Position numbers and translations under genes: made by a program. A stretch of DNA of 62,208 nucleotides from Micavibrio sp. (lineage in GTDB: Bacteria > Pseudomonadota > Alphaproteobacteria > Micavibrionales > Micavibrionaceae), in assembly GCA_002687495.1 (NCBI GenBank), contig NZAJ01000060.1, positions 1 through 62,208 of the forward strand, in the 5' to 3' direction. Positions 1 to 62,208 of this stretch are shown here, piece after piece. The notes below the pieces were generated by a model, which saw only the letters and a program-made list of their open reading frames with translations, was not told the DNA's origin and searched no databases. Position 1 is the stretch's first letter, and every line of letters begins with the position of its first letter.

Positions 1-1087
1 CACAGGCATTAGAGACTTCTCTTATAATTCTAGGCATGCGCGTGAAGACAGATTTGATTTGTTGCGCGCGCACAGCCATGACGCTTTCTTGTAGGTCACG
101 CATATGGCGGGTGAGATTTTCAACGCCTTCAGTGACTTTTCCGCCAGCTTCAGCAGGAAGCCAACGAACTTGTTCTTGCAGCATAGATTGGGCAATCACC
201 ATCTCGCCAACTAGATTTACAAGTTGATCAATGCGCTCTAGATCAACGCGAATAGAGCTTTTTCCTATGACGGCATTTTCCACGGCATCACGATCTTCTT
301 TGCGTTTGATTTTCTTGAGGACTTGCTCAGGTTCAGTAGGAGCGCGGCGTTCAGGCTCATTACCAAGGGGTACATTTTGCGCTTCGATATTGAGCTCGCA
401 GAGATCATCTACGAAATCAAAAACCTCTCTAATCTCATCTTCAGGCGCGGATGTTTTGAGGATGATCTTCCAGCCGATATAGCAGTTTTCTGGCGTTAGA
501 GTGCTTAAAGACGGAAGGTTATCGACCTCTGCAGAGAGCGTAAGCTCGCCAAGGTCTTGTAAAGCCTGGATAATGAAAAGAGGTTCGTTACCTGTTTTTA
601 AGATGTTTTCATGCGGGCGAAAGCTAATAGCCCATGTTTGCTCACCAGTGTTTTCGTTTTGAGATTCTGCATGTGTCTGGGATGTTTCTTTGGGCGCGGC
701 CCCTGTAATATTTTGAACTATTTTTTCCAGCTCTATACGTATTTCTGACCCATAATCTTGTTCTATTTGCTCGCCTGCTTTTTCCATTTCAATCATTGAA
801 GCGACAATGTCATTTGCACGCAGGAATAAGTCACATAGATTGCGGTCTGGCTCTAGACGCTCTTCTCTTACGAAATCCAGAGCAGTTTCAAATTGGTGAG
901 AGAAATTAACGATTTGGTCAAAGGCAAAGGCCCCTGCTCCGCCTTTAATAGAATGTATTGCGCGAAAGACCTGATTAATTGTATCTGAGCTGGTATCGCC
1001 TTCTTGCATGCGTGAGAGACCTTCTTCGGCCTCTATAATCCGATCTTCACATTCTTCAAAATAGGTGAGTTTGAAGCGATCATGCAT
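1..1087 (-). CDS. cheA: Chemotaxis histidine kinase CheA (N-terminal part, runs off the window)
   Basis: At least 362 codons are present; the ATG at 1087-1085 is followed by MHDRFKLTYFEE and the C-terminus lies beyond position 1. An HPt (P1) domain comes first, with the phospho-accepting histidine at about residue 45 in RAIHSIKGG. A linker/P2-like stretch follows, then a CheA dimerisation (P3) helix pair around residues 275-360 (RIDQLVNLVGEM). The ATPase and CheW-like domains would lie outside. CheA autophosphorylates in response to chemoreceptors and phosphorylates CheY, encoded only a few bases upstream. The order STAS, cheY, cheA resembles the Caulobacter chemotaxis operon. The family call is secure; only completeness is unknown. 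Confidence 0.93.
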   Translation of the reverse strand, partial: MHDRFKLTYFEECEDRIIEAEEGLSRMQEGDTSSDTINQVFRAIHSIKGGAGAFAFDQIVNFSHQFETALDFVREERLEPDRNLCDLFLRANDIVASMIEMEKAGEQIEQDYGSEIRIELEKIVQNITGAAPKETSQTHAESQNENTGEQTWAISFRPHENILKTGNEPLFIIQALQDLGELTLSAEVDNLPSLSTLTPENCYIGWKIILKTSAPEDEIREVFDFVDDLCELNIEAQNVPLGNEPERRAPTEPEQVLKKIKRKEDRDAVENAVIGKSSIRVDLERIDQLVNLVGEMVIAQSMLQEQVRWLPAEAGGKVTEGVENLTRHMRDLQESVMAVRAQQIKSVFTRMPRIIREVSNAC

Positions 1088-1093
1088 GATTGA

Positions 1094-1465
1094 TTATCCG
1101 TTCCCTGCTATGCGTTTTAAGACTGATAAAAGTTTTTCAGGATTGAAGGGTTTGACAATCCAGCCTGTGGCCCCTGCTTCTCTGCCAGCGTTTTTCTTGG
1201 CGTCGTCAGCTTCTGTTGTGAGCATCAGAATTGGCGTGGCTTTATAGCTAGGATTAGAGCGCAATGATTTTATAAGTGTTAAGCCGTCCATATTGGGCAT
1301 GTTTAGGTCGGTAATAACGATATCCGCTTTTGATTGACCAAGAACTGAGAGCGCTTGTACGCCATCTTCGGCCTCTAAGACATTATAGCCGGCTTCTTTT
1401 AGCGTATAGCTGACCATATCGCGCATTGTTGGGGAATCATCAACAGTCATAACAGTGAGTGCCAT
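1094..1465 (-). CDS. cheY: Chemotaxis response regulator CheY
   Basis: A 123-aa single receiver domain. The acidic pair is D9/D10, the phospho-acceptor is D53 in VITDLNMP, the switch threonine is T83 or T84 in MLTTE, and the conserved lysine is K105 in VKPF. There is no output domain, as expected for CheY, which diffuses from CheA to the flagellar motor switch. Its stop codon lies 6 bp before the cheA start, so the two genes are probably co-translated. Confidence 0.95.
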   Translation of the reverse strand: MALTVMTVDDSPTMRDMVSYTLKEAGYNVLEAEDGVQALSVLGQSKADIVITDLNMPNMDGLTLIKSLRSNPSYKATPILMLTTEADDAKKNAGREAGATGWIVKPFNPEKLLSVLKRIAGNG

Positions 1466-1470
1466 GTCCT

Positions 1471-1737
1471 TTAAGTCCTTTCTAGTTTGAATTCAGTCTC
1501 TAGGCCCAAATCTTTGATGATGCTCATCAAGGATTCTGAAGGCTGGATTAACATTGTTTTATTATCTTTATCGGCGGCTTTTTTAGCAGCGAGGATTATC
1601 TGGATGCAGGCAAGTGATGCTCTTTCAACATGCTGTAGATCTAGGGCAATAGAGCCAGAATTATCACAAAGCGCCGTTATGTGCTTTTTAAATTCAGGCG
1701 CATATGTGAATTCCAAATTAGACGGGATGTCTAGCAT
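1471..1737 (-). CDS. STAS-domain protein at the head of the chemotaxis operon
   Basis: An 88-aa protein that is one STAS domain (anti-sigma-factor-antagonist fold). The serine of the typical phosphorylation loop is around residue 41 (ERASLACIQ). It is separated from cheY by 5 bp. In Caulobacter-type chemotaxis clusters a small protein of this kind, often labelled CheX, occupies the first position. An AAGGA Shine-Dalgarno lies about 10 bp before the start. A role in chemotaxis is inferred from position. An unrelated STAS function such as MlaB is possible but less likely here. Confidence 0.75.
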   Translation of the reverse strand: MLDIPSNLEFTYAPEFKKHITALCDNSGSIALDLQHVERASLACIQIILAAKKAADKDNKTMLIQPSESLMSIIKDLGLETEFKLERT

Positions 1738-1997
1738 TTAACGGTCCTTAATCTATAGCGAATATCAATAATTCAAGGTTGTATATTTTCATATGCTAGC
1801 TAAATATGAGCTTATTCACAAAGCCAAAAATGCAAAAGAATACGAGCGTATATTGCTTATTATCAATGGGTTACGTTTGTATGCGGGACTATTTTTTATG
1901 TGAGTTACTCAATTATAAGTCACCGAAGATTTAAAGCTTTAGGTTCTTTGGTATTAGCGCTAATCTCAGCTTTAATAATGTAAGGAGCAATAAAGAG
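1738..1997. promoter_or_regulatory. Divergent intergenic region, chemotaxis operon / DUF423 gene
   Basis: 260 AT-rich bases between two divergent genes, so promoters for both should lie here. I see no convincing RNA gene or ORF. The right side ends in TAAGGAG about 10 bp before the DUF423 start. Confidence 0.4.
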
Positions 1998-2375
1998 ATG
2001 CGTTATTTTTTATGTGCGAGCGCAATGATGGGATTTATTTCAGTTTTATTGGGGGCGCTGGGTGATCATGGATTGGCGCTTAATGAAGAGCAAGCGCATA
2101 GCTTTGATGTGGCTGTTCGCTATCAGATGCTATACGCAATATTAGTCGTGGTCATTTTAATTGGTGATCATAAATGTTTATTTACAAAAAGCGCGCTTTT
2201 GTTTTTTGCGGGTGCGGCTTTATTTGCAGGCGGAATTTATATTTCACTCTTCACGCCCCTGAGCGGCGCGGTTTATTTAACGCCAATAGGTGGTGTAACG
2301 CTTATGGCCGGCTGGTTGAGCTTAGCGTGGTGTGGTTTTTTTGGAAATTTTGGGAAGAGTAATTGGAGCGAGTGA
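1998..2375 (+). CDS. DUF423 family inner-membrane protein
   Basis: A 125-aa hydrophobic protein with four predicted membrane helices. It has the features of DUF423 (YgdD): an N-terminal helix followed by GALGDHGL, then a central AVRYQMLYA segment, and glycine-rich later helices. The biochemical role of the family is unknown. The last three residues (WSE) and the stop codon lie within the 49-bp tRNA-Gly repeat at 2364-2412. The gene therefore overlaps the attachment site convergently, and insertion of the neighbouring element would leave its coding sequence unchanged. Confidence 0.85.
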   Translation: MRYFLCASAMMGFISVLLGALGDHGLALNEEQAHSFDVAVRYQMLYAILVVVILIGDHKCLFTKSALLFFAGAALFAGGIYISLFTPLSGAVYLTPIGGVTLMAGWLSLAWCGFFGNFGKSNWSE

Positions 2376-2412
2376 AGGGATTCGAACCCTCGACTTCAAC
2401 CTTGGCAAGGTT
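2364..2412 (-). repeat. attL: duplicated 3' half of tRNA-Gly
   Basis: These 49 bp are identical to 8277-8325, the 3' part of the intact tRNA-Gly gene from the anticodon arm through the CCA end. Identity stops at 2413, where the tRNA 5' half is replaced by unrelated sequence. This is the footprint of site-specific integration into a tRNA 3' half. It is a remnant and not a functional tRNA. Confidence 0.93.
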
Positions 2413-2528
2413 AATATCATTGTTATATGTCAATACTTGGGTTATTGTTGTTCTTGATATTTCTTAATTCTTTAAAACTCCTTGTTATAAAGGTTATTAA
2501 GGTTTTTATTTGTTTTATTTCGTTCTGT

Positions 2529-2599
2529 GTGGGGACTTGATGGGGAATTTTAATGACAATAAATCCCCACCATGATATATTTTCCCCACTGTAATCCCC
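2529..2599. repeat. Cluster of five GTGGGGA-type repeats (probable integrase arm sites)
   Basis: The motif (G)TGGGGA occurs at 2529-2535 and 2540-2546 in forward orientation, and as TCCCCA(C) at about 2564-2570, 2583-2589 and 2594-2599. The same motif recurs twice near attR (8236-8255). Short repeats on both arms close to the att core are expected for lambda-like tyrosine integrases. The binding role is inferred. Confidence 0.6.
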
Positions 2600-2637
2600 A
2601 TATTTTAGTTTGGCAAGTTTATAAAAGGAGGTGGACG

Positions 2638-3840
2638 ATGATGACAAAGAAAAAACCTGTATCAAAAGCTGGGCGATATGCCGCCTATGATCGTTTCTTG
2701 GAGGCTATCCCACCTAGAAGCATGACAAAGAGAGCCAAATATCTTCATGGAATTGGCGTGTTTCGTGGTATCAGGGGCGATACGGCGTGGGTGAAGATTA
2801 GGCTGCCTCATGGTGGTCTTTATAAGGGCAAGTATTATAAGGCAGGCGATAGCGTTGAGATCAAAGTTGGTAACCTTGATTCATACGATTGGGGAGAGCT
2901 TGAAGATGTTCGAAAAGAGTATCAAAGCAAAGCCGATAAGGGAGAGGATTTAGAGCAGGTTGAGGTTCCTCTTTTCTCCCAATACGTATCAGATTGGCTG
3001 GAAATCAAAAAGAGCCAGCATAGGGGATATAAAATAACTAAAGGTATAGTCGATAATCACCTTGCAGAGACATTCGGGCATAAGCCTTTAAATGCAATTA
3101 CCACAGGGGACATTAATAGGTGGCAAGGTAAGCAGCTTGCGATACATTCAGCGTCTACAGTAAAGAGGCAGAAAGTTGTGCTGCAGTCCATTTTAAGTTC
3201 AGCAGAGAAGGATGATCATATAACAGTTAACCCATGTGCAAAATCGGATAGCATTAAAGTACCAGATAAGGAGCCGCGTTATCTTACAGGGTTAGAGTTA
3301 GTTACTTTGTTGGCTAATGCAGAGCAAGTGGCCTCATGGTTGCCTGATTATATTTTGTTTGCCATTCATACAGGTATGAGACGAGGGGAAATTGCAGCTT
3401 TAAAGTGGAAGCAAGTAATAGAATCTCCAGAGGGTGTCTTTTTGAGATTTCCTACAGGAAAGACGCAGAAAATTAGGACAATCCACTGTGGCGAAACAGT
3501 CAGGGATATATTGAAGCGTTTAAAGGCGAATAAAAAAGATAGTGATGATCGTGTGTTTCAAATGTCGCTAACTACAGTTATTAGAAAGTGGCGTGAAGCA
3601 AGAGAAGTTGCAGGATTGAAAGATGTTAGAATACAAGATTTACGTGCCACAAGCGCTACTTATGCTGCGCTTTCAGGTGTTGATCTAAGGACATTAGCGG
3701 GTCGTTTAGGCCACAGTGATTTAACTATGTTGGAAAGGCATTATGCGGCTTTAACGGGTTCAGGGGCAGTAGAGGCCTCAGGTAAGATTGAGGTGGGTAT
3801 AAATATGGCAATGGAACAAGCGCAGGAAAAAACGCCCTAG
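2638..3840 (+). CDS. int: Tyrosine-recombinase integrase of the tRNA-Gly element
   Basis: 400 aa, started at ATG 2638 because an AAAGGAGG ribosome site sits about 7 bp upstream; the in-frame ATG at 2572 has none. Residues 40-100 resemble an arm-binding domain, 110-200 a SAM-like core-binding domain and 215-375 the catalytic domain. Catalytic candidates are R248 (HTGMRRGE), K275, R336, H359 (RLGHSD) and the nucleophile Y369 (ERHYA). The usual histidine of the HxLR box is replaced by glutamine (QDLRATSAT, Q333), a tolerated but less common variant. The gene lies just inside attL, as expected for an enzyme that integrates and, with excisionase, excises the element. Confidence 0.93.
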   Translation: MMTKKKPVSKAGRYAAYDRFLEAIPPRSMTKRAKYLHGIGVFRGIRGDTAWVKIRLPHGGLYKGKYYKAGDSVEIKVGNLDSYDWGELEDVRKEYQSKADKGEDLEQVEVPLFSQYVSDWLEIKKSQHRGYKITKGIVDNHLAETFGHKPLNAITTGDINRWQGKQLAIHSASTVKRQKVVLQSILSSAEKDDHITVNPCAKSDSIKVPDKEPRYLTGLELVTLLANAEQVASWLPDYILFAIHTGMRRGEIAALKWKQVIESPEGVFLRFPTGKTQKIRTIHCGETVRDILKRLKANKKDSDDRVFQMSLTTVIRKWREAREVAGLKDVRIQDLRATSATYAALSGVDLRTLAGRLGHSDLTMLERHYAALTGSGAVEASGKIEVGINMAMEQAQEKTP

Positions 3841-4058
3841 TTAGAGTCGAGAGTTTGAATCCTTCATTAGGATTTGAATTAATATGATTATAGCAATAAA
3901 AATATGCCCCCAAATGTGCCCCCAAAAATTTTTGCTAGCAGAGTAAAACAATTTCGTTGCTGCTAAACCTATAGTTTATGTCTGTCATGGACACCAATTT
4001 TTAGTTATGATAGACAAAGTAGTAGTGAACGATCGTTAACTAAATGCAGGGGGCAGAA
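3841..4058. promoter_or_regulatory. Intergenic region upstream of the island's small-protein operon
   Basis: 218 bp without a credible ORF. A perfect palindrome AACGATCGTT lies at 4028-4037, just before the first gene, and could be an operator. Two CCCCCAAA-type repeats (about 3906-3928) lie after the integrase. The regulatory role is inferred. Confidence 0.35.
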
Positions 4059-4451
4059 GTGAGATTATTTTTAATTGCTTTGTTGTCTGTATCAATTGTT
4101 ACATCTTCTCACATTGTTTTCGCATTAAGTATTGAAGATGCCATTAAGGTTATGGCGATAGAAATACAAAAGACTGTTCCTCAAAGATTAAGCGATAACG
4201 TCACACTTTCCCAAGCTTCATATATAAACAATATATTAATGCTGACGTATACTGTGAGAGGTGAAAAACATATTCTCTCTCCTTATTTGGAAAAGATTAA
4301 ATCGCAGTCAATTTTGGAAAAATCTTCTTCGTTATGTTCTGTTCGTGATTCGAGATGGGTATTAGATAATGGTGGTATATATAGTTTTCAATTCATATCT
4401 AGCAATGCTGAGTTTTTATTTGCTTTCGATATTTCTAAGATCAATTGTTAA
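4059..4451 (+). CDS. Island hypothetical exported protein 1
   Basis: 130 aa, not recognised. The GTG at 4059 is chosen because AGGGGG (4047-4053) is well placed for it and the protein then begins with a clean signal peptide, MRLFLIALLSVSIVTSSH, ending near HIVFA. An ATG at 4044 is the alternative. The mature part is about 110 residues, mixed helix and strand, with two cysteines (SLCS and the C-terminal NC). It is first of four tightly packed genes (overlaps of 7, 11 and 19 bp) that probably form one transcript. Confidence 0.6.
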   Translation: MRLFLIALLSVSIVTSSHIVFALSIEDAIKVMAIEIQKTVPQRLSDNVTLSQASYINNILMLTYTVRGEKHILSPYLEKIKSQSILEKSSSLCSVRDSRWVLDNGGIYSFQFISSNAEFLFAFDISKINC

Positions 4452-4915
4452 GAGTGCAGATGGGTTTGGAACACATGGTCATTTTATACACCCCCGTACA
4501 ATCACCTGTATTAGCGTTTATTTTTATTTGCCTCATAGGAGGCATAAGTATGCATATGCTTAAACCCAATACTCCTTTTGCTAGTCCTCATCAATATGGA
4601 AGGTTATATTTAAGCTATATAGTTTTTTGTGCGTTCCTTGTTGCTGGTGTTAATATTGCCCCCCAAGACCTCTGGATAGATTTATGTGTTCGTATATTCA
4701 TAAACATAGTTTCTTTCGGAGGGCTCGCCTATGTTTTAGGGCTTGTGTATGGGGTGGTAAAAACCAAAAGCTTTGCGCCTCATAATAATGAATTAGAGCA
4801 GAATTATAGCGATGATGTTATTGCGCATTATGATGTTGAATCAGGGCGTACATATTACAAGTATCAAGATATAGAAGCGCAAAGTAGGTCTATGGACAAA
4901 ACCAATGAAATATAA
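4445..4915 (+). CDS. Island hypothetical membrane protein 2
   Basis: Up to 156 aa, not recognised. Three hydrophobic segments are visible: SPVLAFIFICLIGGISM, YIVFCAFLVAGVNI and a long one ending near AYVLGLVYGVV. A polar tail of about 45 residues follows. It overlaps the previous gene by 7 bp if the TTG at 4445 is used. ATG 4460 or 4475 are alternative starts and no strong ribosome site separates them. It is likely part of the same exported-protein operon; the function is unknown. Confidence 0.55.
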   Translation: MLRVQMGLEHMVILYTPVQSPVLAFIFICLIGGISMHMLKPNTPFASPHQYGRLYLSYIVFCAFLVAGVNIAPQDLWIDLCVRIFINIVSFGGLAYVLGLVYGVVKTKSFAPHNNELEQNYSDDVIAHYDVESGRTYYKYQDIEAQSRSMDKTNEI

Positions 4916-5288
4916 AAAAATTAATAATTTGATATTGATAGCTCTTTTGTTATTAACTTCGATTAGTCTCGCTCACGCTTGGGAAGCAAAGAATAATGGT
5001 GCGGCTAATAAGGATGCTCATGAAGCTGCGTCCTGCATTGTATTAGGCGAAAGTAAAATTGACGAGATAAACAGAATATCTGGACGCTCTAAATATACAG
5101 GCTCTCCAGATTGCACTACGTTAAAAAAGAAATGGTACGCTTCTGGCCTGAGTTATTTGGATGCTCAAATGTTAGTTGATGACCACAGAACAAGAAGAGT
5201 TTATGAGACGACTATTGGCACTTGGGTTTTGGAATTCTGTCAACGTCAAGGACTTTTTGGAGAAATGCGATGCGATACATTGCCATAA
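4905..5288 (+). CDS. Island hypothetical exported protein 3
   Basis: 127 aa, not recognised. The N-terminus is a signal peptide (MKYKKINNLILIALLLLTS, cleavage near AHA-W). The mature protein has four cysteines (SCIV, DCTT, FCQR, RCD), compatible with two periplasmic disulfides. The start overlaps the previous gene by 11 bp, which suggests translational coupling. Function unknown; export is inferred from the signal sequence. Confidence 0.6.
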   Translation: MKYKKINNLILIALLLLTSISLAHAWEAKNNGAANKDAHEAASCIVLGESKIDEINRISGRSKYTGSPDCTTLKKKWYASGLSYLDAQMLVDDHRTRRVYETTIGTWVLEFCQRQGLFGEMRCDTLP

Positions 5289-5923
5289 TCATAGTAGCGC
5301 TATCAGTGTTTTTTGTTACTTCAACCTTAGTCTTTGCGAATGAGGCTGTTGAGATTACACCGCTACAAAAAATTATTTATCAAGATTTCCATGACCCAGG
5401 CTTTGCTATTTTTGAAGCTGCCGATGGCAATATATACGAAGGTGATTTTTATTATTCGTTTATCACCTATGAAGAAATCAACACATGGACATCAGGGGAG
5501 GCTATGCAAGTAGCGTATCACCCAGTTATGGGACTTGGTGTTCTTAGAGAGAAAGACAACCGTTTTTACAAGCTATCCTTTAAAAGTACTTACTTTGTAG
5601 ATGCTATAGAAGATGAATGTCTTAAAAGCCCTGAAAATGAAACAACAATTGGGATATCTTCATGTATTTTAAAAAGTGCAAATATATGGGGCACAGAATA
5701 TAATTATCTGTATCAACATCTCATGAAGAATGTTTCAGTCGATCTAAAGTCGGAATTACTAGAGCTTAATGCCTCTTGGGAGAATTTAGGTAAGAGATTT
5801 CAATCAGCACGTCGACAATACTACTCTGAGAAAGGTGGTACTATTTATTCAATATATGGAGCACATCGCCTTAGGGATATGAGCATGTACAAAGCGAATA
5901 TGCTCAGAAGTTTTTACGAGTAA
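5270..5923 (+). CDS. Island hypothetical exported protein 4
   Basis: 217 aa, not recognised. ATG 5270 is preferred because GGAGA lies about 7 bp upstream and the product begins with a signal peptide (MRYIAIIIVALSVFFVTS, ending near LVFA). It overlaps the preceding gene by 19 bp. The mature region contains two cysteines (DECLK, SSCIL) and many aromatic residues, suggesting a folded periplasmic or surface protein. Last gene of the small-protein operon. Confidence 0.6.
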   Translation: MRYIAIIIVALSVFFVTSTLVFANEAVEITPLQKIIYQDFHDPGFAIFEAADGNIYEGDFYYSFITYEEINTWTSGEAMQVAYHPVMGLGVLREKDNRFYKLSFKSTYFVDAIEDECLKSPENETTIGISSCILKSANIWGTEYNYLYQHLMKNVSVDLKSELLELNASWENLGKRFQSARRQYYSEKGGTIYSIYGAHRLRDMSMYKANMLRSFYE

Positions 5924-6009
5924 TTACTTGGTTTCAATAGGGTTTAGTGAAGAAATAAAGTTAATAATATCATACACTTATCCTAAGCCTCTCTAAGTAG
6001 TTGTCATGT

Positions 6010-6051
6010 AGACTATTTAGTCTGTTTATTGTGCCACCCATAGTCTGTAAA
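6010..6051. promoter_or_regulatory. TAGTCTGT repeats, possible operator
   Basis: A perfect inverted repeat AGACTA-TT-TAGTCT occupies 6010-6023. A third half-site, TAGTCTGT, is at about 6041-6048, in direct orientation to 6018-6025. The cluster lies 20-60 bp upstream of the putative promoter of the polymerase-like gene, a typical repressor position. No regulator gene other than the excisionase is visible in the element. The role is inferred. Confidence 0.4.
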
Positions 6052-6070
6052 TGTATAGTTTTATTGCCAT

Positions 6071-6106
6071 TTGTACCATGCATATACAGGCTGGTATACT
6101 CGCAGA
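6071..6106 (+). promoter_or_regulatory. Putative promoter giving a leaderless transcript
   Basis: TTGTAC (6071-6076) and TATACT (6095-6100) are separated by 18 bp, close to sigma-70 consensus. The gene's ATG follows only 6 bp after the -10 box, so transcription would start at or next to the A of ATG. There is no Shine-Dalgarno in front of ATG 6107, which agrees with leaderless translation. Confidence 0.45.
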
Positions 6107-7474
6107 ATGAATGAAAGCCAGCATAATCTCAACGACTCAACTTTCCTAGATTTACACCTTTGGAGTGAATGCGATAATCTCAAGGATGCCATAGATGTGG
6201 TCTATAAGGATCACTTATCTGACCTTGGCCAAGAGCGTGCAATCAAAAAGCAGTTAAAAGCCCTGCTTATGAATTTCATTGAACGCTATAGGGTTTCCCC
6301 TTCAGGTTATATTCATTACAGCCGAAACAAGAATTATTACAGTGAGAGAAAACAAGGCATGGGAAATCCCCTTGGGGTGTCCCAAAAAATACGTGATGTA
6401 TGTGATAGACTAGAAGAACTGGGGCTAATTGAACAGTACAAGGGAACCTTCAAACCCATAAAAAAGCAAACACGCATAAGGCCTACACAGAAATTTATAG
6501 ATGAATATTTTACGCCTTACAATCTTTTGGAATGCGATGTGGACTATCATAAAACATTCCCTTTAGTGCGTATCAGAGAAACCCCTGAGTGGTTTGATTT
6601 TATTCCTGCAAAGTATAGAGAAAATAAATTCAAGCAACCCCAAAGAAAAGCTATAAGCACAAAGGCGAAAACACTCGAAAAGCAGCTCAATAAATATAAT
6701 GCGCTACTGGATAGAACCACTATCACACTTGATAAGGACGTGAAGTATCGTGAAAAACGTAAACGCATATACCGTATTTTCGGAGACGAAAAGTTAAGTA
6801 TACATGGGCGTTTCTATGGTGGTTGGTGGATAGAGATCAAAAGCAGCTATCGTTCGTACATCCTTATTAATGGAAACAAAACAGTAGAGCTTGATTACAA
6901 AGCTCAGCACCCTCATATGCTTTACGCTATCGTCTTACAGGAATGCTTGGGGGATTATTCATTTCATAATGATGACCCGTATAATATCAAGATCGGAGAC
7001 ACAGATAGTCTGTACCCAAGAAACTTAGTTAAACTCGCTTTTATGTGCTGCCTCAATGCGGCGAATGAGAAAGCTGCACATGAAGTTCTCAAGCATAAGT
7101 ATGAAGAAGTATTAAAAAACCCCGATGCATCTCAAGGACAGAAAACAGAAGCACAAGAACTCTTAAGCTTTGTTAAGAATCCCAAGGATTTCAAAGCGTT
7201 TATGGATGATTTCAAAAAGGCCCATATTGCCGTTGCCTCATATTTCTATAACAATTGGTGGGAAGACTTAATGTTTTTGGACTCTCAAATATGTGCTTAT
7301 GTTATCGACACCATGACCGCTAAGGAAATAGTTGTCTTAACAGTACATGATTCCTTTATTGTTGAGGAAAAGCATGAACACACTCTAAAGGGTGTTATGA
7401 AAGATGCTTACGCAGCAATTGATATGCCTTTGGCTCTTCCCTCGATAGTATCAAAATCTAGAACTGATATATAA
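6107..7474 (+). CDS. Protein with family A DNA polymerase / T7 RNA polymerase-like palm motifs
   Basis: 455 aa from ATG 6107; an in-frame TTG at 6071 falls inside the putative promoter. Residues 85-135 look like a winged-helix-type region (SQKIRDVCDRLEELGLIEQ). Three polymerase-like motifs follow in order. Motif A: ELDYKAQHPHMLY with D263. Motif B: RNLVKLAFMCCLNA with R305, K309, M313 and N317, the same R-x3-K-x3-M spacing as the T7 RNA polymerase fingers helix. Motif C: VHDSFIV with H414-D415. These are the two metal-binding aspartates and nucleotide-binding helix of the family A superfamily in a very short protein. Its role is probably replication or priming of the element. The family is inferred from motifs only. 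N317 stands where T7 RNAP has the sugar-selecting tyrosine. Confidence 0.6.
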   Translation: MNESQHNLNDSTFLDLHLWSECDNLKDAIDVVYKDHLSDLGQERAIKKQLKALLMNFIERYRVSPSGYIHYSRNKNYYSERKQGMGNPLGVSQKIRDVCDRLEELGLIEQYKGTFKPIKKQTRIRPTQKFIDEYFTPYNLLECDVDYHKTFPLVRIRETPEWFDFIPAKYRENKFKQPQRKAISTKAKTLEKQLNKYNALLDRTTITLDKDVKYREKRKRIYRIFGDEKLSIHGRFYGGWWIEIKSSYRSYILINGNKTVELDYKAQHPHMLYAIVLQECLGDYSFHNDDPYNIKIGDTDSLYPRNLVKLAFMCCLNAANEKAAHEVLKHKYEEVLKNPDASQGQKTEAQELLSFVKNPKDFKAFMDDFKKAHIAVASYFYNNWWEDLMFLDSQICAYVIDTMTAKEIVVLTVHDSFIVEEKHEHTLKGVMKDAYAAIDMPLALPSIVSKSRTDI

Positions 7475-7716
7475 TAGACACCTAAGAGCATTCTAAAGTA
7501 TATCTCTTGTTCATTACAAAGGCTAAACAAGAATTAAGTATATAATATCAATCTATTAAGTGTTCAAAAGCAAGCTTTCCAAAATAAGAGTCCCTGAGAG
7601 TCATTAAGGGTATGTATAGCGGTTACCCCATAAGAAATAATACAGGGCACTCAGGTAGTCCCTATGGTGTCAGAAACCTATTCACAATGTTCAAGAATCT
7701 CTGGCTTTATGGCCAT

Positions 7717-7941
7717 CTACCCAGTAGGTAAGTTACCTAGCCAGTCATTAATGTCTTTTCTTCGGTATCTTGGGCTTGAACCGATCATCACTGGGTCAAT
7801 AGTGAAATTATGCTCAAGGCCTTTTCTTCTTTTGTGCCTTTGTGCTCTGACCCATTGTGCGGACATGCCAAGTAGACGTGCAACTTCTTTATCACATAGA
7901 AGTATACTAGCGTCGTGGGTGTCGCTTTCGATTTTATGCAT
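7717..7941 (-). CDS. AlpA/excisionase-like helix-turn-helix protein
   Basis: 74 aa. It holds a MerR/AlpA-type winged helix: CDKEVARLLGMSAQWV is the recognition unit and the end, YRRKDINDWL, is typical of excisionase or AlpA proteins, which bind near att sites and tip integrase towards excision. It lies at the opposite end of the element from int and reads away from attR. No Shine-Dalgarno is obvious. It may also act as a regulator of the element. Confidence 0.75.
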   Translation of the reverse strand: MHKIESDTHDASILLCDKEVARLLGMSAQWVRAQRHKRRKGLEHNFTIDPVMIGSSPRYRRKDINDWLGNLPTG

Positions 7942-8235
7942 TTTTGAAATGTCGTGATGTCGACTAATTCCAGTTACTCGCCTACTGGTAGACGGCGATC
8001 TTAGCTTAATTGCTGCTCCTTTGAGCGTGATCGCAACATCACTTTTGCCTACTTAAATTACTATATGATCATTAATATGTCAATATAAAATTGTTATTGT
8101 TGTTATCGTCAAAAATGGCGTGCAAGATAGATGCGCTATATGCAGTATTTAACTAGGGGGTATTTTCTTTGCTAGGGGGGGCTTTAAAAGCGTTTATATA
8201 TAGGCGTGCAGAGCCTCTGATATTTTATACTTTAA
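7942..8235. other. Non-coding stretch between excisionase and attR
   Basis: No ORF is convincing here. It holds the upstream region of the excisionase gene, a CCAGT/ACTGG inverted pair (7970-7974 and 7984-7988) that might be a binding site, and a strongly AT-rich patch at about 8050-8100. Otherwise nothing is recognised. Confidence 0.4.
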
Positions 8236-8255
8236 GTGGGGATATGGTGGGGATT
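8236..8255 (+). repeat. Two GTGGGGA repeats near attR
   Basis: GTGGGGATATGGTGGGGATT holds two copies of the motif found five times beside attL. It lies about 20 bp from the tRNA-Gly 3' end. Probably right-arm integrase or excisionase sites. Confidence 0.55.
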
Positions 8256-8276
8256 AAAAAGCCGATGCTTGAAAAA

Positions 8277-8325
8277 TGGAGCGAGTGAAGGGATTCGAAC
8301 CCTCGACTTCAACCTTGGCAAGGTT
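8277..8325 (-). repeat. attR: tRNA-Gly 3' half
   Basis: A 49-bp perfect copy of 2364-2412, continuous here with the tRNA 5' half (8326-8351). It marks the right boundary of the integrative element. Confidence 0.92.
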
Positions 8326-8351
8326 GCGCTCTACCCCTGAGCTACACTCGC
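8277..8351 (-). tRNA. tRNA-Gly (anticodon GCC)
   Basis: A 75-nt cloverleaf on the minus strand: 7-bp acceptor stem (GCGAGTG/CACTCGC), D-loop with AGCTCAGGGGTAGAGC, anticodon loop CTTGCCAA with GCC, T-arm with GGTTCGAATCC, and an encoded CCA. It is the intact copy rebuilt after integration of the neighbouring element, which used its 3' half as attachment site. Confidence 0.95.
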
Positions 8352-8408
8352 GCCTTCAAAAGACTTGGTGATTTATAGCGGTTTTATTTTTGAAATCAAG
8401 AGAAAAAT

Positions 8409-8693
8409 TTAATAAAGCGCACCAACTTTAATTAAAGGCACTTTGTAAGCGAGTGGTTCTAGCCCTTCAAAGAGCGTAAAGACGGTGATATCCGGGCTTT
8501 TTTCTACTGGGATTGCGAGCTCTTCAGAGATTTCACATTCCATTAACTGATCATCTTGAGTGATGTTTTTATAAACAATTTGGAAGAGACGTTGCTCTCT
8601 GTAAAACTCTACACGTTTAATAACGTCCGGTAAGGGGGCATCACTGACTATCGTGATACGACCATCATTTAATATGCCTAGCTCGATATTCAT
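8409..8693 (-). CDS. Hypothetical protein
   Basis: 94 aa, not recognised. It is predominantly beta with no signal peptide or membrane segment; acidic residues are spread throughout. Its start overlaps the stop of the upstream gene in a TAATG junction, so the two are coupled. It may be a small conserved protein of this lineage; nothing points to a function. Confidence 0.55.
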   Translation of the reverse strand: MNIELGILNDGRITIVSDAPLPDVIKRVEFYREQRLFQIVYKNITQDDQLMECEISEELAIPVEKSPDITVFTLFEGLEPLAYKVPLIKVGALY

Positions 8694-9037
8694 TATGATG
8701 GCTCCGATGGTTTAGTGATTAAATCAGCAATCAAACTTGATTCTTTTGTCTCATAGCCTTGGCTAGCTATGCCATTAAATGCCGATGCGCCAATATTGTT
8801 CTGAGGTTCTCCATATGTCATTTTTAATGTATCTGTTAGAAGGGCTATAGGAGAGAGTGTCTCAGGATTATGCTCTATTTCTTCACGTAAGCTGGCAGGG
8901 TTTAAAATACTGCATGATGGCGGAAAGCCATTTTGTATGGATTTGATTTGATGAGGTCCTAATAAGTTATCGCACTGCGCCTCTTGCGCTTGGCGCAAGG
9001 TCTCTAGGTCCTGTTGTGAAGATGAATCCCCTACCAC
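8693..9037 (-). CDS. Hypothetical protein
   Basis: 114 aa, not recognised. It starts with a glutamine-rich helix (SSSQQDLETLRQAQEAQ); the rest looks poorly ordered, with two cysteines (QCDN, SCSI). Coupled to the following 94-aa gene by a 1-bp overlap. It could be a cytosolic accessory protein. The shared operon is the only functional clue. Confidence 0.5.
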   Translation of the reverse strand: MVGDSSSQQDLETLRQAQEAQCDNLLGPHQIKSIQNGFPPSCSILNPASLREEIEHNPETLSPIALLTDTLKMTYGEPQNNIGASAFNGIASQGYETKESSLIADLITKPSEPS

Positions 9038-9188
9038 GTTTATGTCCTGCTCTTACTGGTGCCACTATAAAATGGCTTTTCTTTTATTTTTATGCCTTCA
9101 TCATAAAGCCTAAACGTTAAAATTTTCTGTATTATGTTTAGTATTTTATATAAATCTATATTTTAGGCTTAAAGGATATGAGGAGTTT

Positions 9189-9713
9189 ATGATGATTGAG
9201 GTTCAAAATATAAATGAAGAGCCGCTGCCGACGACATCCGATGATTTATTCAAGGTGCTGAAATCATTGGATATTCACTATAAGCTTTATGAGCATGAGC
9301 CTGTTTTTACGGTTGCGGAAAGTGAAGCGTTAGACCGTGATATTGAGGGCACGCCGTGTAGAAATTTATTTGTCAGAGATAAGAAAAAGCGCTCTTTTTT
9401 GATCGTTGTTGCTAATGAAACGGCTGTTGATCTTAAAAAAACGCAAGATTTATTAGAGTGTGGGCGATTATCTTTTGGTTCGGCTGAGCGCTTGTGGCAG
9501 ATGCTGGGTATTAGGCCGGGATCGGTAAATCCTTTTACGGTGCTTAATGATGCTGAGCATAAAGTTCAGGTTGTTTTGGATGGCGTTATTATGCGCTCTA
9601 GCTTGATGAATGTGCATCCTATGGATAATGCGATGACGATCAGTTTGGCGCCTGAAGATTTAATGCGATTTTTGGAGCATAGTGGCCATGAGCCCATAGT
9701 GCTTGATTTTTAG
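9189..9713 (+). CDS. YbaK/ProX-family aminoacyl-tRNA deacylase
   Basis: A 174-aa YbaK/EbsC-fold protein. Such stand-alone editing domains hydrolyse mischarged aminoacyl-tRNA (Ala- or Cys-tRNA-Pro and similar) in trans in the cytoplasm. Typical elements are LYEHEPVFTVAES near residue 35, CRNLFVRDKKK near 60, and the later GSVNPFTVLND loop near 115. The layout matches the PrdX/ProXp type. The exact substrate cannot be read from the sequence. Confidence 0.85.
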   Translation: MMIEVQNINEEPLPTTSDDLFKVLKSLDIHYKLYEHEPVFTVAESEALDRDIEGTPCRNLFVRDKKKRSFLIVVANETAVDLKKTQDLLECGRLSFGSAERLWQMLGIRPGSVNPFTVLNDAEHKVQVVLDGVIMRSSLMNVHPMDNAMTISLAPEDLMRFLEHSGHEPIVLDF

Positions 9714-9776
9714 GTGTTGGGTAGTACATATGGGACATGTATTTTACATTTCATGTGCGAATAGAAGGAGCGCGTA

Positions 9777-10715
9777 ATGATTATAGGTGGTGGTGCAGGA
9801 AGTAACCCAGAGCAACAAGGTGGTGCTGACCAGCTGATATTTGATGCTGATGTTAATAATTTTGAAGGCGATGTTTTACGTGCTTCAATGGAAAAACCTA
9901 TTCTTGTTGATTTTTGGGCACCATGGTGCGGCCCTTGTAAGCAGCTTATGCCGATTCTTGAAAAAGTTGTTCAAGCTGCTGGCGGTAAGATTAAGCTCGC
10001 GAAAGTGAATTTGGATGAAAATCCAGAGCTTGCACAAGCATTACGTGTTCAGAGCGTTCCAACTGTGTTTGCGTTTTTTAAAGGCCAACCTGTTCACGCT
10101 TTTCAGGGGGTGCAGCCAGAAAGCCAAATTCAAGCTTTTATTGGTGAGCTGGTGAAAATGGCTGATGCCAATGCGCCTGAAGCTTTGAATATCCCTGAGA
10201 GCTTAAAAGCTGCAGAAGAAGCCCTTAAAGAGGGGCGCGTTGATGTTGCGCAAGCTATATATGGCGATATCTTAGAGCAAGATGAAGATAATGTTGCGGC
10301 TTATATTGGTATGATTAGAAGCTTTATTACTGATGGCACGCCTGAACATGCGCGTGAAATGTTAGAGCATGCACCAGAAGCTATTGCTAAGGCGCAAGCT
10401 TTTATTGAAGCAAAGCCAGCTTTGGAATTAGCGGCAAAAGACCAAGGCGATGAGAGTGAGCTTGCGCCATTATTGGCGGCTGTTGAAGCAAAGCCAGATG
10501 ATCAAGATGCTCGGCTGGTTCTTGCTGAAGCGCAATTTGGTGCGGGGCAAAAAGAGCAGGCGCTAGAAACGCTTTTAGGCAGTATTGCACAAGATCGCGA
10601 GTGGAATGAGCAAGCAGCGCGTAAGCAGCTCTTAGAGTTTTTTAAGGCGCTGGGGAATGCTGATCCTTTAACGGTGGCGTATAGAAAAAAACTTTCTACC
10701 CTTTTATTCTCTTAA
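9777..10715 (+). CDS. cnoX: Thioredoxin-TPR co-chaperone CnoX (YbbN)
   Basis: 312 aa. A thioredoxin domain (residues 20-130) with the redox pair C51/C54 in WCGPC is followed by a helical TPR-like C-terminal half (about 145-312). CnoX binds unfolding proteins during oxidative stress and hands them to chaperones. The intact WCGPC indicates a redox-active form, as in Caulobacter, unlike the E. coli protein. It is followed 21 bp later by a LON-domain protein and then Trm112, a common alphaproteobacterial trio. Confidence 0.9.
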   Translation: MIIGGGAGSNPEQQGGADQLIFDADVNNFEGDVLRASMEKPILVDFWAPWCGPCKQLMPILEKVVQAAGGKIKLAKVNLDENPELAQALRVQSVPTVFAFFKGQPVHAFQGVQPESQIQAFIGELVKMADANAPEALNIPESLKAAEEALKEGRVDVAQAIYGDILEQDEDNVAAYIGMIRSFITDGTPEHAREMLEHAPEAIAKAQAFIEAKPALELAAKDQGDESELAPLLAAVEAKPDDQDARLVLAEAQFGAGQKEQALETLLGSIAQDREWNEQAARKQLLEFFKALGNADPLTVAYRKKLSTLLFS

Positions 10716-10736
10716 ATCTAGTCTATATGACTTGTT

Positions 10737-11387
10737 ATGGAACATAATCCTTTTGCAGCAAGCTATAAAACATTGCCGGAAAATCTGCCGATTTTTCCGC
10801 TTGAAGGCGTTTTGCTTATGCCATTTGGACGATTGCCGCTCAATATATTTGAACCGCGCTATATGCAGATGGTTGAGGATGCTCTTAAGGGTGATCGATT
10901 AATTGGCATGATCCAACCTAAAAATAAAGACGAGCTTTATAATGTAGGATGCGTGGGTAAAATCGTTGAATTTTCAGAAACTGAGGATGGGCGTTATTTA
11001 ATCACTCTACAAGGATTGAGCCGCTTTGCTGTGGGTTCTGAATTACAAGTGGAGACACCCTACCGTCAGGTGCGTGCAGATTGGTCAGGATATAAAAGTG
11101 ACATAGAGCGTCAAAAATGCTTAGGCGTTGATCGTGAGCGTTTGTGCGGTCTTCTTTCTGCGTATTTTGAAAAAGAAGATATGAGCTGTGATTTTACAAA
11201 GTTTGATGATGCGGCGGATGGTAAGCTTATTACATGCTTGGCGATGGTTTGTCCTTTTGAACCAGCTGAAAAACAAGCGTTGCTAGAAAAAAACTGTTGT
11301 GTTGAGCGGGCACAATTATTTATGGATATGTTAGAGATCGCTGTGCGCAGCGGTTCAAATTCGCAAATTGATGCTAAGCCTCATTGA
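10737..11387 (+). CDS. LON peptidase substrate-binding-domain protein
   Basis: 216 aa with the Lon N-terminal (PUA-like) domain only. [20 protein letters not shown] and [12 protein letters not shown] are the family's hallmark near residues 18-50; no ATPase or Ser/Lys protease part is present. Such stand-alone domains are common in alphaproteobacteria and their substrate is unknown. It lies between cnoX and the Trm112 gene in a probable operon. Confidence 0.88.
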
Positions 11388-11409
11388 GGAAAGCAAGAAA
11401 GATAATGAT

Positions 11410-11580
11410 ATGAGCGCTATTGATCCTAAGATGCTAGAAATTTTGGTTTGCCCTTTAACGAAAACGACATTGCGTTATGAGGCACAAGCTCAAGAGCTTA
11501 TATCTGAACAAGCGCAATTGGCTTATCCTATTCGTGATGGTATTCCAATTATGCTCGTTGATGAAGCGCGAGAACTTTGA
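11410..11580 (+). CDS. Trm112-family zinc-ribbon-like protein (YcaR type)
   Basis: 56 aa from ATG 11410, where similarity to the family begins ([15 protein letters not shown]); an upstream TTG at 11368 would add 14 unrelated residues overlapping the previous gene. Trm112 proteins are small activators or scaffolds of methyltransferases. The C-terminal [12 protein letters not shown] is also typical. Only one of the usual zinc cysteines (VCPL) is present, as in many bacterial members. Confidence 0.85.
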
Positions 11581-11634
11581 TCGTTTTATCATAAAAAGCT
11601 TGCGCGTTTTTCACTAATGGGTTTTATTGCCAGT

Positions 11635-11691
11635 ATGAGCATACAGTCAAGAACATTGCTGCTTCTTAACCTCCTCCTTATGCGCCCTTAA
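11635..11691 (+). CDS. leu operon leader peptide
   Basis: An 18-codon ORF encoding MSIQSRTLLLLNLLLMRP, with seven leucine codons, four and then three in a row. It lies 124 bp before leuA. Leucine-rich leader peptides couple ribosome stalling at low leucyl-tRNA to antitermination of leucine biosynthesis genes. The stop codon lies inside the left arm of the palindrome described next. Confidence 0.85.
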   Translation: MSIQSRTLLLLNLLLMRP

Positions 11692-11731
11692 GTGGGTATG
11701 AGGCGCTTATTATTGCGCTTACGCTTAAGGG
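11685..11731 (+). promoter_or_regulatory. Attenuator structure before leuA
   Basis: CCCTTAAG (11685-11692) pairs perfectly with CTTAAGGG (11724-11731); inner GGCGC/GCGCT segments can extend or compete. The arrangement, with the leader peptide's stop in the first arm, suggests alternative hairpins controlled by ribosome position. A classical uridine tract right after the hairpin is weak (TTTTT at about 11741). Confidence 0.55.
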
Positions 11732-11815
11732 ATAAACAAATTTTTCCAATATAATTGATAATTTAGGCAAGCTGCGTTAGAAAAACCGCGTGCTGATATT
11801 TTAGGAGATAAGGCT

Positions 11816-13405
11816 ATGAGCCGTGCATATGATTTAGTTAAGGCAGACCCAAACCGCGTTATTATATTTGATACAACGCTTCGCGATGGTGAACAATCGC
11901 CGGGTTGTTCAATGAATTTAGAAGAAAAGCTTAAAATGGCAGTGATGCTTGATGAGCTTGGTGTGGATGTTATTGAAGCAGGGTTTCCGATTGCGTCTCC
12001 GGGGGATTTTGAGGCGGTATCCGAGATTGCTAAAGTTGTGAAAAATGCCACTATTTGTGGATTATCTCGCGCGAAAGAAGCTGATATTGAAGCGGCTGGG
12101 CAAGCGATTAAAGCTGCAGAAAGCAAACGTATTCATACCTTTATTTCTACATCGCCACTACATATGAAATATAAGCTGAAAATGGGTGAGAACTCAGTGA
12201 TTGAGGCGATCCATGAGAGCGTAACATTTGCGCGGAAATTCACGGATGATGTGGAGTGGAGCGCGGAAGATGGAAGCCGCACGGAAGATGATTTTTTGTG
12301 CCAAGCTGTAGAGACAGCGATTGCAGCTGGTGCGCGCGTGATTAATATTCCTGATACTGTTGGTTATTCAGTGCCAGAAGAATATGCAGCGCAAATAAAG
12401 ATGCTCATGGAGCGCGTACCGAATATTGATCAAGCGATTATATCGACACATTGTCACAATGATTTAGGGCTAGCGGTCGCTAATTCTTTGGCTGGTGTTC
12501 AAGCTGGTGCGCGTCAGATTGAATGTACTATTAACGGTATTGGCGAGCGCGCTGGGAATGCGGCTTTAGAAGAAGTTGTTATGGCTATTCGCACGCGTGC
12601 GGATATGCTTCCTTATAAGAATAAGATTGAGACAACTAAAATAACAAAAACATCACGGACTTTGTCTGGGATTACAGGCTTTAATGTTCAGCCTAATAAA
12701 GCGATTGTTGGCGCGAATGCTTTTGCGCATGCAAGTGGTATTCACCAAGATGGGATGCTTAAGCATGCACAAACCTATGAGATTATGACACCAGAGAGCG
12801 TGGGTCTTAATGAAAGTAAGCTTGTCATGGCGAAGCATTCAGGGCGCGCGGCTTTTCGTTCTAAGCTTTCCGAATTAGGCTTTGAGCTGAGTGATGAGGC
12901 GCTTAATGATGCATTTGCTCGCTTTAAAAATCTAGCTGATCGTAAGAAAGAGATTTTTGAAGATGATTTAATTGCGCTTATTGAAGATGAGGTGGTGCGT
13001 AAGAATGAGGTTCTTAAATTTGTCTCGCTTCAGGTGCAGGCTGGTTCTAAAGGGCCGCAGATGGCTGATTTATGTTTAAAAGTAGAGGGCGTAGAGCAAA
13101 GCGCAAATGTTGAAGGCAATGGGCCTGTCGATGCTATTTTTAAAGCTATTCGAGCTATTTATGCGCATGAGGATGCTTCGCTTAAGCTATACCAAGTGCA
13201 CGCAGTGACTGGCGGTACGGATGCGCAGGCAGAAGTAACTGTGCGGTTGGAAGAAAACGGTAAGAGCGTAAACGGGCAAGGCGCGGATGCTGATACGTTG
13301 GTAGCGTCAGCGCGGGCTTACGTGAATGCACTCAATAAGCTTTTGATTAAGCGTAATAGCGTAAATCCGCAGACAGAAGATACAATTGATAAAGCCGCGA
13401 TTTAA
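11816..13405 (+). CDS. leuA: 2-isopropylmalate synthase
   Basis: 529 aa. Condenses acetyl-CoA with 2-oxoisovalerate in the first committed step of leucine synthesis. The catalytic TIM barrel (about 15-290) starts with FDTTLRDGEQSPG and carries the metal-binding HCHND near residue 210. The C-terminal LeuA regulatory domain (about 395-510) supplies leucine feedback. AGGAGA precedes the ATG. Expression is probably attenuated through the upstream leader peptide. A complete leucine route implies a non-obligate lifestyle. Confidence 0.96.
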   Translation: MSRAYDLVKADPNRVIIFDTTLRDGEQSPGCSMNLEEKLKMAVMLDELGVDVIEAGFPIASPGDFEAVSEIAKVVKNATICGLSRAKEADIEAAGQAIKAAESKRIHTFISTSPLHMKYKLKMGENSVIEAIHESVTFARKFTDDVEWSAEDGSRTEDDFLCQAVETAIAAGARVINIPDTVGYSVPEEYAAQIKMLMERVPNIDQAIISTHCHNDLGLAVANSLAGVQAGARQIECTINGIGERAGNAALEEVVMAIRTRADMLPYKNKIETTKITKTSRTLSGITGFNVQPNKAIVGANAFAHASGIHQDGMLKHAQTYEIMTPESVGLNESKLVMAKHSGRAAFRSKLSELGFELSDEALNDAFARFKNLADRKKEIFEDDLIALIEDEVVRKNEVLKFVSLQVQAGSKGPQMADLCLKVEGVEQSANVEGNGPVDAIFKAIRAIYAHEDASLKLYQVHAVTGGTDAQAEVTVRLEENGKSVNGQGADADTLVASARAYVNALNKLLIKRNSVNPQTEDTIDKAAI

Positions 13406-13516
13406 GCGCTTAATTGCCGTCATTTTTCTGTTTTAAGATGATGCTTGCATTATGGTGGATAAGTCTTTATAAATTGGGCGTTTCACAAAGAAGTTATTTG
13501 TAAAGGAAGCATATAG

Positions 13517-13909
13517 ATGGCACGCGTAACCGTTGAAGATTGTGTAGATAAAGTTGAAAACCGTTTTGAACTTGTGATGGTGGCTGCTCAGCGCGCTCGC
13601 AAAATCGGTTCAGGTGCAGCGCTCACAGTTGATCGTGATAATGATAAAAACCCAGTTGTTGCTCTGCGCGAAATTGCAGAAGAAACAGTTGAGGTTCCTA
13701 ACCTTAAAGAAGAACTTGTTCGCTCTCACCAGCGTATGGCTGCATATGAGGATGAAGAAGAAGATATTGATTTGATGGATGGCGAAGAGGAATGGGGTAC
13801 TATTGCTGCACGCCGTGAAAATGCTGGTATGTATGGTGACGAAGAGGTTGCTGATGATGATTCAGAGCCTTCACTAGAAGACCTTGCAGGTGGTCGTCCT
13901 GCTGAATAA
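13517..13909 (+). CDS. rpoZ: RNA polymerase omega subunit
   Basis: 130 aa. The N-terminal 60 residues carry the RpoZ signature ([19 protein letters not shown], then [14 protein letters not shown]). The C-terminal half is a long acidic extension, common in alphaproteobacteria. Omega helps fold the beta-prime subunit and binds ppGpp in many bacteria. The spoT/relA gene that often follows is not here; a terminator and a reductase gene follow instead. Confidence 0.93.
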
Positions 13910-13960
13910 TCGTTTTAGCCTCTGTGGTTTGACTTTTATTAAATAAGCACAATATCTTAA

Positions 13961-13997
13961 GAAGCTGGCTTTGAAGAGGCCAGCTTTTTTATTTTTT
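13961..13997 (+). terminator. Rho-independent terminator after rpoZ
   Basis: AAGCTGGC and GCCAGCTT form an 8-bp stem around a 9-nt loop, followed by a T-rich run to about 13997. Confidence 0.85.
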
Positions 13998-14023
13998 AAT
14001 ATTACAGATTTAGGGAGCTTGAT

Positions 14024-15064
14024 GTGAAGTATCGTAAATTAGGGCTTACAGATATAGAGGTCAGTGTTATTTGTTTGGGTACTATGACTTGGGGGCGCCA
14101 GAATACTGAAAATGAAGGTCATGAGCAGATGGATTATGCTCTTGAGCATGGCGTGAATTTCTGGGATACGGCTGAAATGTATGCTGTGCCGCCTACGCCT
14201 GATACTTACGGGAAGACAGAGGAAATTATCGGGCGCTGGTTTGCGAAAAGCGGTAAACGTGAAGATGTAATTTTAGCGAGTAAAGTTGCTGGGCCAGGCA
14301 CGCCTTGGATTCGTGGCGGCGATTACAAGATTGATCGCAAGAATATTTTAGAGGCTGTTGAGGGGTCGCTGAAGCGTTTGCAAACAGATTATATCGATTT
14401 GTATCAACTACATTGGCCAAATCGTAGCTTTCCAGAGTTTAATAATGGCTGGGATTATGATGGTCAGTTTTCATCTATAGAGGTTGAAGAGAATTTTTTA
14501 GAAGTTTTGGAGACGATGGATGAGCTGATTAAGGCTGGAAAAATACGCCATATGGGGCTTTCTAATGAAACAGCATGGGGCGTTATGAAATGGATTGAGA
14601 TTTCCAAGCAGCGTAATCTGCCGCGCGTCGTTTCGATTCAGAATGAATATTCGCTTTTATGCCGTCGTTTTGAGCCTTCATTGCAGGAAGTATCTCAAGC
14701 TGAAGATTGTGGGCTTTTGGCCTGGTCGCCTTTGGCTACAGGCATGCTAAGCGGTAAATATGCAGGTGGGGCGCGCCCTAAAGGGAGCCGCTGGACTTTA
14801 TTGCCGGATGGAACATGGCGAGATAGTGCGCAAGCGCATGAAGCTGTGCAGGCTTATCAAGATATTGCTGATAAATATGGCCTTGATTTAACGCAAATGG
14901 CATTGGCTTTTGTTAATGATCGAGCATTTGTAACAGCGAATATCATAGGCGCGACTTCTATGGAGCAATTAAAAAGTAATATTGCTTCCATTGATGTTGA
15001 GCTATCAGATGAAGTTTTATCTGAGATTAAAGACGTATTTAAACGCTATCCACGTCCTTATTAA
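14024..15064 (+). CDS. Aldo/keto reductase (Tas-like)
   Basis: 346 aa; a GTG start with AGGGAG about 7 bp upstream. It is an NADPH-dependent (alpha/beta)8 reductase. The catalytic tetrad can be placed: D near 49 (FWDTAEMY), Y in EMYA, K in ASKVAG near 87, and H in LYQLHWP near 127. The inserts after TAEMYAVPP and the late LSGKYAGGARPKGSRW resemble E. coli Tas. The physiological substrate is unknown. Confidence 0.9.
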   Translation: MKYRKLGLTDIEVSVICLGTMTWGRQNTENEGHEQMDYALEHGVNFWDTAEMYAVPPTPDTYGKTEEIIGRWFAKSGKREDVILASKVAGPGTPWIRGGDYKIDRKNILEAVEGSLKRLQTDYIDLYQLHWPNRSFPEFNNGWDYDGQFSSIEVEENFLEVLETMDELIKAGKIRHMGLSNETAWGVMKWIEISKQRNLPRVVSIQNEYSLLCRRFEPSLQEVSQAEDCGLLAWSPLATGMLSGKYAGGARPKGSRWTLLPDGTWRDSAQAHEAVQAYQDIADKYGLDLTQMALAFVNDRAFVTANIIGATSMEQLKSNIASIDVELSDEVLSEIKDVFKRYPRPY

Positions 15065-15090
15065 TTTGAAAGGCGGGCTTGTTTGGTTTC

Positions 15091-17667
15091 TTAGTAGAAG
15101 CCGCCAGTACCGCCAGTATTCGCACGTGGTCTTTGATTGATTGGCGGAGTCTCAGGCTCGTTTTCTGGCTGAGGTTGCTCGTTGTTTTCAAGGCTTTGAA
15201 TGAGTGAGTTGTAATCAAAAGGTTGGTTAGGATCGATATTTTCTGGATCAATTTTTACGTCTTCTAGGTAATTATAATCATCGAAATCTCTTAGGATATT
15301 GATGCCAGTTCCATCGAGAATATACATGTTTTCAGTAGGCTCAGTGCCGATTTGGAAAGCTTCCCATATGACCTTCTCATCACCAGGTTTAGCGCGTGCG
15401 CCTGTTTCAGCATTAATCTGAACATTACGAATTCCATCAGGTATACGGAATGGCTTGATCGGTTCGTCTTTGAGCGCTTCAGCCATGAAGTCTTTGAAGA
15501 TTGGTACAGCAACAGAAGAGCCCGTTTCACGGCGCCCTAATGAACGTGGTTCATCAAAGCCGACAAAAACACCGACAACAAGATCAGGGGAAAAGCCTAT
15601 AAACCATGTGTCTTTAGATTCGTTGGTTGTTCCTGTTTTACCAGCTAGTGGGCGGCCAAGTGATTTTATACGTACGCCTGTTCCGCGTTCTACAACACCT
15701 TCTAGAATGGAGACCATTTGATAGGCTGCGCGTGGATCTGCTAATTGTTCACGATTTTCTGGTAGAGCTGGTGTTGGTTGATCTTCCCAGCGTATTTTGC
15801 TTCCGCAATTTGTGCATGATCTATCATCATGGCGAAAAATTGTTTCCCCATAACGATCCTGAATACGGTCGATAATGGTCGGTGTGATTTTTTTACCGCC
15901 ATTAACTAACACGCCATAAGCGGAAGTGATGTTTAGAAGAGTGGTTTCGCTTGCGCCGAGTGAATTTGAGAGCATAGGCGGCATATTTTCATCAATGCCA
16001 AAGCGCTTTGCGTAATCGCTCATCATATCCATGCCAAGATAATCAGCCAGTCGGACGGTCATGAGGTTTTTAGATTTTTCTACGCCCACGCGGATAGGTG
16101 TTGGACCATAATATTCATTTGAATAGTTGGTTGGTGACCAGAAATGGCCTGGGCGGTCTTCGATCACAAAAGGCCCATCTAGAACAAGTGTCGCCGGTGT
16201 AAATCCATGCTCTAAAGCTGCTAAATAAACGAAAGGCTTGAAAGCCGAGCCTGGTTGGCGTTTTGCTTGGGTTGCACGGTTAAATACAGATGTCTCGTAT
16301 TTCCAGCCACCCTGCATAGCGAGGATACGGCCAGTATGAGGATCAAGAGCGAGGACTGCGCCTTGTACATCTGGGATTTGGCGAAGCTCATAAGCGTTTT
16401 CTTTATCTTGTTTTGGAGCGACCATAATGATGTCGCCTGTTTTAATCGCATCAGAAGGTTTTTGGATTTCAGGGCCTCTTGCATAACCTTGATCGAGATA
16501 TTCACGTGCCCATTTCAAGTCATTGAGTGCAATAGTCCCATTACCGCCTTCTTCTAGCAAAAGTGAGGCTTTTTGAGCGTCTGTCTTTGTGACGAGCGCG
16601 ATCTGCCAGTTATCCAGCATTCCTGAGGGTTTCTTAATCGTAGAAAAATCGAAGTTATCAGCTATTTCATGATCGCTTGAAAGAGGGCCGCGATAGCCGT
16701 GGCGCATATCATAAGCCATGAGGCCGTTTTGCAGCGTATTTTCGGCGATAGATTGAAGTTTTGGATCGATTGTAGAACGAACAGCTAAACCGCCGCCATA
16801 AAGGCTGTCTTCCCCATATTGGTTTTCAAGTTCACGGCGGATTTCTTCTGCAAAATAGCGAGCCGTGATTGTACGTGTTTTAGCACGTTCAGCTGTTTCC
16901 AGCGGTGCTTGCAGTGCTATGGCTTCTTCTTCCTTTGTTATGTAGCCTTCCTGCTCCATTCTTTTGATAACCCAGTTACGGCGTGTTATCGCAGCTTTGG
17001 TATTGCGTATAGGGTGATAGTTATTCGGGGCTTTAGGAAGGGCTGCTAAATAGGCCATTTCTGCAATGCTTAACTCATCAAGAGATTTATCAAAATATTG
17101 CAAAGCTGCTGCGGCGACGCCATAAGAGCGATAGCCTAAGAAAATTTCATTAAGATATAGCTCAAGGATACGGTCTTTGGTGAGCGCTTTTTCAAGGCGG
17201 CTGGCGAGGATAGCTTCTTTGATTTTTCTTTCAAAAGAACGCTCATTTGTGAGGAGCATGTTTTTGACAACTTGTTGTGTGATTGTCGAGCCGCCAACAA
17301 CACTGACATTTCTGCCGATGAGATGTTGGGCATAGATAAAGACAGCGCGCATAAGTGCGGTTGGGTCAACGCCTTCATGGGTGTAGAAATTTTGGTCTTC
17401 TGTGGCGATGAATGCTTGCTTGAGCTTTTCAGGTATAGATTCGATTGGAATAAAGACGCGCTTTTCTTGTGCAAATTCTGCCATGAGGCGACCATCACCT
17501 GCATAAACACGCGATACGATTGGTGGCTCATAGGTTTTAAGTTGGTCGTAAGCTGGGAGCTGGCTGCCGTAATAATGAAATACACCAAATATCGAGGCTA
17601 CACCGAAGAAGAAGCCAAGGCAGCCTAATGAAAATAGGCCAAGAAATCCGTACCAGATATATTTCAT
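15091..17667 (-). CDS. mrcA: Penicillin-binding protein 1A, bifunctional
   Basis: 858 aa class A PBP that polymerises and cross-links peptidoglycan in the periplasm. One N-terminal membrane helix is followed by the GT51 transglycosylase domain (ATEDQNFYTHEG with the catalytic Glu near residue 90; GGSTITQQ). The transpeptidase domain has SAFK near 475, SKN near 525 and KTGTT near 678. The tail is rich in P, E and N. Its position just downstream of mlaEF suggests a shared envelope theme; the 11-bp spacing permits one transcript. Confidence 0.95.
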   Translation of the reverse strand: MKYIWYGFLGLFSLGCLGFFFGVASIFGVFHYYGSQLPAYDQLKTYEPPIVSRVYAGDGRLMAEFAQEKRVFIPIESIPEKLKQAFIATEDQNFYTHEGVDPTALMRAVFIYAQHLIGRNVSVVGGSTITQQVVKNMLLTNERSFERKIKEAILASRLEKALTKDRILELYLNEIFLGYRSYGVAAAALQYFDKSLDELSIAEMAYLAALPKAPNNYHPIRNTKAAITRRNWVIKRMEQEGYITKEEEAIALQAPLETAERAKTRTITARYFAEEIRRELENQYGEDSLYGGGLAVRSTIDPKLQSIAENTLQNGLMAYDMRHGYRGPLSSDHEIADNFDFSTIKKPSGMLDNWQIALVTKTDAQKASLLLEEGGNGTIALNDLKWAREYLDQGYARGPEIQKPSDAIKTGDIIMVAPKQDKENAYELRQIPDVQGAVLALDPHTGRILAMQGGWKYETSVFNRATQAKRQPGSAFKPFVYLAALEHGFTPATLVLDGPFVIEDRPGHFWSPTNYSNEYYGPTPIRVGVEKSKNLMTVRLADYLGMDMMSDYAKRFGIDENMPPMLSNSLGASETTLLNITSAYGVLVNGGKKITPTIIDRIQDRYGETIFRHDDRSCTNCGSKIRWEDQPTPALPENREQLADPRAAYQMVSILEGVVERGTGVRIKSLGRPLAGKTGTTNESKDTWFIGFSPDLVVGVFVGFDEPRSLGRRETGSSVAVPIFKDFMAEALKDEPIKPFRIPDGIRNVQINAETGARAKPGDEKVIWEAFQIGTEPTENMYILDGTGINILRDFDDYNYLEDVKIDPENIDPNQPFDYNSLIQSLENNEQPQPENEPETPPINQRPRANTGGTGGFY

Positions 17668-17678
17668 AACGTTATAAT

Positions 17679-18455
17679 TTACGCCACTCGACGGGTTATT
17701 GGCCCATCGGCGCGACCATGGATGAATTGTTCAATATACTCATTACCAGAATTATCTAGTTCTTCGACGCTGCCATGCCAAATGATTTGTCCTTCATGGA
17801 TCATTGCTACATAGTCTGCGATTTTTCTTACTGAGCCCATGTCATGGGTAATAGAAAGCGCTGTTGCGCCAATTTCTTTGACTTGTTCAACGATTAAATT
17901 ATTGATGACGTCGGCCATAATCGGATCTAGTCCTGTTGTTGGTTCATCGAAGAAGATAATTTCAGGGCTTGTTGCTACAGCGCGCGCTAAGCCTACACGC
18001 TTTTGCATCCCGCCAGATAGTTCGGCCGGGTATAGATCAGCGACTTCAGGCTTTAGACCTACGGCTTTGATTTTTGCTATTGCTATTTCGCGGGCTTCCT
18101 TGCGGTTCATGCGGCGGCCCTGAATGAGCCCAAAAGCTACGTTTTCCCAGATTTTTATGGAGTCAAATAAGGCTGCACCTTGAAACAGCATGCCGAATTT
18201 AAGCATGAGCTGGTCGCGTTCTTTAGCCGATATATTTGTAATATCTTGCCCATCAATTTCGATTGTGCCCGCATCCGGTTTAAGTAGGCCTAAAATACAT
18301 TTTAGAGTGACGGATTTTCCTGTGCCTGAACCGCCAATAACAACAAGTGACTTACCTGCAGGCACTTCTAGGTCAACACCTCTAAGGATATGATTGTTTC
18401 CAAAAGCTTTTTTTACGCCAGTGAGTTTAATTTTCGGAGTTTCGATCGTGCTCAT
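17679..18455 (-). CDS. mlaF: ABC transporter ATP-binding protein MlaF
   Basis: 258 aa. Walker A GGSGTGKS near residue 42, signature LSGGMQKR near 147, Walker B IIFFDEP near 168. The sequence around GLDPIMADVINNLI is typical of MlaF. It powers phospholipid transfer between membranes with the permease MlaE, whose gene overlaps it by 4 bp. The substrate-binding MlaD and other Mla parts are not adjacent. Confidence 0.9.
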   Translation of the reverse strand: MSTIETPKIKLTGVKKAFGNNHILRGVDLEVPAGKSLVVIGGSGTGKSVTLKCILGLLKPDAGTIEIDGQDITNISAKERDQLMLKFGMLFQGAALFDSIKIWENVAFGLIQGRRMNRKEAREIAIAKIKAVGLKPEVADLYPAELSGGMQKRVGLARAVATSPEIIFFDEPTTGLDPIMADVINNLIVEQVKEIGATALSITHDMGSVRKIADYVAMIHEGQIIWHGSVEELDNSGNEYIEQFIHGRADGPITRRVA

Positions 18456-19258
18456 GAGAAGAAAACCTGCGTTAAGAGATAGTTGAATATCAAGATCAGT
18501 ATGGAAGCTGAGACAACTGCATTTGTCGTTGCATTTCCAACGCCTTGTGCGCCGCGGCCTGAATTATAGCCGTGATAACAGCCCATAATAGAAACGATGA
18601 AACCAAAAGCTCCTGCTTTGACGAGGCCAGAGATGACATCCATGGATTCTAGAATATCCCATGTTTGGCTGATATAGTTATTGGGGTTAAAGCCGAGTTT
18701 GTATACTGAAACAATATAGCCACCATAAACGCCGATAATATCGCCAATTAGGACTAAAATCGGCAAGGTGATTGCGCCAGCTAAAACGCGGGGTGCGATA
18801 AGGTATTTATATGGATTTACCGAGAGTGTTGTGAGGGCATCAATTTGCTCTGTTACACGCATAGTGCCGATTTCAGCGGCGATGGATGCGCCTACGCGTC
18901 CTGCAACCATCAAGCCTGCAAGTACGGGGGCTAGTTCACGGGTTACAGAGAGAACAACAACGCTGGCGACTGCGCCTTCTGCATTAAAACGGGTAAAGCC
19001 TGTATAAGATTGTAAGGCTAGCACCATTCCAGTGAAAAGAGCGGTCATGCCCACAACTGGCAGGGAGTAATAGCCAATATCTTTAAGTTGGCGCCATAGT
19101 TGTGATGGGAAATATGTTGGCGTTACTATGTGGTAGAGTGAAAGCCCTATGAAACGTGTGATTGCACCAGTTTTTTCGAAAAGATTGAGTAACGCTGCCC
19201 CAACCATTTGGAAAATATTCAGAGACGGCTTTTGATTTTGATTGGAATGTGCTGTCAT
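18452..19258 (-). CDS. mlaE: Phospholipid ABC transporter permease MlaE
   Basis: 268 aa with five or six membrane helices. Family marks are SLPVVGMTALFTGMVLALQ, LAPVLAGLMVAGRVGASIAAEIG and EQIDALTTLSVNP. It forms the membrane channel of the retrograde lipid transporter with MlaF. The ATGA junction with mlaF indicates translational coupling. Confidence 0.92.
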   Translation of the reverse strand: MTAHSNQNQKPSLNIFQMVGAALLNLFEKTGAITRFIGLSLYHIVTPTYFPSQLWRQLKDIGYYSLPVVGMTALFTGMVLALQSYTGFTRFNAEGAVASVVVLSVTRELAPVLAGLMVAGRVGASIAAEIGTMRVTEQIDALTTLSVNPYKYLIAPRVLAGAITLPILVLIGDIIGVYGGYIVSVYKLGFNPNNYISQTWDILESMDVISGLVKAGAFGFIVSIMGCYHGYNSGRGAQGVGNATTNAVVSASILILIFNYLLTQVFFS

Positions 19259-19323
19259 GAAGCGGTTTATCCTGCTAAAAAATATGAGAGAAAAGGTAAA
19301 CTATTGAAGGGCGTGCGTCCAGA

Positions 19324-19989
19324 GTGAATCAGATGCAAAAGATTGATAGTCGTGAATTAATTGATATGGCAGAAATGCTGAGTGATCTGCCTGTTCGAAT
19401 CGAGTTGGCTTATGCTTTAGAGGATAATTTACTCTTTGGTGAGCGTATTTACGGAGCGGAGGCGAAGTTATGGCTGCATGTACGCTTGGCAAAAATAGTT
19501 GAAATATCGGCACGAAGCCTAGTTGGAAGCGATTACCGCCTTGTGCTTTATGATGGGTTGCGAACGACTACAGCGCAAGAGAGGATGTTGAATACAAAGC
19601 GGGTGCAAGATCATCCGCACTGGCTAGAGGAGCCACGATTGCTCTCTCCGCCGGGTAAGGGTGCGCATCCAAGGGGTATGGCTATTGATGTGAGCTTAGA
19701 GCATAGAGAAGATGGTCTGTTGGATATGGGCAGCGCTTTTGATTATTTAAGTGATGATCCTTCGCCAAAGGGTAATATTGCGCATCGGCAATATGAGCAT
19801 AGTGATGAAGTGATGCAGAATCGTAAAATGCTTGATGATTTAATGCTTAAGGCTGCAGAAGCTTGTGGTGAAGAGCTTTTACTCTTGTCGCAGGAATGGT
19901 GGGATTTTAGGCTTACCCCCACAGTTTATGAGGTGTACGTGCCTTTGTCCGATGAAGATTTGCCGTTGGCAATGAGGATGTGTGATTAA
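19324..19989 (+). CDS. M15 (VanX-like) D-Ala-D-Ala dipeptidase family protein
   Basis: 221 aa from a GTG at 19324 (ATG 19333 also possible). The family elements DYRLVLYDGLR, KGAHPRGMAIDVSL and QEWWDF are present. In VanX the zinc ligands are the His and Asp of SxHxxGxAxD and the His of EWWH. Here the first two are kept (H, D) but the third is Asp (EWWD). It could still bind metal, or be altered in activity. A periplasmic or cytosolic role in D-Ala-D-Ala turnover is likely, fitting the nearby alanine racemase gene. Confidence 0.8.
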   Translation: MNQMQKIDSRELIDMAEMLSDLPVRIELAYALEDNLLFGERIYGAEAKLWLHVRLAKIVEISARSLVGSDYRLVLYDGLRTTTAQERMLNTKRVQDHPHWLEEPRLLSPPGKGAHPRGMAIDVSLEHREDGLLDMGSAFDYLSDDPSPKGNIAHRQYEHSDEVMQNRKMLDDLMLKAAEACGEELLLLSQEWWDFRLTPTVYEVYVPLSDEDLPLAMRMCD

Positions 19990-19992
19990 TGT

Positions 19993-21078
19993 CTAATCAA
20001 TATATGTACGTTTATATCTTTGACCTAGTGAAGTGAGAATTTCATAGCTGATTGTTCCTGCATTTTTGGCAAGCGCATCTAGGCTATTGTTTTTTCCTAT
20101 AATTTCAATGTGATCACCAATAATAGGCGCGTCTTTTTTAGGGATAGCGCTGATATCAATGATGGTTAAATCCATCGATATTCGTCCACGTACAGGGCAA
20201 GGACAGTCTTTATAATAAAAGGATGTGTTATTGCTCAATGTTCTGGGTAATCCATCAGCATAGCCAATGTTAATTATGGCTAGCTCTGTGTCTTTTTCAA
20301 ATTTATAGGTTAGATTATAGCCGGCTGTTGAGCCTTTCTTGGCGGTTAAGATTTTAGCAATTGGTGCGGTGAGCTCGATGACTGGGCTCATTGGGTTTTG
20401 TTGTAATGGCACAGGATTGCCGCCATAAAGGGCGATACCTGGGCGTAAAAGCTCAAAATGGTAGTCGTTATGTAGGAAGATGCCTGATGAATTGCAAAGA
20501 GAATTTTTAATATGCGGAAAGTGCTCAGTGATTTCTTTAAAGCGTTGATATTGCTTATGTGATTCAGTTTTTTCAGGTTCATCGGCACTAGAAAAATGGC
20601 TTAAGATCAGAGCTATGTCGATATTATAGGTAAGCTCAGGGTTGTTTTTAATTTCATGAAATTCTTCTTTTGTTAGTCCGAGCCTGTTCATGCCTGTATC
20701 AAAATGTAGCGCGCAAGAAGGAAGCCTTTCATTTTGCTTATAAAGGGCGAATTGAGAAATATCAGTTAGGATAGGCGATATTTGATGGTGTATGTATGTG
20801 TTAAGTGTATGTGTGTTAAAACCACTAAATGAATAGAGTGTGTAATCTTCTTTTATAGAATTTCTGAGCTCTATAGCTTCATCAGGATTGGCAACAAAGA
20901 AGGTTTTACAACCTTTTTTAAGAAGCGCTTTGGTGATTTCTATAGCGCCAAGGCCGTACGCATTTGCTTTGACGGCAGCGGCGATTTCTTTGCCGTGGGC
21001 TTTGTTTTTGAGGATATCGTAATTTTCACGCAGAGCGTTTAAGTTAATTGTTAAGTGCCCTACTGCGTCTTTGGTCAT
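19993..21078 (-). CDS. alr: Alanine racemase
   Basis: 361 aa, PLP-dependent fold-III racemase that supplies D-alanine for peptidoglycan. The PLP lysine is K37 in AVKANAYG. The phosphate-binding GISMDL-like region appears as GRISMDLTI, and the late catalytic tyrosine is in NIGYADGLPR. It follows dnaB by 2 bp; this dnaB-alr pair is usual in alphaproteobacteria. Confidence 0.95.
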   Translation of the reverse strand: MTKDAVGHLTINLNALRENYDILKNKAHGKEIAAAVKANAYGLGAIEITKALLKKGCKTFFVANPDEAIELRNSIKEDYTLYSFSGFNTHTLNTYIHHQISPILTDISQFALYKQNERLPSCALHFDTGMNRLGLTKEEFHEIKNNPELTYNIDIALILSHFSSADEPEKTESHKQYQRFKEITEHFPHIKNSLCNSSGIFLHNDYHFELLRPGIALYGGNPVPLQQNPMSPVIELTAPIAKILTAKKGSTAGYNLTYKFEKDTELAIINIGYADGLPRTLSNNTSFYYKDCPCPVRGRISMDLTIIDISAIPKKDAPIIGDHIEIIGKNNSLDALAKNAGTISYEILTSLGQRYKRTYID

Positions 21079-21080
21079 GG

Positions 21081-22598
21081 CTACTCGTAATCATCATCGC
21101 CGTACGCGCCGAAGTGATTTGGATCAAGGTCTGAAAAGCGCGTGAAATTAGGGTCAAAGAACATTTTAACAGCACCAATAGGGCCGTGACGTTGCTTAGC
21201 CACGATACATTCACCAATGTTATGGGCGCGTTCCATGCGCTCTTGCCATTCAAGGTGCTTGTCTGTGCCCGGATCGGGCTCGGTACGAGAGAGGTAATAT
21301 TCCTCACGATAAACGAACATCACAATATCCGCATCTTGCTCGATTGATCCTGATTCACGCAGGTCAGAAAGCTGTGGACGCTTATCTTCACGTTGTTCAA
21401 CAGCACGGCTGAGCTGGGATAGGGCGATTACAGGGATATCTAACTCTTTGGCAATGGCCTTTAAACCACGTGTGATTTCGGAGATTTCCAAGACACGGTT
21501 CTCTGAGGATTGGCGAGAGCCGTTACCGCGTAAGAGCTGAAGATAGTCGACGACGATCATATCTAGACCGTGTTGGCGTTTTAGGCGGCGGCAGCGTGTA
21601 CGTACAGCACCGATAGAAAGCGCTGGCGTATCGTCAATATAGAGAGGGACTTGGCTCATACGTTGTGAGGCTTCGACGAAGCGGCGGAAATCTTCTTGTT
21701 TGATGTTCCCTTTACGGATTGCATCACTTGGAATTTCTGACTGCTCAGAAAGAATACGCCCTGCCAGCTGTTCTGCAGCCATCTCTAAAGAGAAGAATGC
21801 GACGCGTCCACCCTGCTCTCCTCCGCTATCTGCGTAGGCTTTTGCAGCGTTAAAGGCCCAGTTAACTGCTAGGGCTGTCTTACCCATAGATGGACGTCCT
21901 GCAAGGATAAGAAGGTCTGATTTTTGGAAACCGCCGAGTTTTTTGTCAATATCGGCTAGGCCAGATGTCACGCCTGTTACGTTTCCGGCAGTTTTATAAG
22001 CTTTTTCAGCATGCTCAATGGCGATCAGGACAGAGTCTCGTAATGTGACAAAGCCACCTTTTACATCACCTGTCTCTGCAAGCTCGAAGAGTTTCGCTTC
22101 TGCACTTTCGATGGTGGTATCAGAATCTGAATCAAGGCTATGATTATAAGATTGGTTAACGATGTCTTCGCCAAGCGTAATAAGTTCTCGGCGTACGTGT
22201 AGGTCGAAAATTGTACGTGCGTAATCTTCTACGTTAATGACGCTAATAACTGTAGCAGCGAGATCCGCTAGATAGCCTGCACCACCGATTTCGCTTAAAT
22301 CTTCGTCTTTTTCGAAATAGTTTTTAAGTGTAACAGGCGTGGCTGTTTGGCCTCGCTCGATAATTGTTTGAATCGTTTCAAAAATACGCTGATGCGCTGG
22401 CATAAAAAAGTGATTAGCGCGAAGAAAGTCAGAGACTTTTTCGAGTGCACGGTTATCGACGAGCAAAGCGCCTAGCAGCCCTTGTTCAGCTTCTAAGTTG
22501 TGTGGCAATACACGATATGCTGTGGAGCCTTCATTGTTGTCTACTGGCAAAGGAGCCATGTCTGGAATGTCATATGCGAGATCTTGAGTCATGAGCAT
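21081..22598 (-). CDS. dnaB: Replicative DNA helicase DnaB
   Basis: 505 aa. The N-terminal DnaB domain (about 30-135) includes LPHNLEAEQGLLGALLVDN. The RecA-like helicase core (about 205-475) has Walker A GRPSMGKTALA near residue 235, a DYLQLL Walker B and IALSQLSR. There is no intein. Unwinds DNA at the fork with DnaG and polymerase III. Located downstream of rplI on the same strand but separated from it by a terminator. Confidence 0.96.
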   Translation of the reverse strand: MLMTQDLAYDIPDMAPLPVDNNEGSTAYRVLPHNLEAEQGLLGALLVDNRALEKVSDFLRANHFFMPAHQRIFETIQTIIERGQTATPVTLKNYFEKDEDLSEIGGAGYLADLAATVISVINVEDYARTIFDLHVRRELITLGEDIVNQSYNHSLDSDSDTTIESAEAKLFELAETGDVKGGFVTLRDSVLIAIEHAEKAYKTAGNVTGVTSGLADIDKKLGGFQKSDLLILAGRPSMGKTALAVNWAFNAAKAYADSGGEQGGRVAFFSLEMAAEQLAGRILSEQSEIPSDAIRKGNIKQEDFRRFVEASQRMSQVPLYIDDTPALSIGAVRTRCRRLKRQHGLDMIVVDYLQLLRGNGSRQSSENRVLEISEITRGLKAIAKELDIPVIALSQLSRAVEQREDKRPQLSDLRESGSIEQDADIVMFVYREEYYLSRTEPDPGTDKHLEWQERMERAHNIGECIVAKQRHGPIGAVKMFFDPNFTRFSDLDPNHFGAYGDDDYE

Positions 22599-22697
22599 AA
22601 AATAGCGTTATTTATGGCCGCTCACCAGCAAAAGAAATATAGAGGCTGTGAATAGCGGGGGTAAGTTTTCGGGGTGCATTGTAAAGGATGTGGGTAT

Positions 22698-22730
22698 AAA
22701 AAAACCTGCCACAAGGGACAGGTTTTTCTT
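22698..22730. terminator. Terminator between rplI and dnaB
   Basis: AAAAACCTG and CAGGTTTTT form a 9-bp stem around CCACAAGGGA and are flanked by A and T runs on each side, so it would terminate in either direction. It follows rplI on the minus strand. Confidence 0.8.
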
Positions 22731-22754
22731 AAATTTATATATAAGAAGGGACGC

Positions 22755-23483
22755 TTATTCAGCTTCTTTTTCTTCTGTATTTTCTGCGATCGCTTCTTCT
22801 TGAGCCGCTTTAGCAGCTTCTTTTTCAGCTTTCTTTGCAGCGCGCTCTTCAGCTTTAGCTGTTTCTTCAGCTTCTTTTTCAGCTTCTTCAGCTTTACGTG
22901 CTTTTTCAGCTTCCAAAGCGCCTTCTTCCAATACTTCAGCCAAAGCTTCTTCAGTATTGTCTTCAGCAGCTTCTTCTTCAACTGTTGCAAGTTGAGCCTT
23001 ACCAGTTTCAGCCTGAATTTTCGCTTCTTCGTTTGAGCGTGCGATGTTCACGATGATTTCAACTTTAACTTCAGGGTGAAGGATGATTTTCACAGGGAAA
23101 AGACCGATTTCCTTGAAGTTTTGGTTTAGATCAACCATTGAACGGCTGATAACTTGCTTTGATTCTGCTGAAGCAGAGTCTGCAATGTCACGTGCAGTTA
23201 CTGATCCGTATAGTTGACCAGCTTCTGATGCTTGACGAATTAGAGCGACTTTTAGGCCTTCTAATGTTTTTGCCTGCTTTTCAGCTTCTGCTTTACGTTT
23301 CGCATTATCAGCTTCAAGAGATTTCTTTTGGCTTTCAAAATAAGCAATGTTTTCGCTGCTTGCACGAAGAGCTTTCTTCTGTGGAAGCAAGAAGTTACGT
23401 GCATAGCCTGGCTTAACAGCAACAACGTCGCCCATATTGCCAAGTTTTTCTACGCGCTCGAGTAAGATTACTTGTGTAGACAT
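22755..23483 (-). CDS. rplI: Ribosomal protein bL9 with a long charged C-terminal tail
   Basis: 242 aa; bL9 is usually about 150. Residues 1-150 are normal: the N-terminal domain with GDVVAVKPGYARNFLLP and a long connecting helix. The extra 80-90 residues are almost only E, A and K, likely helical or disordered. The tail starts near VEEEAAEDNTEEALAE. Extended L9 tails occur in some alphaproteobacteria. The gene ends the S6-S18-L9 operon. Confidence 0.95.
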   Translation of the reverse strand: MSTQVILLERVEKLGNMGDVVAVKPGYARNFLLPQKKALRASSENIAYFESQKKSLEADNAKRKAEAEKQAKTLEGLKVALIRQASEAGQLYGSVTARDIADSASAESKQVISRSMVDLNQNFKEIGLFPVKIILHPEVKVEIIVNIARSNEEAKIQAETGKAQLATVEEEAAEDNTEEALAEVLEEGALEAEKARKAEEAEKEAEETAKAEERAAKKAEKEAAKAAQEEAIAENTEEKEAE

Positions 23484-23495
23484 ATTCTTATCTCC

Positions 23496-23789
23496 TTAAT
23501 CTTTATTGCGAGGCGCACGTGGTGCACGAGGCGCTTCACTTTCAGTGTTAACGTAAGGCATCAAGGCCATGAAACGTGCACGTTTAATAGCGCGTGCAAG
23601 TTCACGTTGTTTCTTTTGTGAAACAGCAGTGATGCGGCTAGGAACAATTTTACCGCCTTCAGAGATGTAACGGCTTAATGTTCTTGTGTCTTTCCAATCA
23701 ATTTTTGGCGCCTTTGGGCCGCTGAATGGGCAGCTTTTTTGGCGACGGAAGAATGGACGTTTTGCTGTTGGGATATCTGCAGCTGACAT
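23496..23789 (-). CDS. rpsR: Ribosomal protein bS18
   Basis: 97 aa; central [22 protein letters not shown]-type region (conserved DxxxLxxFIxxxGKI/PSR pattern) and [15 protein letters not shown], which bind 16S rRNA with S6. An N-terminal FRRQKSCPF cysteine is kept. Short basic tail. One-base overlap (TAATG) with rpsF. Confidence 0.95.
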
Positions 23790-24136
23790 TATGCGGCCTC
23801 CTTCTCTGCTTTATCTGATTTTTTCATCATGACTGATGGACCTTCTGTAGGCTCGTCTAGGCGAAGTGTAAGTGAGCGAACAACTTCTTCATTGATACGC
23901 ATAACACGCTCAAGCTCGATAAGAGCAGCAGCTGGTGCTTCACTTTCGATGAGTGTGTAGTGACCTTTTTTTGCTTTGTTGATTTTGTAAGCAAAGTTCT
24001 TAAGACCCCATTGTTCAGTCTTAAGGATTTTACCGCCTTGGTCTTTGATGAGTGTTTCAAAGCTAGCAGTTAGGTCTTTCACCTGTGCATCGCTTAGATC
24101 TTGCCGTGAGATAAACACGGTTTCGTAGTATGGCAT
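23789..24136 (-). CDS. rpsF: Ribosomal protein bS6
   Basis: 115 aa from ATG 24136, chosen because GAGGAGG lies about 7 bp upstream and MPYYETVFI is the family's usual start; an upstream ATG at 24217 would add 27 unrelated residues. bS6 pairs with bS18 in the platform of the 30S subunit. First gene of the rpsF-rpsR-rplI operon. The region 24137-24480 should hold the promoter. Confidence 0.95.
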
Positions 24137-24484
24137 ATTGCCCTCCTCTCGGTTTTTAAGGCTTTGATATTTTGATTTATCTGTCGTTACTCGGTCGCTT
24201 GTGGCTGTATTAGCCACTGCGCTCCTCGTTCCTAATCTAAATGCAAAATCTCTTTGCCTTGATTAGCCATATGCACCATGCGTATGGCGAGGTTATGAAT
24301 GTTGCGGAATATGGCGCATTTGCTTTGATATGGCAAGTTTTTTTTAATGGTTAAAGCGCCTAAATGGACGATTTCGACTAAAATTGATATAAATCAGTGT
24401 GTTAGCTTGAAATTAATATGCATCTATTTATCCAATATCTTTTTATAAATCCCTTATTTTCAAAGGGTTTAGGTTAAATCTTAA

Positions 24485-25573
24485 ATGAATATTAATGTGT
24501 TGCGCTTATCATCTATGAAGATTTGTAAGTGTGAAAATATGAGTTTTATAAAGTTATTTAGTGAAAAAGCAGAGCAAGGCTATAAAGCTTCTTCTTTCGA
24601 GAAGGGGGCTCACGCTGCAAATATTTCACAAGAACAAGACACGATTTCTACGCAAATTGTCCAAAATGTTCAAGCTAGTTTAGAAGGCGGTAAGTCTGAA
24701 AGCTCTTTCGTGCAGCTCACTGGTCGCGACCATACAGTTGCGGATGGTTCGAATGCTAAAATTGATAACTTAGCTTCTGGAGCAAATGCCGGCGCGAATG
24801 TGCAAAATAATGTCACTATTTCTACGCTTGAAGATAATGTTGAAGCGGCGCAAGGTCGTTTTGTAGCTGATTTGGATAAAACACAAGCGACAGTTTCGGC
24901 ATTATTGGAGCAGGCCGCAGATCAGGTGGGGCAAGGTTTTCAAGCAGCGCCTCAAGCGAGCAATGCCGATGTGGGCTCGATCGCCTTAGCTGATGTTAAT
25001 AATATGCTGTCTAAAAATCTGAGCCCTGAAGATGAGGCGCTTTTAGCGGAGCAAGCTGTAAAAATGTTGCTTCCTTTACGTGATGCCAACGGCAATGTGA
25101 TTGAGGCGCCACAAATTGCTAATAATTTTGATCATGACACATTAGAGAAAATGAAACCAGTTGAGGTGCTGAAGCTTTTAAAAGACGTTATGAAACCTGC
25201 TGAGCAGCATCAAGAGATGAAAGATTTCGAAGCGATGAAAGAGAAGTTTCAGACGCTCTCTGCCGGGCATGATGTGCATAAAAACCTAAATCAGACAGTC
25301 TTGGCGAGTGATGTGGATAGTGCGGATATTGATGTAAATGATGTTGAGGCGCGTATGGCTGAACTTGGCGAGTATAAAGTTTGTCCTTTAGCTGTTCAGT
25401 GTAGTGTGTTTCCACCAGTTCAGCATATTGAAAATGATCTGATCGCTATGGATTTGAGCTTTAATGACGTTTGGAACTCATTCGATTTGGATCAGATTTC
25501 AGATCTTACCGTAGAGTTTAATCCTCCTGAGTTAGTAGAACAAAAGGTACAAACTATGGGTTCCAATGCTTAA
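24485..25573 (+). CDS. Hypothetical protein, unrecognised
   Basis: Up to 362 aa; not recognised. Start is uncertain (ATG 24485, 24515 or 24539, none with a good ribosome site). No signal peptide or membrane segment. Residues 40-150 are Ala/Asn/Gln/Ser-rich and low in complexity; 180-260 looks helical with AEQAVKMLLPLRD and KMKPVEVLKLLKDVM. Acidic overall. Unrelated neighbours either side, so context gives no role. Confidence 0.55.
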   Translation: MNINVLRLSSMKICKCENMSFIKLFSEKAEQGYKASSFEKGAHAANISQEQDTISTQIVQNVQASLEGGKSESSFVQLTGRDHTVADGSNAKIDNLASGANAGANVQNNVTISTLEDNVEAAQGRFVADLDKTQATVSALLEQAADQVGQGFQAAPQASNADVGSIALADVNNMLSKNLSPEDEALLAEQAVKMLLPLRDANGNVIEAPQIANNFDHDTLEKMKPVEVLKLLKDVMKPAEQHQEMKDFEAMKEKFQTLSAGHDVHKNLNQTVLASDVDSADIDVNDVEARMAELGEYKVCPLAVQCSVFPPVQHIENDLIAMDLSFNDVWNSFDLDQISDLTVEFNPPELVEQKVQTMGSNA

Positions 25574-25708
25574 ATGTTGATGAGTTTAGCGTCCTTGTTT
25601 TTATTATGCCTTAGTTATTTTTTTGACCAAAAGTTACATATTTTTCTTTATTAGAGTTGGCTATAGGGTTACATATTATATTGGGATTTATAAAAAGAAT
25701 ATCGATTA

Positions 25709-26758
25709 GTGCAATATTTACATTCAAAAGATAAAGCAGAAGAAATTTCACAAAAAGCCATTGAGCGAATTGATGCTGAGGGATTAAGCCGTCTACCACA
25801 AAATTATGAGTTGTGGTATGTGTATTACTCGGCCATTAATGTCGATGTTGTTCGTGCGATTGATATCATGATCGCGAATAAGCAAAAGGTGAATGATGAT
25901 CGTTGTGAAGAGCTTTATCAGCGTTTTCTAAGTCGTAATCGAGATAATGATCGTGTTCGCGAAGCTGGGCAACAGATTTCAGATACAATTAAAGATATGA
26001 GTGGGCGCGTAACGGGCGCTAAGAGTTTTGCTGAAAATTACGGGCATGTGCTAGAGGCTGCGTCCAAGGCGCTTACGAGTGGAGATTCTTCTAAGCCAGA
26101 GGATGTCAAAAAGACACTCGATTCTGTGCTTGATAACACATATGACATGATCCAGCATAATATGGAGCTGGAAAAAGAGCTTGAGCGCTCTTCTGCAATG
26201 ATGCAGGAGCTTCAGCGCGATTTAGAAAAGGTTCGTAAGCAAGCGCTGACCGATGGTTTGACGAATTTAGCTAATCGTAAGGCTTTTGATGACGAGCTTG
26301 CTCGTGTTTTAGCAATTTCCAATGAGCAATCCAGTACTTTTACGCTTATTTTTATGGATATTGATTATTTTAAGAGCTTTAACGATAATTATGGTCACCA
26401 AGTTGGAGATCAGGTTTTACGCCTTGTTGCTAAAACACTCACTGATGGTGTTAAGGGGCGAGATATTGCCGCGCGTTATGGCGGCGAAGAGTTTGCAATC
26501 ATATTGCCTGATACGAATGTTAAGGGTGGCGTGAATGTTGCGGATTCGCTTAGAAAAATCATACAAGGCAAAGAGCTTGTTAATCGTAATACAGGCGATG
26601 TTCTCGGGCGCATTACGCTTTCTGGAGGTGTGGCTGAGTATATTCGTGGAGAGAGTGTTGAAGAGATTATAGAGCGTGCTGATGCTGCTTTATATACGGC
26701 TAAGCATAACGGTCGAAATCAAGTTGTTGCAGCACCTGCAGCAGTCAAAACATCTTAA
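25709..26758 (+). CDS. GGDEF-domain diguanylate cyclase
   Basis: 349 aa, probably from a GTG at 25709. The N-terminal half (to about 170) is an alpha-helical sensor-like region with no membrane segment. The GGDEF domain (about 180-340) starts with ALTDGLTNLANRKAFDDEL and has the catalytic GGEEF in ARYGGEEFAIILPD. The product is c-di-GMP, which governs motility and attachment. The inhibitory RxxD site before GGEEF reads KGRD, so product inhibition may be weak. Possibly relevant to the nearby chemotaxis genes. Confidence 0.93.
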   Translation: MQYLHSKDKAEEISQKAIERIDAEGLSRLPQNYELWYVYYSAINVDVVRAIDIMIANKQKVNDDRCEELYQRFLSRNRDNDRVREAGQQISDTIKDMSGRVTGAKSFAENYGHVLEAASKALTSGDSSKPEDVKKTLDSVLDNTYDMIQHNMELEKELERSSAMMQELQRDLEKVRKQALTDGLTNLANRKAFDDELARVLAISNEQSSTFTLIFMDIDYFKSFNDNYGHQVGDQVLRLVAKTLTDGVKGRDIAARYGGEEFAIILPDTNVKGGVNVADSLRKIIQGKELVNRNTGDVLGRITLSGGVAEYIRGESVEEIIERADAALYTAKHNGRNQVVAAPAAVKTS

Positions 26759-26783
26759 TATTCTTGAAGAATAATATAAAAAT

Positions 26784-26859
26784 TGGTGGATCCTAGCGGG
26801 ATCGAACCGCTGACCTCTTCGCTGCCAGCGAAGCGCTCTCCCAGCTGAGCTAAGGACCC
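26784..26859 (-). tRNA. tRNA-Ala (anticodon GGC)
   Basis: 76 nt on the minus strand, CCA encoded. Acceptor GGGTCCT with AGGATCC (one G-U pair), anticodon stem CTTCG/CGAAG around CTGGCAG, so anticodon GGC; T-arm GGTTCGATCCC. Standard cloverleaf. Confidence 0.95.
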
Positions 26860-26981
26860 GACCGTTTTCATCTGTTTCTTGTGACTTTGTTTTTTGTCGT
26901 TCAAATGCAGATGTAAATTTTACCCCTTATGCGCGTCATGAGAAATATCTATGGACGATATGCTTGTAAGGAGTAATTCCA

Positions 26982-27023
26982 ATCAGGAACGAAGCGCACT
27001 TTAGGGAAAAATGCGCTTCTGAT
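26982..27023. terminator. Hairpin after the MscS gene
   Basis: GAAGCGCA (26991-26998) pairs with TGCGCTTC (27012-27019), extended by an outer ATCA/TGAT. It lies 13 bp beyond the MscS stop codon. There is no clear T-run, so a terminator role is possible only. Confidence 0.35.
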
Positions 27024-27035
27024 CAAGTCTAAAAA

Positions 27036-27914
27036 TTAAGCTGCTTTTTTTGTTGTTTTAGCTTTGCTTTTAGGTGTTGCTGCTTTCTTAGGCGCTGGTG
27101 CAGTGCCGTCTATAATATGAAGATCGCGCTGTGGGAATGGGATTGAAATACCCTCTTTATCAAATGTGATTTTGATATTTTCAGTTAGATCAAATAGAAC
27201 TGGCCAGTAATCTGCGCTTTTTACCCATGGACGTACGACAAAGTTTACAGAGCTGTCTGCAAGTGCTGATACAGCGATAACAGTTTCTGGAGTATTTAAA
27301 ACGCGCTCATCGCTTTCTACGATTTTAGTCAGGGTTTTCTTGACTTTTTTAAGGTCGTCATCGTAACCAACGCCGATAACCAGATCGATACGGCGTGTTG
27401 GTTTTGTTGAATAGTTTGTAATAACGCCATCTGTAATGCTGTTATTTGGTACAATCACTGTTTTGTTGTCAGGCGTTCTCATTTTTGTAGTGAAAATGGT
27501 TATTTCTTCTACAACACCCGCAGTGCCGCCTGCTTCTACATAGTCACCAGCCTTGAATGGGCGGAATGCAATGATCATGAAGCCGGCTGCGAAGTTTGAG
27601 AGAGAGCCTTGAAGTGCTAGACCAATGGCTAGACCAGCAGCGGCTAGGATCGCGGCTAGTGATGTTGTTTCTATGCCGAGTTGGCTTAAGGCGGCAATGA
27701 CCACAAAGGTCAGGGCAAGCGCGTGTAGTATATTACCCGCGAAACCTGTTAATGTTGGATCAACTTTGTTTTTTTCCATTAGCTTTTTGAGGATCGCGAC
27801 AACTCTTCCTGAAAGCCATTTACCAATGATAAAAATTGCAATCGCGGTAATGATTTTTATTGAGTAAGTCGTGATATATCCGAGTATTATGTCACTCGTA
27901 AATTCAAATTCCAT
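27036..27914 (-). CDS. MscS-family mechanosensitive channel
   Basis: 292 aa. Three N-terminal helices; the third, pore-lining helix is ALAAILAAAGLAIGLALQGSLSNFAAG, with the Ala/Gly packing typical of MscS. The beta domain follows (GDYVEAGGTAGVVEEITIFTTKM, VPNNSI). Opens under membrane tension to release solutes. The C-terminus is a Lys/Ala/Pro-rich tail (KKAATPKSKAKTTKKAA). Small-conductance type by length. Confidence 0.92.
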   Translation of the reverse strand: MEFEFTSDIILGYITTYSIKIITAIAIFIIGKWLSGRVVAILKKLMEKNKVDPTLTGFAGNILHALALTFVVIAALSQLGIETTSLAAILAAAGLAIGLALQGSLSNFAAGFMIIAFRPFKAGDYVEAGGTAGVVEEITIFTTKMRTPDNKTVIVPNNSITDGVITNYSTKPTRRIDLVIGVGYDDDLKKVKKTLTKIVESDERVLNTPETVIAVSALADSSVNFVVRPWVKSADYWPVLFDLTENIKITFDKEGISIPFPQRDLHIIDGTAPAPKKAATPKSKAKTTKKAA

Positions 27915-27987
27915 GGGGTTAATCCTTTGTTTTCTTTGATTTAAGATGGCTTCAGTATGACGGTGTTTTTGAAAGAGTCAAGGAATG

Positions 27988-28016
27988 AAAAACCCCGCTT
28001 TATGGGCGGGGCTTTT
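27988..28016 (-). terminator. Terminator after the Bax inhibitor-1 gene
   Basis: CCCCGC (27993-27998) pairs with GCGGGG (28006-28011), with A-rich and T-rich flanks, read on the minus strand 26 bp after the stop codon. Confidence 0.8.
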
Positions 28017-28041
28017 GAATTTCTTTAAATTTATTAGTGCT

Positions 28042-28755
28042 TTAGCGCTGATTCATGAAATGTAAAATATACTGGAATAGCGCAATGAAACTAATATATA
28101 GATTCAAGGCGGCGGCCCAAGCCATACGCTCTGAAGCTTCTTTGCTATGTGCTGGGTTGTACATTTCTTTCATGGCTTGTGTTTGCCATACAGTTACGCC
28201 AGACATGAGTAATATACCGGCACCTGCAATTACGTTTGACATGGCACTGCTTTGGAAGAACAAGTTTAGTAAGCTTGCAGCGACTAGGCCCCATATGCCC
28301 ATAAAAACAAATGTTCCAACGGCGGATAGGTCTTTTTTCGTTGTGTAACCAAAGATACTTAAGCCTGCAAACATTGAGGTTGCAATGAAGAAGGCTTTTG
28401 CTACAGCAATGCCGAATTCTGGATTTTGTCCAGCTGCGACTGCGATAGTCGAGAAGCTTATGCCGTATACTGCAGATAGGGCGAAGAAAGCAATTCTAAG
28501 CTTGCTCGCAGCCATTGAAGCAGGATTAAAGCCAAACCATACGATGGCCAGTGGTGCTAGCATTACAATAATTGATTGAGGGCCACCTAGAAATAGATTG
28601 AGTAAAAGTGGTGAGCTGCCTACAATCCATGCTGTGATTGCAGTCACTAGAACGCCAGCAGTCATTTTTGCGTAGATGTTATTCATGTGCGCCTTAAGGC
28701 CCGCATCAATCTCTCTCACGCGTGTTTGTGTTGTTTCGTAACGACCAGGTTGCAT
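28042..28755 (-). CDS. Bax inhibitor-1/YccA-family membrane protein
   Basis: 237 aa with seven hydrophobic segments. The family pattern is clear: NIYAKMTAGVLVTAITAW early, GISFSTIAVA in the middle, and late ASERMAWAAALNLYISFIALFQYIL. Bacterial members interact with proteases such as FtsH or act as channels; the role here is not known. Monocistronic, with its own terminator. Confidence 0.9.
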   Translation of the reverse strand: MQPGRYETTQTRVREIDAGLKAHMNNIYAKMTAGVLVTAITAWIVGSSPLLLNLFLGGPQSIIVMLAPLAIVWFGFNPASMAASKLRIAFFALSAVYGISFSTIAVAAGQNPEFGIAVAKAFFIATSMFAGLSIFGYTTKKDLSAVGTFVFMGIWGLVAASLLNLFFQSSAMSNVIAGAGILLMSGVTVWQTQAMKEMYNPAHSKEASERMAWAAALNLYISFIALFQYILHFMNQR

Positions 28756-28860
28756 TTAGCACTCCTTATTAACTTAATTGATATCAATATTCTGCTATCT
28801 ATATAGTATTTATTGTAACATATTTCAAAGAGAAAACGTAAAAACGCTTAAACCTGCTCC

Positions 28861-30078
28861 ATGTCTTTATTCACTTCATCACATTTTGTTTCTGCGTGCG
28901 CTAAGGGTTCTGATTGGCGGGTTACGGTTAAAAATATTTTGCAGCAGCTTGAAGCGATACGCAGTGATATGAATGATTTTAATCTGGGATTTATTTATAT
29001 CTCAGATCATTTATCCGAAGATGCGCCAAGTATTTTGAATATGCTTAAATCAGTTTTGGGAGTTGAAAACTGGGTTGGCAGTACTGCGATGGGTGTGTGT
29101 GGTAGCGGTGTTTCTTATATTGATGAGCCGTCTATATCTGTGATGCTGGCTCATTTTGAGGAAGAGAGTTTTGAAATATTCAATATGATAGATGAGCAGG
29201 GTTCAGGGTTGCCAAAGTCTGTTGATGCTTGGCTTAAAGATCGTTTTCCTATGTTATCTTTTGTTCACGCTGATGCGTTTTCACATGCCGATATCGGCCA
29301 GCAAATACTCGATGTCGCAGATGCTACAAATAGCTTTATGGTTGGCGGTGTTGGATCATCTCGCAATATACAATATCAATTTGCGGGCGGTGTTTTTGAA
29401 GGTGGTTTGAGCGGGGTCATCATGGATGAAAGTGTTAAGGTGGCAACGACACTTTCGCAAGGTTGCCACATTATCGCTTCAAGCCACAATGTAAGTAATA
29501 GTGATGATAATAGTATTTTTGAGTTGGATGGTGAGCGTGCATTAGATGTGTTTATGCGCGATTTGCGTTCTATGACTATAAAAATTATGGATCAAGATCC
29601 AGATGAGATTATGGTTGATCCTGATAATATCCCTGAAGAATTTCAAGCGGTTTTGAATGGTGAAGTTCATGCTGCGGTAACAGTTTCAGAATCTGACCAA
29701 AAAGATTATATGGTGCGCCACATTATAGGTATTGATCCTGATGAGGGTGCAATTTCGATAGCGGATAGTGTTGGTATTGGGGAACGTATTTTATTTGTGC
29801 GCCGAGATGAAAAAACGATGCGTGAAGATCTGGTTGAAAGCCTATTGAGCTTGAAAGCGCGCATAGAAAAGGATGAGGGGCGCTTTGAGCCTAAAGGTGG
29901 TTTGTATGTTTCTTGTATCGCGCGTGCGAATTTCGAGGCTGATAAACACCCTCATGCAGAAATGAGTGTGATTAGAGAAATTATAGGCGATATCCCATTG
30001 GCTGGTTTTTATGCAGGTGGTGAGGTTAGTAATGCACGTCTATATGGTTATACAGGTGTTTTAACCTTGTTCTTATAG
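28861..30078 (+). CDS. FIST N- and C-domain signalling protein
   Basis: 405 aa. The N-terminal FIST domain (about 30-220) runs through GSTAMGVCGSGVSY; the C-terminal FIST_C domain (about 225-390) ends in IPLAGFYAGGEVSNARLYGYTGVLTLF, its most conserved part. FIST proteins are thought to be intracellular sensors of small ligands such as amino acids, often coupled to chemotaxis or c-di-GMP. No partner domain is fused. Confidence 0.9.
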   Translation: MSLFTSSHFVSACAKGSDWRVTVKNILQQLEAIRSDMNDFNLGFIYISDHLSEDAPSILNMLKSVLGVENWVGSTAMGVCGSGVSYIDEPSISVMLAHFEEESFEIFNMIDEQGSGLPKSVDAWLKDRFPMLSFVHADAFSHADIGQQILDVADATNSFMVGGVGSSRNIQYQFAGGVFEGGLSGVIMDESVKVATTLSQGCHIIASSHNVSNSDDNSIFELDGERALDVFMRDLRSMTIKIMDQDPDEIMVDPDNIPEEFQAVLNGEVHAAVTVSESDQKDYMVRHIIGIDPDEGAISIADSVGIGERILFVRRDEKTMREDLVESLLSLKARIEKDEGRFEPKGGLYVSCIARANFEADKHPHAEMSVIREIIGDIPLAGFYAGGEVSNARLYGYTGVLTLFL

Positions 30079-30156
30079 ATTTTTAGGAATTAGCCTTGGC
30101 TTTTAGCCTTTGTGGCTTATAGTATCTATACGTGTTTTATTTACAGGGCTTTCAAT

Positions 30157-31002
30157 ATGATTAGATTTTTCCACCTTTTTGCGTTTGTCATACTCAGTAC
30201 GATTTTGCCTTATCAGGCTTATGCTCAAAGTACAGCTTTGCCTTCCATGCCAGCCCCGATTGAGAACCTCGTTGCTGAAGGGGCGCAGGTGCGTTATTTG
30301 GGTAAAGATAAGGGGTTGGATGCTTGGATTACTGTAAAGAACGGTAAAGAGCAGTATTTCTATGTTTTGCCAGATCAAAGTGCATTTGTGATGGGCTTGC
30401 TTTTTGATGATTCCGGTAAGTTGGTAACGGTGCGTCAGGTCGATCGTTTGCGTGCTCAAGGTGACGATTTGCTTGATAATTTGGCGGATATTCCTATAGA
30501 GCCGCAGCCTGCTACAGAAGCTGATGCTTTTAAGTTTAAAACACCTTCCGAGCGTTTATTTACTGATATAGAGGGGAGCAATTGGGTGGCGCTGGGGCAG
30601 CGAGATGCGCCTGTTGTGTATAGTTTTATTGACCCTCAATGTCCGCATTGTCACGCATTTATAAATGATCTGCTTTCTAGCAAGGCTTTAGAAGAGGGTA
30701 AAGTGCAGTTACGCCTTATCCCTGTTGGCTTTAAAGATGAGACGCGTGCTCAGGCAGCATATCTTATAGCTGCGCCTGATCCTCAAATGGCTTGGATGCG
30801 CCATATGGCAGGGGATGAGCAAGCATTGCCAGCGCGCTCAGATATCAATCAACAAGGTGTGCAGCGTAATTTATCAATCATGACAGCATGGAAGTTTAAT
30901 GTGACACCGATGATTATTTATCGTGCGAATGATAATAGTGTGAAGATTATTCGTGGCCGTGCTAACGATATTGCAGCTCTGCTCAATGATATTCGTCGTT
31001 AA
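30157..31002 (+). CDS. DsbG/DsbC-like periplasmic thiol:disulfide protein
   Basis: 281 aa from ATG 30157, where a good signal peptide starts (MIRFFHLFAFVILSTILP, cleavage near AYAQ). A dimerisation-like domain (about 30-125) is followed by a thioredoxin fold with CPHC in DPQCPHCHAF and a cis-proline NVTPMIIY. It probably isomerises or oxidises disulfides in the periplasm. It sits at the left edge of the secretion locus, where several exported proteins are cysteine-containing. A terminator separates it from the next gene, so co-regulation is unproven. Confidence 0.82.
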   Translation: MIRFFHLFAFVILSTILPYQAYAQSTALPSMPAPIENLVAEGAQVRYLGKDKGLDAWITVKNGKEQYFYVLPDQSAFVMGLLFDDSGKLVTVRQVDRLRAQGDDLLDNLADIPIEPQPATEADAFKFKTPSERLFTDIEGSNWVALGQRDAPVVYSFIDPQCPHCHAFINDLLSSKALEEGKVQLRLIPVGFKDETRAQAAYLIAAPDPQMAWMRHMAGDEQALPARSDINQQGVQRNLSIMTAWKFNVTPMIIYRANDNSVKIIRGRANDIAALLNDIRR

Positions 31003-31035
31003 GTCTAAAAGTCCTTCTTAGTTGGCTTGTTTTTG

Positions 31036-31078
31036 CCCCGCTATTTTCGTTATAATAGCGGGGTTGTTATTATTTTTT
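31036..31078 (+). terminator. Terminator after the Dsb-like gene
   Basis: CCCCGCTAT and ATAGCGGGG form a 9-bp stem, followed by TTGTTATTATTTTTTATT. This excludes an in-frame upstream start for the next gene, whose ATG lies at 31096. Confidence 0.8.
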
Positions 31079-31095
31079 ATTGTGAGCCTTTCATT

Positions 31096-32625
31096 ATGAG
31101 TCAACGTACAGATTATCTAGTCGATGTTCTTAAGCATATTGGCTCTCCCCTTATGGTGGCGATTAACCGTGCGCTGGTTGGTAATCAGGGTGTAGAGGCA
31201 GATGCGAAATCTCTAGCCGAGGCTTTGGGTAAATCGGTTAAAACTGGTATTGATTTAGGAGATCTTCTCGATCTTAATCCGGTTGAGGCAAATGATGATT
31301 CATTACGTGTAGGCTTAACCGCTTTGGCTTCTTCATTGGTGGCGGCACAAATAGAGAAAAAAGGGCAAATGCCCGAAGATGGTGAGCTCAAACGTATTGT
31401 TGATGGGATGCAAACTGTAGTCGCCTTTTCAGATAATTTTTCTCCCAGCCCTGAAAATATAGCAAGATTAGAGCATCTAAAGGCTATGGGGCCAGCTGGA
31501 GATGTTGCTCAGACTAATTTGCAATATGTTTTTGCTTTTTTGCCAGTTGTTCAGGCTATCTCAGAGTTTTCATTTGGTGAGCAAGAGCAAAAACTTACCG
31601 TTGATGTAACTGGTAAAATTGTTTTGCGTTCAGATGAGATGGCGATGAAATTGATGCCGCTTTTGGAAGAGGAGGCGTTTAAATCTGCGTCTTTGGCTTT
31701 GTTGGGCAGTTTGGCGCAAATTTATGTTGATGCGCATCGCGCTGAAGTAAAAGCGGCAGCCGCTAATACCGAGGGGCCAGGGCCGAGTTTAGATAAGGTA
31801 TGGTCTCGTTTTGATGCGCAAGTCTCGATGCTTGAAATTTTAGTGCAGAATTTGGTTCCTGATGATTTGGAGCAATCGCCAGCTGCTGGCCCCGCTGTGC
31901 AACAAGCGACAGACACTGCTCCTTCTGCGCCGATGGGTGGGCAAGCTTCAGTACAGCCAGCGCCACAACAGGATACTGAGGCGTCTGCCGCTCCAGTAAC
32001 GCCTCCTGCACAGCAAGCCCAAGAACTCGCGCAGGCAGCTGCGCCATCAGCGCCACAACAAGCGCCAGTCGCTCAAGAGCCTGCTCAGGCACAGGCACAG
32101 GCACAAGTATCTGCAAATCCAATGAGTATGTTTGCAAGTAAACCGCAGGAAACTCAAAATGCTCCAGCTCAAGAGGCGCAGCAAGCACCTCCGTCTCCAC
32201 CGGTAACGCCTCCTCCTGCTGTGCAAAATGAGACTGTTGCGCAAACAAGTGCTCCAGCTCAAAATCAAGCAGAGCAAGCAAATCAGGCTAATCCTATGGC
32301 GATGTTTGCAAGCAAGCCGCAGGAAGCTCAAAGTGCCCCGGCTCAAGAGGCGCCGCAAATGCCTCCAGCTCAACCTGCCCAGTCAGTTGCACCACCTGTG
32401 CAACATCAGGCTCCAGCAGCTCAAGAGCCTGCGCAGGCGCAAGCTTCGACCAACCCAATGGCAATGTTTGCAAGTAAACCGCAGGAAACACAAGCTCCAC
32501 AGCAGCAAACAGCTGATGCACAAGCGAGTTCTGGGGAAGGTGCTGCTGAAGGTTCGTCGGAGGGTAGTTCTTCTGCAGGCGAGAGTGGTGGCGGGCCTAT
32601 GTCATTTTTCAAAAAAGGTGATTAG
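31096..32625 (+). CDS. Ala/Pro/Gln-rich repeat protein of the secretion locus
   Basis: 509 aa, not recognised. Residues 1-260 are helical and soluble, with no signal peptide or membrane segment. From about residue 260 the protein is Ala/Pro/Gln-rich and low in complexity. The motif NPM(S/A)MFASKPQE occurs three times (codons starting at 32116, 32290 and 32452); the end GPMSFFKKGD is a fourth, degenerate form. It could be a cytoplasmic scaffold whose tail carries repeated docking peptides. It lies 2 bp from a lytic transglycosylase gene and appears to open the secretion operon. Confidence 0.7.
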   Translation: MSQRTDYLVDVLKHIGSPLMVAINRALVGNQGVEADAKSLAEALGKSVKTGIDLGDLLDLNPVEANDDSLRVGLTALASSLVAAQIEKKGQMPEDGELKRIVDGMQTVVAFSDNFSPSPENIARLEHLKAMGPAGDVAQTNLQYVFAFLPVVQAISEFSFGEQEQKLTVDVTGKIVLRSDEMAMKLMPLLEEEAFKSASLALLGSLAQIYVDAHRAEVKAAAANTEGPGPSLDKVWSRFDAQVSMLEILVQNLVPDDLEQSPAAGPAVQQATDTAPSAPMGGQASVQPAPQQDTEASAAPVTPPAQQAQELAQAAAPSAPQQAPVAQEPAQAQAQAQVSANPMSMFASKPQETQNAPAQEAQQAPPSPPVTPPPAVQNETVAQTSAPAQNQAEQANQANPMAMFASKPQEAQSAPAQEAPQMPPAQPAQSVAPPVQHQAPAAQEPAQAQASTNPMAMFASKPQETQAPQQQTADAQASSGEGAAEGSSEGSSSAGESGGGPMSFFKKGD

Positions 32626-32627
32626 CG

Positions 32628-33038
32628 ATGTCGGTTAATGCTGTATTAGCCGCGTGTTTGATGCTTGCCTCGCAAACTTATTCTGTACCGCCAGCCGTTT
32701 TAGTTGGTATTTACAAGGCTGAGGGCGGGAAGGTTGGTCAAGAAGTGCAAAATAGTAACGGCTCCTCCGATTTGGGCCCTATGCAGATTAATACAATCTG
32801 GCTGCCGAGTTTGGCAGAAAAATGGGGCGTTAAAGAGGATGTTGCAAAAAAATGGCTTAGAGATGATGCTTGCACCAATGTTAATGTCGCAGCGTGGATT
32901 TTGCGTGGGCATTTGGATGAAACGGGCAGTTTATCGCAAGCTATCGCGCATTATCATTCACGTACGCCCAAGCATGGCACGCGCTACAAAAAGCGTGTTA
33001 TTGATATCTTGAATTCCAATGGTTTAGTTAAAAAATAA
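32628..33038 (+). CDS. Specialised lytic transglycosylase (VirB1/IagB-like)
   Basis: 136 aa. A single SLT domain: IYKAEGGKVG supplies the catalytic Glu near residue 32, SSDLGPMQIN is the second motif, and AIAHYHSR the third. The N-terminus VLAACLMLASQTYSVPP may be a short signal or simply domain start. Such enzymes locally open peptidoglycan for secretion systems (VirB1 in type IVA, PilT in IncI plasmids). Its place just before dotD fits that role. Confidence 0.85.
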   Translation: MSVNAVLAACLMLASQTYSVPPAVLVGIYKAEGGKVGQEVQNSNGSSDLGPMQINTIWLPSLAEKWGVKEDVAKKWLRDDACTNVNVAAWILRGHLDETGSLSQAIAHYHSRTPKHGTRYKKRVIDILNSNGLVKK

Positions 33039-33204
33039 AATTCACAAGGTTGGGGGCAGTTTTGTCGCTATTCTTGCAGAGTTGATTTATAGCAGTTATT
33101 TTGGTTGAGAATAATTGTTCTTTTGCTGATTCTCTTGTCAGTGAATGCTTGAATTGAGTGATTTAATTTTTGCATGTTAGTCTTTAAATAGGGTTCGATC
33201 GGAC

Positions 33205-33720
33205 ATGGCTCGTTTTTCATTTTCAACCTTGCTTACATTTGCATCGGTTTTGTTGTTGAGTGCTTGTGGCTCCCCTGATGGCTTTGATAATGGTAAGCCA
33301 CAGATAGTGGCGTCTCCAGATAAGGTTTCATTGATGCTTGCTGAGGCCGCGGACCGCGCGTCTAATGCGCTTGAAACGCTTGCTGCTGTTGAGAATGCGC
33401 GTTCCCCTTCTACTAAGTTGGGTTCTGTTGATGACGCTCCTGTTGAGCTAAGGCGTGCAGTCACTGTGAATTGGATAGGCCCTGTTGAGCCTATTACTAA
33501 AAGCTTGTCGGATCGCGCAGGCTATGAATTCTTAACTATAGGCGCGCAGCCTCCTGTGGCTGTTGTTGTGTCTCTAGACGTGGAAAATCGACCAATCATA
33601 GATATTTTGCGTGATATTGGCCTACAACTTGGTGTGCGTGGTGATGTGAAGGTTGATGGTCGCCGCCGTATCGTGGAAATACATTATCCGCCTAATATGG
33701 GCGCTGGTGGAGCGAAGTAG
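33205..33720 (+). CDS. dotD: Type IVB secretion lipoprotein DotD
   Basis: 171 aa. Lipobox LLLSAC gives cysteine 22 or so as the lipidated residue. The C-terminal domain (about 75-165) follows the DotD fold, related to the N-terminal domain of secretins: VNWIGPVEPITKSLSDRAGYEF and LRDIGLQLGVRGDVKVD. In Legionella DotC and DotD bring DotH into the outer membrane. First of the dotD-dotC-dotB-icmT run. Confidence 0.88.
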   Translation: MARFSFSTLLTFASVLLLSACGSPDGFDNGKPQIVASPDKVSLMLAEAADRASNALETLAAVENARSPSTKLGSVDDAPVELRRAVTVNWIGPVEPITKSLSDRAGYEFLTIGAQPPVAVVVSLDVENRPIIDILRDIGLQLGVRGDVKVDGRRRIVEIHYPPNMGAGGAK

Positions 33721-33731
33721 AGATTAATTTG

Positions 33732-34592
33732 ATGGGTTTTATGACGTTTTCAATTTTAAGATCTAAGAAGACGCTGCTGGTTGCGGCAAGTCTTTTGACG
33801 CTTGGCTTAGGGGTAGTTGATGCGCGTGCTGATGAGATTGATATCTTTGTTCCTCAACCCTTGAAAGAACTGCAATATTTAGAGCGTGAAGGCAATCCTG
33901 TTCAAGCTATGGCGGCTATGCCACTTGATATTCGTCGTGATGCGATTATTGAGGCTGCAACATCATATGGTGCGCGCGGAGGACTGACTTGGCAGACATA
34001 TCTTATTCGTAAAGAGCTGGATGTGCGTGCTCGATATTTGGATAAGGTTTTTGATTTTTCTCAGCTTTTAGTCGCTGCGCCGTCTGGCCTTTTGATTGAG
34101 CCACCTATCGTTAGTGAGTCTGATAATGCGATGATTATCGAGATTGGGGCACAGGAAGCAGCTGTATCTGATCGTGTTTATCACATTATTCAAAATGCAC
34201 GTATTGTCTCTTCTCCGCGTAATTGGCGCGAGTATTTGGAGCGTGATTGGGGCGGTGAAGTTGAGCCGCCACCAGATATTTTAAGGCCTGAAGATGAGGA
34301 AGAGCGTGAATTATGGATTAAGCATGTAACGCTTGGCTGGGAGCAGGGCTTGCAACAGGCGAATGAGATTTTTGCTGATGATTTGGCGTTATTGACTGCT
34401 GATTTTCAGGGGATGGTTCGTTATCGTTTACTTCTTACACAGGGCATGATTTCACCACCGCGTGCTTTGCAAGTTGATAGAGGTGTTACAGGTGGTGGAA
34501 GTGAAATGCGAGTTGGCGACCGTGCTATACAGCTAACGGGCATACCTGAGTTAATTACTGGAGCGGATTCATGGAAGCCCGCAAACCGATAA
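33732..34592 (+). CDS. dotC: Type IVB secretion protein DotC
   Basis: 286 aa. DotC-family sequence (RRDAIIEAATSYGARGGLTWQ, then FDFSQLLV and PPIVSESDNAM; late RYRLLLTQGMISPP). Legionella DotC is an outer-membrane lipoprotein. This one has an N-terminal signal peptide ending near VVDARADE but no cysteine, so it cannot be lipidated in the same way. ATG 33732 is used (33741 also possible). It overlaps dotB by 22 bp. Confidence 0.9.
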   Translation: MGFMTFSILRSKKTLLVAASLLTLGLGVVDARADEIDIFVPQPLKELQYLEREGNPVQAMAAMPLDIRRDAIIEAATSYGARGGLTWQTYLIRKELDVRARYLDKVFDFSQLLVAAPSGLLIEPPIVSESDNAMIIEIGAQEAAVSDRVYHIIQNARIVSSPRNWREYLERDWGGEVEPPPDILRPEDEEERELWIKHVTLGWEQGLQQANEIFADDLALLTADFQGMVRYRLLLTQGMISPPRALQVDRGVTGGGSEMRVGDRAIQLTGIPELITGADSWKPANR

Positions 34593-35728
34593 GCCTATTA
34601 AAATCACAAGATAGCTTTGCTGAGACTTGGCCTGATGAGCCGGATCGCTTCACAGAGGATCATGTCGATCCGTTTCTTGTATGGTGCGTAAAGCAAGGCT
34701 CTTCTGATATTTCAATACAAAGCGACCGTCCAGTCTATAACGAGATTTATGGGGCGCTATATCCAGGCACTTTTAAAAATATAGATGCTGCTGATATGGC
34801 GGTGTTTTTAACAAAGCTTTATGGTCCAGAAGCACAAGCACGCTTAGCTTCGGCAATGGATTTGGATGTTTCTTATGAAATTCGCCCGGATCGTTATTCG
34901 AAAATTCGCTTTCGTGTGAATATTACAGCTATTTTGTCTCGTGGACGTGATGGTGCGCAGATCACAATGCGTTCTTTGCCGAGTGATCCTCCTACAATGG
35001 ATGATCTAAAGATCGAAAAGGCTATTCGTGATGCCTGGGCACCGCGTCAAGGCATGGTCGTTATTACTGGGGCGACTGGTTCGGGTAAGTCTACATTATT
35101 GGCTGCAGGAAATCGTATGTTATTGGAGCGCCCTGAAGGCTGTGGTAAAATGCTGACTTATGAAGCGCCTATTGAATTTACTTATGATTCTATCAAATCG
35201 CCTCGTTCTTTGGTGTCGCAATCAGAAATACCACGTCATTTGCCTAGCTTTGATCATGGTGTTCGAAATGCTTTACGCCGAAAACCAGAGATAATTCTGG
35301 TTGGTGAGGCACGTGATAGAGAGACTATTAGTGCGGCAATTGAAGCGGCGCAAACTGGGCACGCAGTTTATACCACCACACATACTATGGGTGTGGCTAA
35401 TACTGTGCAGCGTATGCTTTCAAGCTATGAAATGAGTGAGCGTGAAGAGCGTGCGATTGCGCTCATGGAAACGCTGAGATTGGTTGTAACGCAGGCTTTG
35501 GCTCCTAAGATTGGTGGGGGCAGGGTTGGTGTGCGCGAGTGGATGCGTTTTCCTGATGAGGTGCGTGAAAAGCTTATGGATATGGATTTCACTGAATGGC
35601 CAAATGAAATTCAAAGAATGGTCGGCGCATATGGCCAAACTATGGCGCGCAGTGCAGAAATTTATTTTGAGCGCGGTGAGATAGATCGTCGCCATTACCT
35701 TCTTTTATCATCTAGCACTGGTTCTTAA
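34571..35728 (+). CDS. dotB: Type IVB secretion ATPase DotB
   Basis: 385 aa, PilT/VirB11-class hexameric ATPase at the cytoplasmic face of the machine. Walker A GATGSGKST near residue 170, Walker B-like IILVGEARDRE near 240, then the His box TTHTMGVANTVQRM. The N-terminal PAS-like domain contains SDISIQSDRPVYNEI. Energises export together with DotO. The ATG lies inside the end of dotC. Confidence 0.95.
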   Translation: MEARKPISLLKSQDSFAETWPDEPDRFTEDHVDPFLVWCVKQGSSDISIQSDRPVYNEIYGALYPGTFKNIDAADMAVFLTKLYGPEAQARLASAMDLDVSYEIRPDRYSKIRFRVNITAILSRGRDGAQITMRSLPSDPPTMDDLKIEKAIRDAWAPRQGMVVITGATGSGKSTLLAAGNRMLLERPEGCGKMLTYEAPIEFTYDSIKSPRSLVSQSEIPRHLPSFDHGVRNALRRKPEIILVGEARDRETISAAIEAAQTGHAVYTTTHTMGVANTVQRMLSSYEMSEREERAIALMETLRLVVTQALAPKIGGGRVGVREWMRFPDEVREKLMDMDFTEWPNEIQRMVGAYGQTMARSAEIYFERGEIDRRHYLLLSSSTGS

Positions 35729-35799
35729 GTCTAAGCTAATAGATTGTTAAACTTTATTTCGTTATAATGGGTTCGTAGGAATTAAGTTTAGGAGTGTAA

Positions 35800-36117
35800 A
35801 TGTCGCAGGCGCAACAAGTTCAGGAAATGCAAGAGCAGCTCAATTGGCATTGGCGAAATACAATGCGGACTGTTCGTTTTTTTAATTTTGATGCGCGTGC
35901 TGCTATGCCATTGCCTTTGCTTTTGGTTTATGCGCGTTTATCTACGCTTCTATTAACTGTTGTTACCTTGTTTTTCTTTAGGTTTTTGGAGCAGAAAGGT
36001 CTTACTTTCCCAGCAGCTCTTAGAACTTTTAGAGGGCAGATCGTTGCTTTCTTTTGGGGAGATGATAGGCCTGGCTGGATAGGTGCCCATCATCGTAAGT
36101 TTAAGGATTTTGGATAA
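35800..36117 (+). CDS. icmT: IcmT-family membrane protein
   Basis: 105 aa. The start WHWRNTMRTVRFFNFDARAA is the IcmT signature (W-R-x-S/T-x-R-x-x-FF-x-x-DARA), followed by one or two membrane helices and a positively charged tail. IcmT (TraK in IncI plasmids) is essential for Dot/Icm function but mechanistically obscure. It follows dotB by 71 bp, with TATAAT at 35763 as a possible own promoter element. Confidence 0.88.
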   Translation: MSQAQQVQEMQEQLNWHWRNTMRTVRFFNFDARAAMPLPLLLVYARLSTLLLTVVTLFFFRFLEQKGLTFPAALRTFRGQIVAFFWGDDRPGWIGAHHRKFKDFG

Positions 36118-36222
36118 ATAGTTGATTTCTTAGGTTGTAGGAATTAATCAGCTTGTTTTTTTAGGACTTGCTCTGTATTCTCATGATAATTAGCTTATTT
36201 TCGTGAATATAAGGGGCCTAAA

Positions 36223-37659
36223 ATGAGTTCTTCATTATTTAAAACTTCATTACGTTTGTCAGTGATGTCAGCGGCTTTGGTGTCAGTATTGCCAGGCGTT
36301 GTTCACGCAGGTTTTGAATGGGTTCCAGAAAAAAAATCTTCAGCATATAATAGTGTAAAAGCACCTGAAGAAGCTGTTCAGCTTCATGTTACGCAACCAC
36401 AGCCTATTTTAAAAACGGTAGAGCCTGAAGTTGTTGTTGAGTCTGAAACAATGACACCTATGGTTATTCATGGTGATGCAATAGAAGAAGAAGTTACTGC
36501 TGCTCCATCTGATGTTATTAAGAGTCAGAATTTCTATGTTGAAGAGACTGTTGAGGTTGAAGTTTCTGCTGAGCTTCCTGAAGAAGATAAAGTTAGCCCA
36601 ACTGTTGAAGATGTGGTTAATGTAACTCCGGTCATTATGGACGAGCCGGTTATTGCAAAGCCTGTAATTATTAATTCTAGATATATCGTCGCTGAAGATG
36701 CTCCTGAAAGTGTGCGTGCGGCTTTATCACAGCAAGCAGAATATGTAGAAGTCAAAAAGGCAGAGGCGCTAACGGAAGAGCCTATCGTTGAGGTTGCAGC
36801 AGAGGATGCTGTAAGTGAAGCTGTGGTTGTTCAGCCTGTAATAGATGAGCCTGTAGCTGTTAATGCGTCAGAAGAGTATGAAGATATGTTACAAGGCTTT
36901 GGTAATGATTTGCCTTTAGCGTTAGCTATGCGTCAAATTGTTCCGGCAAAATATGCTTTTTCTTTTAGTTCTGATGTTAATGTTGGTGCTTCAGTGTCTT
37001 GGCGTGGTGGTAAGCCATGGATGAGTGTTTTGCAAGAAACGCTTAAGCCACTTGGGCTTGAAGCTCACCTTAACGGGCGCACTGTCCTAATCTCTACTGT
37101 AGATTCTACAAAGGTTATGGAAGAACCATTAGAGATTCTGAATAGTTCAGAAAAACATGAGCCTATTGCGCTTTTAGAGATGCCACAGTCGGTTGATGTT
37201 GCGAAGAGTAAAAAGATTACTGACCCTGGTCGTGTTGCATCTAAGCAACCACAAAGTACAATCAATGCATTGGTTTCTATGAAGAATATGGATCCTGCAT
37301 CTTTGAATAAAATAGAAACAGCCGCTGGTTCAGCTGAAGTGGAGCGTACTCCACGTGTTATTTTATCAAAAAAAAACAGTAAATTTACAAGCCAGAGCTG
37401 GAATGCAAGCAAAGGTGATTCCTTAAAGGACACACTCTCCTCTTGGTCCGAAACAGGGGCTTATGAGTTGGTATGGGAATCTGATTATGATTATAGTTTA
37501 GCTTCAGATTTCAATTCTACAGGTGCGTTCGCTGAGGCGCTTGCTTCGATGATGCAGGTTGCTTTAAAGGAAGGTGAGGCACCAGTTTTCTTTTTTGTAT
37601 CTTCAAAAGGCAAGGAAGATAGCGCGAAATTGATTATCAAGGATAAGCCTGCAAGCTAA
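36223..37659 (+). CDS. Exported protein with a TcpQ/secretin-like C-terminal domain
   Basis: 478 aa. Signal peptide 1-29 (ending VVHA). Residues 35-215 are Val/Glu/Pro-rich with repeated VEEPVxV-like units, probably disordered. Two small folded domains follow: about 225-295 (PLALAMRQIVPAKYAFSFSS to GRTVLIS), and a TcpQ-like domain at about 385-470 (SWNASKGDSLKDTLSSWSET, then YELVWESDYDYSL). TcpQ-type domains are linked to outer-membrane secretins and IncI PilL. A partner of DotD, DotC and DotH in the outer-membrane complex is inferred. Last plus-strand gene before the divergent paralog block. Confidence 0.7.
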   Translation: MSSSLFKTSLRLSVMSAALVSVLPGVVHAGFEWVPEKKSSAYNSVKAPEEAVQLHVTQPQPILKTVEPEVVVESETMTPMVIHGDAIEEEVTAAPSDVIKSQNFYVEETVEVEVSAELPEEDKVSPTVEDVVNVTPVIMDEPVIAKPVIINSRYIVAEDAPESVRAALSQQAEYVEVKKAEALTEEPIVEVAAEDAVSEAVVVQPVIDEPVAVNASEEYEDMLQGFGNDLPLALAMRQIVPAKYAFSFSSDVNVGASVSWRGGKPWMSVLQETLKPLGLEAHLNGRTVLISTVDSTKVMEEPLEILNSSEKHEPIALLEMPQSVDVAKSKKITDPGRVASKQPQSTINALVSMKNMDPASLNKIETAAGSAEVERTPRVILSKKNSKFTSQSWNASKGDSLKDTLSSWSETGAYELVWESDYDYSLASDFNSTGAFAEALASMMQVALKEGEAPVFFFVSSKGKEDSAKLIIKDKPAS

Positions 37660-37686
37660 GCGCTGCTACTATATTTCTCATATAAG

Positions 37687-39534
37687 TTATTTAATAGGCT
37701 CGTCGAATGCAGCGTTGATGCGCTCTATTTCAGGTATCAGATCAACTTGGATCATACCGGAAGCTAGCATTTCTTGCCTTTGAAGTGCTTCAAAATGATC
37801 GCGTTGCTGCATAAGTGATATTGCGTCTAATGTAGCTATGATACGGTTCACATTCACTGGCTTATCATATAAATTTGTATAGAAATCAGGTGATTGGTAT
37901 ATTTTCTTAGTGAGCACATCCATTTGCGCATAATAGCTAGGCTCTGTTCCGATAAGAGCTTCAATTTCCGTGTCATCTAGTCCGAATTCCCTCATAAGGG
38001 TTTTCATATGCGCCCATCCAGGGATAACAGGATCTGAGCCTGTTGTATCAGCTGGTTTTGCTTTTGCTTTCATTGCTACTTGTTGCGCAAAGCTGTTATG
38101 GGCAATGTTATTGAGAGCGATATAGCGGCGTGCATCCATGTATGCATAAGGATTTTTTCCTGCTCTTTCTGGGTTCATATCTTTATAAGCGTTAGGCCAA
38201 TAAAGATTTTTTGCAAGAGCAATAACGTCTGCTTCATCTTCTGTGGAAATGTTATCTGTGAAATCGACATTAAGTGTATAATGTTTATCAAGCGTTCTGA
38301 GGATATCAATATCTTTATTCATGCGCAGGTTATCGCTCGCGCCCAAATCACTTCTATAGGTGTTATTTGAAGGGTTTCCATCTTGATCATGCTCGCACAT
38401 GTAATCTAGCCCGCCATTATTGTTTGTTGGATCACAATATAGAGTTCTAAATTGCTCAAGGCGTGCTTTCATAGAAGAGCTGTCACCAGCAAAAGAGCTG
38501 CTATTTTGAGTGTCGGTATAATGATCCATTAAAATTGTGTTGAAGGCCTGAAGATTAGCGTCTTTGCTTTCTTCTGTGCTGGCTAAAGTCTTCATATATG
38601 AGCCATAGTTACATAATTGCTTGCTAGGATGATAATCTTTATTCGCTTTTGCATTTAAAACTTGCATATCACGTTGCGCTTCTAATGTTTCTTTAGCATC
38701 CAGGAAAGTGCCAATCATTAATGTGTGATGCATGATGGCTTGTGTCAGTTGATTTGCAGCGGCTTGCATAGGTTCAACAAAATTGCTTACTAGATTATTT
38801 ACATGTGTCGATAAATCACCGCCACACCAGCTTATTTGTGGATTACCGCAAAAGCCGTTTTGAGTGCTGTTAACCTGGCTATTTGTAGGGCCGCCTCCGC
38901 CTGGCGCACTTTGTATTGTAATCACAGGGGATCGCGTCAGGGATTGAATGTCTTGTGAAGGGTCAGTTGAGAAAAACGCTATTTTATAGCTTGTATTATC
39001 ACGTTCCTCAAAGATCACGTCACTTATGTTTTTTTCTTCAAATAATCCTGCCCAATCGCTTTGTGTTTCATATTTATTATCATCGGATTGTATAACAATT
39101 CTTGTGAAGCTGGGTGTTCCAGAACCTTCTATGGTGAGCTCGCCACTTTTTGGATTATGGCTCATCATGATGTTCATTGTTTGCTCTTCCTCATCAATAA
39201 GGAAATTGTATTTTACATCATATTCAGCATTCGAAAAATCTACAGTCATGGGTAAGGTTAAGTTCCCATTTTCATCTGCAGTAGCTAAGGCTGTGAATGG
39301 GCTTACGTTTTTTGATTGAATGAGGTATGTCACTTTAGCGTGAGGTTTAAAGCCTGTTAGCGTTGCAAATATACGTTCATTATCTTTTTTATTTTCAACC
39401 TCTTCTGTACCTGCTTCGTCGAAGAGAGCCGCTTGCACGGGTGTGTTTACGCCATAGATCGTTGTGACACCTATTGAGCATAAGGCCGTTGCAACAAGGA
39501 GGTAATTTTTATTCTTTTTAATGAAAGAATGCAT
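37687..39534 (-). CDS. Secretion-locus paralog family member 1 (with extra N-terminal domain)
   Basis: 615 aa from ATG 39534; an earlier in-frame ATG (39600) overlaps the neighbour. Signal peptide MHSFIKKNKNYLLVATALC ending near VQAA. An extra beta-rich domain (about 35-205), Ig-like in appearance (TLTGFKPHAKVTYLIQ), precedes the family core. The core carries NKDYHPSKQLCNYG, YCDPTNNN, LDYMCEHDQDG and VLTKKIYQSPDFYTNLYD. The closest relative is the adjacent 463-aa gene, with strong nucleotide similarity. Family and function unknown; exported and probably surface-associated. Confidence 0.7.
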   Translation of the reverse strand: MHSFIKKNKNYLLVATALCSIGVTTIYGVNTPVQAALFDEAGTEEVENKKDNERIFATLTGFKPHAKVTYLIQSKNVSPFTALATADENGNLTLPMTVDFSNAEYDVKYNFLIDEEEQTMNIMMSHNPKSGELTIEGSGTPSFTRIVIQSDDNKYETQSDWAGLFEEKNISDVIFEERDNTSYKIAFFSTDPSQDIQSLTRSPVITIQSAPGGGGPTNSQVNSTQNGFCGNPQISWCGGDLSTHVNNLVSNFVEPMQAAANQLTQAIMHHTLMIGTFLDAKETLEAQRDMQVLNAKANKDYHPSKQLCNYGSYMKTLASTEESKDANLQAFNTILMDHYTDTQNSSSFAGDSSSMKARLEQFRTLYCDPTNNNGGLDYMCEHDQDGNPSNNTYRSDLGASDNLRMNKDIDILRTLDKHYTLNVDFTDNISTEDEADVIALAKNLYWPNAYKDMNPERAGKNPYAYMDARRYIALNNIAHNSFAQQVAMKAKAKPADTTGSDPVIPGWAHMKTLMREFGLDDTEIEALIGTEPSYYAQMDVLTKKIYQSPDFYTNLYDKPVNVNRIIATLDAISLMQQRDHFEALQRQEMLASGMIQVDLIPEIERINAAFDEPIK

Positions 39535-39538
39535 TGCT

Positions 39539-40930
39539 TTAGTTTTCTCCCACGCGGCTTTGGTCACTAATTTCTTGCTCAAGTTTTTCCTGAAGATCAA
39601 CGACAGCCAGTTCTAGAAGGACAGATAGGTTTGCTTCATATCGCAAGTAGCTTTTGAACATATCAAATTTTTGCATTAGCCCAATTGCCTGCATAGCAAC
39701 CTTTTTACGTTCAACGTTTGCAGGTTTGTCATATAGGTTTGTGTAGAAATCAGGGTTTTGATAGATTTTCTTTGTCAGGACTTCCATTTGCGCATTATAG
39801 CTTGGCCCTGTATCAGGACTTCCTGCGACAGTTTTCCCAAAATATGGTTCAAAATTATCAGGTGTTGCGCCATCTTGAATGCCGAGTTCGTTAAGGATGG
39901 ATTTCATATAATCTCTTGCGCCAGCTGTTCCATTTGCTTTCATTGAAACTATTGAATCAAAAGAGTTTTTGGCAACATTGAGCTTTGCTAGAACAGCACG
40001 TGCATCTAGATATTGCCTATGGATAGCTTCGAAATCATCTGAACGTATACCGCCTTTATCTGCTAATGCGCCTGTCATGCGCTGGAAGACATCGTAGCCA
40101 TAAAGATTGTCTGCCAATGCCAAGACATCTTCTTCATGTTCTGTCAGTGTGGCGTTAGTGAAATCAATATTCAAAGTCCAAGGGAATTCTACTGTTCGTA
40201 CATAATCAATGTCTTTATTCATGCGCAGGTTATCAGTTGCGCCTAAATCGCTTCTATAGGTATTGTTTGAAGGATCTCCATCCTGGTCATGTTCACATAG
40301 GTAATCTAGACCAGCATTATTGTTTGTTGGATCACAGAATTTTTCTCTAAATTGCTTTATTCTTGCTGCTTTATCACTTACGTTCCCGCCAGCAGCAGCG
40401 CTATTAGCGTTTCCTAATATTCTGTCTTGGAAGCGCTGAGACAAGACATGGGCTGTAAGTTCAGATTTTCTCTCTGAGGCGGCCAAACTTCTTGTTGTTG
40501 AGCCTATTTCACACATGCCTTCGCTTGGTTGATAATCTTTATTTGTTTGTGCTTTTATTTTCTGAAGGGTTCTTTGTGTTTCCAGCTGATTTTTTGCGTC
40601 TAAAAAGGTTGCAAAGATAGCTGTTTGGTAGTTGGCGACAGCACTCATTTGGTCTGCAAAGAGCATCATAGCCGGAAGAATATTGTCCTCCCAAAATACT
40701 GATGTGTACCAAGTTTCTAATGTTGAAAACTCTGTTGTTACCCGATTTTCAATGAGAGCTTGTGTTCTCGGCCATTCAGCATTGGATGTGCTGCTGATTG
40801 TGAACGCGCATTCACAACAAGCATTTGCGCTTTTAGGTGCGAAAGGTGTTATCGCAGCGGCTAGCATGGCTGTAAATACAATATTACGTGTTAGCTTTTT
40901 CATTGTCATTTTTGTGTGCTTTTTCATCAT
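39539..40930 (-). CDS. Secretion-locus paralog family member 2
   Basis: 463 aa, signal peptide ending near KSANA, followed at once by a Cys cluster (CCECAF). Helical core ILPAMMLFADQMSAV, FLDAKNQLETQR, NKDYQPSEGMCEIG, then FCDPTNNN, LDYLCEHDQDG and YNAQMEVLTKKIYQN. The four conserved cysteines suggest periplasmic disulfides, consistent with the Dsb-like protein of the locus. Four bp separate it from member 1; same operon. No known domain recognised. Confidence 0.7.
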   Translation of the reverse strand: MMKKHTKMTMKKLTRNIVFTAMLAAAITPFAPKSANACCECAFTISSTSNAEWPRTQALIENRVTTEFSTLETWYTSVFWEDNILPAMMLFADQMSAVANYQTAIFATFLDAKNQLETQRTLQKIKAQTNKDYQPSEGMCEIGSTTRSLAASERKSELTAHVLSQRFQDRILGNANSAAAGGNVSDKAARIKQFREKFCDPTNNNAGLDYLCEHDQDGDPSNNTYRSDLGATDNLRMNKDIDYVRTVEFPWTLNIDFTNATLTEHEEDVLALADNLYGYDVFQRMTGALADKGGIRSDDFEAIHRQYLDARAVLAKLNVAKNSFDSIVSMKANGTAGARDYMKSILNELGIQDGATPDNFEPYFGKTVAGSPDTGPSYNAQMEVLTKKIYQNPDFYTNLYDKPANVERKKVAMQAIGLMQKFDMFKSYLRYEANLSVLLELAVVDLQEKLEQEISDQSRVGEN

Positions 40931-40931
40931 A

Positions 40932-42326
40932 TTATTGACTTCCTAGCTTTGAATTTTGATCGCGCGTGTATTTTTTTAAGCGTGATGAGAGTAGAACTGA
41001 CATGGCCAATTCTTGCCTCAGCTCACTTTCATATATGGCCCTATCCAGCATGAGCTCAAATGCTTTCAAGGCAGCGCTTTTTCTCTTTATATTGGTGGGT
41101 GTGTCATAGAGATCTGCATAAAATTTTGGGTTTTGATATAGTTTTTTTGCTAGAACTTCTAATGTGGCATATTGACCTAAATCAGCGCTTTCTGTACCCC
41201 AATCATCTGCGTTAATCCCTAGGTAATCAACGACTTCATTGCTACCATATCCTAAATTTTGAATGGCTTTACCAAAGAATTGATTTGTTTCGATAGGGGT
41301 GGAGCCACCTGAAACAACGGGTGTGCCTAATGATTTCATGCCGACAATGTGATTGTAAGAATTTTCAGCAACGCTGCGTTGTGCAACAATGGAGCGCAGT
41401 TCTAAATAACGCTCTGCCATTGTAGGGTCTTTAAGTGCATTTGCACTTATATTTCGTGTAATAATGTTGTGGCCGTATAGATTATTCCCGAGGCTCAATA
41501 TATCAATTTCTTCATCTGAATTAGCCCATTCTGGGCCGTATATATTTATAAGCCTTTTGTTTTCCACCGCTCGAGAGTAGTCAATATCAATATTTGTCCG
41601 CTCTTGACTGTAATAGGGCCTCGAACTAGCGCTTTTGGTAGCCGTTGATAGGCATATAGAAGAAAGGCCAGAGTCAACCATCCCGTCTCGCCAGTTATTG
41701 TCAGTTGGATCGCAATAGACCTTTTTAAAGAGATCCCACCGTGTTTTTTTATCTCCATCCGCACTATTAGCACCTGCGGCATTTTTTGTGCCGAGATGGC
41801 GTATCATTTGGCGATGACTTAACGCTTCAGTTGTAGCTTTATTTGCAATTTCGGTATGCGTTAAGGATCTAACTGTTGTCCCGAAGGTACAGAAACTTTG
41901 GCTTGGTATATAATCTTTGAATGCGTCATAGCGCATCTCTGTGATTTCGCGTTTTGTTTCGCTTAAATGCTTTGCATCAAATAGTTTCCCTATCTCAAAG
42001 ATTGTCTCTGTGCCCTCAGCGATCGTCTTTTCAATGACTTCTTGTAGGCCAGGTACAAATTCATTTTTCAAGAAATCATCACTAGCCCAGCCACGGTGGT
42101 CGTTAAATTGATCACTGATATCTTCTTGAATTTCTGGCGTATAATCGCTGTGATTTTGCGGTATAACATTTTCCGATACTACTGCTGAGCAATCAGCGCT
42201 TGTGCAGCCTACGCAACATGCTGCATTGGCTCTATTTAAGTTTGTAGAGTTGCTACCGGCAAAGATTAATGCGGCTAAAAATGTGTGAAGAGCTAAATGT
42301 TTAATTTTATAATCTCTCATCGCCAC
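40932..42326 (-). CDS. Secretion-locus paralog family member 3
   Basis: 464 aa. Signal peptide ending near NRANA, then ACCVGCTSADC, a second Cys-rich start. Core: FKDYIPSQSFCTFG, YCDPTDNN, LSSICLS, LGNNLYGHNI, SVAENSYNHIVGMKSLG, and LEVLAKKLYQNPKFYADLYD. Closer to member 4 than to 1 and 2, and it overlaps member 4 by 10 bp. Unknown function; its orientation is opposite to that of all known secretion genes in the locus. Confidence 0.7.
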   Translation of the reverse strand: MAMRDYKIKHLALHTFLAALIFAGSNSTNLNRANAACCVGCTSADCSAVVSENVIPQNHSDYTPEIQEDISDQFNDHRGWASDDFLKNEFVPGLQEVIEKTIAEGTETIFEIGKLFDAKHLSETKREITEMRYDAFKDYIPSQSFCTFGTTVRSLTHTEIANKATTEALSHRQMIRHLGTKNAAGANSADGDKKTRWDLFKKVYCDPTDNNWRDGMVDSGLSSICLSTATKSASSRPYYSQERTNIDIDYSRAVENKRLINIYGPEWANSDEEIDILSLGNNLYGHNIITRNISANALKDPTMAERYLELRSIVAQRSVAENSYNHIVGMKSLGTPVVSGGSTPIETNQFFGKAIQNLGYGSNEVVDYLGINADDWGTESADLGQYATLEVLAKKLYQNPKFYADLYDTPTNIKRKSAALKAFELMLDRAIYESELRQELAMSVLLSSRLKKYTRDQNSKLGSQ

Positions 42327-43840
42327 ACCTCGTTAGGTCTGTCTTTGACGTGGGATTGTAGTCTTGTCGATAATAGAACTGACATTGCCATTTCTCTACG
42401 AATTTGGCTATTGTAGATTTCACGATCGAGCATAAGCTCTATTGCTTGAAGGGCAGCACTTTTTCTTGTTGTGTTCGCCGGGCTTTCATAGAGCTGCGCA
42501 TAAAAAACTGGGTTTTGATATATTTTCTTGGCGAGTAATTCTAAAGTTGCGTAATAGCTTAATGGAAGCTCTTCGTCAAAATAGCCGTTGCTAGAGGCGA
42601 AGGGGCCAATATAATCTTGTATTTCTATGTCTGTGTTAGGGATACCTAAATCTTCTAATAATTTCCCAATATATTCTGAAGGTACATAGCCTGTAGCATT
42701 TGATGCTTTTAGGCCGACGAGATGGTTAAATGAATTCTCAGCAACGGAGCGCTTTGCGGTTAGGGCGCGTAGTGCAAGATAACGATCCGCCATAGAAGGG
42801 TCTGAAATATCCTGTGCGCTTATATTGCGGCTAGAGATAATATTGTGGCCATATAAATTGTTTCCTAAGCTTAAAATGTCGATTTCTCGTAAGGAGTCGA
42901 CCCAGTTTGCACCATCGAGATCTAACGTTCTTTTGCTGCTGCTACCTAATGCGCGTGCATAATCGACATCTAGATTAATGCGATCTACATTGTCAGGATT
43001 GGTGCCAGTGTGGTTGCAAACTGAGCTTAAACCTGAATTTGCGATACCATCAAGCCAATTATTATCTTGTGGGTCGCAATATACCGTACGGAATAGATTC
43101 CATCTATTCTCAAGGTCTTGTTCGGTGTTTTGAGCGCCCCCGATACCTTTTGTGCCTAATTGCCGCGCGCTTTGACGTGCGGTTAAAACGCGTGCAGTGA
43201 CCTTCACATTTTGTTCAGCATGGGCCACAGACCTTACGGCTGTGCCGATGGTGCAAAAACCTTCGCTAGGCTGATAGTCTTTATAGGCATCATGTTGAAG
43301 TGTCTGCATTAGGCGCTGCGTTTCCATGTGGTCTTTAGCGTCAAGGAATTTTCCAACAGAAAATATTTGTGACATACCCACTGCTGTAAGTTGTTCTGCC
43401 ATTTTTTGCATAGCAGGGAGTATGTGGGCTTCAAAAAATGTTTCTTGCAGCCAATCTTTATGATCGCTGAACTCTTCGCCTATGTGCCCTATGATGCCGC
43501 TGGTTGAGGTGCAGCCATTAAATGTATATGTACCAACCATTGCTGTTCCGCCGTATAAGCAAACTGAATGGATGTTAGATATTGCAAACTGTGATGCACC
43601 ACAATCAAGAGGGCTACAGGCAGTAGAGGGGTATGTTCCGCATACGGCTGAGCAAATGCCGCCTGTCGTTGTTGTTCCTGTTGCGGAGGTCAGGTTTGGT
43701 GTAAGCGTTAGTATGAAGGAGGCAGCGTAAAGGAGCGCTTTTCTTGATTTTATGACGAAAGCGTGATTTTTTTTACAGATGTTTTTAATTCGCTCAGAGC
43801 GCGTTGCTTTCAATTTTTTGCCCACCACCATTAAGCTCAC
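42317..43840 (-). CDS. Secretion-locus paralog family member 4
   Basis: 507 aa. Signal/anchor region at about 30-55 (ALLYAASFILTLTPNLTSA), possibly with a start further in than the first ATG. A loop with several cysteines (GGICSAVCGTYPSTACSP) precedes the core EAHILPAMQKMAEQLTAVG, YKDYQPSEGFCTIG, YCDPQDNN, LSSVCNH, NNLYGHNI, and LELLAKKIYQNPVFYAQLYE. First gene of the minus-strand block; transcription starts from the region shared with dotI. Confidence 0.7.
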   Translation of the reverse strand: MSLMVVGKKLKATRSERIKNICKKNHAFVIKSRKALLYAASFILTLTPNLTSATGTTTTGGICSAVCGTYPSTACSPLDCGASQFAISNIHSVCLYGGTAMVGTYTFNGCTSTSGIIGHIGEEFSDHKDWLQETFFEAHILPAMQKMAEQLTAVGMSQIFSVGKFLDAKDHMETQRLMQTLQHDAYKDYQPSEGFCTIGTAVRSVAHAEQNVKVTARVLTARQSARQLGTKGIGGAQNTEQDLENRWNLFRTVYCDPQDNNWLDGIANSGLSSVCNHTGTNPDNVDRINLDVDYARALGSSSKRTLDLDGANWVDSLREIDILSLGNNLYGHNIISSRNISAQDISDPSMADRYLALRALTAKRSVAENSFNHLVGLKASNATGYVPSEYIGKLLEDLGIPNTDIEIQDYIGPFASSNGYFDEELPLSYYATLELLAKKIYQNPVFYAQLYESPANTTRKSAALQAIELMLDREIYNSQIRREMAMSVLLSTRLQSHVKDRPNEVWR

Positions 43841-43987
43841 TCATAAATGTAATGATACCATAGTTTTTATAACCTTGTCGCGTTAGAAAAATTAAAAATT
43901 TATATGTCTTTCTGTCTTACGCCTTGAGAAGTCATTCATTTTAGTTCAGAATAATGGCTGTATTTTTTATATTTATATTGATTCGAT
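43841..43987. promoter_or_regulatory. Divergent promoter region, paralog block / dotI
   Basis: 147 AT-rich bp between the minus-strand paralog operon and the plus-strand dotI operon. Both should be driven from here, so the two groups could share control. I did not find a clear operator. Confidence 0.45.
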
Positions 43988-44707
43988 ATGGCCTCTCAAA
44001 AACAAAAGAAAAATCAAAAAGACGTTTCACAAGTTGATCAGGTTGATGGTGCTGAAGAGGCTGTTGCTGATGCGCAGCCTGAAGATACAAGCGGATTGGG
44101 CCGCGTTGTTATTCGTAATGAATTTTACCGTGATGGCTATCGTAGCCTTCTAAAGTTGGCCTTAATTCAAGGTGTTGTTATTATTTTTATGATCGGGATT
44201 GTGTTCGCTATCGTACAATCTCGCGAACCTGAAAATAGGTATTTTGCTACAACTGAAGATGGGCGTTTAGTGCCTATGGTCCCATTGAATCAGCCTAATT
44301 TGAGTGCGCCTGCGTTGATGTCCTGGTCTGCTCAGGCTGTGACGCAGGTTATGACGTTTGGTTTTAATGACTACCGTACACGTTTGCAGGAGGCGTCAAA
44401 TAACTTTACTAAGCGTGGATGGGAGAGCTTTACGCAGGCCTTGCAACGTTCACGTATTATTGAATTGGTAGAAGCGAAGCAGCAGGTTGTAACAGCTGCG
44501 CCTACGGGCGCGCCGATCATTGTGAATGAGGGCTTGATTGCTGGTCGTTATCAATGGCAAATCCAAATACCAATTGTTTTAAGTTATCAAGCGGGTGCGC
44601 AGACACGTTCGGATAATCTTTTGGTAACCCTTGTGGTCGTTCGTGTTCCTAGGCTGGAAAGCCCGAATGGGGTTGGTATTGAGCAATGGATTGCACGCCC
44701 TCGTTAA
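43988..44707 (+). CDS. dotI: Type IVB secretion protein DotI (IcmL)
   Basis: 239 aa. A charged cytoplasmic tail, then EFYRDGYRSLLKLALIQGVV, the IcmL hallmark, runs into one inner-membrane helix (about 55-75). The periplasmic NTF2-like/VirB8-like domain fills the rest (LNQPNLSAPALMSW, FNDYRTRLQ, RWQIQIPIVLSYQ-type pattern). IcmL/DotI is the TraM counterpart of IncI plasmids and stabilises the inner-membrane complex. Confidence 0.92.
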   Translation: MASQKQKKNQKDVSQVDQVDGAEEAVADAQPEDTSGLGRVVIRNEFYRDGYRSLLKLALIQGVVIIFMIGIVFAIVQSREPENRYFATTEDGRLVPMVPLNQPNLSAPALMSWSAQAVTQVMTFGFNDYRTRLQEASNNFTKRGWESFTQALQRSRIIELVEAKQQVVTAAPTGAPIIVNEGLIAGRYQWQIQIPIVLSYQAGAQTRSDNLLVTLVVVRVPRLESPNGVGIEQWIARPR

Positions 44708-44830
44708 AAATTTGTGGAAAATTGTGAGTGGTTTTTTAAAAACTATCATCATGGGGTGACATCTTCGCTATCGCCGTTTATTCTTCAGGTTGTCGGATAT
44801 CGATGTCAGTTTTGGCAAAGGCTCATAATA

Positions 44831-45880
44831 ATGTTTTTACTTAAATGTGCAAAAGACTATGTTTCTGGGGCAGTCCTTGGTGGTTGCTTTTGTGCAAGTC
44901 TGTTCGCTGCTTCTGTGGTTGGTGCGCAAGGGTTGCCGCCTGGGCCGGGTTCTCCGTCGTCTAGCTTGCCGCAACCTAGTGGTGGTGCGGCTTTTGACTT
45001 TGATGGAGATGCGCTAGACCTGGAAGATGCTTCAAGTAGTGTTGAGGATTTGGCGCGCCAGCAAGCATTTGACTCTGCTTTGCAGGGACTTTTGCCGTTG
45101 AGGCCTGAAGAAATTCGTCAGCTTTTAGAGAGATTTGACCGTACTCAGGAATCTGTTGAGCTTCCAGTGTATCCTGCGCCAGCGCCTGAAGTTGTTATTG
45201 AGAATATTGATTTAGATCCGGGTGCTCCTCCATCTGTTATTAAGGCTGCTTATGGTCATGTGACGACGGTGTCTTTTTTGGATGTTAGTGGTCAGCCATG
45301 GCCTATTCACTCTATTAATTGGGCGGGTAATTTCCAAATTGTTAAGGCTGAAGCTCCAGATAATGAGGGGGTTGCGGCTTTTTCTCATAAATTGATTGTT
45401 TCCCCTCAATCAGAATTTGCTTACGGGAATATATCAGTTAGTTTGCTGGGTCTTTATACGCCGATTATCCTAACATTAGAGACAAGCCGTGATGTGGTTT
45501 ATTACAGGTTTGATGCAGTTATGCCTGAATATGGACCATTGGCAAAAGCGCCATTAATTGATGTTGTTGGTGGTGGTGGTTCTGGTGCCGTTGCTGGGAG
45601 TAGCGGTATGTCTGCGGCGCTTGAGGGTGTTGTTCCATCAGGGGCTTTGCGCATGAATGTTAGTGGTGTTGATAGGCGCACGAGTGCTTTTAAATATAAC
45701 GGTATGACTTACGTGCGCACACCTTTGACTTTACTTTCTCCTGGCTGGAACGCTTCAGTGTCTTCTATGGAAGGTATGAATGTGTATGAGATTTCTAATT
45801 CGCCTGTTCTGCTGTTGTCCGATCGTGGTCGCATGGTAAGGGCGCGACTTTCTAATAGAGAGGATGTCGCTGATGAGTGA
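44831..45880 (+). CDS. dotH: Type IVB secretion protein DotH (IcmK)
   Basis: 349 aa from ATG 44831, giving signal peptide MFLLKCAKDYVSGAVLGGCF and onward to VVGAQG; upstream in-frame starts have no such feature. After a Pro/Ser linker comes the conserved LLPLRPEEIRQLLERFDRTQE. The C-terminal beta domain has WPIHSINWAGNF and ISVSLLGLYTPIILTLE. DotH forms the outer-membrane ring with DotC, DotD and DotG. The gene overlaps dotG by 8 bp. Confidence 0.92.
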   Translation: MFLLKCAKDYVSGAVLGGCFCASLFAASVVGAQGLPPGPGSPSSSLPQPSGGAAFDFDGDALDLEDASSSVEDLARQQAFDSALQGLLPLRPEEIRQLLERFDRTQESVELPVYPAPAPEVVIENIDLDPGAPPSVIKAAYGHVTTVSFLDVSGQPWPIHSINWAGNFQIVKAEAPDNEGVAAFSHKLIVSPQSEFAYGNISVSLLGLYTPIILTLETSRDVVYYRFDAVMPEYGPLAKAPLIDVVGGGGSGAVAGSSGMSAALEGVVPSGALRMNVSGVDRRTSAFKYNGMTYVRTPLTLLSPGWNASVSSMEGMNVYEISNSPVLLLSDRGRMVRARLSNREDVADE

Positions 45881-47153
45881 TAATGAATTTGACGACGATG
45901 TTGATCTAGATGAGGCGTTTGAGGATTTCAGTGAAACTGGCCCTGCAAAAGGTGGTTCGGACTGGAAGAAAACGCCAGCTTTTAAAATTGGTGTGGTTGT
46001 AGCTGCGGGTGTGCTTATTTTTGGGGTTGTCACTATGATGGGCGGTGAGAAAGAGCCTGAAGCTCTGCAATCGCAAGTGGCTGGTGGTTCTAACGTTGCT
46101 TCTACCCCTGGTACTCAGGAGGCTTCTCCTGCTTATATCGAAGCTTTGGAAGAGCAAAATGAGGCTGATATCGAGCGTGCTGAGGCTACGGGTGGGAGTT
46201 CTTTGCCTGTCCCTATTGAGCCGCAAATTGGTCAAATAAGTTTGCCGGAGCAGCAAGAAGATGAAGAGGATCCTTTGCAGCGCTGGAGGCGTTTGCAAGA
46301 AGAACGTTTGCAAAGAGAGATCAAGCAACGCGAGACGATTAGTGCTGCTTCTATCTCAAGCAATAAAGATCGTCAGAAGGTTATAGAGAATCTTTCGAAG
46401 CTAATGAGTTCCCAAATGTCGAGTATTTTGGGAGAGAATTCTCGTTCAACAGTTTCACAGCTGAGTGTGACTGATTTGAGCTTTTTAGATACATTGCGCA
46501 ATCCGCCTGAAGCTGTTGATGCGGACGGTGTTGCTCTGGATGGTAGCTCAAATGGTGGTGATGCATTATTGTCTGAAGAAGCAATTGCTGATGTTTTGTT
46601 GCCTGCGGGTGAAGTTCTTTACGCGCAAATGTTAACGGAGGCTAATAGTGATGTGCCTGGCCCAATTTTGGCTCAAATTTTGAATGGTCCTTTAGCGGGT
46701 AGACGTGTTATTGGCGATTTTGAGGTTGCGGATGAATACCTGGTTTTGAATTTTCATACGGTGATCGTGGAAGATCAAAGCGTCGCTATACAAGGTGTGG
46801 CTGTTGATCCTGATACAACGCTAACAGCTGTTGCGACTGATGTAGATCATCATTATCTGCAGCGTATTTTCTTGCCTGCCGCCGCCGCCTTTATTGAAGG
46901 TTTGACGAGTGCGATTGCTGAGTCAGGCTCAACAACAATCACGATCAATAGTACATCAACCACAGCTGAAGAAGATGAAGATCAGGATACAGATCAAGAG
47001 ATAGCAACTGGTGTATCTGAGGCGGGTGCTGAGATTAGGCAGATTGTTGATGATATTAACAGTGATTTAGAAACAACAATAATTGTGAGATCAGGAACGC
47101 CAATTGGTATTTTATTTGTAGAACCAGTTTATGAGTCTGATGAAATATTGTAG
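45873..47153 (+). CDS. dotG: Type IVB secretion core protein DotG (IcmE), short form
   Basis: 426 aa from ATG 45873, with AGAGAGG about 10 bp upstream; ATG 45864 is too close to that site. One inner-membrane helix (about 38-58), a coiled linker (EDPLQRWRRLQEERLQREIK), and a C-terminal VirB10-like domain (LLPAGEVLYAQMLTEANSDVPG to VRSGTPIGILFVEPV). The pentapeptide repeats that make Legionella DotG over 1000 aa are missing, so the size matches TraO of IncI plasmids. Spans both membranes. Confidence 0.92.
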   Translation: MSDNEFDDDVDLDEAFEDFSETGPAKGGSDWKKTPAFKIGVVVAAGVLIFGVVTMMGGEKEPEALQSQVAGGSNVASTPGTQEASPAYIEALEEQNEADIERAEATGGSSLPVPIEPQIGQISLPEQQEDEEDPLQRWRRLQEERLQREIKQRETISAASISSNKDRQKVIENLSKLMSSQMSSILGENSRSTVSQLSVTDLSFLDTLRNPPEAVDADGVALDGSSNGGDALLSEEAIADVLLPAGEVLYAQMLTEANSDVPGPILAQILNGPLAGRRVIGDFEVADEYLVLNFHTVIVEDQSVAIQGVAVDPDTTLTAVATDVDHHYLQRIFLPAAAAFIEGLTSAIAESGSTTITINSTSTTAEEDEDQDTDQEIATGVSEAGAEIRQIVDDINSDLETTIIVRSGTPIGILFVEPVYESDEIL

Positions 47154-47188
47154 AGTAACACTTAAATTAGTATTACAAGGTATTCCCC

Positions 47189-48520
47189 ATGCAAGATGAT
47201 AAAGAAAATAAAGACGTTTTTGATGATGAGATTCTAGATGATGAACTTGAACTCGATGAGTTTGATGATCTTGAGCTAGATGATTTCTCGGAATTAGATG
47301 ACTTATCAGATGATCTTGATGAGTGGGATGAGGATATGGGCGATCTGGACGCAGAAGATGTTGAGTCCGATGAGCTTGAAGCCGTTGTAGCTGATGCGCC
47401 AAAAGCGAAAAAGCCTAAGAAAGAAAAGAAGAAAAAAGTACCTAAAGCGCCTAAGGACCCAACGGCAAAGAAATCTAAAAGTATTGGTAATCTTATTGTA
47501 GTTGGTGGTGTGGCTGTTATTGGTGGCGGCGCTTATTTTGCCTTGAGTGGTGGTATGGGTGGTAATACACCTAATAATATCGCAGCGCCAGTTCAAGAAC
47601 AGGCTTCAACATCAGTCGATGTTGCTGATGCTGATATGCCGCCGATGCCTATGGGCCTTGCGCCTGAGGATAGTGTTGACGATTTACCGCCTCTCAATTT
47701 AGAGGATGATAATACTCTTCCAAGTCTAGAGGATGATAATTCCGATCTTGTTGCTTTAGATTCTGGTGAATTAGATTTGGAAGATAATGATTTAACACCT
47801 ATTCCTGATATTTCTGCTGAAAATGAGCTGCCCTCTTTGGATGATGCACTTGTAGATAATGAGATGGATAGTCTTGATGAGGAAGCTGAGACACTTTCCC
47901 TTCAAGATGAAGTTGAAAATAATGTGCCTGATCTTTCAGATGAGGATGCTTTAGATGCGTTTATCAATGCAGATGATAGCGCGCCAAAAGAAGATGATGC
48001 TCCAATAGAAGTGAGTGACGTGGCAGTTGATGATGAGCTTATGCCAGTTGATATGGTTTCGCCAGTTGAGGAAGATCTTCAAGTATCAAATGAGCAGTTA
48101 GAGCAGGCACAAAGTGAGGTTTCAAAACTTAGCGATACTGTTCAAAGCCTAGAGAAGCAAGTTAATAGCTTAGAAGCAGAGCTTCAAGCTGCTACTATGA
48201 GAGCGGAAAAGGCAGAACAAAAGCTAGCATCAAGCCAAAATGCTGCGGAGCCAGCTAAGGTTATTAAAGCAGAGCCTGTCCTAAAATCTTCTCCAACCGT
48301 TACTCGCGTTCAAACAGCTAAGCCTAAAGTAGCTAAAGTTCCAAGCTGGGTATTAAGATCCGCACAGCCTGGTATGGCTGTTATCTCAGATCAAAAGAGC
48401 GGCGATATGCGCTCTATTGAAGTTGGCGATACTATAGCTGGTCTAGGAAAGATAGAATTTATTGGCTTGGATGCTGGAATTTGGATTGTTCGCGGATCAA
48501 AATCGAGCCTTACTCCATAA
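47189..48520 (+). CDS. dotF: DotF/IcmG (TraP)-like bitopic protein
   Basis: 443 aa. The first 70 residues are almost all D, E and L. A lysine cluster (KKPKKEKKKK) precedes one membrane helix (about 100-118, GNLIVVGGVAVIGGGAYF). A long acidic low-complexity region, a coiled coil (about 300-350, LEKQVNSLEAELQAATMRAE) and a small C-terminal beta domain follow (SWVLRSAQPGMAVI to GLDAGIWIVRG). Topology, position after dotG and the C-terminal domain fit TraP/DotF. The call is by architecture and order, less certain than its neighbours. Confidence 0.65.
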   Translation: MQDDKENKDVFDDEILDDELELDEFDDLELDDFSELDDLSDDLDEWDEDMGDLDAEDVESDELEAVVADAPKAKKPKKEKKKKVPKAPKDPTAKKSKSIGNLIVVGGVAVIGGGAYFALSGGMGGNTPNNIAAPVQEQASTSVDVADADMPPMPMGLAPEDSVDDLPPLNLEDDNTLPSLEDDNSDLVALDSGELDLEDNDLTPIPDISAENELPSLDDALVDNEMDSLDEEAETLSLQDEVENNVPDLSDEDALDAFINADDSAPKEDDAPIEVSDVAVDDELMPVDMVSPVEEDLQVSNEQLEQAQSEVSKLSDTVQSLEKQVNSLEAELQAATMRAEKAEQKLASSQNAAEPAKVIKAEPVLKSSPTVTRVQTAKPKVAKVPSWVLRSAQPGMAVISDQKSGDMRSIEVGDTIAGLGKIEFIGLDAGIWIVRGSKSSLTP

Positions 48521-48709
48521 TATATAAAATTTTCCATAAATATTTATTATATTGTAAACACTTTATTCATATTTAGTGTGCTAGTGTAATATCTAGGGTT
48601 TTAGCATGTCTTTTACGCTATAATGTGAGTGTATCTATGCTTTTACGGATAATAATTACTATATAGAGCGGATTATTTTGGGTTTATTTGTTGCAAAGGG
48701 GAACTTTAG
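48521..48709 (+). promoter_or_regulatory. Intergenic region before the IcmD-IcmC fusion gene
   Basis: 189 AT-rich bp with possible -10 elements, for example TATAAT-like bases near 48620. No ORF. A ribosome site AAGGGGA lies about 9 bp before 48710. It is the largest gap within the dotI-dotO run and may hold an internal promoter. Confidence 0.4.
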
Positions 48710-50458
48710 ATGAGGTTAGAAAGAGTTTTAAATATTAAACTTTTTTTAGGCATTTCTTTAGCCTTGCTATTCATTTATAGCTTACCGGCGTATGCTCAAG
48801 ATGTTAATGATGTCGTTGATAATATTGGCGAATCTGCGGAAGGCTTACCTGGCTTAATCTCGCCCATGCTATACATCATAGGTATCCTTTTGGGTATTTT
48901 AGGTGTAATCAAACTTAAAGAACATGTAGAAAATCCCAATCAAGTTAAGTTAAGTGTGCCTGTTATTAGGCTTATTGCAGGTGGAGCACTCTTTGCTATA
49001 CCAACTGTTTATGAGGCCGTTCAAAATACGATCGGCGTTTCTGCGCTAGATGTGGAGAATGGATCTTCATCTTCTTTCGCATTTGCTTTGTCAGGTATGG
49101 TTGCTGCTATCAATGCGGCTTCATTTGGGGTTCTGCAAGATCTTACGGCGCTTACCAATAGTGCGTTAGAAAGTGTCAAGCGAGTCCCTTATCTAATTTC
49201 TGCGGCATCTTACCTTTTAGGTCTTATGATCACAGTGATTGGCGTACTTAAAATCAAGGATCACGTTGAAAATCCTGAACAAGTACAGATAAAAGAAGGT
49301 GTCGTACGCCTACTTACAGGTGGTGCCCTTTTGGCCATGCCGACGATTTATAATGCTATGTTTGAGCTATTCGACGGCGCTGGCGGTAGTATCGTAAGTG
49401 CCATTGGTAGTGCTATGGCTTCAGTTGGATTTTTATATTCAAGCTATGCTGGTACAATTTGTGACCCTACAGGTAGTACTATTGGTGCAGTTGGCTCTGC
49501 GTTAGGTTTAACATCAAGCGGGCCCACATTTGGGGACATGATCTGTGGCTTGGTATTGCATAGTGCTGGCTTACCTATATTTTTTAGCAGCATTTCTTAT
49601 ATTCTGGGCTTAGCCCTTGGTGTTTGGGGTGTGTTGAAGCTAAGGGATCATGCACTTAACCCTGCTCAAGTTAATTTATGGGAAGGTATGTCACGCTTAA
49701 TTGCTGGCGGTGCTTTTTTTGCTCTGCCTGTCGTCGTTGAAGTGATGCGTAATTCTGTTGGTTCTTCTCTTATGACAGCAACAACCATGATTATGCCCAG
49801 AACAGGTGGTGGTCTGGCATCAACATTTTCTAGTATGATTAGTTCTATAGGCTCATTTCTGGGTTTAGGCGGTGGTGGCGGTGGTGGCACGCCATGTTCT
49901 TCGGGTAATGTTAGTTTGGATTGTATGTTGATCTTATTCACTGATGATATTTTAGCCTCAGTCCATGTTGCTCTTAACTTCTTTACATTCTGTGCGGGTA
50001 GTATTTTGATAATGATCGGTATCTCACGCCTTATCAAAAGCGCGCAAGATGGTCCGCGAGGTCCAGGTGGAATTGGAACTATTATAACTTTTGTTGTTGG
50101 AGGCGCATTATTATCGTATAATGAGTTAATGGTTGCGTTTACGTCTACATTTACAGGGATGCCTGTATCTTTAGGTCAAGCAACTTTAGCCTATAGTACT
50201 GGTATGGGAGCAGATGAACTTGGTAAGGCAAATCTTGTTATTGTAGCGATAATGAATTTCGTTCTGATAATTGGTTTGGTTAGCTTTGTTCGAGGTTTCT
50301 TTATCATACGAGGCGTCGCTGAGGGTAATCAACAGGCCTCGATCATGGCCGGAATAACACATATAGTCGCTGGTACTTTAGCTGTGAATTTAGGTTCGCT
50401 CATTAATGCGATCCAAACGACACTAGGTATCACGAATTACGGAATTACATTTTCTTAA
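48710..50458 (+). CDS. Fusion of three IcmD/DotP-like modules to an IcmC/DotE-like domain
   Basis: 582 aa. Signal peptide/helix 1-30 (ending AYAQD). Three tandem modules of two helices with the IcmD core follow: IKLKEHVENPNQV near residue 70, LKIKDHVENPEQV near 181, LKLRDHALNPAQV near 309, each followed by an RLIAGGA-type helix. The last part (about 415-575) has a degenerate fourth loop (SRLIKSAQDGPRGPG) and then the IcmC-like end SFVRGFFIIRG, THIVAGTLAVNLGSL and TTLGI. IcmC and IcmD are separate short inner-membrane proteins in Legionella. A polytopic platform protein is inferred. Confidence 0.82.
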   Translation: MRLERVLNIKLFLGISLALLFIYSLPAYAQDVNDVVDNIGESAEGLPGLISPMLYIIGILLGILGVIKLKEHVENPNQVKLSVPVIRLIAGGALFAIPTVYEAVQNTIGVSALDVENGSSSSFAFALSGMVAAINAASFGVLQDLTALTNSALESVKRVPYLISAASYLLGLMITVIGVLKIKDHVENPEQVQIKEGVVRLLTGGALLAMPTIYNAMFELFDGAGGSIVSAIGSAMASVGFLYSSYAGTICDPTGSTIGAVGSALGLTSSGPTFGDMICGLVLHSAGLPIFFSSISYILGLALGVWGVLKLRDHALNPAQVNLWEGMSRLIAGGAFFALPVVVEVMRNSVGSSLMTATTMIMPRTGGGLASTFSSMISSIGSFLGLGGGGGGGTPCSSGNVSLDCMLILFTDDILASVHVALNFFTFCAGSILIMIGISRLIKSAQDGPRGPGGIGTIITFVVGGALLSYNELMVAFTSTFTGMPVSLGQATLAYSTGMGADELGKANLVIVAIMNFVLIIGLVSFVRGFFIIRGVAEGNQQASIMAGITHIVAGTLAVNLGSLINAIQTTLGITNYGITFS

Positions 50459-50529
50459 GGCTAAAGGTGGTACTTTAGTGTATAGTTAAGAAATGTGGTA
50501 AGTGAGCAACTTTGGTAGAGGAGATAAAT

Positions 50530-50946
50530 ATGACCAAGGATTTCAAAACTAACTTTAAATTTAAATTGACTGCATTAAGCGTTGCTGTAATGAGTTTCAG
50601 CAGCACATCAGCTTTCGCTGAAGGTGGTGAAGGTGGTGGTGAAGCTAATAACTTTAGCTCTATTGCACGTAATATCTCAACATCTTTGAATGACATTCCA
50701 GGCCTACTTTCGGCACTTGCTTATTTGATGGGTGTTATCTTGGGTATTCTAGGTGTGCTTAAGATTAAGGATCACGTTGAAAACCCAACGCAAACACCTC
50801 TTAAAGATGGTGCTGTACGTTTGGCAGTTGGTGGTGCGTTATTTGCCCTTCCAATTCTCTTCGAATCAATGATGAGTACTGTAGGTAATAATGGCGCTGG
50901 TGTTGATGTTGCAACACTGAAAGCAGCGGACTTCTCAGTAGAATAA
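50530..50946 (+). CDS. dotP: IcmD/DotP-like inner-membrane protein
   Basis: 138 aa from ATG 50530, with GAGGAGA about 7 bp upstream. Signal-like N-terminus ending STSAFAEGG. Helix, IcmD loop LKIKDHVENPTQTP, second helix RLAVGGALFALP. Single module of the type repeated in the preceding gene, to which it is also similar at DNA level. Probably in the inner-membrane part of the machine; TraR in IncI plasmids. Confidence 0.85.
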   Translation: MTKDFKTNFKFKLTALSVAVMSFSSTSAFAEGGEGGGEANNFSSIARNISTSLNDIPGLLSALAYLMGVILGILGVLKIKDHVENPTQTPLKDGAVRLAVGGALFALPILFESMMSTVGNNGAGVDVATLKAADFSVE

Positions 50947-50963
50947 GTGAAAGCTTTATATTT

Positions 50964-51686
50964 ATGGATTTTTATCCAATAACTCTAGGTGTTGATCGGC
51001 CGCTATTAAATGCGGCCGGTAAACACACTTCTAAAAAAGCCGTAGATTCTTCGTCCGTATCTGCGGATGGTAAAGTTCCAGCTGATATACAACAAAAGAT
51101 TTTTGAACGTGATAAGCACACCTGCCAATGTTGTGGTTTTCAGGCTCAAAAATACCAAGAAATCTTATTTAAGGATATGAATAAGGCTAACTTAGCGGAT
51201 GATAATTTGCTAACAGCCTGTATTTTTTGTCATCAGTGCTTTTACCTCGATAAAGTGAGTACAATGCGTTCTGGCGTCTTGGTTTGGATGCCTGACATAG
51301 AGCAGGCACGCTTGCATCACATAGCGCGAGCCATTTATGTCGCGAGGATCTCTCAGGGCCCTGTTGCGGAAGCTGCGCGTAAGTCCTTGGATGTCATCAT
51401 GGAGCGTAGAGAGGAAGTTAAGAGGCGTCTCTTTACTGATGACCCGCATATTCTTTCGACTGTTTTGTATGATTACTTATCTTCTGGACAATATAAAATG
51501 CGTACTAAAAAGCTAGAAGGTGTGCGTTTATTTCCTTTAGATCGAAAAATTGTTCGTGAGGCGGATTTGGAATTTAATCAATTTCCTCAAATACTTGCCT
51601 ACTGGCGCTCAAAAGATGGCCCATTCGGTGGTAAAACGCCGCCTAAATGGATTACAATTTATCAAGAAATTCTCAGTGCAGCGTAA
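50964..51686 (+). CDS. dotN: Type IVB coupling-complex protein DotN (IcmJ)
   Basis: 240 aa. A zinc-binding HNH-like fold: CQCCGF near residue 54 and ACIFCHQCF near 88 give two CxxC pairs, but the nuclease His/Asn set is not apparent. The region downstream (VWMPDIEQARLHHIARAI to FGGKTPPKWITIY) matches IcmJ. In Legionella DotN joins DotL, DotM and IcmSW, which are not found here. That it stays suggests the coupling complex is encoded elsewhere. 18 bp after icmD. Confidence 0.9.
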   Translation: MDFYPITLGVDRPLLNAAGKHTSKKAVDSSSVSADGKVPADIQQKIFERDKHTCQCCGFQAQKYQEILFKDMNKANLADDNLLTACIFCHQCFYLDKVSTMRSGVLVWMPDIEQARLHHIARAIYVARISQGPVAEAARKSLDVIMERREEVKRRLFTDDPHILSTVLYDYLSSGQYKMRTKKLEGVRLFPLDRKIVREADLEFNQFPQILAYWRSKDGPFGGKTPPKWITIYQEILSAA

Positions 51687-51822
51687 TTTTGTTTTATTTT
51701 ATATGGCTTTCATAGGATGGCTATATGATTAAAAGACTATGATCGATCTTTGTTCTCGGTTATATTGATAAACTGTAATATTTCTTTCTATGCGTTCGTA
51801 AAATCAAAAAGACTATTCTTCA

Positions 51823-54800
51823 ATGGAACTACTTACCAAGACACTGGCACCGTTTCAAAAAGCCCTTAGACAATCTGTATCGTCCTTTATTAATTTAGAG
51901 ACTGCGGATAGTAAAACTGTAATGGTTTCTACAGATGGTTCTTTGATTACTTATTTCAAGGTTGAAGGCTCTCGTCAGATTATTGGGCAAGAGGAATATC
52001 AAAATATTATCGAACAGGCGACGATCAAGATTGGTTCTCGTTTCGATCGTTTAGGCCACGCAATACAGGTTTATTATGTTAGAGATCCCGATCGTATAGG
52101 CCTTGAGCTTGAGAAAGCTATTAAGCCAGTACGTGTTACTGCTGATAGTGTAGGCATGGAGATTCAAGATTTGCTTGATGAGCGAGTTCGTCACCTCAAG
52201 CGTTTTTTAAGCCACGAAGAAAGCTATTTTGTCTTATGGACCCGCCCTAGCGCTTTAACCAAAAACGAGTTAGATCGTTGCAAAAAAGATGCGCAAGATG
52301 GCGGAAAAAAATGGGTAAATGCTTCGCGGTCTCAGTTCCCTTTAGCAGCTTTGGAGCCGCTTAGAACACGCCATAAAAGCTTTGTAGCCGCTGTTACGAG
52401 CGGTTTGGATGATTTAGGTATTCGCGGTGAAGTCATGGAAGTGCATGACGCTATGCGTGCTGTGCGCTCTAACATGTTTCCTGATCGAGCTAATGAGAAT
52501 TGGCGTGCATGTTTACCAGGTGATCCTATTCCAGCGCGCGCGCCGACAAGCCGCGTAGATATGTCTGATTTGCTTTGGCCTAATTTGCCAAGCCAGCTTG
52601 TTGCAGGTGATGCAAAAGTGGTTGGTAAAACAGTGTGCCGTATCGGTAACTTGCTCTGGGCAGGCGCTGACATGGTTTTGGCGCCTATGGATGCAACACC
52701 ATTCCCAAGCTTGTTGTCACGTTTAGTCGAAGCGGATATTCCTTTTCGAATATCGTATTTGATTGAGGGCGGTGGTATTCAAGCGACGACTATGCGCACT
52801 TTTCTCTCCACATTGATGGGGGTTACCAATCCTGAAAATAAGCAGATTAAATATTCATTAGAAGGTTTGCAGGCACTAGCGCGAAATGAGCCTGTTGTTC
52901 GCTTTAGGCTTTCCTTCGCTACCTGGTGCCGTGTAGAGGAAAAAGATGAAATTCTTGATCGTATTTCGGTTCTTCTTCAGGCTGTTGAAAGCTGGGGCTA
53001 TTGTCAGGTTAGTGAGCATTCTGGCGATCCGCTTGATTGTGTGATGAGCTCTGCTATGGGTATTCATTGTGGAGGTACTGCGCCTACTGCGATTGCGCCT
53101 ATGTATGAGGTTTTAAAACTTTTGCCATGGCAGCGTCCATCTAGCCCGTTTGAAGATGGTGGTATGATCTTCAGAACGCCTGATGGGAAAATGTTCCCTT
53201 ATCAAACTGGGACAAACCTTACGACGACGTGGTTTGATTTGATCTTTGCGCAGCCGGGTGCTGGTAAATCTGTTTTGCTTAACACACTGAACTTAGGGAC
53301 TATTTTAACACCAGGTTTGAGTAAGCTACCTTTTGTGGCTGTTGTTGATATTGGACCATCTTCTTCGGGGCTAGTGTCTTTGATTCGAGAGGCCTTGCCT
53401 TTACAGCGCCAGCATGAAGTGGCCTATTTTAGGCTGCAAATGAGCCATCAATATGCGATTAATCCTTTTGATACGCAGCTTGGATGTCGTTATCCATTGC
53501 CTGATGAGCGAAGCTATCTTTCTTCACTCATGACCCTTCTTTGTACGCCTCCGGGTTTTGACAAGCCTTATGATGGTATGCAGCAATTGACAGGTCTGGT
53601 TGTTGACGAGATGTATCGCTGGAGAGATGATGTTGCTGCTAATGCAGAGGCACGCCCATATTTGCCTCGTTTGGATGCAGAAGTTGATGAAGCAATACAG
53701 AAATTTAATGTTCACCTTCCTAATGACCCATATTGGTGGGATGTCGTGGATATTATGTTTGATCTTGAGCAATATAAAATTGCCAATCTCGCTCAACGCC
53801 ATGCAGTGCCGACATTAAATGATGCTATTACCGCGTCTAGACGCCCTCAAATACGTAATTTATTAGAGGAGACAGCAGTTGGTTTTAGCGCAGAGACGGT
53901 CATTGGTGCGTTTGAGCGTATGATTACTTCAGCCATTCGTGAATATCCTATTTTATCAAATGTCACGCAGTTTGAAATTGCCGATGCACGCGTATGTTCT
54001 CTTGATTTGATGGATGTGGCGCCGCAAGGTGATGAGGCTGCTGATAGGCAAACAGGTATCATGTATATGCTTGCACGTAATGCATTGGTGCGTAGCTGGT
54101 GGATGGGTAAAGAAGCGCTTGAGTTTATGCCAGAGAAATACCAGCCTTACCATGAATTGCGCTTGCAAGAGCTTTCAGAGATTCCAAAACGCCTATGTTT
54201 TGATGAATTTCACCGTACAAGTAAGTCGCCCGCTGTGCGTAACCAAATTATTCGAGATGTGCGTGAAGGGCGTAAGCGCGGTGTTCAGATTGTTTTAACC
54301 TCTCAGATGGTCGATGACTTTGGTAAAGAGATGGTTGATTTGGCTACAGGTGTTTGGGTTTTAGGTACTGCGATTTCCGATAAGGCGGTTGATGATGTTG
54401 TTGATCGATTTGGTTTATCGACAACGGCACGTGATATTATTCGTCGTAAATTAACAGGTCCTAAAGCGATTGGAGCACCGGCTCTATTTGTTTTAGGCTC
54501 TACAGATGGGCGCTATGAGCAGCATATTTATAATACGCTGGGACCTATTGAGCTTTGGGCGCTATCAACTTCGGCAGAAGACGTTGCGATCCGTAATCGT
54601 TTATATAACATTTTGGGTGCAGGTAGAGCGCGTCAGATGTTGGCGGCTACTTTCCCGGGCGGCAGTGCTCGTAATGAAATACGAAGACGTGTTTTGGCGA
54701 ATAGTGAAAAAGGTGAAGCTCGTGCAGCTATGATTAGTGCTATTATAGAAGAGATAGTACAAGAATTGATTGAAGAGAGTAAAAAACTGGCTGCTGATGA

Positions 54801-54831
54801 AGCTGGTGGCCGTGTTAAAACACTTACTTAA
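51823..54831 (+). CDS. dotO: Type IVB secretion ATPase DotO (IcmB)
   Basis: 1002 aa, VirB4-like ATPase on the inner face of the machine. The N-terminal half is IcmB-specific (QSVSSFINLETADSKTVMVS, ESYFVLWTRPSALTKNE). Walker A FAQPGAGKSVLLN near residue 478; Walker B region RLCFDEFHRTSKSP near 790, then RKRGVQIVLTSQMVDDFGKE. The length matches the family (about 1000). Pairs with DotB to power assembly and transport. The best single marker for the system in this window. Confidence 0.95.
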   Translation: MELLTKTLAPFQKALRQSVSSFINLETADSKTVMVSTDGSLITYFKVEGSRQIIGQEEYQNIIEQATIKIGSRFDRLGHAIQVYYVRDPDRIGLELEKAIKPVRVTADSVGMEIQDLLDERVRHLKRFLSHEESYFVLWTRPSALTKNELDRCKKDAQDGGKKWVNASRSQFPLAALEPLRTRHKSFVAAVTSGLDDLGIRGEVMEVHDAMRAVRSNMFPDRANENWRACLPGDPIPARAPTSRVDMSDLLWPNLPSQLVAGDAKVVGKTVCRIGNLLWAGADMVLAPMDATPFPSLLSRLVEADIPFRISYLIEGGGIQATTMRTFLSTLMGVTNPENKQIKYSLEGLQALARNEPVVRFRLSFATWCRVEEKDEILDRISVLLQAVESWGYCQVSEHSGDPLDCVMSSAMGIHCGGTAPTAIAPMYEVLKLLPWQRPSSPFEDGGMIFRTPDGKMFPYQTGTNLTTTWFDLIFAQPGAGKSVLLNTLNLGTILTPGLSKLPFVAVVDIGPSSSGLVSLIREALPLQRQHEVAYFRLQMSHQYAINPFDTQLGCRYPLPDERSYLSSLMTLLCTPPGFDKPYDGMQQLTGLVVDEMYRWRDDVAANAEARPYLPRLDAEVDEAIQKFNVHLPNDPYWWDVVDIMFDLEQYKIANLAQRHAVPTLNDAITASRRPQIRNLLEETAVGFSAETVIGAFERMITSAIREYPILSNVTQFEIADARVCSLDLMDVAPQGDEAADRQTGIMYMLARNALVRSWWMGKEALEFMPEKYQPYHELRLQELSEIPKRLCFDEFHRTSKSPAVRNQIIRDVREGRKRGVQIVLTSQMVDDFGKEMVDLATGVWVLGTAISDKAVDDVVDRFGLSTTARDIIRRKLTGPKAIGAPALFVLGSTDGRYEQHIYNTLGPIELWALSTSAEDVAIRNRLYNILGAGRARQMLAATFPGGSARNEIRRRVLANSEKGEARAAMISAIIEEIVQELIEESKKLAADEAGGRVKTLT

Positions 54832-54851
54832 TCTCCTTTTGGATTGATAAT

Positions 54852-55667
54852 ATGAGTGATGAAAAAGATAATTTAGAGCCTGAGCAGCCTCCTGAAAGTC
54901 CAATTGAGGAAAACTCTTCAACAGAGGGCGGGGAGGCAGTTTCCGATTCCTTGGACAGCTCTGATTCTGCTCAGGTTCGAGTAGATACTGATGAGGACGA
55001 AAACGCCAATTCAGGTTCTTCTACTGCTACAGGTGAGATGGTTGATCGTGAAGAGCGGAAACTTCTCAAGGCAAAAAAGAAGAAAGAGGAGCAGGAAAAA
55101 GCTGCTTTATTGAAAAAAAAGCCTAAGAAAAAACCTGCGGCTGATAATAGCACCGCCTCTAACCTGAAAGGCGGTGTGCTGGGCACTAAGCAAAAGCAAA
55201 AAAGAAAGCAGCAAATTCAAGTTGGTGGTGCTCTCATTGCTAGCTGCTTGATATATATGATTTATGGATGGCTTTTCCATGTGCCGCAAGCTAGAAAAAC
55301 CTACGGTATTTGTATGGTTTATTTGGAGAATAATGTCCGCTTTCCGCTTCATTTAAGGCCTGTTATTCTGAATGATTTCGGCGCTAATGTTCGTATCTGG
55401 TATAAATATATGGATGCTTTTGGGGCGCAACGTATGGAAAATATTCGCTGTTATTTTAAGCGTGATCCTGAGACTAATCGCGTCATGATAGATAGGATTT
55501 TGATTGATAGACGAGAAGAGCCTTCTGATAAAATAGCGAGTTTTAACCGTGTTTTACCTATTGTCATACAGAACTTGCCTCCACTTGATAGGCCGAGTTT
55601 TGGTGATGATAAACGCCTTAACTTTAGTGTTAATACGGCTAAGGTTCGTGGTGGAGGGCGTTTATAG
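54852..55667 (+). CDS. Unknown bitopic protein at the end of the secretion operon
   Basis: 271 aa, not recognised. The first 75 residues are acidic (E, D, S), followed by a very basic stretch (KKKKEEQEKAALLKKK) and one membrane helix near 128-145 (GALIASCLIYMIYGWLF). A periplasmic domain of about 120 residues then has two cysteines (GICMVY, IRCYFK). The layout resembles DotF or DotI-type bitopic subunits. 20 bp after dotO, so co-transcribed. A component replacing TraV/TraW-type genes is possible. Confidence 0.6.
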   Translation: MSDEKDNLEPEQPPESPIEENSSTEGGEAVSDSLDSSDSAQVRVDTDEDENANSGSSTATGEMVDREERKLLKAKKKKEEQEKAALLKKKPKKKPAADNSTASNLKGGVLGTKQKQKRKQQIQVGGALIASCLIYMIYGWLFHVPQARKTYGICMVYLENNVRFPLHLRPVILNDFGANVRIWYKYMDAFGAQRMENIRCYFKRDPETNRVMIDRILIDRREEPSDKIASFNRVLPIVIQNLPPLDRPSFGDDKRLNFSVNTAKVRGGGRL

Positions 55668-55717
55668 CTCTTATTTAGATTGTTGAGTTATTTATTTCAT
55701 GCAATAAATACTTTGTC

Positions 55718-56851
55718 ATGTCTTATATTTCGTCACTTACACTTCACAATTTTCGTAGCTATGAAAGCTCTGATTTAAAGCAGCTTTCGGCAAAATTTAT
55801 TGTATTTTATGGGGCGAATGGCGCGGGTAAGACAAATATTTTAGAAGCCGTCTCTTTATTCTCACCAGGGAGAGGCTTACGAAGCGCTAAACCCATAGAG
55901 ATGCAGAATAATGCTACCCAAAGCCCATGGGCGCTCTCATGTCACATAGAAGGCGAATATGGTGCTATTCAGATTGGCACTGGCCTGGATGGGGCGACAA
56001 AAAATAAACGTATTCTGCGTGTGCAGGGAGAGAATGCGCGTTCTCAAGGTGTGTTATCAGAATATTTAGCCTGCATATGGCTTACGCCGCAAATGGATCG
56101 CTTGTTTTTAGATTCTTCGTCTCACAGAAGGCGCTTTCTTGATCGTTTGATCTTTGCCTTTGATCCCGGTCATTCCGGTCGTGTAACGCGCTATGAGAAC
56201 GCTATGAGGCAGCGCTCTAAAATATTACAGGATAGCCACAAGACAGGCCGGCAAGCAGATGCAAGCTGGTTGGATGGTTTAGAGCGGCAAATGGCGGAGA
56301 CAGCTATTGCGATTGCTGCGGCTAGGCGTGATTTTACTGCGCGTCTGCAAGGTGTGTGCGATACTCATAAGAGTGAGTATTTCCCTAGAGCTATTTTACA
56401 AGCGCAAGGCTCTATAGAGGCTTTGTTTGATAATGCACCTGCCTTGGAAGTCGAAGATTTATATAGATACCAGCTTCAAGAAAGTAGAAGTGTTGATATG
56501 ATAAGCGGCGGCGCTGCTACGGGGCCACATAAATCCGATCTAGGCGTTATTATGGCTGATAAGTCTATGCCTGCAGAGCATTGCTCAACGGGCGAGCAGA
56601 AAGCACTTTTAATCGGTATTTTGTTAGCGCATGCGCGACTGATTAAGGATGAGCGAGGTTTTGCGCCTATATTATTGCTTGATGAAGTGGCGGCGCATTT
56701 GGATGAAGGGCGGCGTTGTGCTCTTTATGATCTTTTAGAGGGTTTAGGCTCACAAGTGTGGCTGAGTGGAACTGATCGGGCTCTATTTACAGCCTTAGAG
56801 GGGCGCGGACAATTTTTTGAGGTTGAAAATTCCAGCATTCATTCTAGATAG
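55718..56851 (+). CDS. recF: DNA recombination/repair protein RecF
   Basis: 377 aa SMC-like ATPase that helps RecA load at single-strand gaps. Walker A YGANGAGKTNILEAVSLFSPGRG near residue 32, the signature STGEQKALLIG near 290, and LLDEVAAHLD near 325. Start at ATG 55718. recF often lies near dnaA-dnaN and the origin; together with the parS-like sites downstream this supports an origin-proximal location. Confidence 0.95.
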   Translation: MSYISSLTLHNFRSYESSDLKQLSAKFIVFYGANGAGKTNILEAVSLFSPGRGLRSAKPIEMQNNATQSPWALSCHIEGEYGAIQIGTGLDGATKNKRILRVQGENARSQGVLSEYLACIWLTPQMDRLFLDSSSHRRRFLDRLIFAFDPGHSGRVTRYENAMRQRSKILQDSHKTGRQADASWLDGLERQMAETAIAIAAARRDFTARLQGVCDTHKSEYFPRAILQAQGSIEALFDNAPALEVEDLYRYQLQESRSVDMISGGAATGPHKSDLGVIMADKSMPAEHCSTGEQKALLIGILLAHARLIKDERGFAPILLLDEVAAHLDEGRRCALYDLLEGLGSQVWLSGTDRALFTALEGRGQFFEVENSSIHSR

Positions 56852-56905
56852 ATTTATATAAGTTTTCGTATGATTATTTCATTTATTTATTATAAGGAGG
56901 ATGTC

Positions 56906-57151
56906 ATGAGTGATTCACGTGAAACAGAAGTCTTTAATAAAAAGAAAGCTGATTTATGGGATACAGGTGCAGTTAGTTTATTTTGTTCGCTGTTATATGG
57001 GGCTATGGGCTCTATAGAAGGATGCCAGATAGCGCTTGTGGCTGCGGCCTTTATGTTTAGCTTAGGGCTTTATCAAAAGCTAAAATACCTTCAGGAGCGT
57101 CAGCCTCTGGCTGTTTCGCCTCATTATTCAAAAAATACTGAATTAGCTTAA
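56906..57151 (+). CDS. Small membrane protein (parS-bearing start)
   Basis: 81 aa from ATG 56906, with AAGGAGG about 6 bp upstream. Two hydrophobic segments (GAVSLFCSLLYGAMG and a helix in ALVAAAFMFSLGLY). Codons 3-7 (D-S-R-E-T) are the parS-like palindrome at 56911-56926. Unknown function. Confidence 0.6.
   Translation: MSDSRETEVFNKKKADLWDTGAVSLFCSLLYGAMGSIEGCQIALVAAAFMFSLGLYQKLKYLQERQPLAVSPHYSKNTELA
56911..56926. promoter_or_regulatory. parS-like ParB-binding site 1
   Basis: TGATTCACGTGAAACA differs from the general parS consensus (TGTTTCACGTGAAACA) by one base. It is identical over 16 bp to the site at 61025-61040. Confidence 0.8.
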
Positions 57152-57156
57152 TACGC

Positions 57157-57720
57157 TTAATGATATGAAGCAGCGTGCGCTAGAATTGCTCGCGCTGCCT
57201 CCATAGGGCTTAAATTTGTGACATCTAGCGTTAGCTCATGAGGATGTTCGCTAAGGAGAACAGAATTCTGTGCGTTCCTTTTAGGGGCTTTAGGATCTGT
57301 TTCTTTTAATCTGTGAGATCTTTCTTCAGAAATTATTCTACGTTCATTCTCTTCGATATCAATTATTAGGCGTATTGGTATGAAGAGCCTTTTGGAATTT
57401 TCAGATGCCTTTGAGACACGCTCAAACCACACTTGATCATCTGGATTTTCGTTACTTAATGCATTTGTTAAGACAAAACTATATTCATTTGGAGATATGT
57501 TCTCGATTGTATCTAAAACGGCGTCCCATATTTTTCCTACATTATCCCATATTTGAGAGGGTAGTGGTGTTTTTCCATCTACTTTAAGAAGTGTAAATAA
57601 CGGGATATTAATCAGGTGATTATCGACGAGTTTAACATCTTCAAGCTCACATATGGCTTTCGCTATTGTATATTTACCAGTGCCAGAAAAGCCATATAGA
57701 TAAAATATTGTTGGTTTCAT
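57157..57720 (-). CDS. P-loop nucleotide kinase-like protein
   Basis: 187 aa. Walker A YGFSGTGKYTIA at residues 9-20 with a tyrosine instead of the usual Thr/Ser at the second position. Later ERRIISEERSHRLKETD resembles the lid region of small-molecule kinases. No membrane segment. The start overlaps the hisC stop (ATGA), so it ends the hisC operon. The substrate cannot be inferred; shikimate-kinase/gluconate-kinase relatives share the fold. Confidence 0.75.
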   Translation of the reverse strand: MKPTIFYLYGFSGTGKYTIAKAICELEDVKLVDNHLINIPLFTLLKVDGKTPLPSQIWDNVGKIWDAVLDTIENISPNEYSFVLTNALSNENPDDQVWFERVSKASENSKRLFIPIRLIIDIEENERRIISEERSHRLKETDPKAPKRNAQNSVLLSEHPHELTLDVTNLSPMEAARAILAHAASYH

Positions 57721-58805
57721 CTAAAGCTCTCAAAGAGTGCTAGGACTTTATCATTATCTTCAGGCGTGCTGATTGATATTCTTAGGCAGTTCTCTGTGCC
57801 AACTTTAGAAGAAAAATCTCGCAAGATTATGTTGTGCTTTTGTGCATATTGCCAAAATTCATGCGCTTTTTCCATTTCGATGAGTAGGAAGTTCGCATCT
57901 GAGGGGTAGATATGTGTGATATGTTTATTATCTTTCAGGCATGTTTCTACACGTTTGCGCTCTTGTATTAGGGTCTGAATATTTTCTTTAGCAATGGCGC
58001 TAATCTCTGGAGAGAGGACATGAAATGCAGCTTCTATTGATAGGCGCGGTAGAGGATAGGCATCGAGGCATTTTGAGCGTACGAGTTGTGTGAAATCGTT
58101 ATCAGCGCTAATAAAACAACCCATACGCATGCCCGCTAGTGCATAGGATTTTGATAGTGTACGTAAAATGATGAGGTTTGGTAGGGCCTCTAAATCATCG
58201 CACATAGAGCCTTGCTCGGAAAACTCGGCATAAGTCTCATCTAATAGCACGATCGCGTGGCCTTCAAGCTCTTCACAGATCTCAAATATCGTTTCATGGC
58301 TTAGGGACGTGCCTGTAGGATTATTAGGGGAGCAAATATAGACAAGTTTGATATTTTTGCTGTTATCTTTTGCTTGGTTGATAATTTCATCTTTATCGAG
58401 TGTAAAGCTGCCCTGCTCTTTTAATAAGGGCACTTCAAAACGCTGAGCAGGCATTGAGGATGCGTTAACGCCATACATTCCGAAAGTTGGTGGGCAAATG
58501 AGGATAGCATCTTTATGGGGTTCACAGAAAAGCTTGGTCAGAATAACGATAGCTTCATCTGCGCCTCGGGTCATGATAACCCAGTCAGCTTCTACGCCAT
58601 AAGCACGGGCATAGGCTTCTTTTAGAGCTGCCGGTTGTGGTTCTGGGTAACGGTTTAGCTCCTCTAGTCCTGGAAGCTCATAAGGATTTTCATTAGCATT
58701 CATGAAAAGCTTATCTGCGCTTTTATTCATTTCCATTCCGGCTGAGACATAGCCTTGTAAATCAATATAATGTTGGCGAATAAGAGATTTGAGTGCGTTA
58801 TTCAT
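57717..58805 (-). CDS. hisC: Histidinol-phosphate aminotransferase
   Basis: 362 aa, fold-I PLP enzyme converting imidazole acetol phosphate to histidinol phosphate. Early NANENPYELPG, later YICSPNNPTG, LDETYAEF, and the PLP lysine in RTLSKSYALAG near residue 220. The late CLRISISTPEDN is typical of HisC. Coupled by ATGA overlaps to the phosphatase upstream and the kinase downstream. An aromatic aminotransferase of the same family is the alternative. Confidence 0.88.
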   Translation of the reverse strand: MNNALKSLIRQHYIDLQGYVSAGMEMNKSADKLFMNANENPYELPGLEELNRYPEPQPAALKEAYARAYGVEADWVIMTRGADEAIVILTKLFCEPHKDAILICPPTFGMYGVNASSMPAQRFEVPLLKEQGSFTLDKDEIINQAKDNSKNIKLVYICSPNNPTGTSLSHETIFEICEELEGHAIVLLDETYAEFSEQGSMCDDLEALPNLIILRTLSKSYALAGMRMGCFISADNDFTQLVRSKCLDAYPLPRLSIEAAFHVLSPEISAIAKENIQTLIQERKRVETCLKDNKHITHIYPSDANFLLIEMEKAHEFWQYAQKHNIILRDFSSKVGTENCLRISISTPEDNDKVLALFESFR

Positions 58806-59761
58806 GTTTTGTATTTCTGTGTGTTTAAGGAATGCCTATTTAATACTGAAGCGCTATTAATTTCTATAGGCTTGTTTGATAAGGCGGTTTTATATAGCTC
58901 TAATGCATGGCTGTGAATTGGCTTTGGTGCTGCGATAATTTTAAATTCTTGCTCGGCATTGATGAATTCAATGTCTTTTCCATTATGATCGCTTACACCA
59001 AGATCGGCGCTTTTCATGATCGGGATGAGAGCGGCTATGTCATGTATAGAAAGATCGGCCTCTATCGCCAAGCTTTGAGGGTTTTTAAGAGCATCGATAA
59101 AGCCCATACAGTTTTTATTAAGGCTGATTTCTGATGCTGTTTTTTCTAAGCTATGAAATGCACTTTTTTCATGCTTATTTGTAAACATCACTTCTGGTGC
59201 GCTTGAGATGAGCGTTTTAAACTCTTTATCTATTGTGGGCGCTATATTATATGGCTTCCCGTTGCATAAGAGCTCATCATTGTGCCAACCACTCCATATA
59301 TCACCGAGTGTAAGTCTATTTTCTGTATCTGGTTTAAGCTCAAAAATCATGCCGCCATGAAACAATTTGCCTTTGAGTAGGCCGATTGTGATACCAAATC
59401 CAAGATGATTATTAGGGTTAATGGCTGATAGTATCATAGCGGATGTGCCATCAACGGGATCGATGACTAGCGTATAATCTTTGAGATTGTCAGTATCCCC
59501 AAGCTCTTCGCCTAAGATAGATATATCCGGATAGTGCTTAGAGAATATCTCACGAATTTTCTCTTCTGCTTTGATCTCACCCAGAGATACAAGCCCTTTA
59601 CCATCATTTTTAAAGCTCGCGGTGTTGCCGTCATTATTGAAGAAGTTTTCGCCCTGCTGCTCTGCTTGTGTGACCAGCTCAGCATAATTATCGTGCAAGA
59701 TGGGCATCACATCTTGTGTAATCATCTGGGTTATAAATTTTTCAAACTCTCGGCGCTGCAT
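58802..59761 (-). CDS. Inositol-monophosphatase-family phosphatase, possibly histidinol-phosphatase HisN
   Basis: 319 aa. IMPase metal-site motifs: GEIKAEEKI then ILGEELGD, and VIDPVDGTSAMI near residue 100; a late acidic site is less clear. It is about 50 residues longer than the usual IMPase. The 4-bp overlap with hisC suggests it removes the phosphate of HisC's product, as IMPase-type HisN enzymes do in other alphaproteobacteria. That assignment is by context. Confidence 0.75.
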   Translation of the reverse strand: MQRREFEKFITQMITQDVMPILHDNYAELVTQAEQQGENFFNNDGNTASFKNDGKGLVSLGEIKAEEKIREIFSKHYPDISILGEELGDTDNLKDYTLVIDPVDGTSAMILSAINPNNHLGFGITIGLLKGKLFHGGMIFELKPDTENRLTLGDIWSGWHNDELLCNGKPYNIAPTIDKEFKTLISSAPEVMFTNKHEKSAFHSLEKTASEISLNKNCMGFIDALKNPQSLAIEADLSIHDIAALIPIMKSADLGVSDHNGKDIEFINAEQEFKIIAAPKPIHSHALELYKTALSNKPIEINSASVLNRHSLNTQKYKT

Positions 59762-59937
59762 ATGACGCTTTTATCTTGCCTATAGCTATGTGGCAAGAAG
59801 TATTTATAAGCGCTAAGCCCTTAAAATTTTATCTTTTTTTGTATCAAATCTAGATTTAATTCGAAACGAAAGTATTTGCCATAATACTTATGGATGTGTT
59901 GTGATGGAGATATAAGGGTTGGTTATCTTGATGCGTA

Positions 59938-59953
59938 TTTTTCACGTGAAAAG
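59938..59953. promoter_or_regulatory. parS-like site 2
   Basis: A perfect 12-bp core TTTCACGTGAAA within TTTTTCACGTGAAAAG. Lies in the intergenic gap upstream of the short exported-protein gene. Confidence 0.7.
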
Positions 59954-59982
59954 GTAAGATAATAGTTTGAGGTTAATTGGGA

Positions 59983-60363
59983 ATGCTTACTGATAGTATT
60001 TTTGAAGATAGTGAATATAAGAGCGCAGTTAGGCGTTATAGTAAGATCGCTATATGCTTTATGCTTGGCGTAGCTGGGTTTGTATCGCTTTCTTCGCAAA
60101 AAGCGCATTCCGCAAATATCTATCAACCCCCTATAGTTTCGCCATCTGTCATGGATGTGCAATTAGTTTCAAATCAGGCGTTTACACGTAGTAATGATCT
60201 GAGTAAGTCATGTCTTCCCCTGCTCTCATTGGCTTATGATGTCGCTCTCAACGATGCCATGATTTGGAACCAGCATAATGCTGGAGACAGTCGCTCGGAG
60301 GTTATGTTTAGGAGTGTAAGTATTGCTCTGCCTTACCCAGAACATAGCTATATATCTGCATGA
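59983..60363 (+). CDS. Short hypothetical exported protein
   Basis: 126 aa from ATG 59983. After a 20-residue polar start, a hydrophobic stretch IAICFMLGVAGFVSLSS leads to a signal peptidase-like KAHSAN. The mature part is about 80 residues with one cysteine. Unknown; the ribosome site is weak. Confidence 0.45.
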   Translation: MLTDSIFEDSEYKSAVRRYSKIAICFMLGVAGFVSLSSQKAHSANIYQPPIVSPSVMDVQLVSNQAFTRSNDLSKSCLPLLSLAYDVALNDAMIWNQHNAGDSRSEVMFRSVSIALPYPEHSYISA

Positions 60364-60429
60364 AGTTTTGACCTTTGGTAAAAGGTTTACAAGATATGAG
60401 TACTGTTAAATAAATGTCCCTCGCTCGCT

Positions 60430-60463
60430 GGTCGCTTTTGGAACTCCCCTTCCAAAGGCGACC
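60430..60463 (+). other. Strong hairpin, terminator or structured RNA
   Basis: GGTCGC(T)TTTGGAA pairs with TTCCAAA(G)GCGACC around a CTCCCC loop. It is followed by ATCACTTTT, only a weak T-run. The stem contains one mismatch. It lies in a 202-bp gap without an ORF (60364-60565). Confidence 0.5.
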
Positions 60464-60565
60464 ATCACTTTTAGGCTGATGATTATTGGATTTTTAAAAG
60501 GGTTTGTAGTACTGTGTCGCTTATATGCATCAGTGCATAGTGATAAGATGTAAAGGATTTAACTC

Positions 60566-60829
60566 GTGAAATTTAACTTTGATATTGAATGCACTCCAGA
60601 AGAAGCCCGACGTTTTATAGGGCTACCTGATGTTGCGAAGATGCAAGAGGCATTAATGCAGGATATGCAAAAGCGTCTTCAAGATAATATGAAAGCGCTT
60701 GATCCAGAAACTATTGTTAATGCATGGTTTCCAGCATCTATGCAGAGCTTAACGGATATGCAAAAAATATTTTGGTCACAGCTTGGGGTGAGTTTCCCTG
60801 AGGATGAAAAGACTAAAAAGAAGAAATAA
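60566..60829 (+). CDS. DUF6489 family protein
   Basis: 87 aa from a GTG with AAAGGA about 9 bp upstream. MKFNFDIECTPEEARRFIGLPD and QKIFWSQLG are characteristic of this alphaproteobacterial family, which sits beside mnmE in many genomes. Amphipathic helices; function unknown (phasin-like membrane or polymer contacts are possible). Ends 25 bp before mnmE. Confidence 0.8.
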   Translation: MKFNFDIECTPEEARRFIGLPDVAKMQEALMQDMQKRLQDNMKALDPETIVNAWFPASMQSLTDMQKIFWSQLGVSFPEDEKTKKKK

Positions 60830-60854
60830 AACTAATTAACTTACGGAGTTATCT

Positions 60855-62207
60855 ATGCAAAAGACGGCTCAAACGCCGACAATTTTTGCGCTTGCCTCTG
60901 CACATGGTCGTGCTGGGGTGTCAGTCGTGCGCGTGTCTGGGCCTAGTAGCTGGGATAGCTTGAAGGTTATGGCTGCAGGCGAATATAAGCCCCGTACAGC
61001 GTCTTTACGCCGTTTGATACATCCTGATTCACGTGAAACATTAGACGAGGCTCTGGTGCTTCCATTTAAAGGCCCGCATAGCTATACGGGTGAAGATACG
61101 GTTGAATATCACCTACATGGTGGGCGCGCCGTTGTGGATTCAGTCTTAGGATTTCTGGCCTCTCAGCCGTCTCATCGCATGGCGGAACCAGGTGAGTTTA
61201 CGCGTAGAGCCTTTGAAAATGGCAAGATGGATTTAACCGAAGCGGAAGCTGTAGCGGATTTGATAGATGCTGAAACTTCAGCGCAAAAAGCGCAGGCTTT
61301 ACAGCAGATGGGCGGGGCTTTGGCTAAGCTTTATGATGGCTGGAGTGAGCGTTTGAAAAAGATACTTGCGCATATGGAAGCTGATATTGAGTTTCCTGAT
61401 GAAGATTTGCCTGAAGGGATTGCGCCGGATTTACTCAAAGATATAGAGGATCTGCTTGATGATATTAGCCTTCATTTAAATGATAATCGTCGTGGTGAGC
61501 GTTTAAGAGACGGTATTCATATCGCTATAGTTGGTGCGCCAAATGCTGGTAAATCGTCTTTGGTGAATGCGCTTGCGCAAAGAGATGTTGCTATTATCTC
61601 TGATCTGGCCGGAACAACGCGTGATGTGATTGAGGTGCATCTTGATATTGGCGGTTATCCTGTGATTATGGCGGATACTGCAGGATTGCGTCCGGATCAA
61701 ATTGGGCAGAGCGGTCAAGAGCGCATTGAAAGTGAGGGGATTCGCCGCGCCCTTAAGCGCGCGGAAGAGGCTGATATCGTCGTATTGTTATTTGACGGCA
61801 GTGCCAATGATATTGATGCACATACATTAAACCTCATCGATGAGCGTTCTTTATTGGTGATGAATAAAGTCGATATTAGCTCGGATAGTGATGGCAGTAT
61901 TATTGATGGCGCTTTGTTAATTTCTGCGAAGAATGGGCAGGGGCTTGATAAGTTTTTAGAAACGCTTTTAGAAAAGATAAAGATGATGATGATTTCACGT
62001 GAAATGCCGTCTTTAACACGTAAGCGCCATCGCCTGTATATAGAAGAGGTTTATGAAGCGTTAGAGCGTATATCACAAGCTGAATTGCCGGAATTAATAG
62101 CAGAAGATGTGCGTATGGCGATTAGGGCTTTGGGGCGCATTACGGGCCGGGTCGATGTTGAAGATCTATTGGATGTGATATTTAGGGATTTTTGTATCGG
62201 TAAATAG
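60855..62207 (+). CDS. mnmE: tRNA modification GTPase MnmE
   Basis: 450 aa, complete. N-terminal tetrahydrofolate-binding domain (ALASAHGRAGVSVVRVSG), a helical domain, and a G domain at about 220-375 with GAPNAGKSSLVNALA (G1), DTAG and NKVD. The C-terminal FCIGK carries the catalytic cysteine. With MnmG it makes cmnm5 at wobble uridine of tRNAs. Two parS-like palindromes lie inside the coding sequence. mnmG, rsmG, parA and parB commonly follow in alphaproteobacteria, beyond this window. Confidence 0.97.
   Translation: MQKTAQTPTIFALASAHGRAGVSVVRVSGPSSWDSLKVMAAGEYKPRTASLRRLIHPDSRETLDEALVLPFKGPHSYTGEDTVEYHLHGGRAVVDSVLGFLASQPSHRMAEPGEFTRRAFENGKMDLTEAEAVADLIDAETSAQKAQALQQMGGALAKLYDGWSERLKKILAHMEADIEFPDEDLPEGIAPDLLKDIEDLLDDISLHLNDNRRGERLRDGIHIAIVGAPNAGKSSLVNALAQRDVAIISDLAGTTRDVIEVHLDIGGYPVIMADTAGLRPDQIGQSGQERIESEGIRRALKRAEEADIVVLLFDGSANDIDAHTLNLIDERSLLVMNKVDISSDSDGSIIDGALLISAKNGQGLDKFLETLLEKIKMMMISREMPSLTRKRHRLYIEEVYEALERISQAELPELIAEDVRMAIRALGRITGRVDVEDLLDVIFRDFCIGK
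61025..61040. promoter_or_regulatory. parS-like ParB-binding site 3
   Basis: TGATTCACGTGAAACA, a 16-bp exact copy of site 1 and one base off the parS consensus, inside mnmE (codons for D-S-R-E-T). Confidence 0.8.
61991..62006. promoter_or_regulatory. parS-like site 4
   Basis: A perfect 12-bp core TTTCACGTGAAA with less conserved flanks, inside mnmE near its 3' end (codons include S-R-E). Confidence 0.7.
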
Positions 62208-62208
62208 A

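What the first reader, a model, noticed from the sequence alone, without database searches (positions are those of the whole stretch)
37687..43840. Four tandem paralogs of an unrecognised exported family inside the secretion locus
Four genes of about 463-615 aa, all with N-terminal export signals, share an ordered set of motifs: ILPAM, FLDAK, KDYxPSxxxC, a CDPxxNN box, a later G-L-x-x-x-C site and KKxYQxPxFYxxLY. Members 1/2 and 3/4 form closer pairs, implying two duplication rounds. They occupy the interval between icmT and dotI, on the opposite strand, where IncI plasmids have traL. I recognise no domain. They could be extracellular subunits, pilus or adhesin parts, or secreted substrates specific to this lineage.
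Basis: partly seen in the sequence, partly recalled or inferred. Interest (0 to 1): 0.88.

Follow-up and report, generated by a model that had tools for sequence, protein, structure and literature searches.

The report
Multiplied tip subunits of a secretion channel
Four neighbouring genes in a Micavibrio-like bacterium encode relatives of IcmX/TraW, the subunit that sits on the DotA channel of type IVB secretion machines; here both proteins exist as sets of gene copies, which suggests a channel built from several different subunits.

Summary
In detail: four tandem exported paralogs lie divergently from dotI. They belong to the TraW/IcmX (VirB5-type) superfamily of type IVB secretion, the partner of the DotA channel. 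Evidence: profile-profile E=7e-8 over 305 columns against alphaproteobacterial plasmid TraW, controls far below; bridging HMM hits; shared D-29-C-59-C spacing; and, for two modelled members, the Legionella DotA-IcmX protochannel chain as best VIA match (Z 13.1, 12.6). New is the multiplication. Arrays in the same family hold 2-5 genes; 14 genomes carry three old classes; the window's gamma member has two Ig-like domains. DotA is a tandem set of three in 27 of 28 family genomes read and four in the other. One cysteine-flanked loop varies between genomes yet is matched between beta and gamma paralogs within a genome (0.60 versus 0.38; 0 of 5000 permutations), strongly in 5 of 14. Best reading: a heteromeric DotA-IcmX channel/tip. 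Membership is near certain; mixed assembly and target contact are inferred, and copy numbers of the two partners do not pair strictly.

The parts
37687..39534 (-). gamma-class IcmX/TraW-like subunit (P0001, 615 aa): two N-terminal Ig-like domains, then the IcmX-like core
38899..39381 (-). two Ig-like beta-sandwich domains of the gamma subunit (residues 52-212)
   Evidence: AlphaFold2 model and Foldseek/VIA matches to Ig-fold and adhesin domains
38296..38442 (-). CDP loop of the gamma subunit (about residues 365-413), matched to the loop of the beta subunit
39539..40930 (-). beta-class IcmX/TraW-like subunit (P0002, 463 aa)
40196..40342 (-). CDP loop of the beta subunit (residues 197-245; C199 and C212)
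40932..42320 (-). alpha-class IcmX/TraW-like subunit, copy 2 (P0003, 462 aa)
42317..43840 (-). alpha-class IcmX/TraW-like subunit, copy 1 (P0004, 507 aa), nearest to dotI
43841..43987 (.). divergent intergenic region between the array and dotI, with promoter-like matches on both strands (weak evidence only: 27 found in 37400-44100 against 16.8 expected)
43988..44707 (+). dotI/icmL, divergent neighbour of the array
   Evidence: NF038072 E=6e-60, PF11393 E=1e-68; same place in 24 of 30 arrays of the family
36223..37659 (+). TcpQ-domain protein facing the dotI-distal end of the array
   Evidence: PF10671 E=1e-11; a relative on the opposite strand beyond the array in 14 of 30 (many stretches do not reach that far)

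Best explanation
The four genes encode divergent IcmX/TraW (VirB5-type) subunits. SHOWN by sequence and predicted fold: membership of that superfamily; three old classes (alpha, beta, gamma) in 14 genomes; tandem sets of three DotA genes in the same family; two Ig-like domains on the window's gamma member; one loop that is hypervariable between genomes but matched between beta and gamma within a genome. INFERRED: after Sec export the subunits assemble in the periplasm on DotA as the upper part of the central channel (protochannel or stalk), as reviews describe for IcmX in Legionella. Where Legionella builds a DotA-IcmX pentamer (reviews) from one DotA and one IcmX gene (recalled), this lineage most likely builds a mixed assembly from several DotA and several IcmX paralogs. 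When the machine fires, the gamma Ig-like domains and the shared cysteine-flanked loop of beta and gamma would lie at the outer end and touch the target cell, probably bacterial prey. My step-wise odds are about 0.95 for membership, 0.85 for a place on the DotA channel, 0.55-0.6 for a mixed (heteromeric) assembly and 0.4 for target contact by the loop.
For: Membership: hhalign of 37 members (A2) against 13 alphaproteobacterial plasmid TraW-like proteins (A4) gives probability 94.6, pairwise E=7.2e-8, score 66.7 over 305 columns; the best of 60 column-shuffled controls scores 22.9 and the reversed alignment 15.6. The HMM of A4 alone finds family members of G027 (E=2e-7) and G049 (E=9e-17). The five best hits of NCBIfam conj_TraW (NF033888) in 57 genomes, G027, G056, G050, G049 and G043 at E 1.5e-6 to 0.005, all fall in family genes; it is the only NCBIfam hit of L136:9292-10518 (E=2e-6) and L145:5102-8068 (E=1.1e-4). 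Spacing: D-29-C-59-C-13-C (medians) in 70 members; D-29-C-59-C-10-C in 12 of 13 plasmid TraW; 27/59/14 in R64 TraW, where the Asp column holds Thr. Synteny. Co-multiplication: DotA count 3 in 27 of 28 family genomes read, 4 in one; 1 in 12 of 16 order outgroups read, 2 in three, 4 in one. DotA classes. Loop. Gamma Ig-like domains.
Against: No assembly was seen. The numbers do not pair strictly: G027 has 2 IcmX-like genes but 3 DotA; G037 and G055 have one DotA but at least three and two separate family frames; G036 has two family genes and one DotA; G029 has 5 family genes and no DotA match. Synteny is not universal: in 6 of 30 family arrays no DotI is in the stretch, and in the outgroups G043, G049, G050 and G056 the members listed lie away from the best DotI. 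Three different subunits do not fit a fivefold ring simply. The DotA classes are clean only near the window; in G013, G014, G018, G027, G031 and G035 the later copies cluster with each other, and in G008, G009, G022 and G023 the first two do. The loop match is weak (0.25-0.5) in G007, G010, G016, G030 and G033. No member reaches the NF033888 cut-off (27 of 100 bits at best); none of the 37 members of A2 hits it alone at E<=1; R64 TraW alone against A2 is weak (probability 1.2, E=0.046). The tool warns that Z up to about 13 can be a common arrangement of helical proteins. In Foldseek the chain ranks first for P0002 but with E=3.8e-3, and fourth for the gamma model (E=6.2e-4) behind Ig-type rows. 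The long N-terminal helix (52-133) is not covered by the IcmX match.
Confidence: 0.6

Rival explanations
1. Interchangeable tips: each IcmX class forms its own homopentamer on its own DotA, and the cell chooses among several channel types by target or growth phase.
For: Several old classes on both sides; extensions and loops differ between classes.
Against: The copies form co-directional arrays in the contig loci and the 30 arrays of the family, and the three own DotA frames adjoin (stop-to-stop frames overlap or lie 19 bases apart), which points to joint expression. Three DotA are kept in 27 of 28 family genomes read, unlike a free menu. Beta and gamma of one genome often share a matched loop, which separate homomers would not need. 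Copy numbers of DotA and IcmX-like genes do not match one to one in G027, G036, G037 or G055.
Confidence: 0.22
2. Former IcmX subunits that have become secreted surface adhesins or effectors and no longer belong to the channel.
For: The gamma member carries two Ig-like domains with adhesin rows among the matches; a shortened IcmX is found in Legionella culture supernatant (review passage); in some outgroups members lie away from dotI.
Against: Aligned members keep the IcmX core with three cysteines in 70 of 70; in 24 of 30 family arrays dotI is the divergent neighbour; no TraW over the cut-off exists in the 57 genomes and the five best NF033888 hits are family genes, so the array is the only IcmX source seen, though a very divergent one is not excluded.
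Confidence: 0.1
3. One reading: a lineage-specific exported family without known relatives.
For: No Pfam or NCBIfam match of note and no PDB sequence match of note for the four proteins.
Against: Profile-profile comparison, bridging HMM hits, cysteine spacing, synteny and two structure matches all point to TraW/IcmX.
Confidence: 0.04
4. A rival for the loop only (it can hold together with any of the above): the matched beta/gamma loop is a by-product of gene conversion between neighbouring genes and has no function.
For: Codons for identical residues agree more often inside the loop than outside in 7 of 7 genomes examined, out of the 14 (for example 0.72 against 0.55).
Against: The tract is one short segment, and alpha copies, next to beta, show no effect there; silent agreement is only modestly raised (by 0.05 to 0.29) while amino acid identity is 0.62-0.95, so the match outlasts silent drift.
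Confidence: 0.3

Closest known systems
IcmX of the Legionella Dot/Icm system (DotA-IcmX protochannel, PDB 9ngy)
   Same: Best VIA structure match of two members (Z 13.1 and 12.6); exported; partner DotA is present.
   Different: One gene in Legionella (recalled) against 2-5 paralogs here; DotA single there (recalled) against three here; no sequence match to the solved chain; Ig-like extension on the gamma member.
TraW of IncI plasmids and of alphaproteobacterial type IVB plasmids (NF033888)
   Same: Profile match E=7e-8 to the alphaproteobacterial ones; D-29-C-59-C spacing; on plasmids traW also lies opposite dotI, 1.9-3.4 kb away with small genes between.
   Different: Below the NF033888 cut-off; several classes in one genome; the DotA genes lie on another contig (C40), not two genes away as on the plasmids.
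VirB5 (TraC, TrwJ) stalk/tip proteins of type IVA systems
   Same: A review table lists TraW and IcmX in the VirB5 row and TraY and DotA in the VirB6 row, both pentameric (passage).
   Different: No sequence or structure match to VirB5 was obtained here; the link runs through IcmX.
Multiplied VirB6 of Rickettsia (rvh)
   Same: A VirB6-type channel protein multiplied in an alphaproteobacterial group (five copies; passages of PMC2653234).
   Different: Type IVA, and it lacks VirB5 altogether; here the VirB5-type partner is multiplied too.

Membership tests
TraW/IcmX superfamily (VirB5-type) | Profile-level homology over the whole core | tested here: met
   hhalign A2 against A4: pairwise E=7.2e-8, 305 columns; best of 60 shuffles 22.9 against 66.7; A4 HMM hits to G027 and G049 members
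TraW/IcmX superfamily (VirB5-type) | IcmX fold | tested here: met
   9ngy_AP1 best VIA match of two models, Z 13.1 and 12.6; FP1 of the entry is DotA, so AP1 is taken to be IcmX by exclusion; N-terminal helix 52-133 not covered
TraW/IcmX superfamily (VirB5-type) | Conserved Asp and three Cys at fixed spacing | tested here: met
   29/59/13 (medians; ranges 29, 57-59, 13-32; 70 of 70 keep the three Cys) against 29/59/10 in 12 of 13 plasmid TraW; the 13th (Aminobacter) lacks two of the Cys; R64 27/59/14 with Thr in the Asp column
TraW/IcmX superfamily (VirB5-type) | N-terminal export signal | tested here: met
   hydrophobic segment in 4 of 4, plausible A-X-A site in 3 of 4; no dedicated signal-peptide program was run
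TraW/IcmX superfamily (VirB5-type) | A DotA/TraY partner in the genome | tested here: met
   three DotA in the own genome, contig C40; 55 of 57 genomes have DotA, G029 with five family genes being an exception
TraW/IcmX superfamily (VirB5-type) | Pentameric assembly on DotA | not testable with these tools
   no complex prediction or experiment available
IncI-type TraW proper (equivalog NF033888) | Score over the curated cut-off of 100 bits | tested here: not met
   best 27.2 bits among the members scanned; 0 of 57 genomes over the cut-off; so not filed as the TraW equivalog
VirB5 of type IVA systems | Sequence or fold match to VirB5/TraC/TrwJ | tested here: inconclusive
   none among the listed matches; absence from the list excludes nothing

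The most novel reading that the evidence does not exclude
Micavibrionaceae, a family that includes predators of other bacteria, run a chromosomal type IVB machine whose central DotA-IcmX channel is an asymmetric mixture of three DotA and usually three or more IcmX paralogs. Its outer end carries Ig-like domains and a hypervariable loop that is kept alike between two subunit classes within a genome, i.e. a target-recognition tip that evolves in concert.
Probability: 0.3. Interest if true: 0.87.

Novelty: new variant of a known kind. Interest (0 to 1): 0.7.

Why it matters
The DotA-IcmX channel was described only recently, as a pentamer (review passages). A natural lineage in which both partners exist as sets of paralogs makes subunit asymmetry, gating and tip recognition testable by comparison. 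It also shows a type IVB system across genomes of the Micavibrio family, whereas the M. aeruginosavorus ARL-13 genome paper saw no evidence of a type III or IV system (passage; whether ARL-13 itself carries the locus was not checked here), and suggests a delivery route for epibiotic predation. The loop that varies between genomes but matches between two subunits marks the residues to test first.

Tried and rejected
Direct family searches of the four proteins in Pfam and NCBIfam, and PDB sequence searches, gave only weak rows or none; the ascorbate peroxidase rows (E 0.5 and above) were rejected as chance. tblastn of P0002 against plasmids: no match. Of the two plasmid loci opened first, the Bosea one has an annotated DotI but, by its annotation, no recognisable rest of the cluster nearby and was dropped; the Roseomonas one gave the lead. 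The PDB profile search with plasmid TraW gave only chance rows. NF033888 against the 37 members of A2 one by one: no hit at E<=1; the link needs profiles or bridging members. G027's next gene (781 aa) was considered as a third copy and rejected: it is FlgK-like. The 738-aa gene divergent from dotI in G039 (L142) was rejected by eye on its sequence, which reads as flagellar hook-associated (recalled). In G042 and G054 (L132, L137) I looked beside dotI by eye and found no IcmX-like gene. Two genes beside dotI in G040 gave only marginal hhalign scores (E=0.0011 each) and were not counted. Rfam at gathering scores: nothing in 37500-44100.

What was left out of counts. The tree holds all 126 f1 ORFs found, contig-end fragments included. 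G025 was not read for its array. The '30 arrays' leave out G001 and G020 (cut by contig ends) and G003, G032 and G034 (none found). The loop test used 14 genomes that have all three classes, one copy of each class: in G010, G011, G016, G021 and G033 a second beta-like copy was left out, and in G000, G002, G010, G011, G021, G030 and G033 one alpha copy of two; the alpha of G016 is a 311-aa fragment. G004 and G006 are close relatives, and the permutations do not correct for kinship. DotA was counted only in fetched stretches (28 of 36 family genomes, 16 of 21 order genomes). The codon comparison used 7 of the 14 genomes.

A strict one-to-one pairing of three DotA with three IcmX was considered and rejected as a claim.
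Full report
WHAT IS THERE. The four minus-strand genes are real, tandem and co-directional, at 37687-39534, 39539-40930, 40932-42320 and 42317-43840. All pairs are significantly related (E from 9e-133 to 3e-44). The own assembly shows no other copy at E<=1. The neighbours belong to a type IVB system: DotD, DotC/TraI and DotB, IcmT/TraK, a TcpQ-domain protein, DotI, DotH, DotG, DotF-like, TraQ-like and DotN/IcmJ.

DISTRIBUTION. A profile of the four finds the family in 46 of 57 genomes, own included: 33 of 36 of the same family (f1) and 13 of 21 of the rest of the order. In a sample of 289 genomes of the class 3 matched, all f1, one of them the own genome. A scan of public genome contigs kept 72 loci. 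Their titles read Micavibrio, Alphaproteobacteria, or Pseudomonadota/Proteobacteria; one short contig is labelled Verrucomicrobia (L055, probably mis-binned). With the window they hold 304 family ORFs. Of the 57 genomes 53 have a strong DotI (E<1e-40); 45 of these 53 have the family, and of the 4 without a strong DotI only G020 (84% complete) has it.

ARRANGEMENT. In 30 f1 genomes with a readable array the copy number is 2 to 5, and 29 of 30 have at least 3; only G027 has 2. G016's count adds one copy on a second contig. In 24 of 30 a DotI gene lies next to the array on the opposite strand; in G008, G012, G017, G022, G024 and G028 the stretch shows none. A TcpQ relative lies on the opposite strand beyond the dotI-distal end in 14 of 30. 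In outgroups G036 (two copies) and G046 (one) the genes are also divergent from dotI, but in G043, G049, G050 and G056 the members listed lie away from the best DotI match. In G048 and G051 a single gene beside dotI matches the family profile weakly (hhalign E=7e-4 and 4e-5). One copy per machine may be the older state; this was not tested on a species tree.

WHAT IT IS. No curated family matched the four proteins. The lead came from a Roseomonas plasmid with a type IVB cluster, whose exported protein P0006, two genes before DotA/TraY, hits NCBIfam conj_TraW at E=5.5e-7. Thirteen such plasmid proteins were aligned (A4). Against the 37-member family alignment (A2) hhalign gives probability 94.6 and pairwise E=7.2e-8 over 305 columns. 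The score of 66.7 compares with 22.9 for the best of 60 column-shuffled controls and 15.6 for the reversed alignment. The A4 profile alone finds family members of G027 (E=2e-7) and G049 (E=9e-17). The five best hits of NF033888 in the 57 genomes (E 1.5e-6 to 0.005) are family genes, and for two members it is the only NCBIfam hit. R64 TraW alone is too distant (E=0.046), but its weak alignment still pairs the cysteine region. The spacing D-29-C-59-C is shared: 29/59/13 as medians in 70 family members, 29/59/10 in 12 of 13 plasmid TraW, 27/59/14 in R64, where the Asp column is Thr. In Roseomonas, Beijerinckia and Acetobacter plasmids the traW gene likewise lies on the strand opposite dotI, 1.9-3.4 kb from it (the last is annotated TraW).

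FOLD. The beta member P0002 was modelled with an alignment of 70 (pLDDT 85) and the gamma member with 51 (pLDDT 77.5). For both, the best VIA match is chain AP1 of 9ngy, the DotA-IcmX protochannel of Legionella: Z 13.1 over 248 residues and Z 12.6 over 244. For P0002 the next row has Z 6.6. In Foldseek it is first for P0002 (E=3.8e-3, probability 1.00) and fourth for the gamma model (E=6.2e-4) behind Ig-type rows. Chain FP1 of the same entry is DotA, so AP1 is taken to be IcmX by exclusion. The tool cautions that Z up to about 13 can arise among helical proteins; it is the agreement with the sequence evidence that makes the case. Reviews place TraW, IcmX and VirB5 together and DotA, TraY and VirB6 together, both pentameric (passages of PMC12624023, PMC12857230 and PMC12981334). 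The primary paper of the structure was not held.

CLASSES. A tree of 126 f1 members shows three old classes in the genomes nearest the window: alpha (next to dotI; local support 1.0), beta (1.0) and gamma (last in the array; 0.998). P0003 and P0004 are alpha, P0002 beta, P0001 gamma. Fourteen genomes have all three. Other f1 branches have their own further copies. Of 34 array-final genes (single fragments included) 19 have at least 218 residues before the core, against 5 of 92 other genes with 208 or more. In P0001 this extension is modelled as two Ig-like beta-sandwich domains (residues 52-212); other gamma members were not modelled.

DOTA. DotA is multiplied too. Of 28 f1 genomes whose DotA stretch was read, 27 have three in tandem and one has four; of 16 order outgroups 12 have one, 3 have two and 1 has four. 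The own genome has them on contig C40 (L131 frames 1552-4566, 4548-7421, 7441-10221, stop to stop). Near the window they fall into three collinear classes; in G013, G014, G018, G027, G031 and G035 the later copies cluster together, and in G008, G009, G022 and G023 the first two do. The match with IcmX copy number is loose: see G027, G029, G036, G037 and G055 under evidence against.

THE MATCHED LOOP. Between the second and third conserved cysteines and just after them lies a loop that differs strongly between genomes in length and sequence. Within a genome beta and gamma often carry nearly the same loop. Own beta-gamma identity averages 0.60 against 0.38 to other genomes' gamma; in 8 of 14 genomes own gamma is closer than any other genome's beta; 0 of 5000 label permutations reach the observed mean. 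The match is strong (0.82-0.92) in 5 of 14 (G000, G004, G005, G006, G012) and weak (0.25-0.50) in 5 (G007, G010, G016, G030, G033). A scan along the protein shows the effect in windows 175-219 and 205-249 (+0.13 and +0.22); elsewhere the difference is at most +0.03, though some of these small differences are also rare among permutations (for example 8 and 9 of 5000), as shared ancestry would give. Alpha shows none in the loop with either partner. Silent positions are only modestly more alike inside the loop in the 7 genomes compared. Gene conversion probably copies the segment and selection then keeps it alike. Two subunits that share a surface or an interface would explain this.

MECHANISM. 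The most economical reading is that these are the IcmX-type subunits of a DotA channel that has become a mixed assembly, with gamma Ig-like domains and the matched loop at the outer end. Membership is shown as far as sequence and predicted fold can show it. Position on DotA follows from the family. Mixed assembly and target contact are inference. That the target is bacterial prey rests on the lifestyle of cultured Micavibrio (start of the abstract of PMC3189940 in the listing, passages) and is not tested here. The length of G027's single contig equals the length I recall for M. aeruginosavorus strain EPB; I could not verify this (listing only).

PRINT. Searches for Micavibrio with type IV secretion (7 papers), Micavibrionales with secretion system, DotA with IcmX and paralog and a mixed query (15 of 460 listed) showed no title or abstract start that reports this; apart from the passages cited, these papers were not read. 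The library holds open-licence papers only, so this is weak evidence of absence. The multiplied VirB6 of Rickettsia (PMC2653234, passages) is the nearest precedent I found; that system lacks VirB5.

Noticed in passing
G000 contig C40 (L131): 1552-4566, 4548-7421, 7441-10221, + strand: Three tandem DotA genes on another contig than the main type IVB locus; three in 27 of 28 family genomes read.
   Followed up: yes
window 30112-31002 +: DsbG-like thiol:disulfide interchange protein (E=9e-36) beside the type IVB genes; a possible folding helper for the cysteine-bearing subunits.
   Followed up: partly
window 28861-30078 +: FIST-domain protein (PF08495/PF10442) next to the cluster.
   Followed up: no
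window 32628-33038 +: TrbN/IagB-like lytic transglycosylase upstream of dotD (TrbN model E=3e-26, below its cut-off).
   Followed up: no
window 36223-37659 +: TcpQ-domain protein with a long acidic N-terminal part between icmT and the array; a relative sits beyond the array in 14 of 30 family genomes; role unknown.
   Followed up: partly
window 48710-50458 +: 582-aa membrane protein with DUF6750 at one end and TraQ similarity at the other; similar segments seem, by eye, to recur inside it, as if several small subunits were fused.
   Followed up: no
window 38296-38442 and 40196-40342; L133:7980-9266: The matched loops are rich in Asp/Asn; the single-copy relative in L133 has a weak EF-hand-like match in its loop region (E=0.006, below cut-off). 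Possible calcium site.
   Followed up: partly
G029 (single-contig genome): Five family genes but no DotA match at E<=0.001, although it is one contig (89% complete); either loss or an assembly fault.
   Followed up: no
L055: A short contig labelled Verrucomicrobia carries three family ORFs; probably a mis-binned contig.
   Followed up: no
G003, G034, G041: Genomes with DotA but lacking both a strong DotI and the array: loss of the main locus as a unit, or assembly gaps.
   Followed up: partly
G050 (L143, L144), G049 (L145): Order outgroups with family members away from dotI, some as long solitary genes of 818 and 989 aa.
   Followed up: partly
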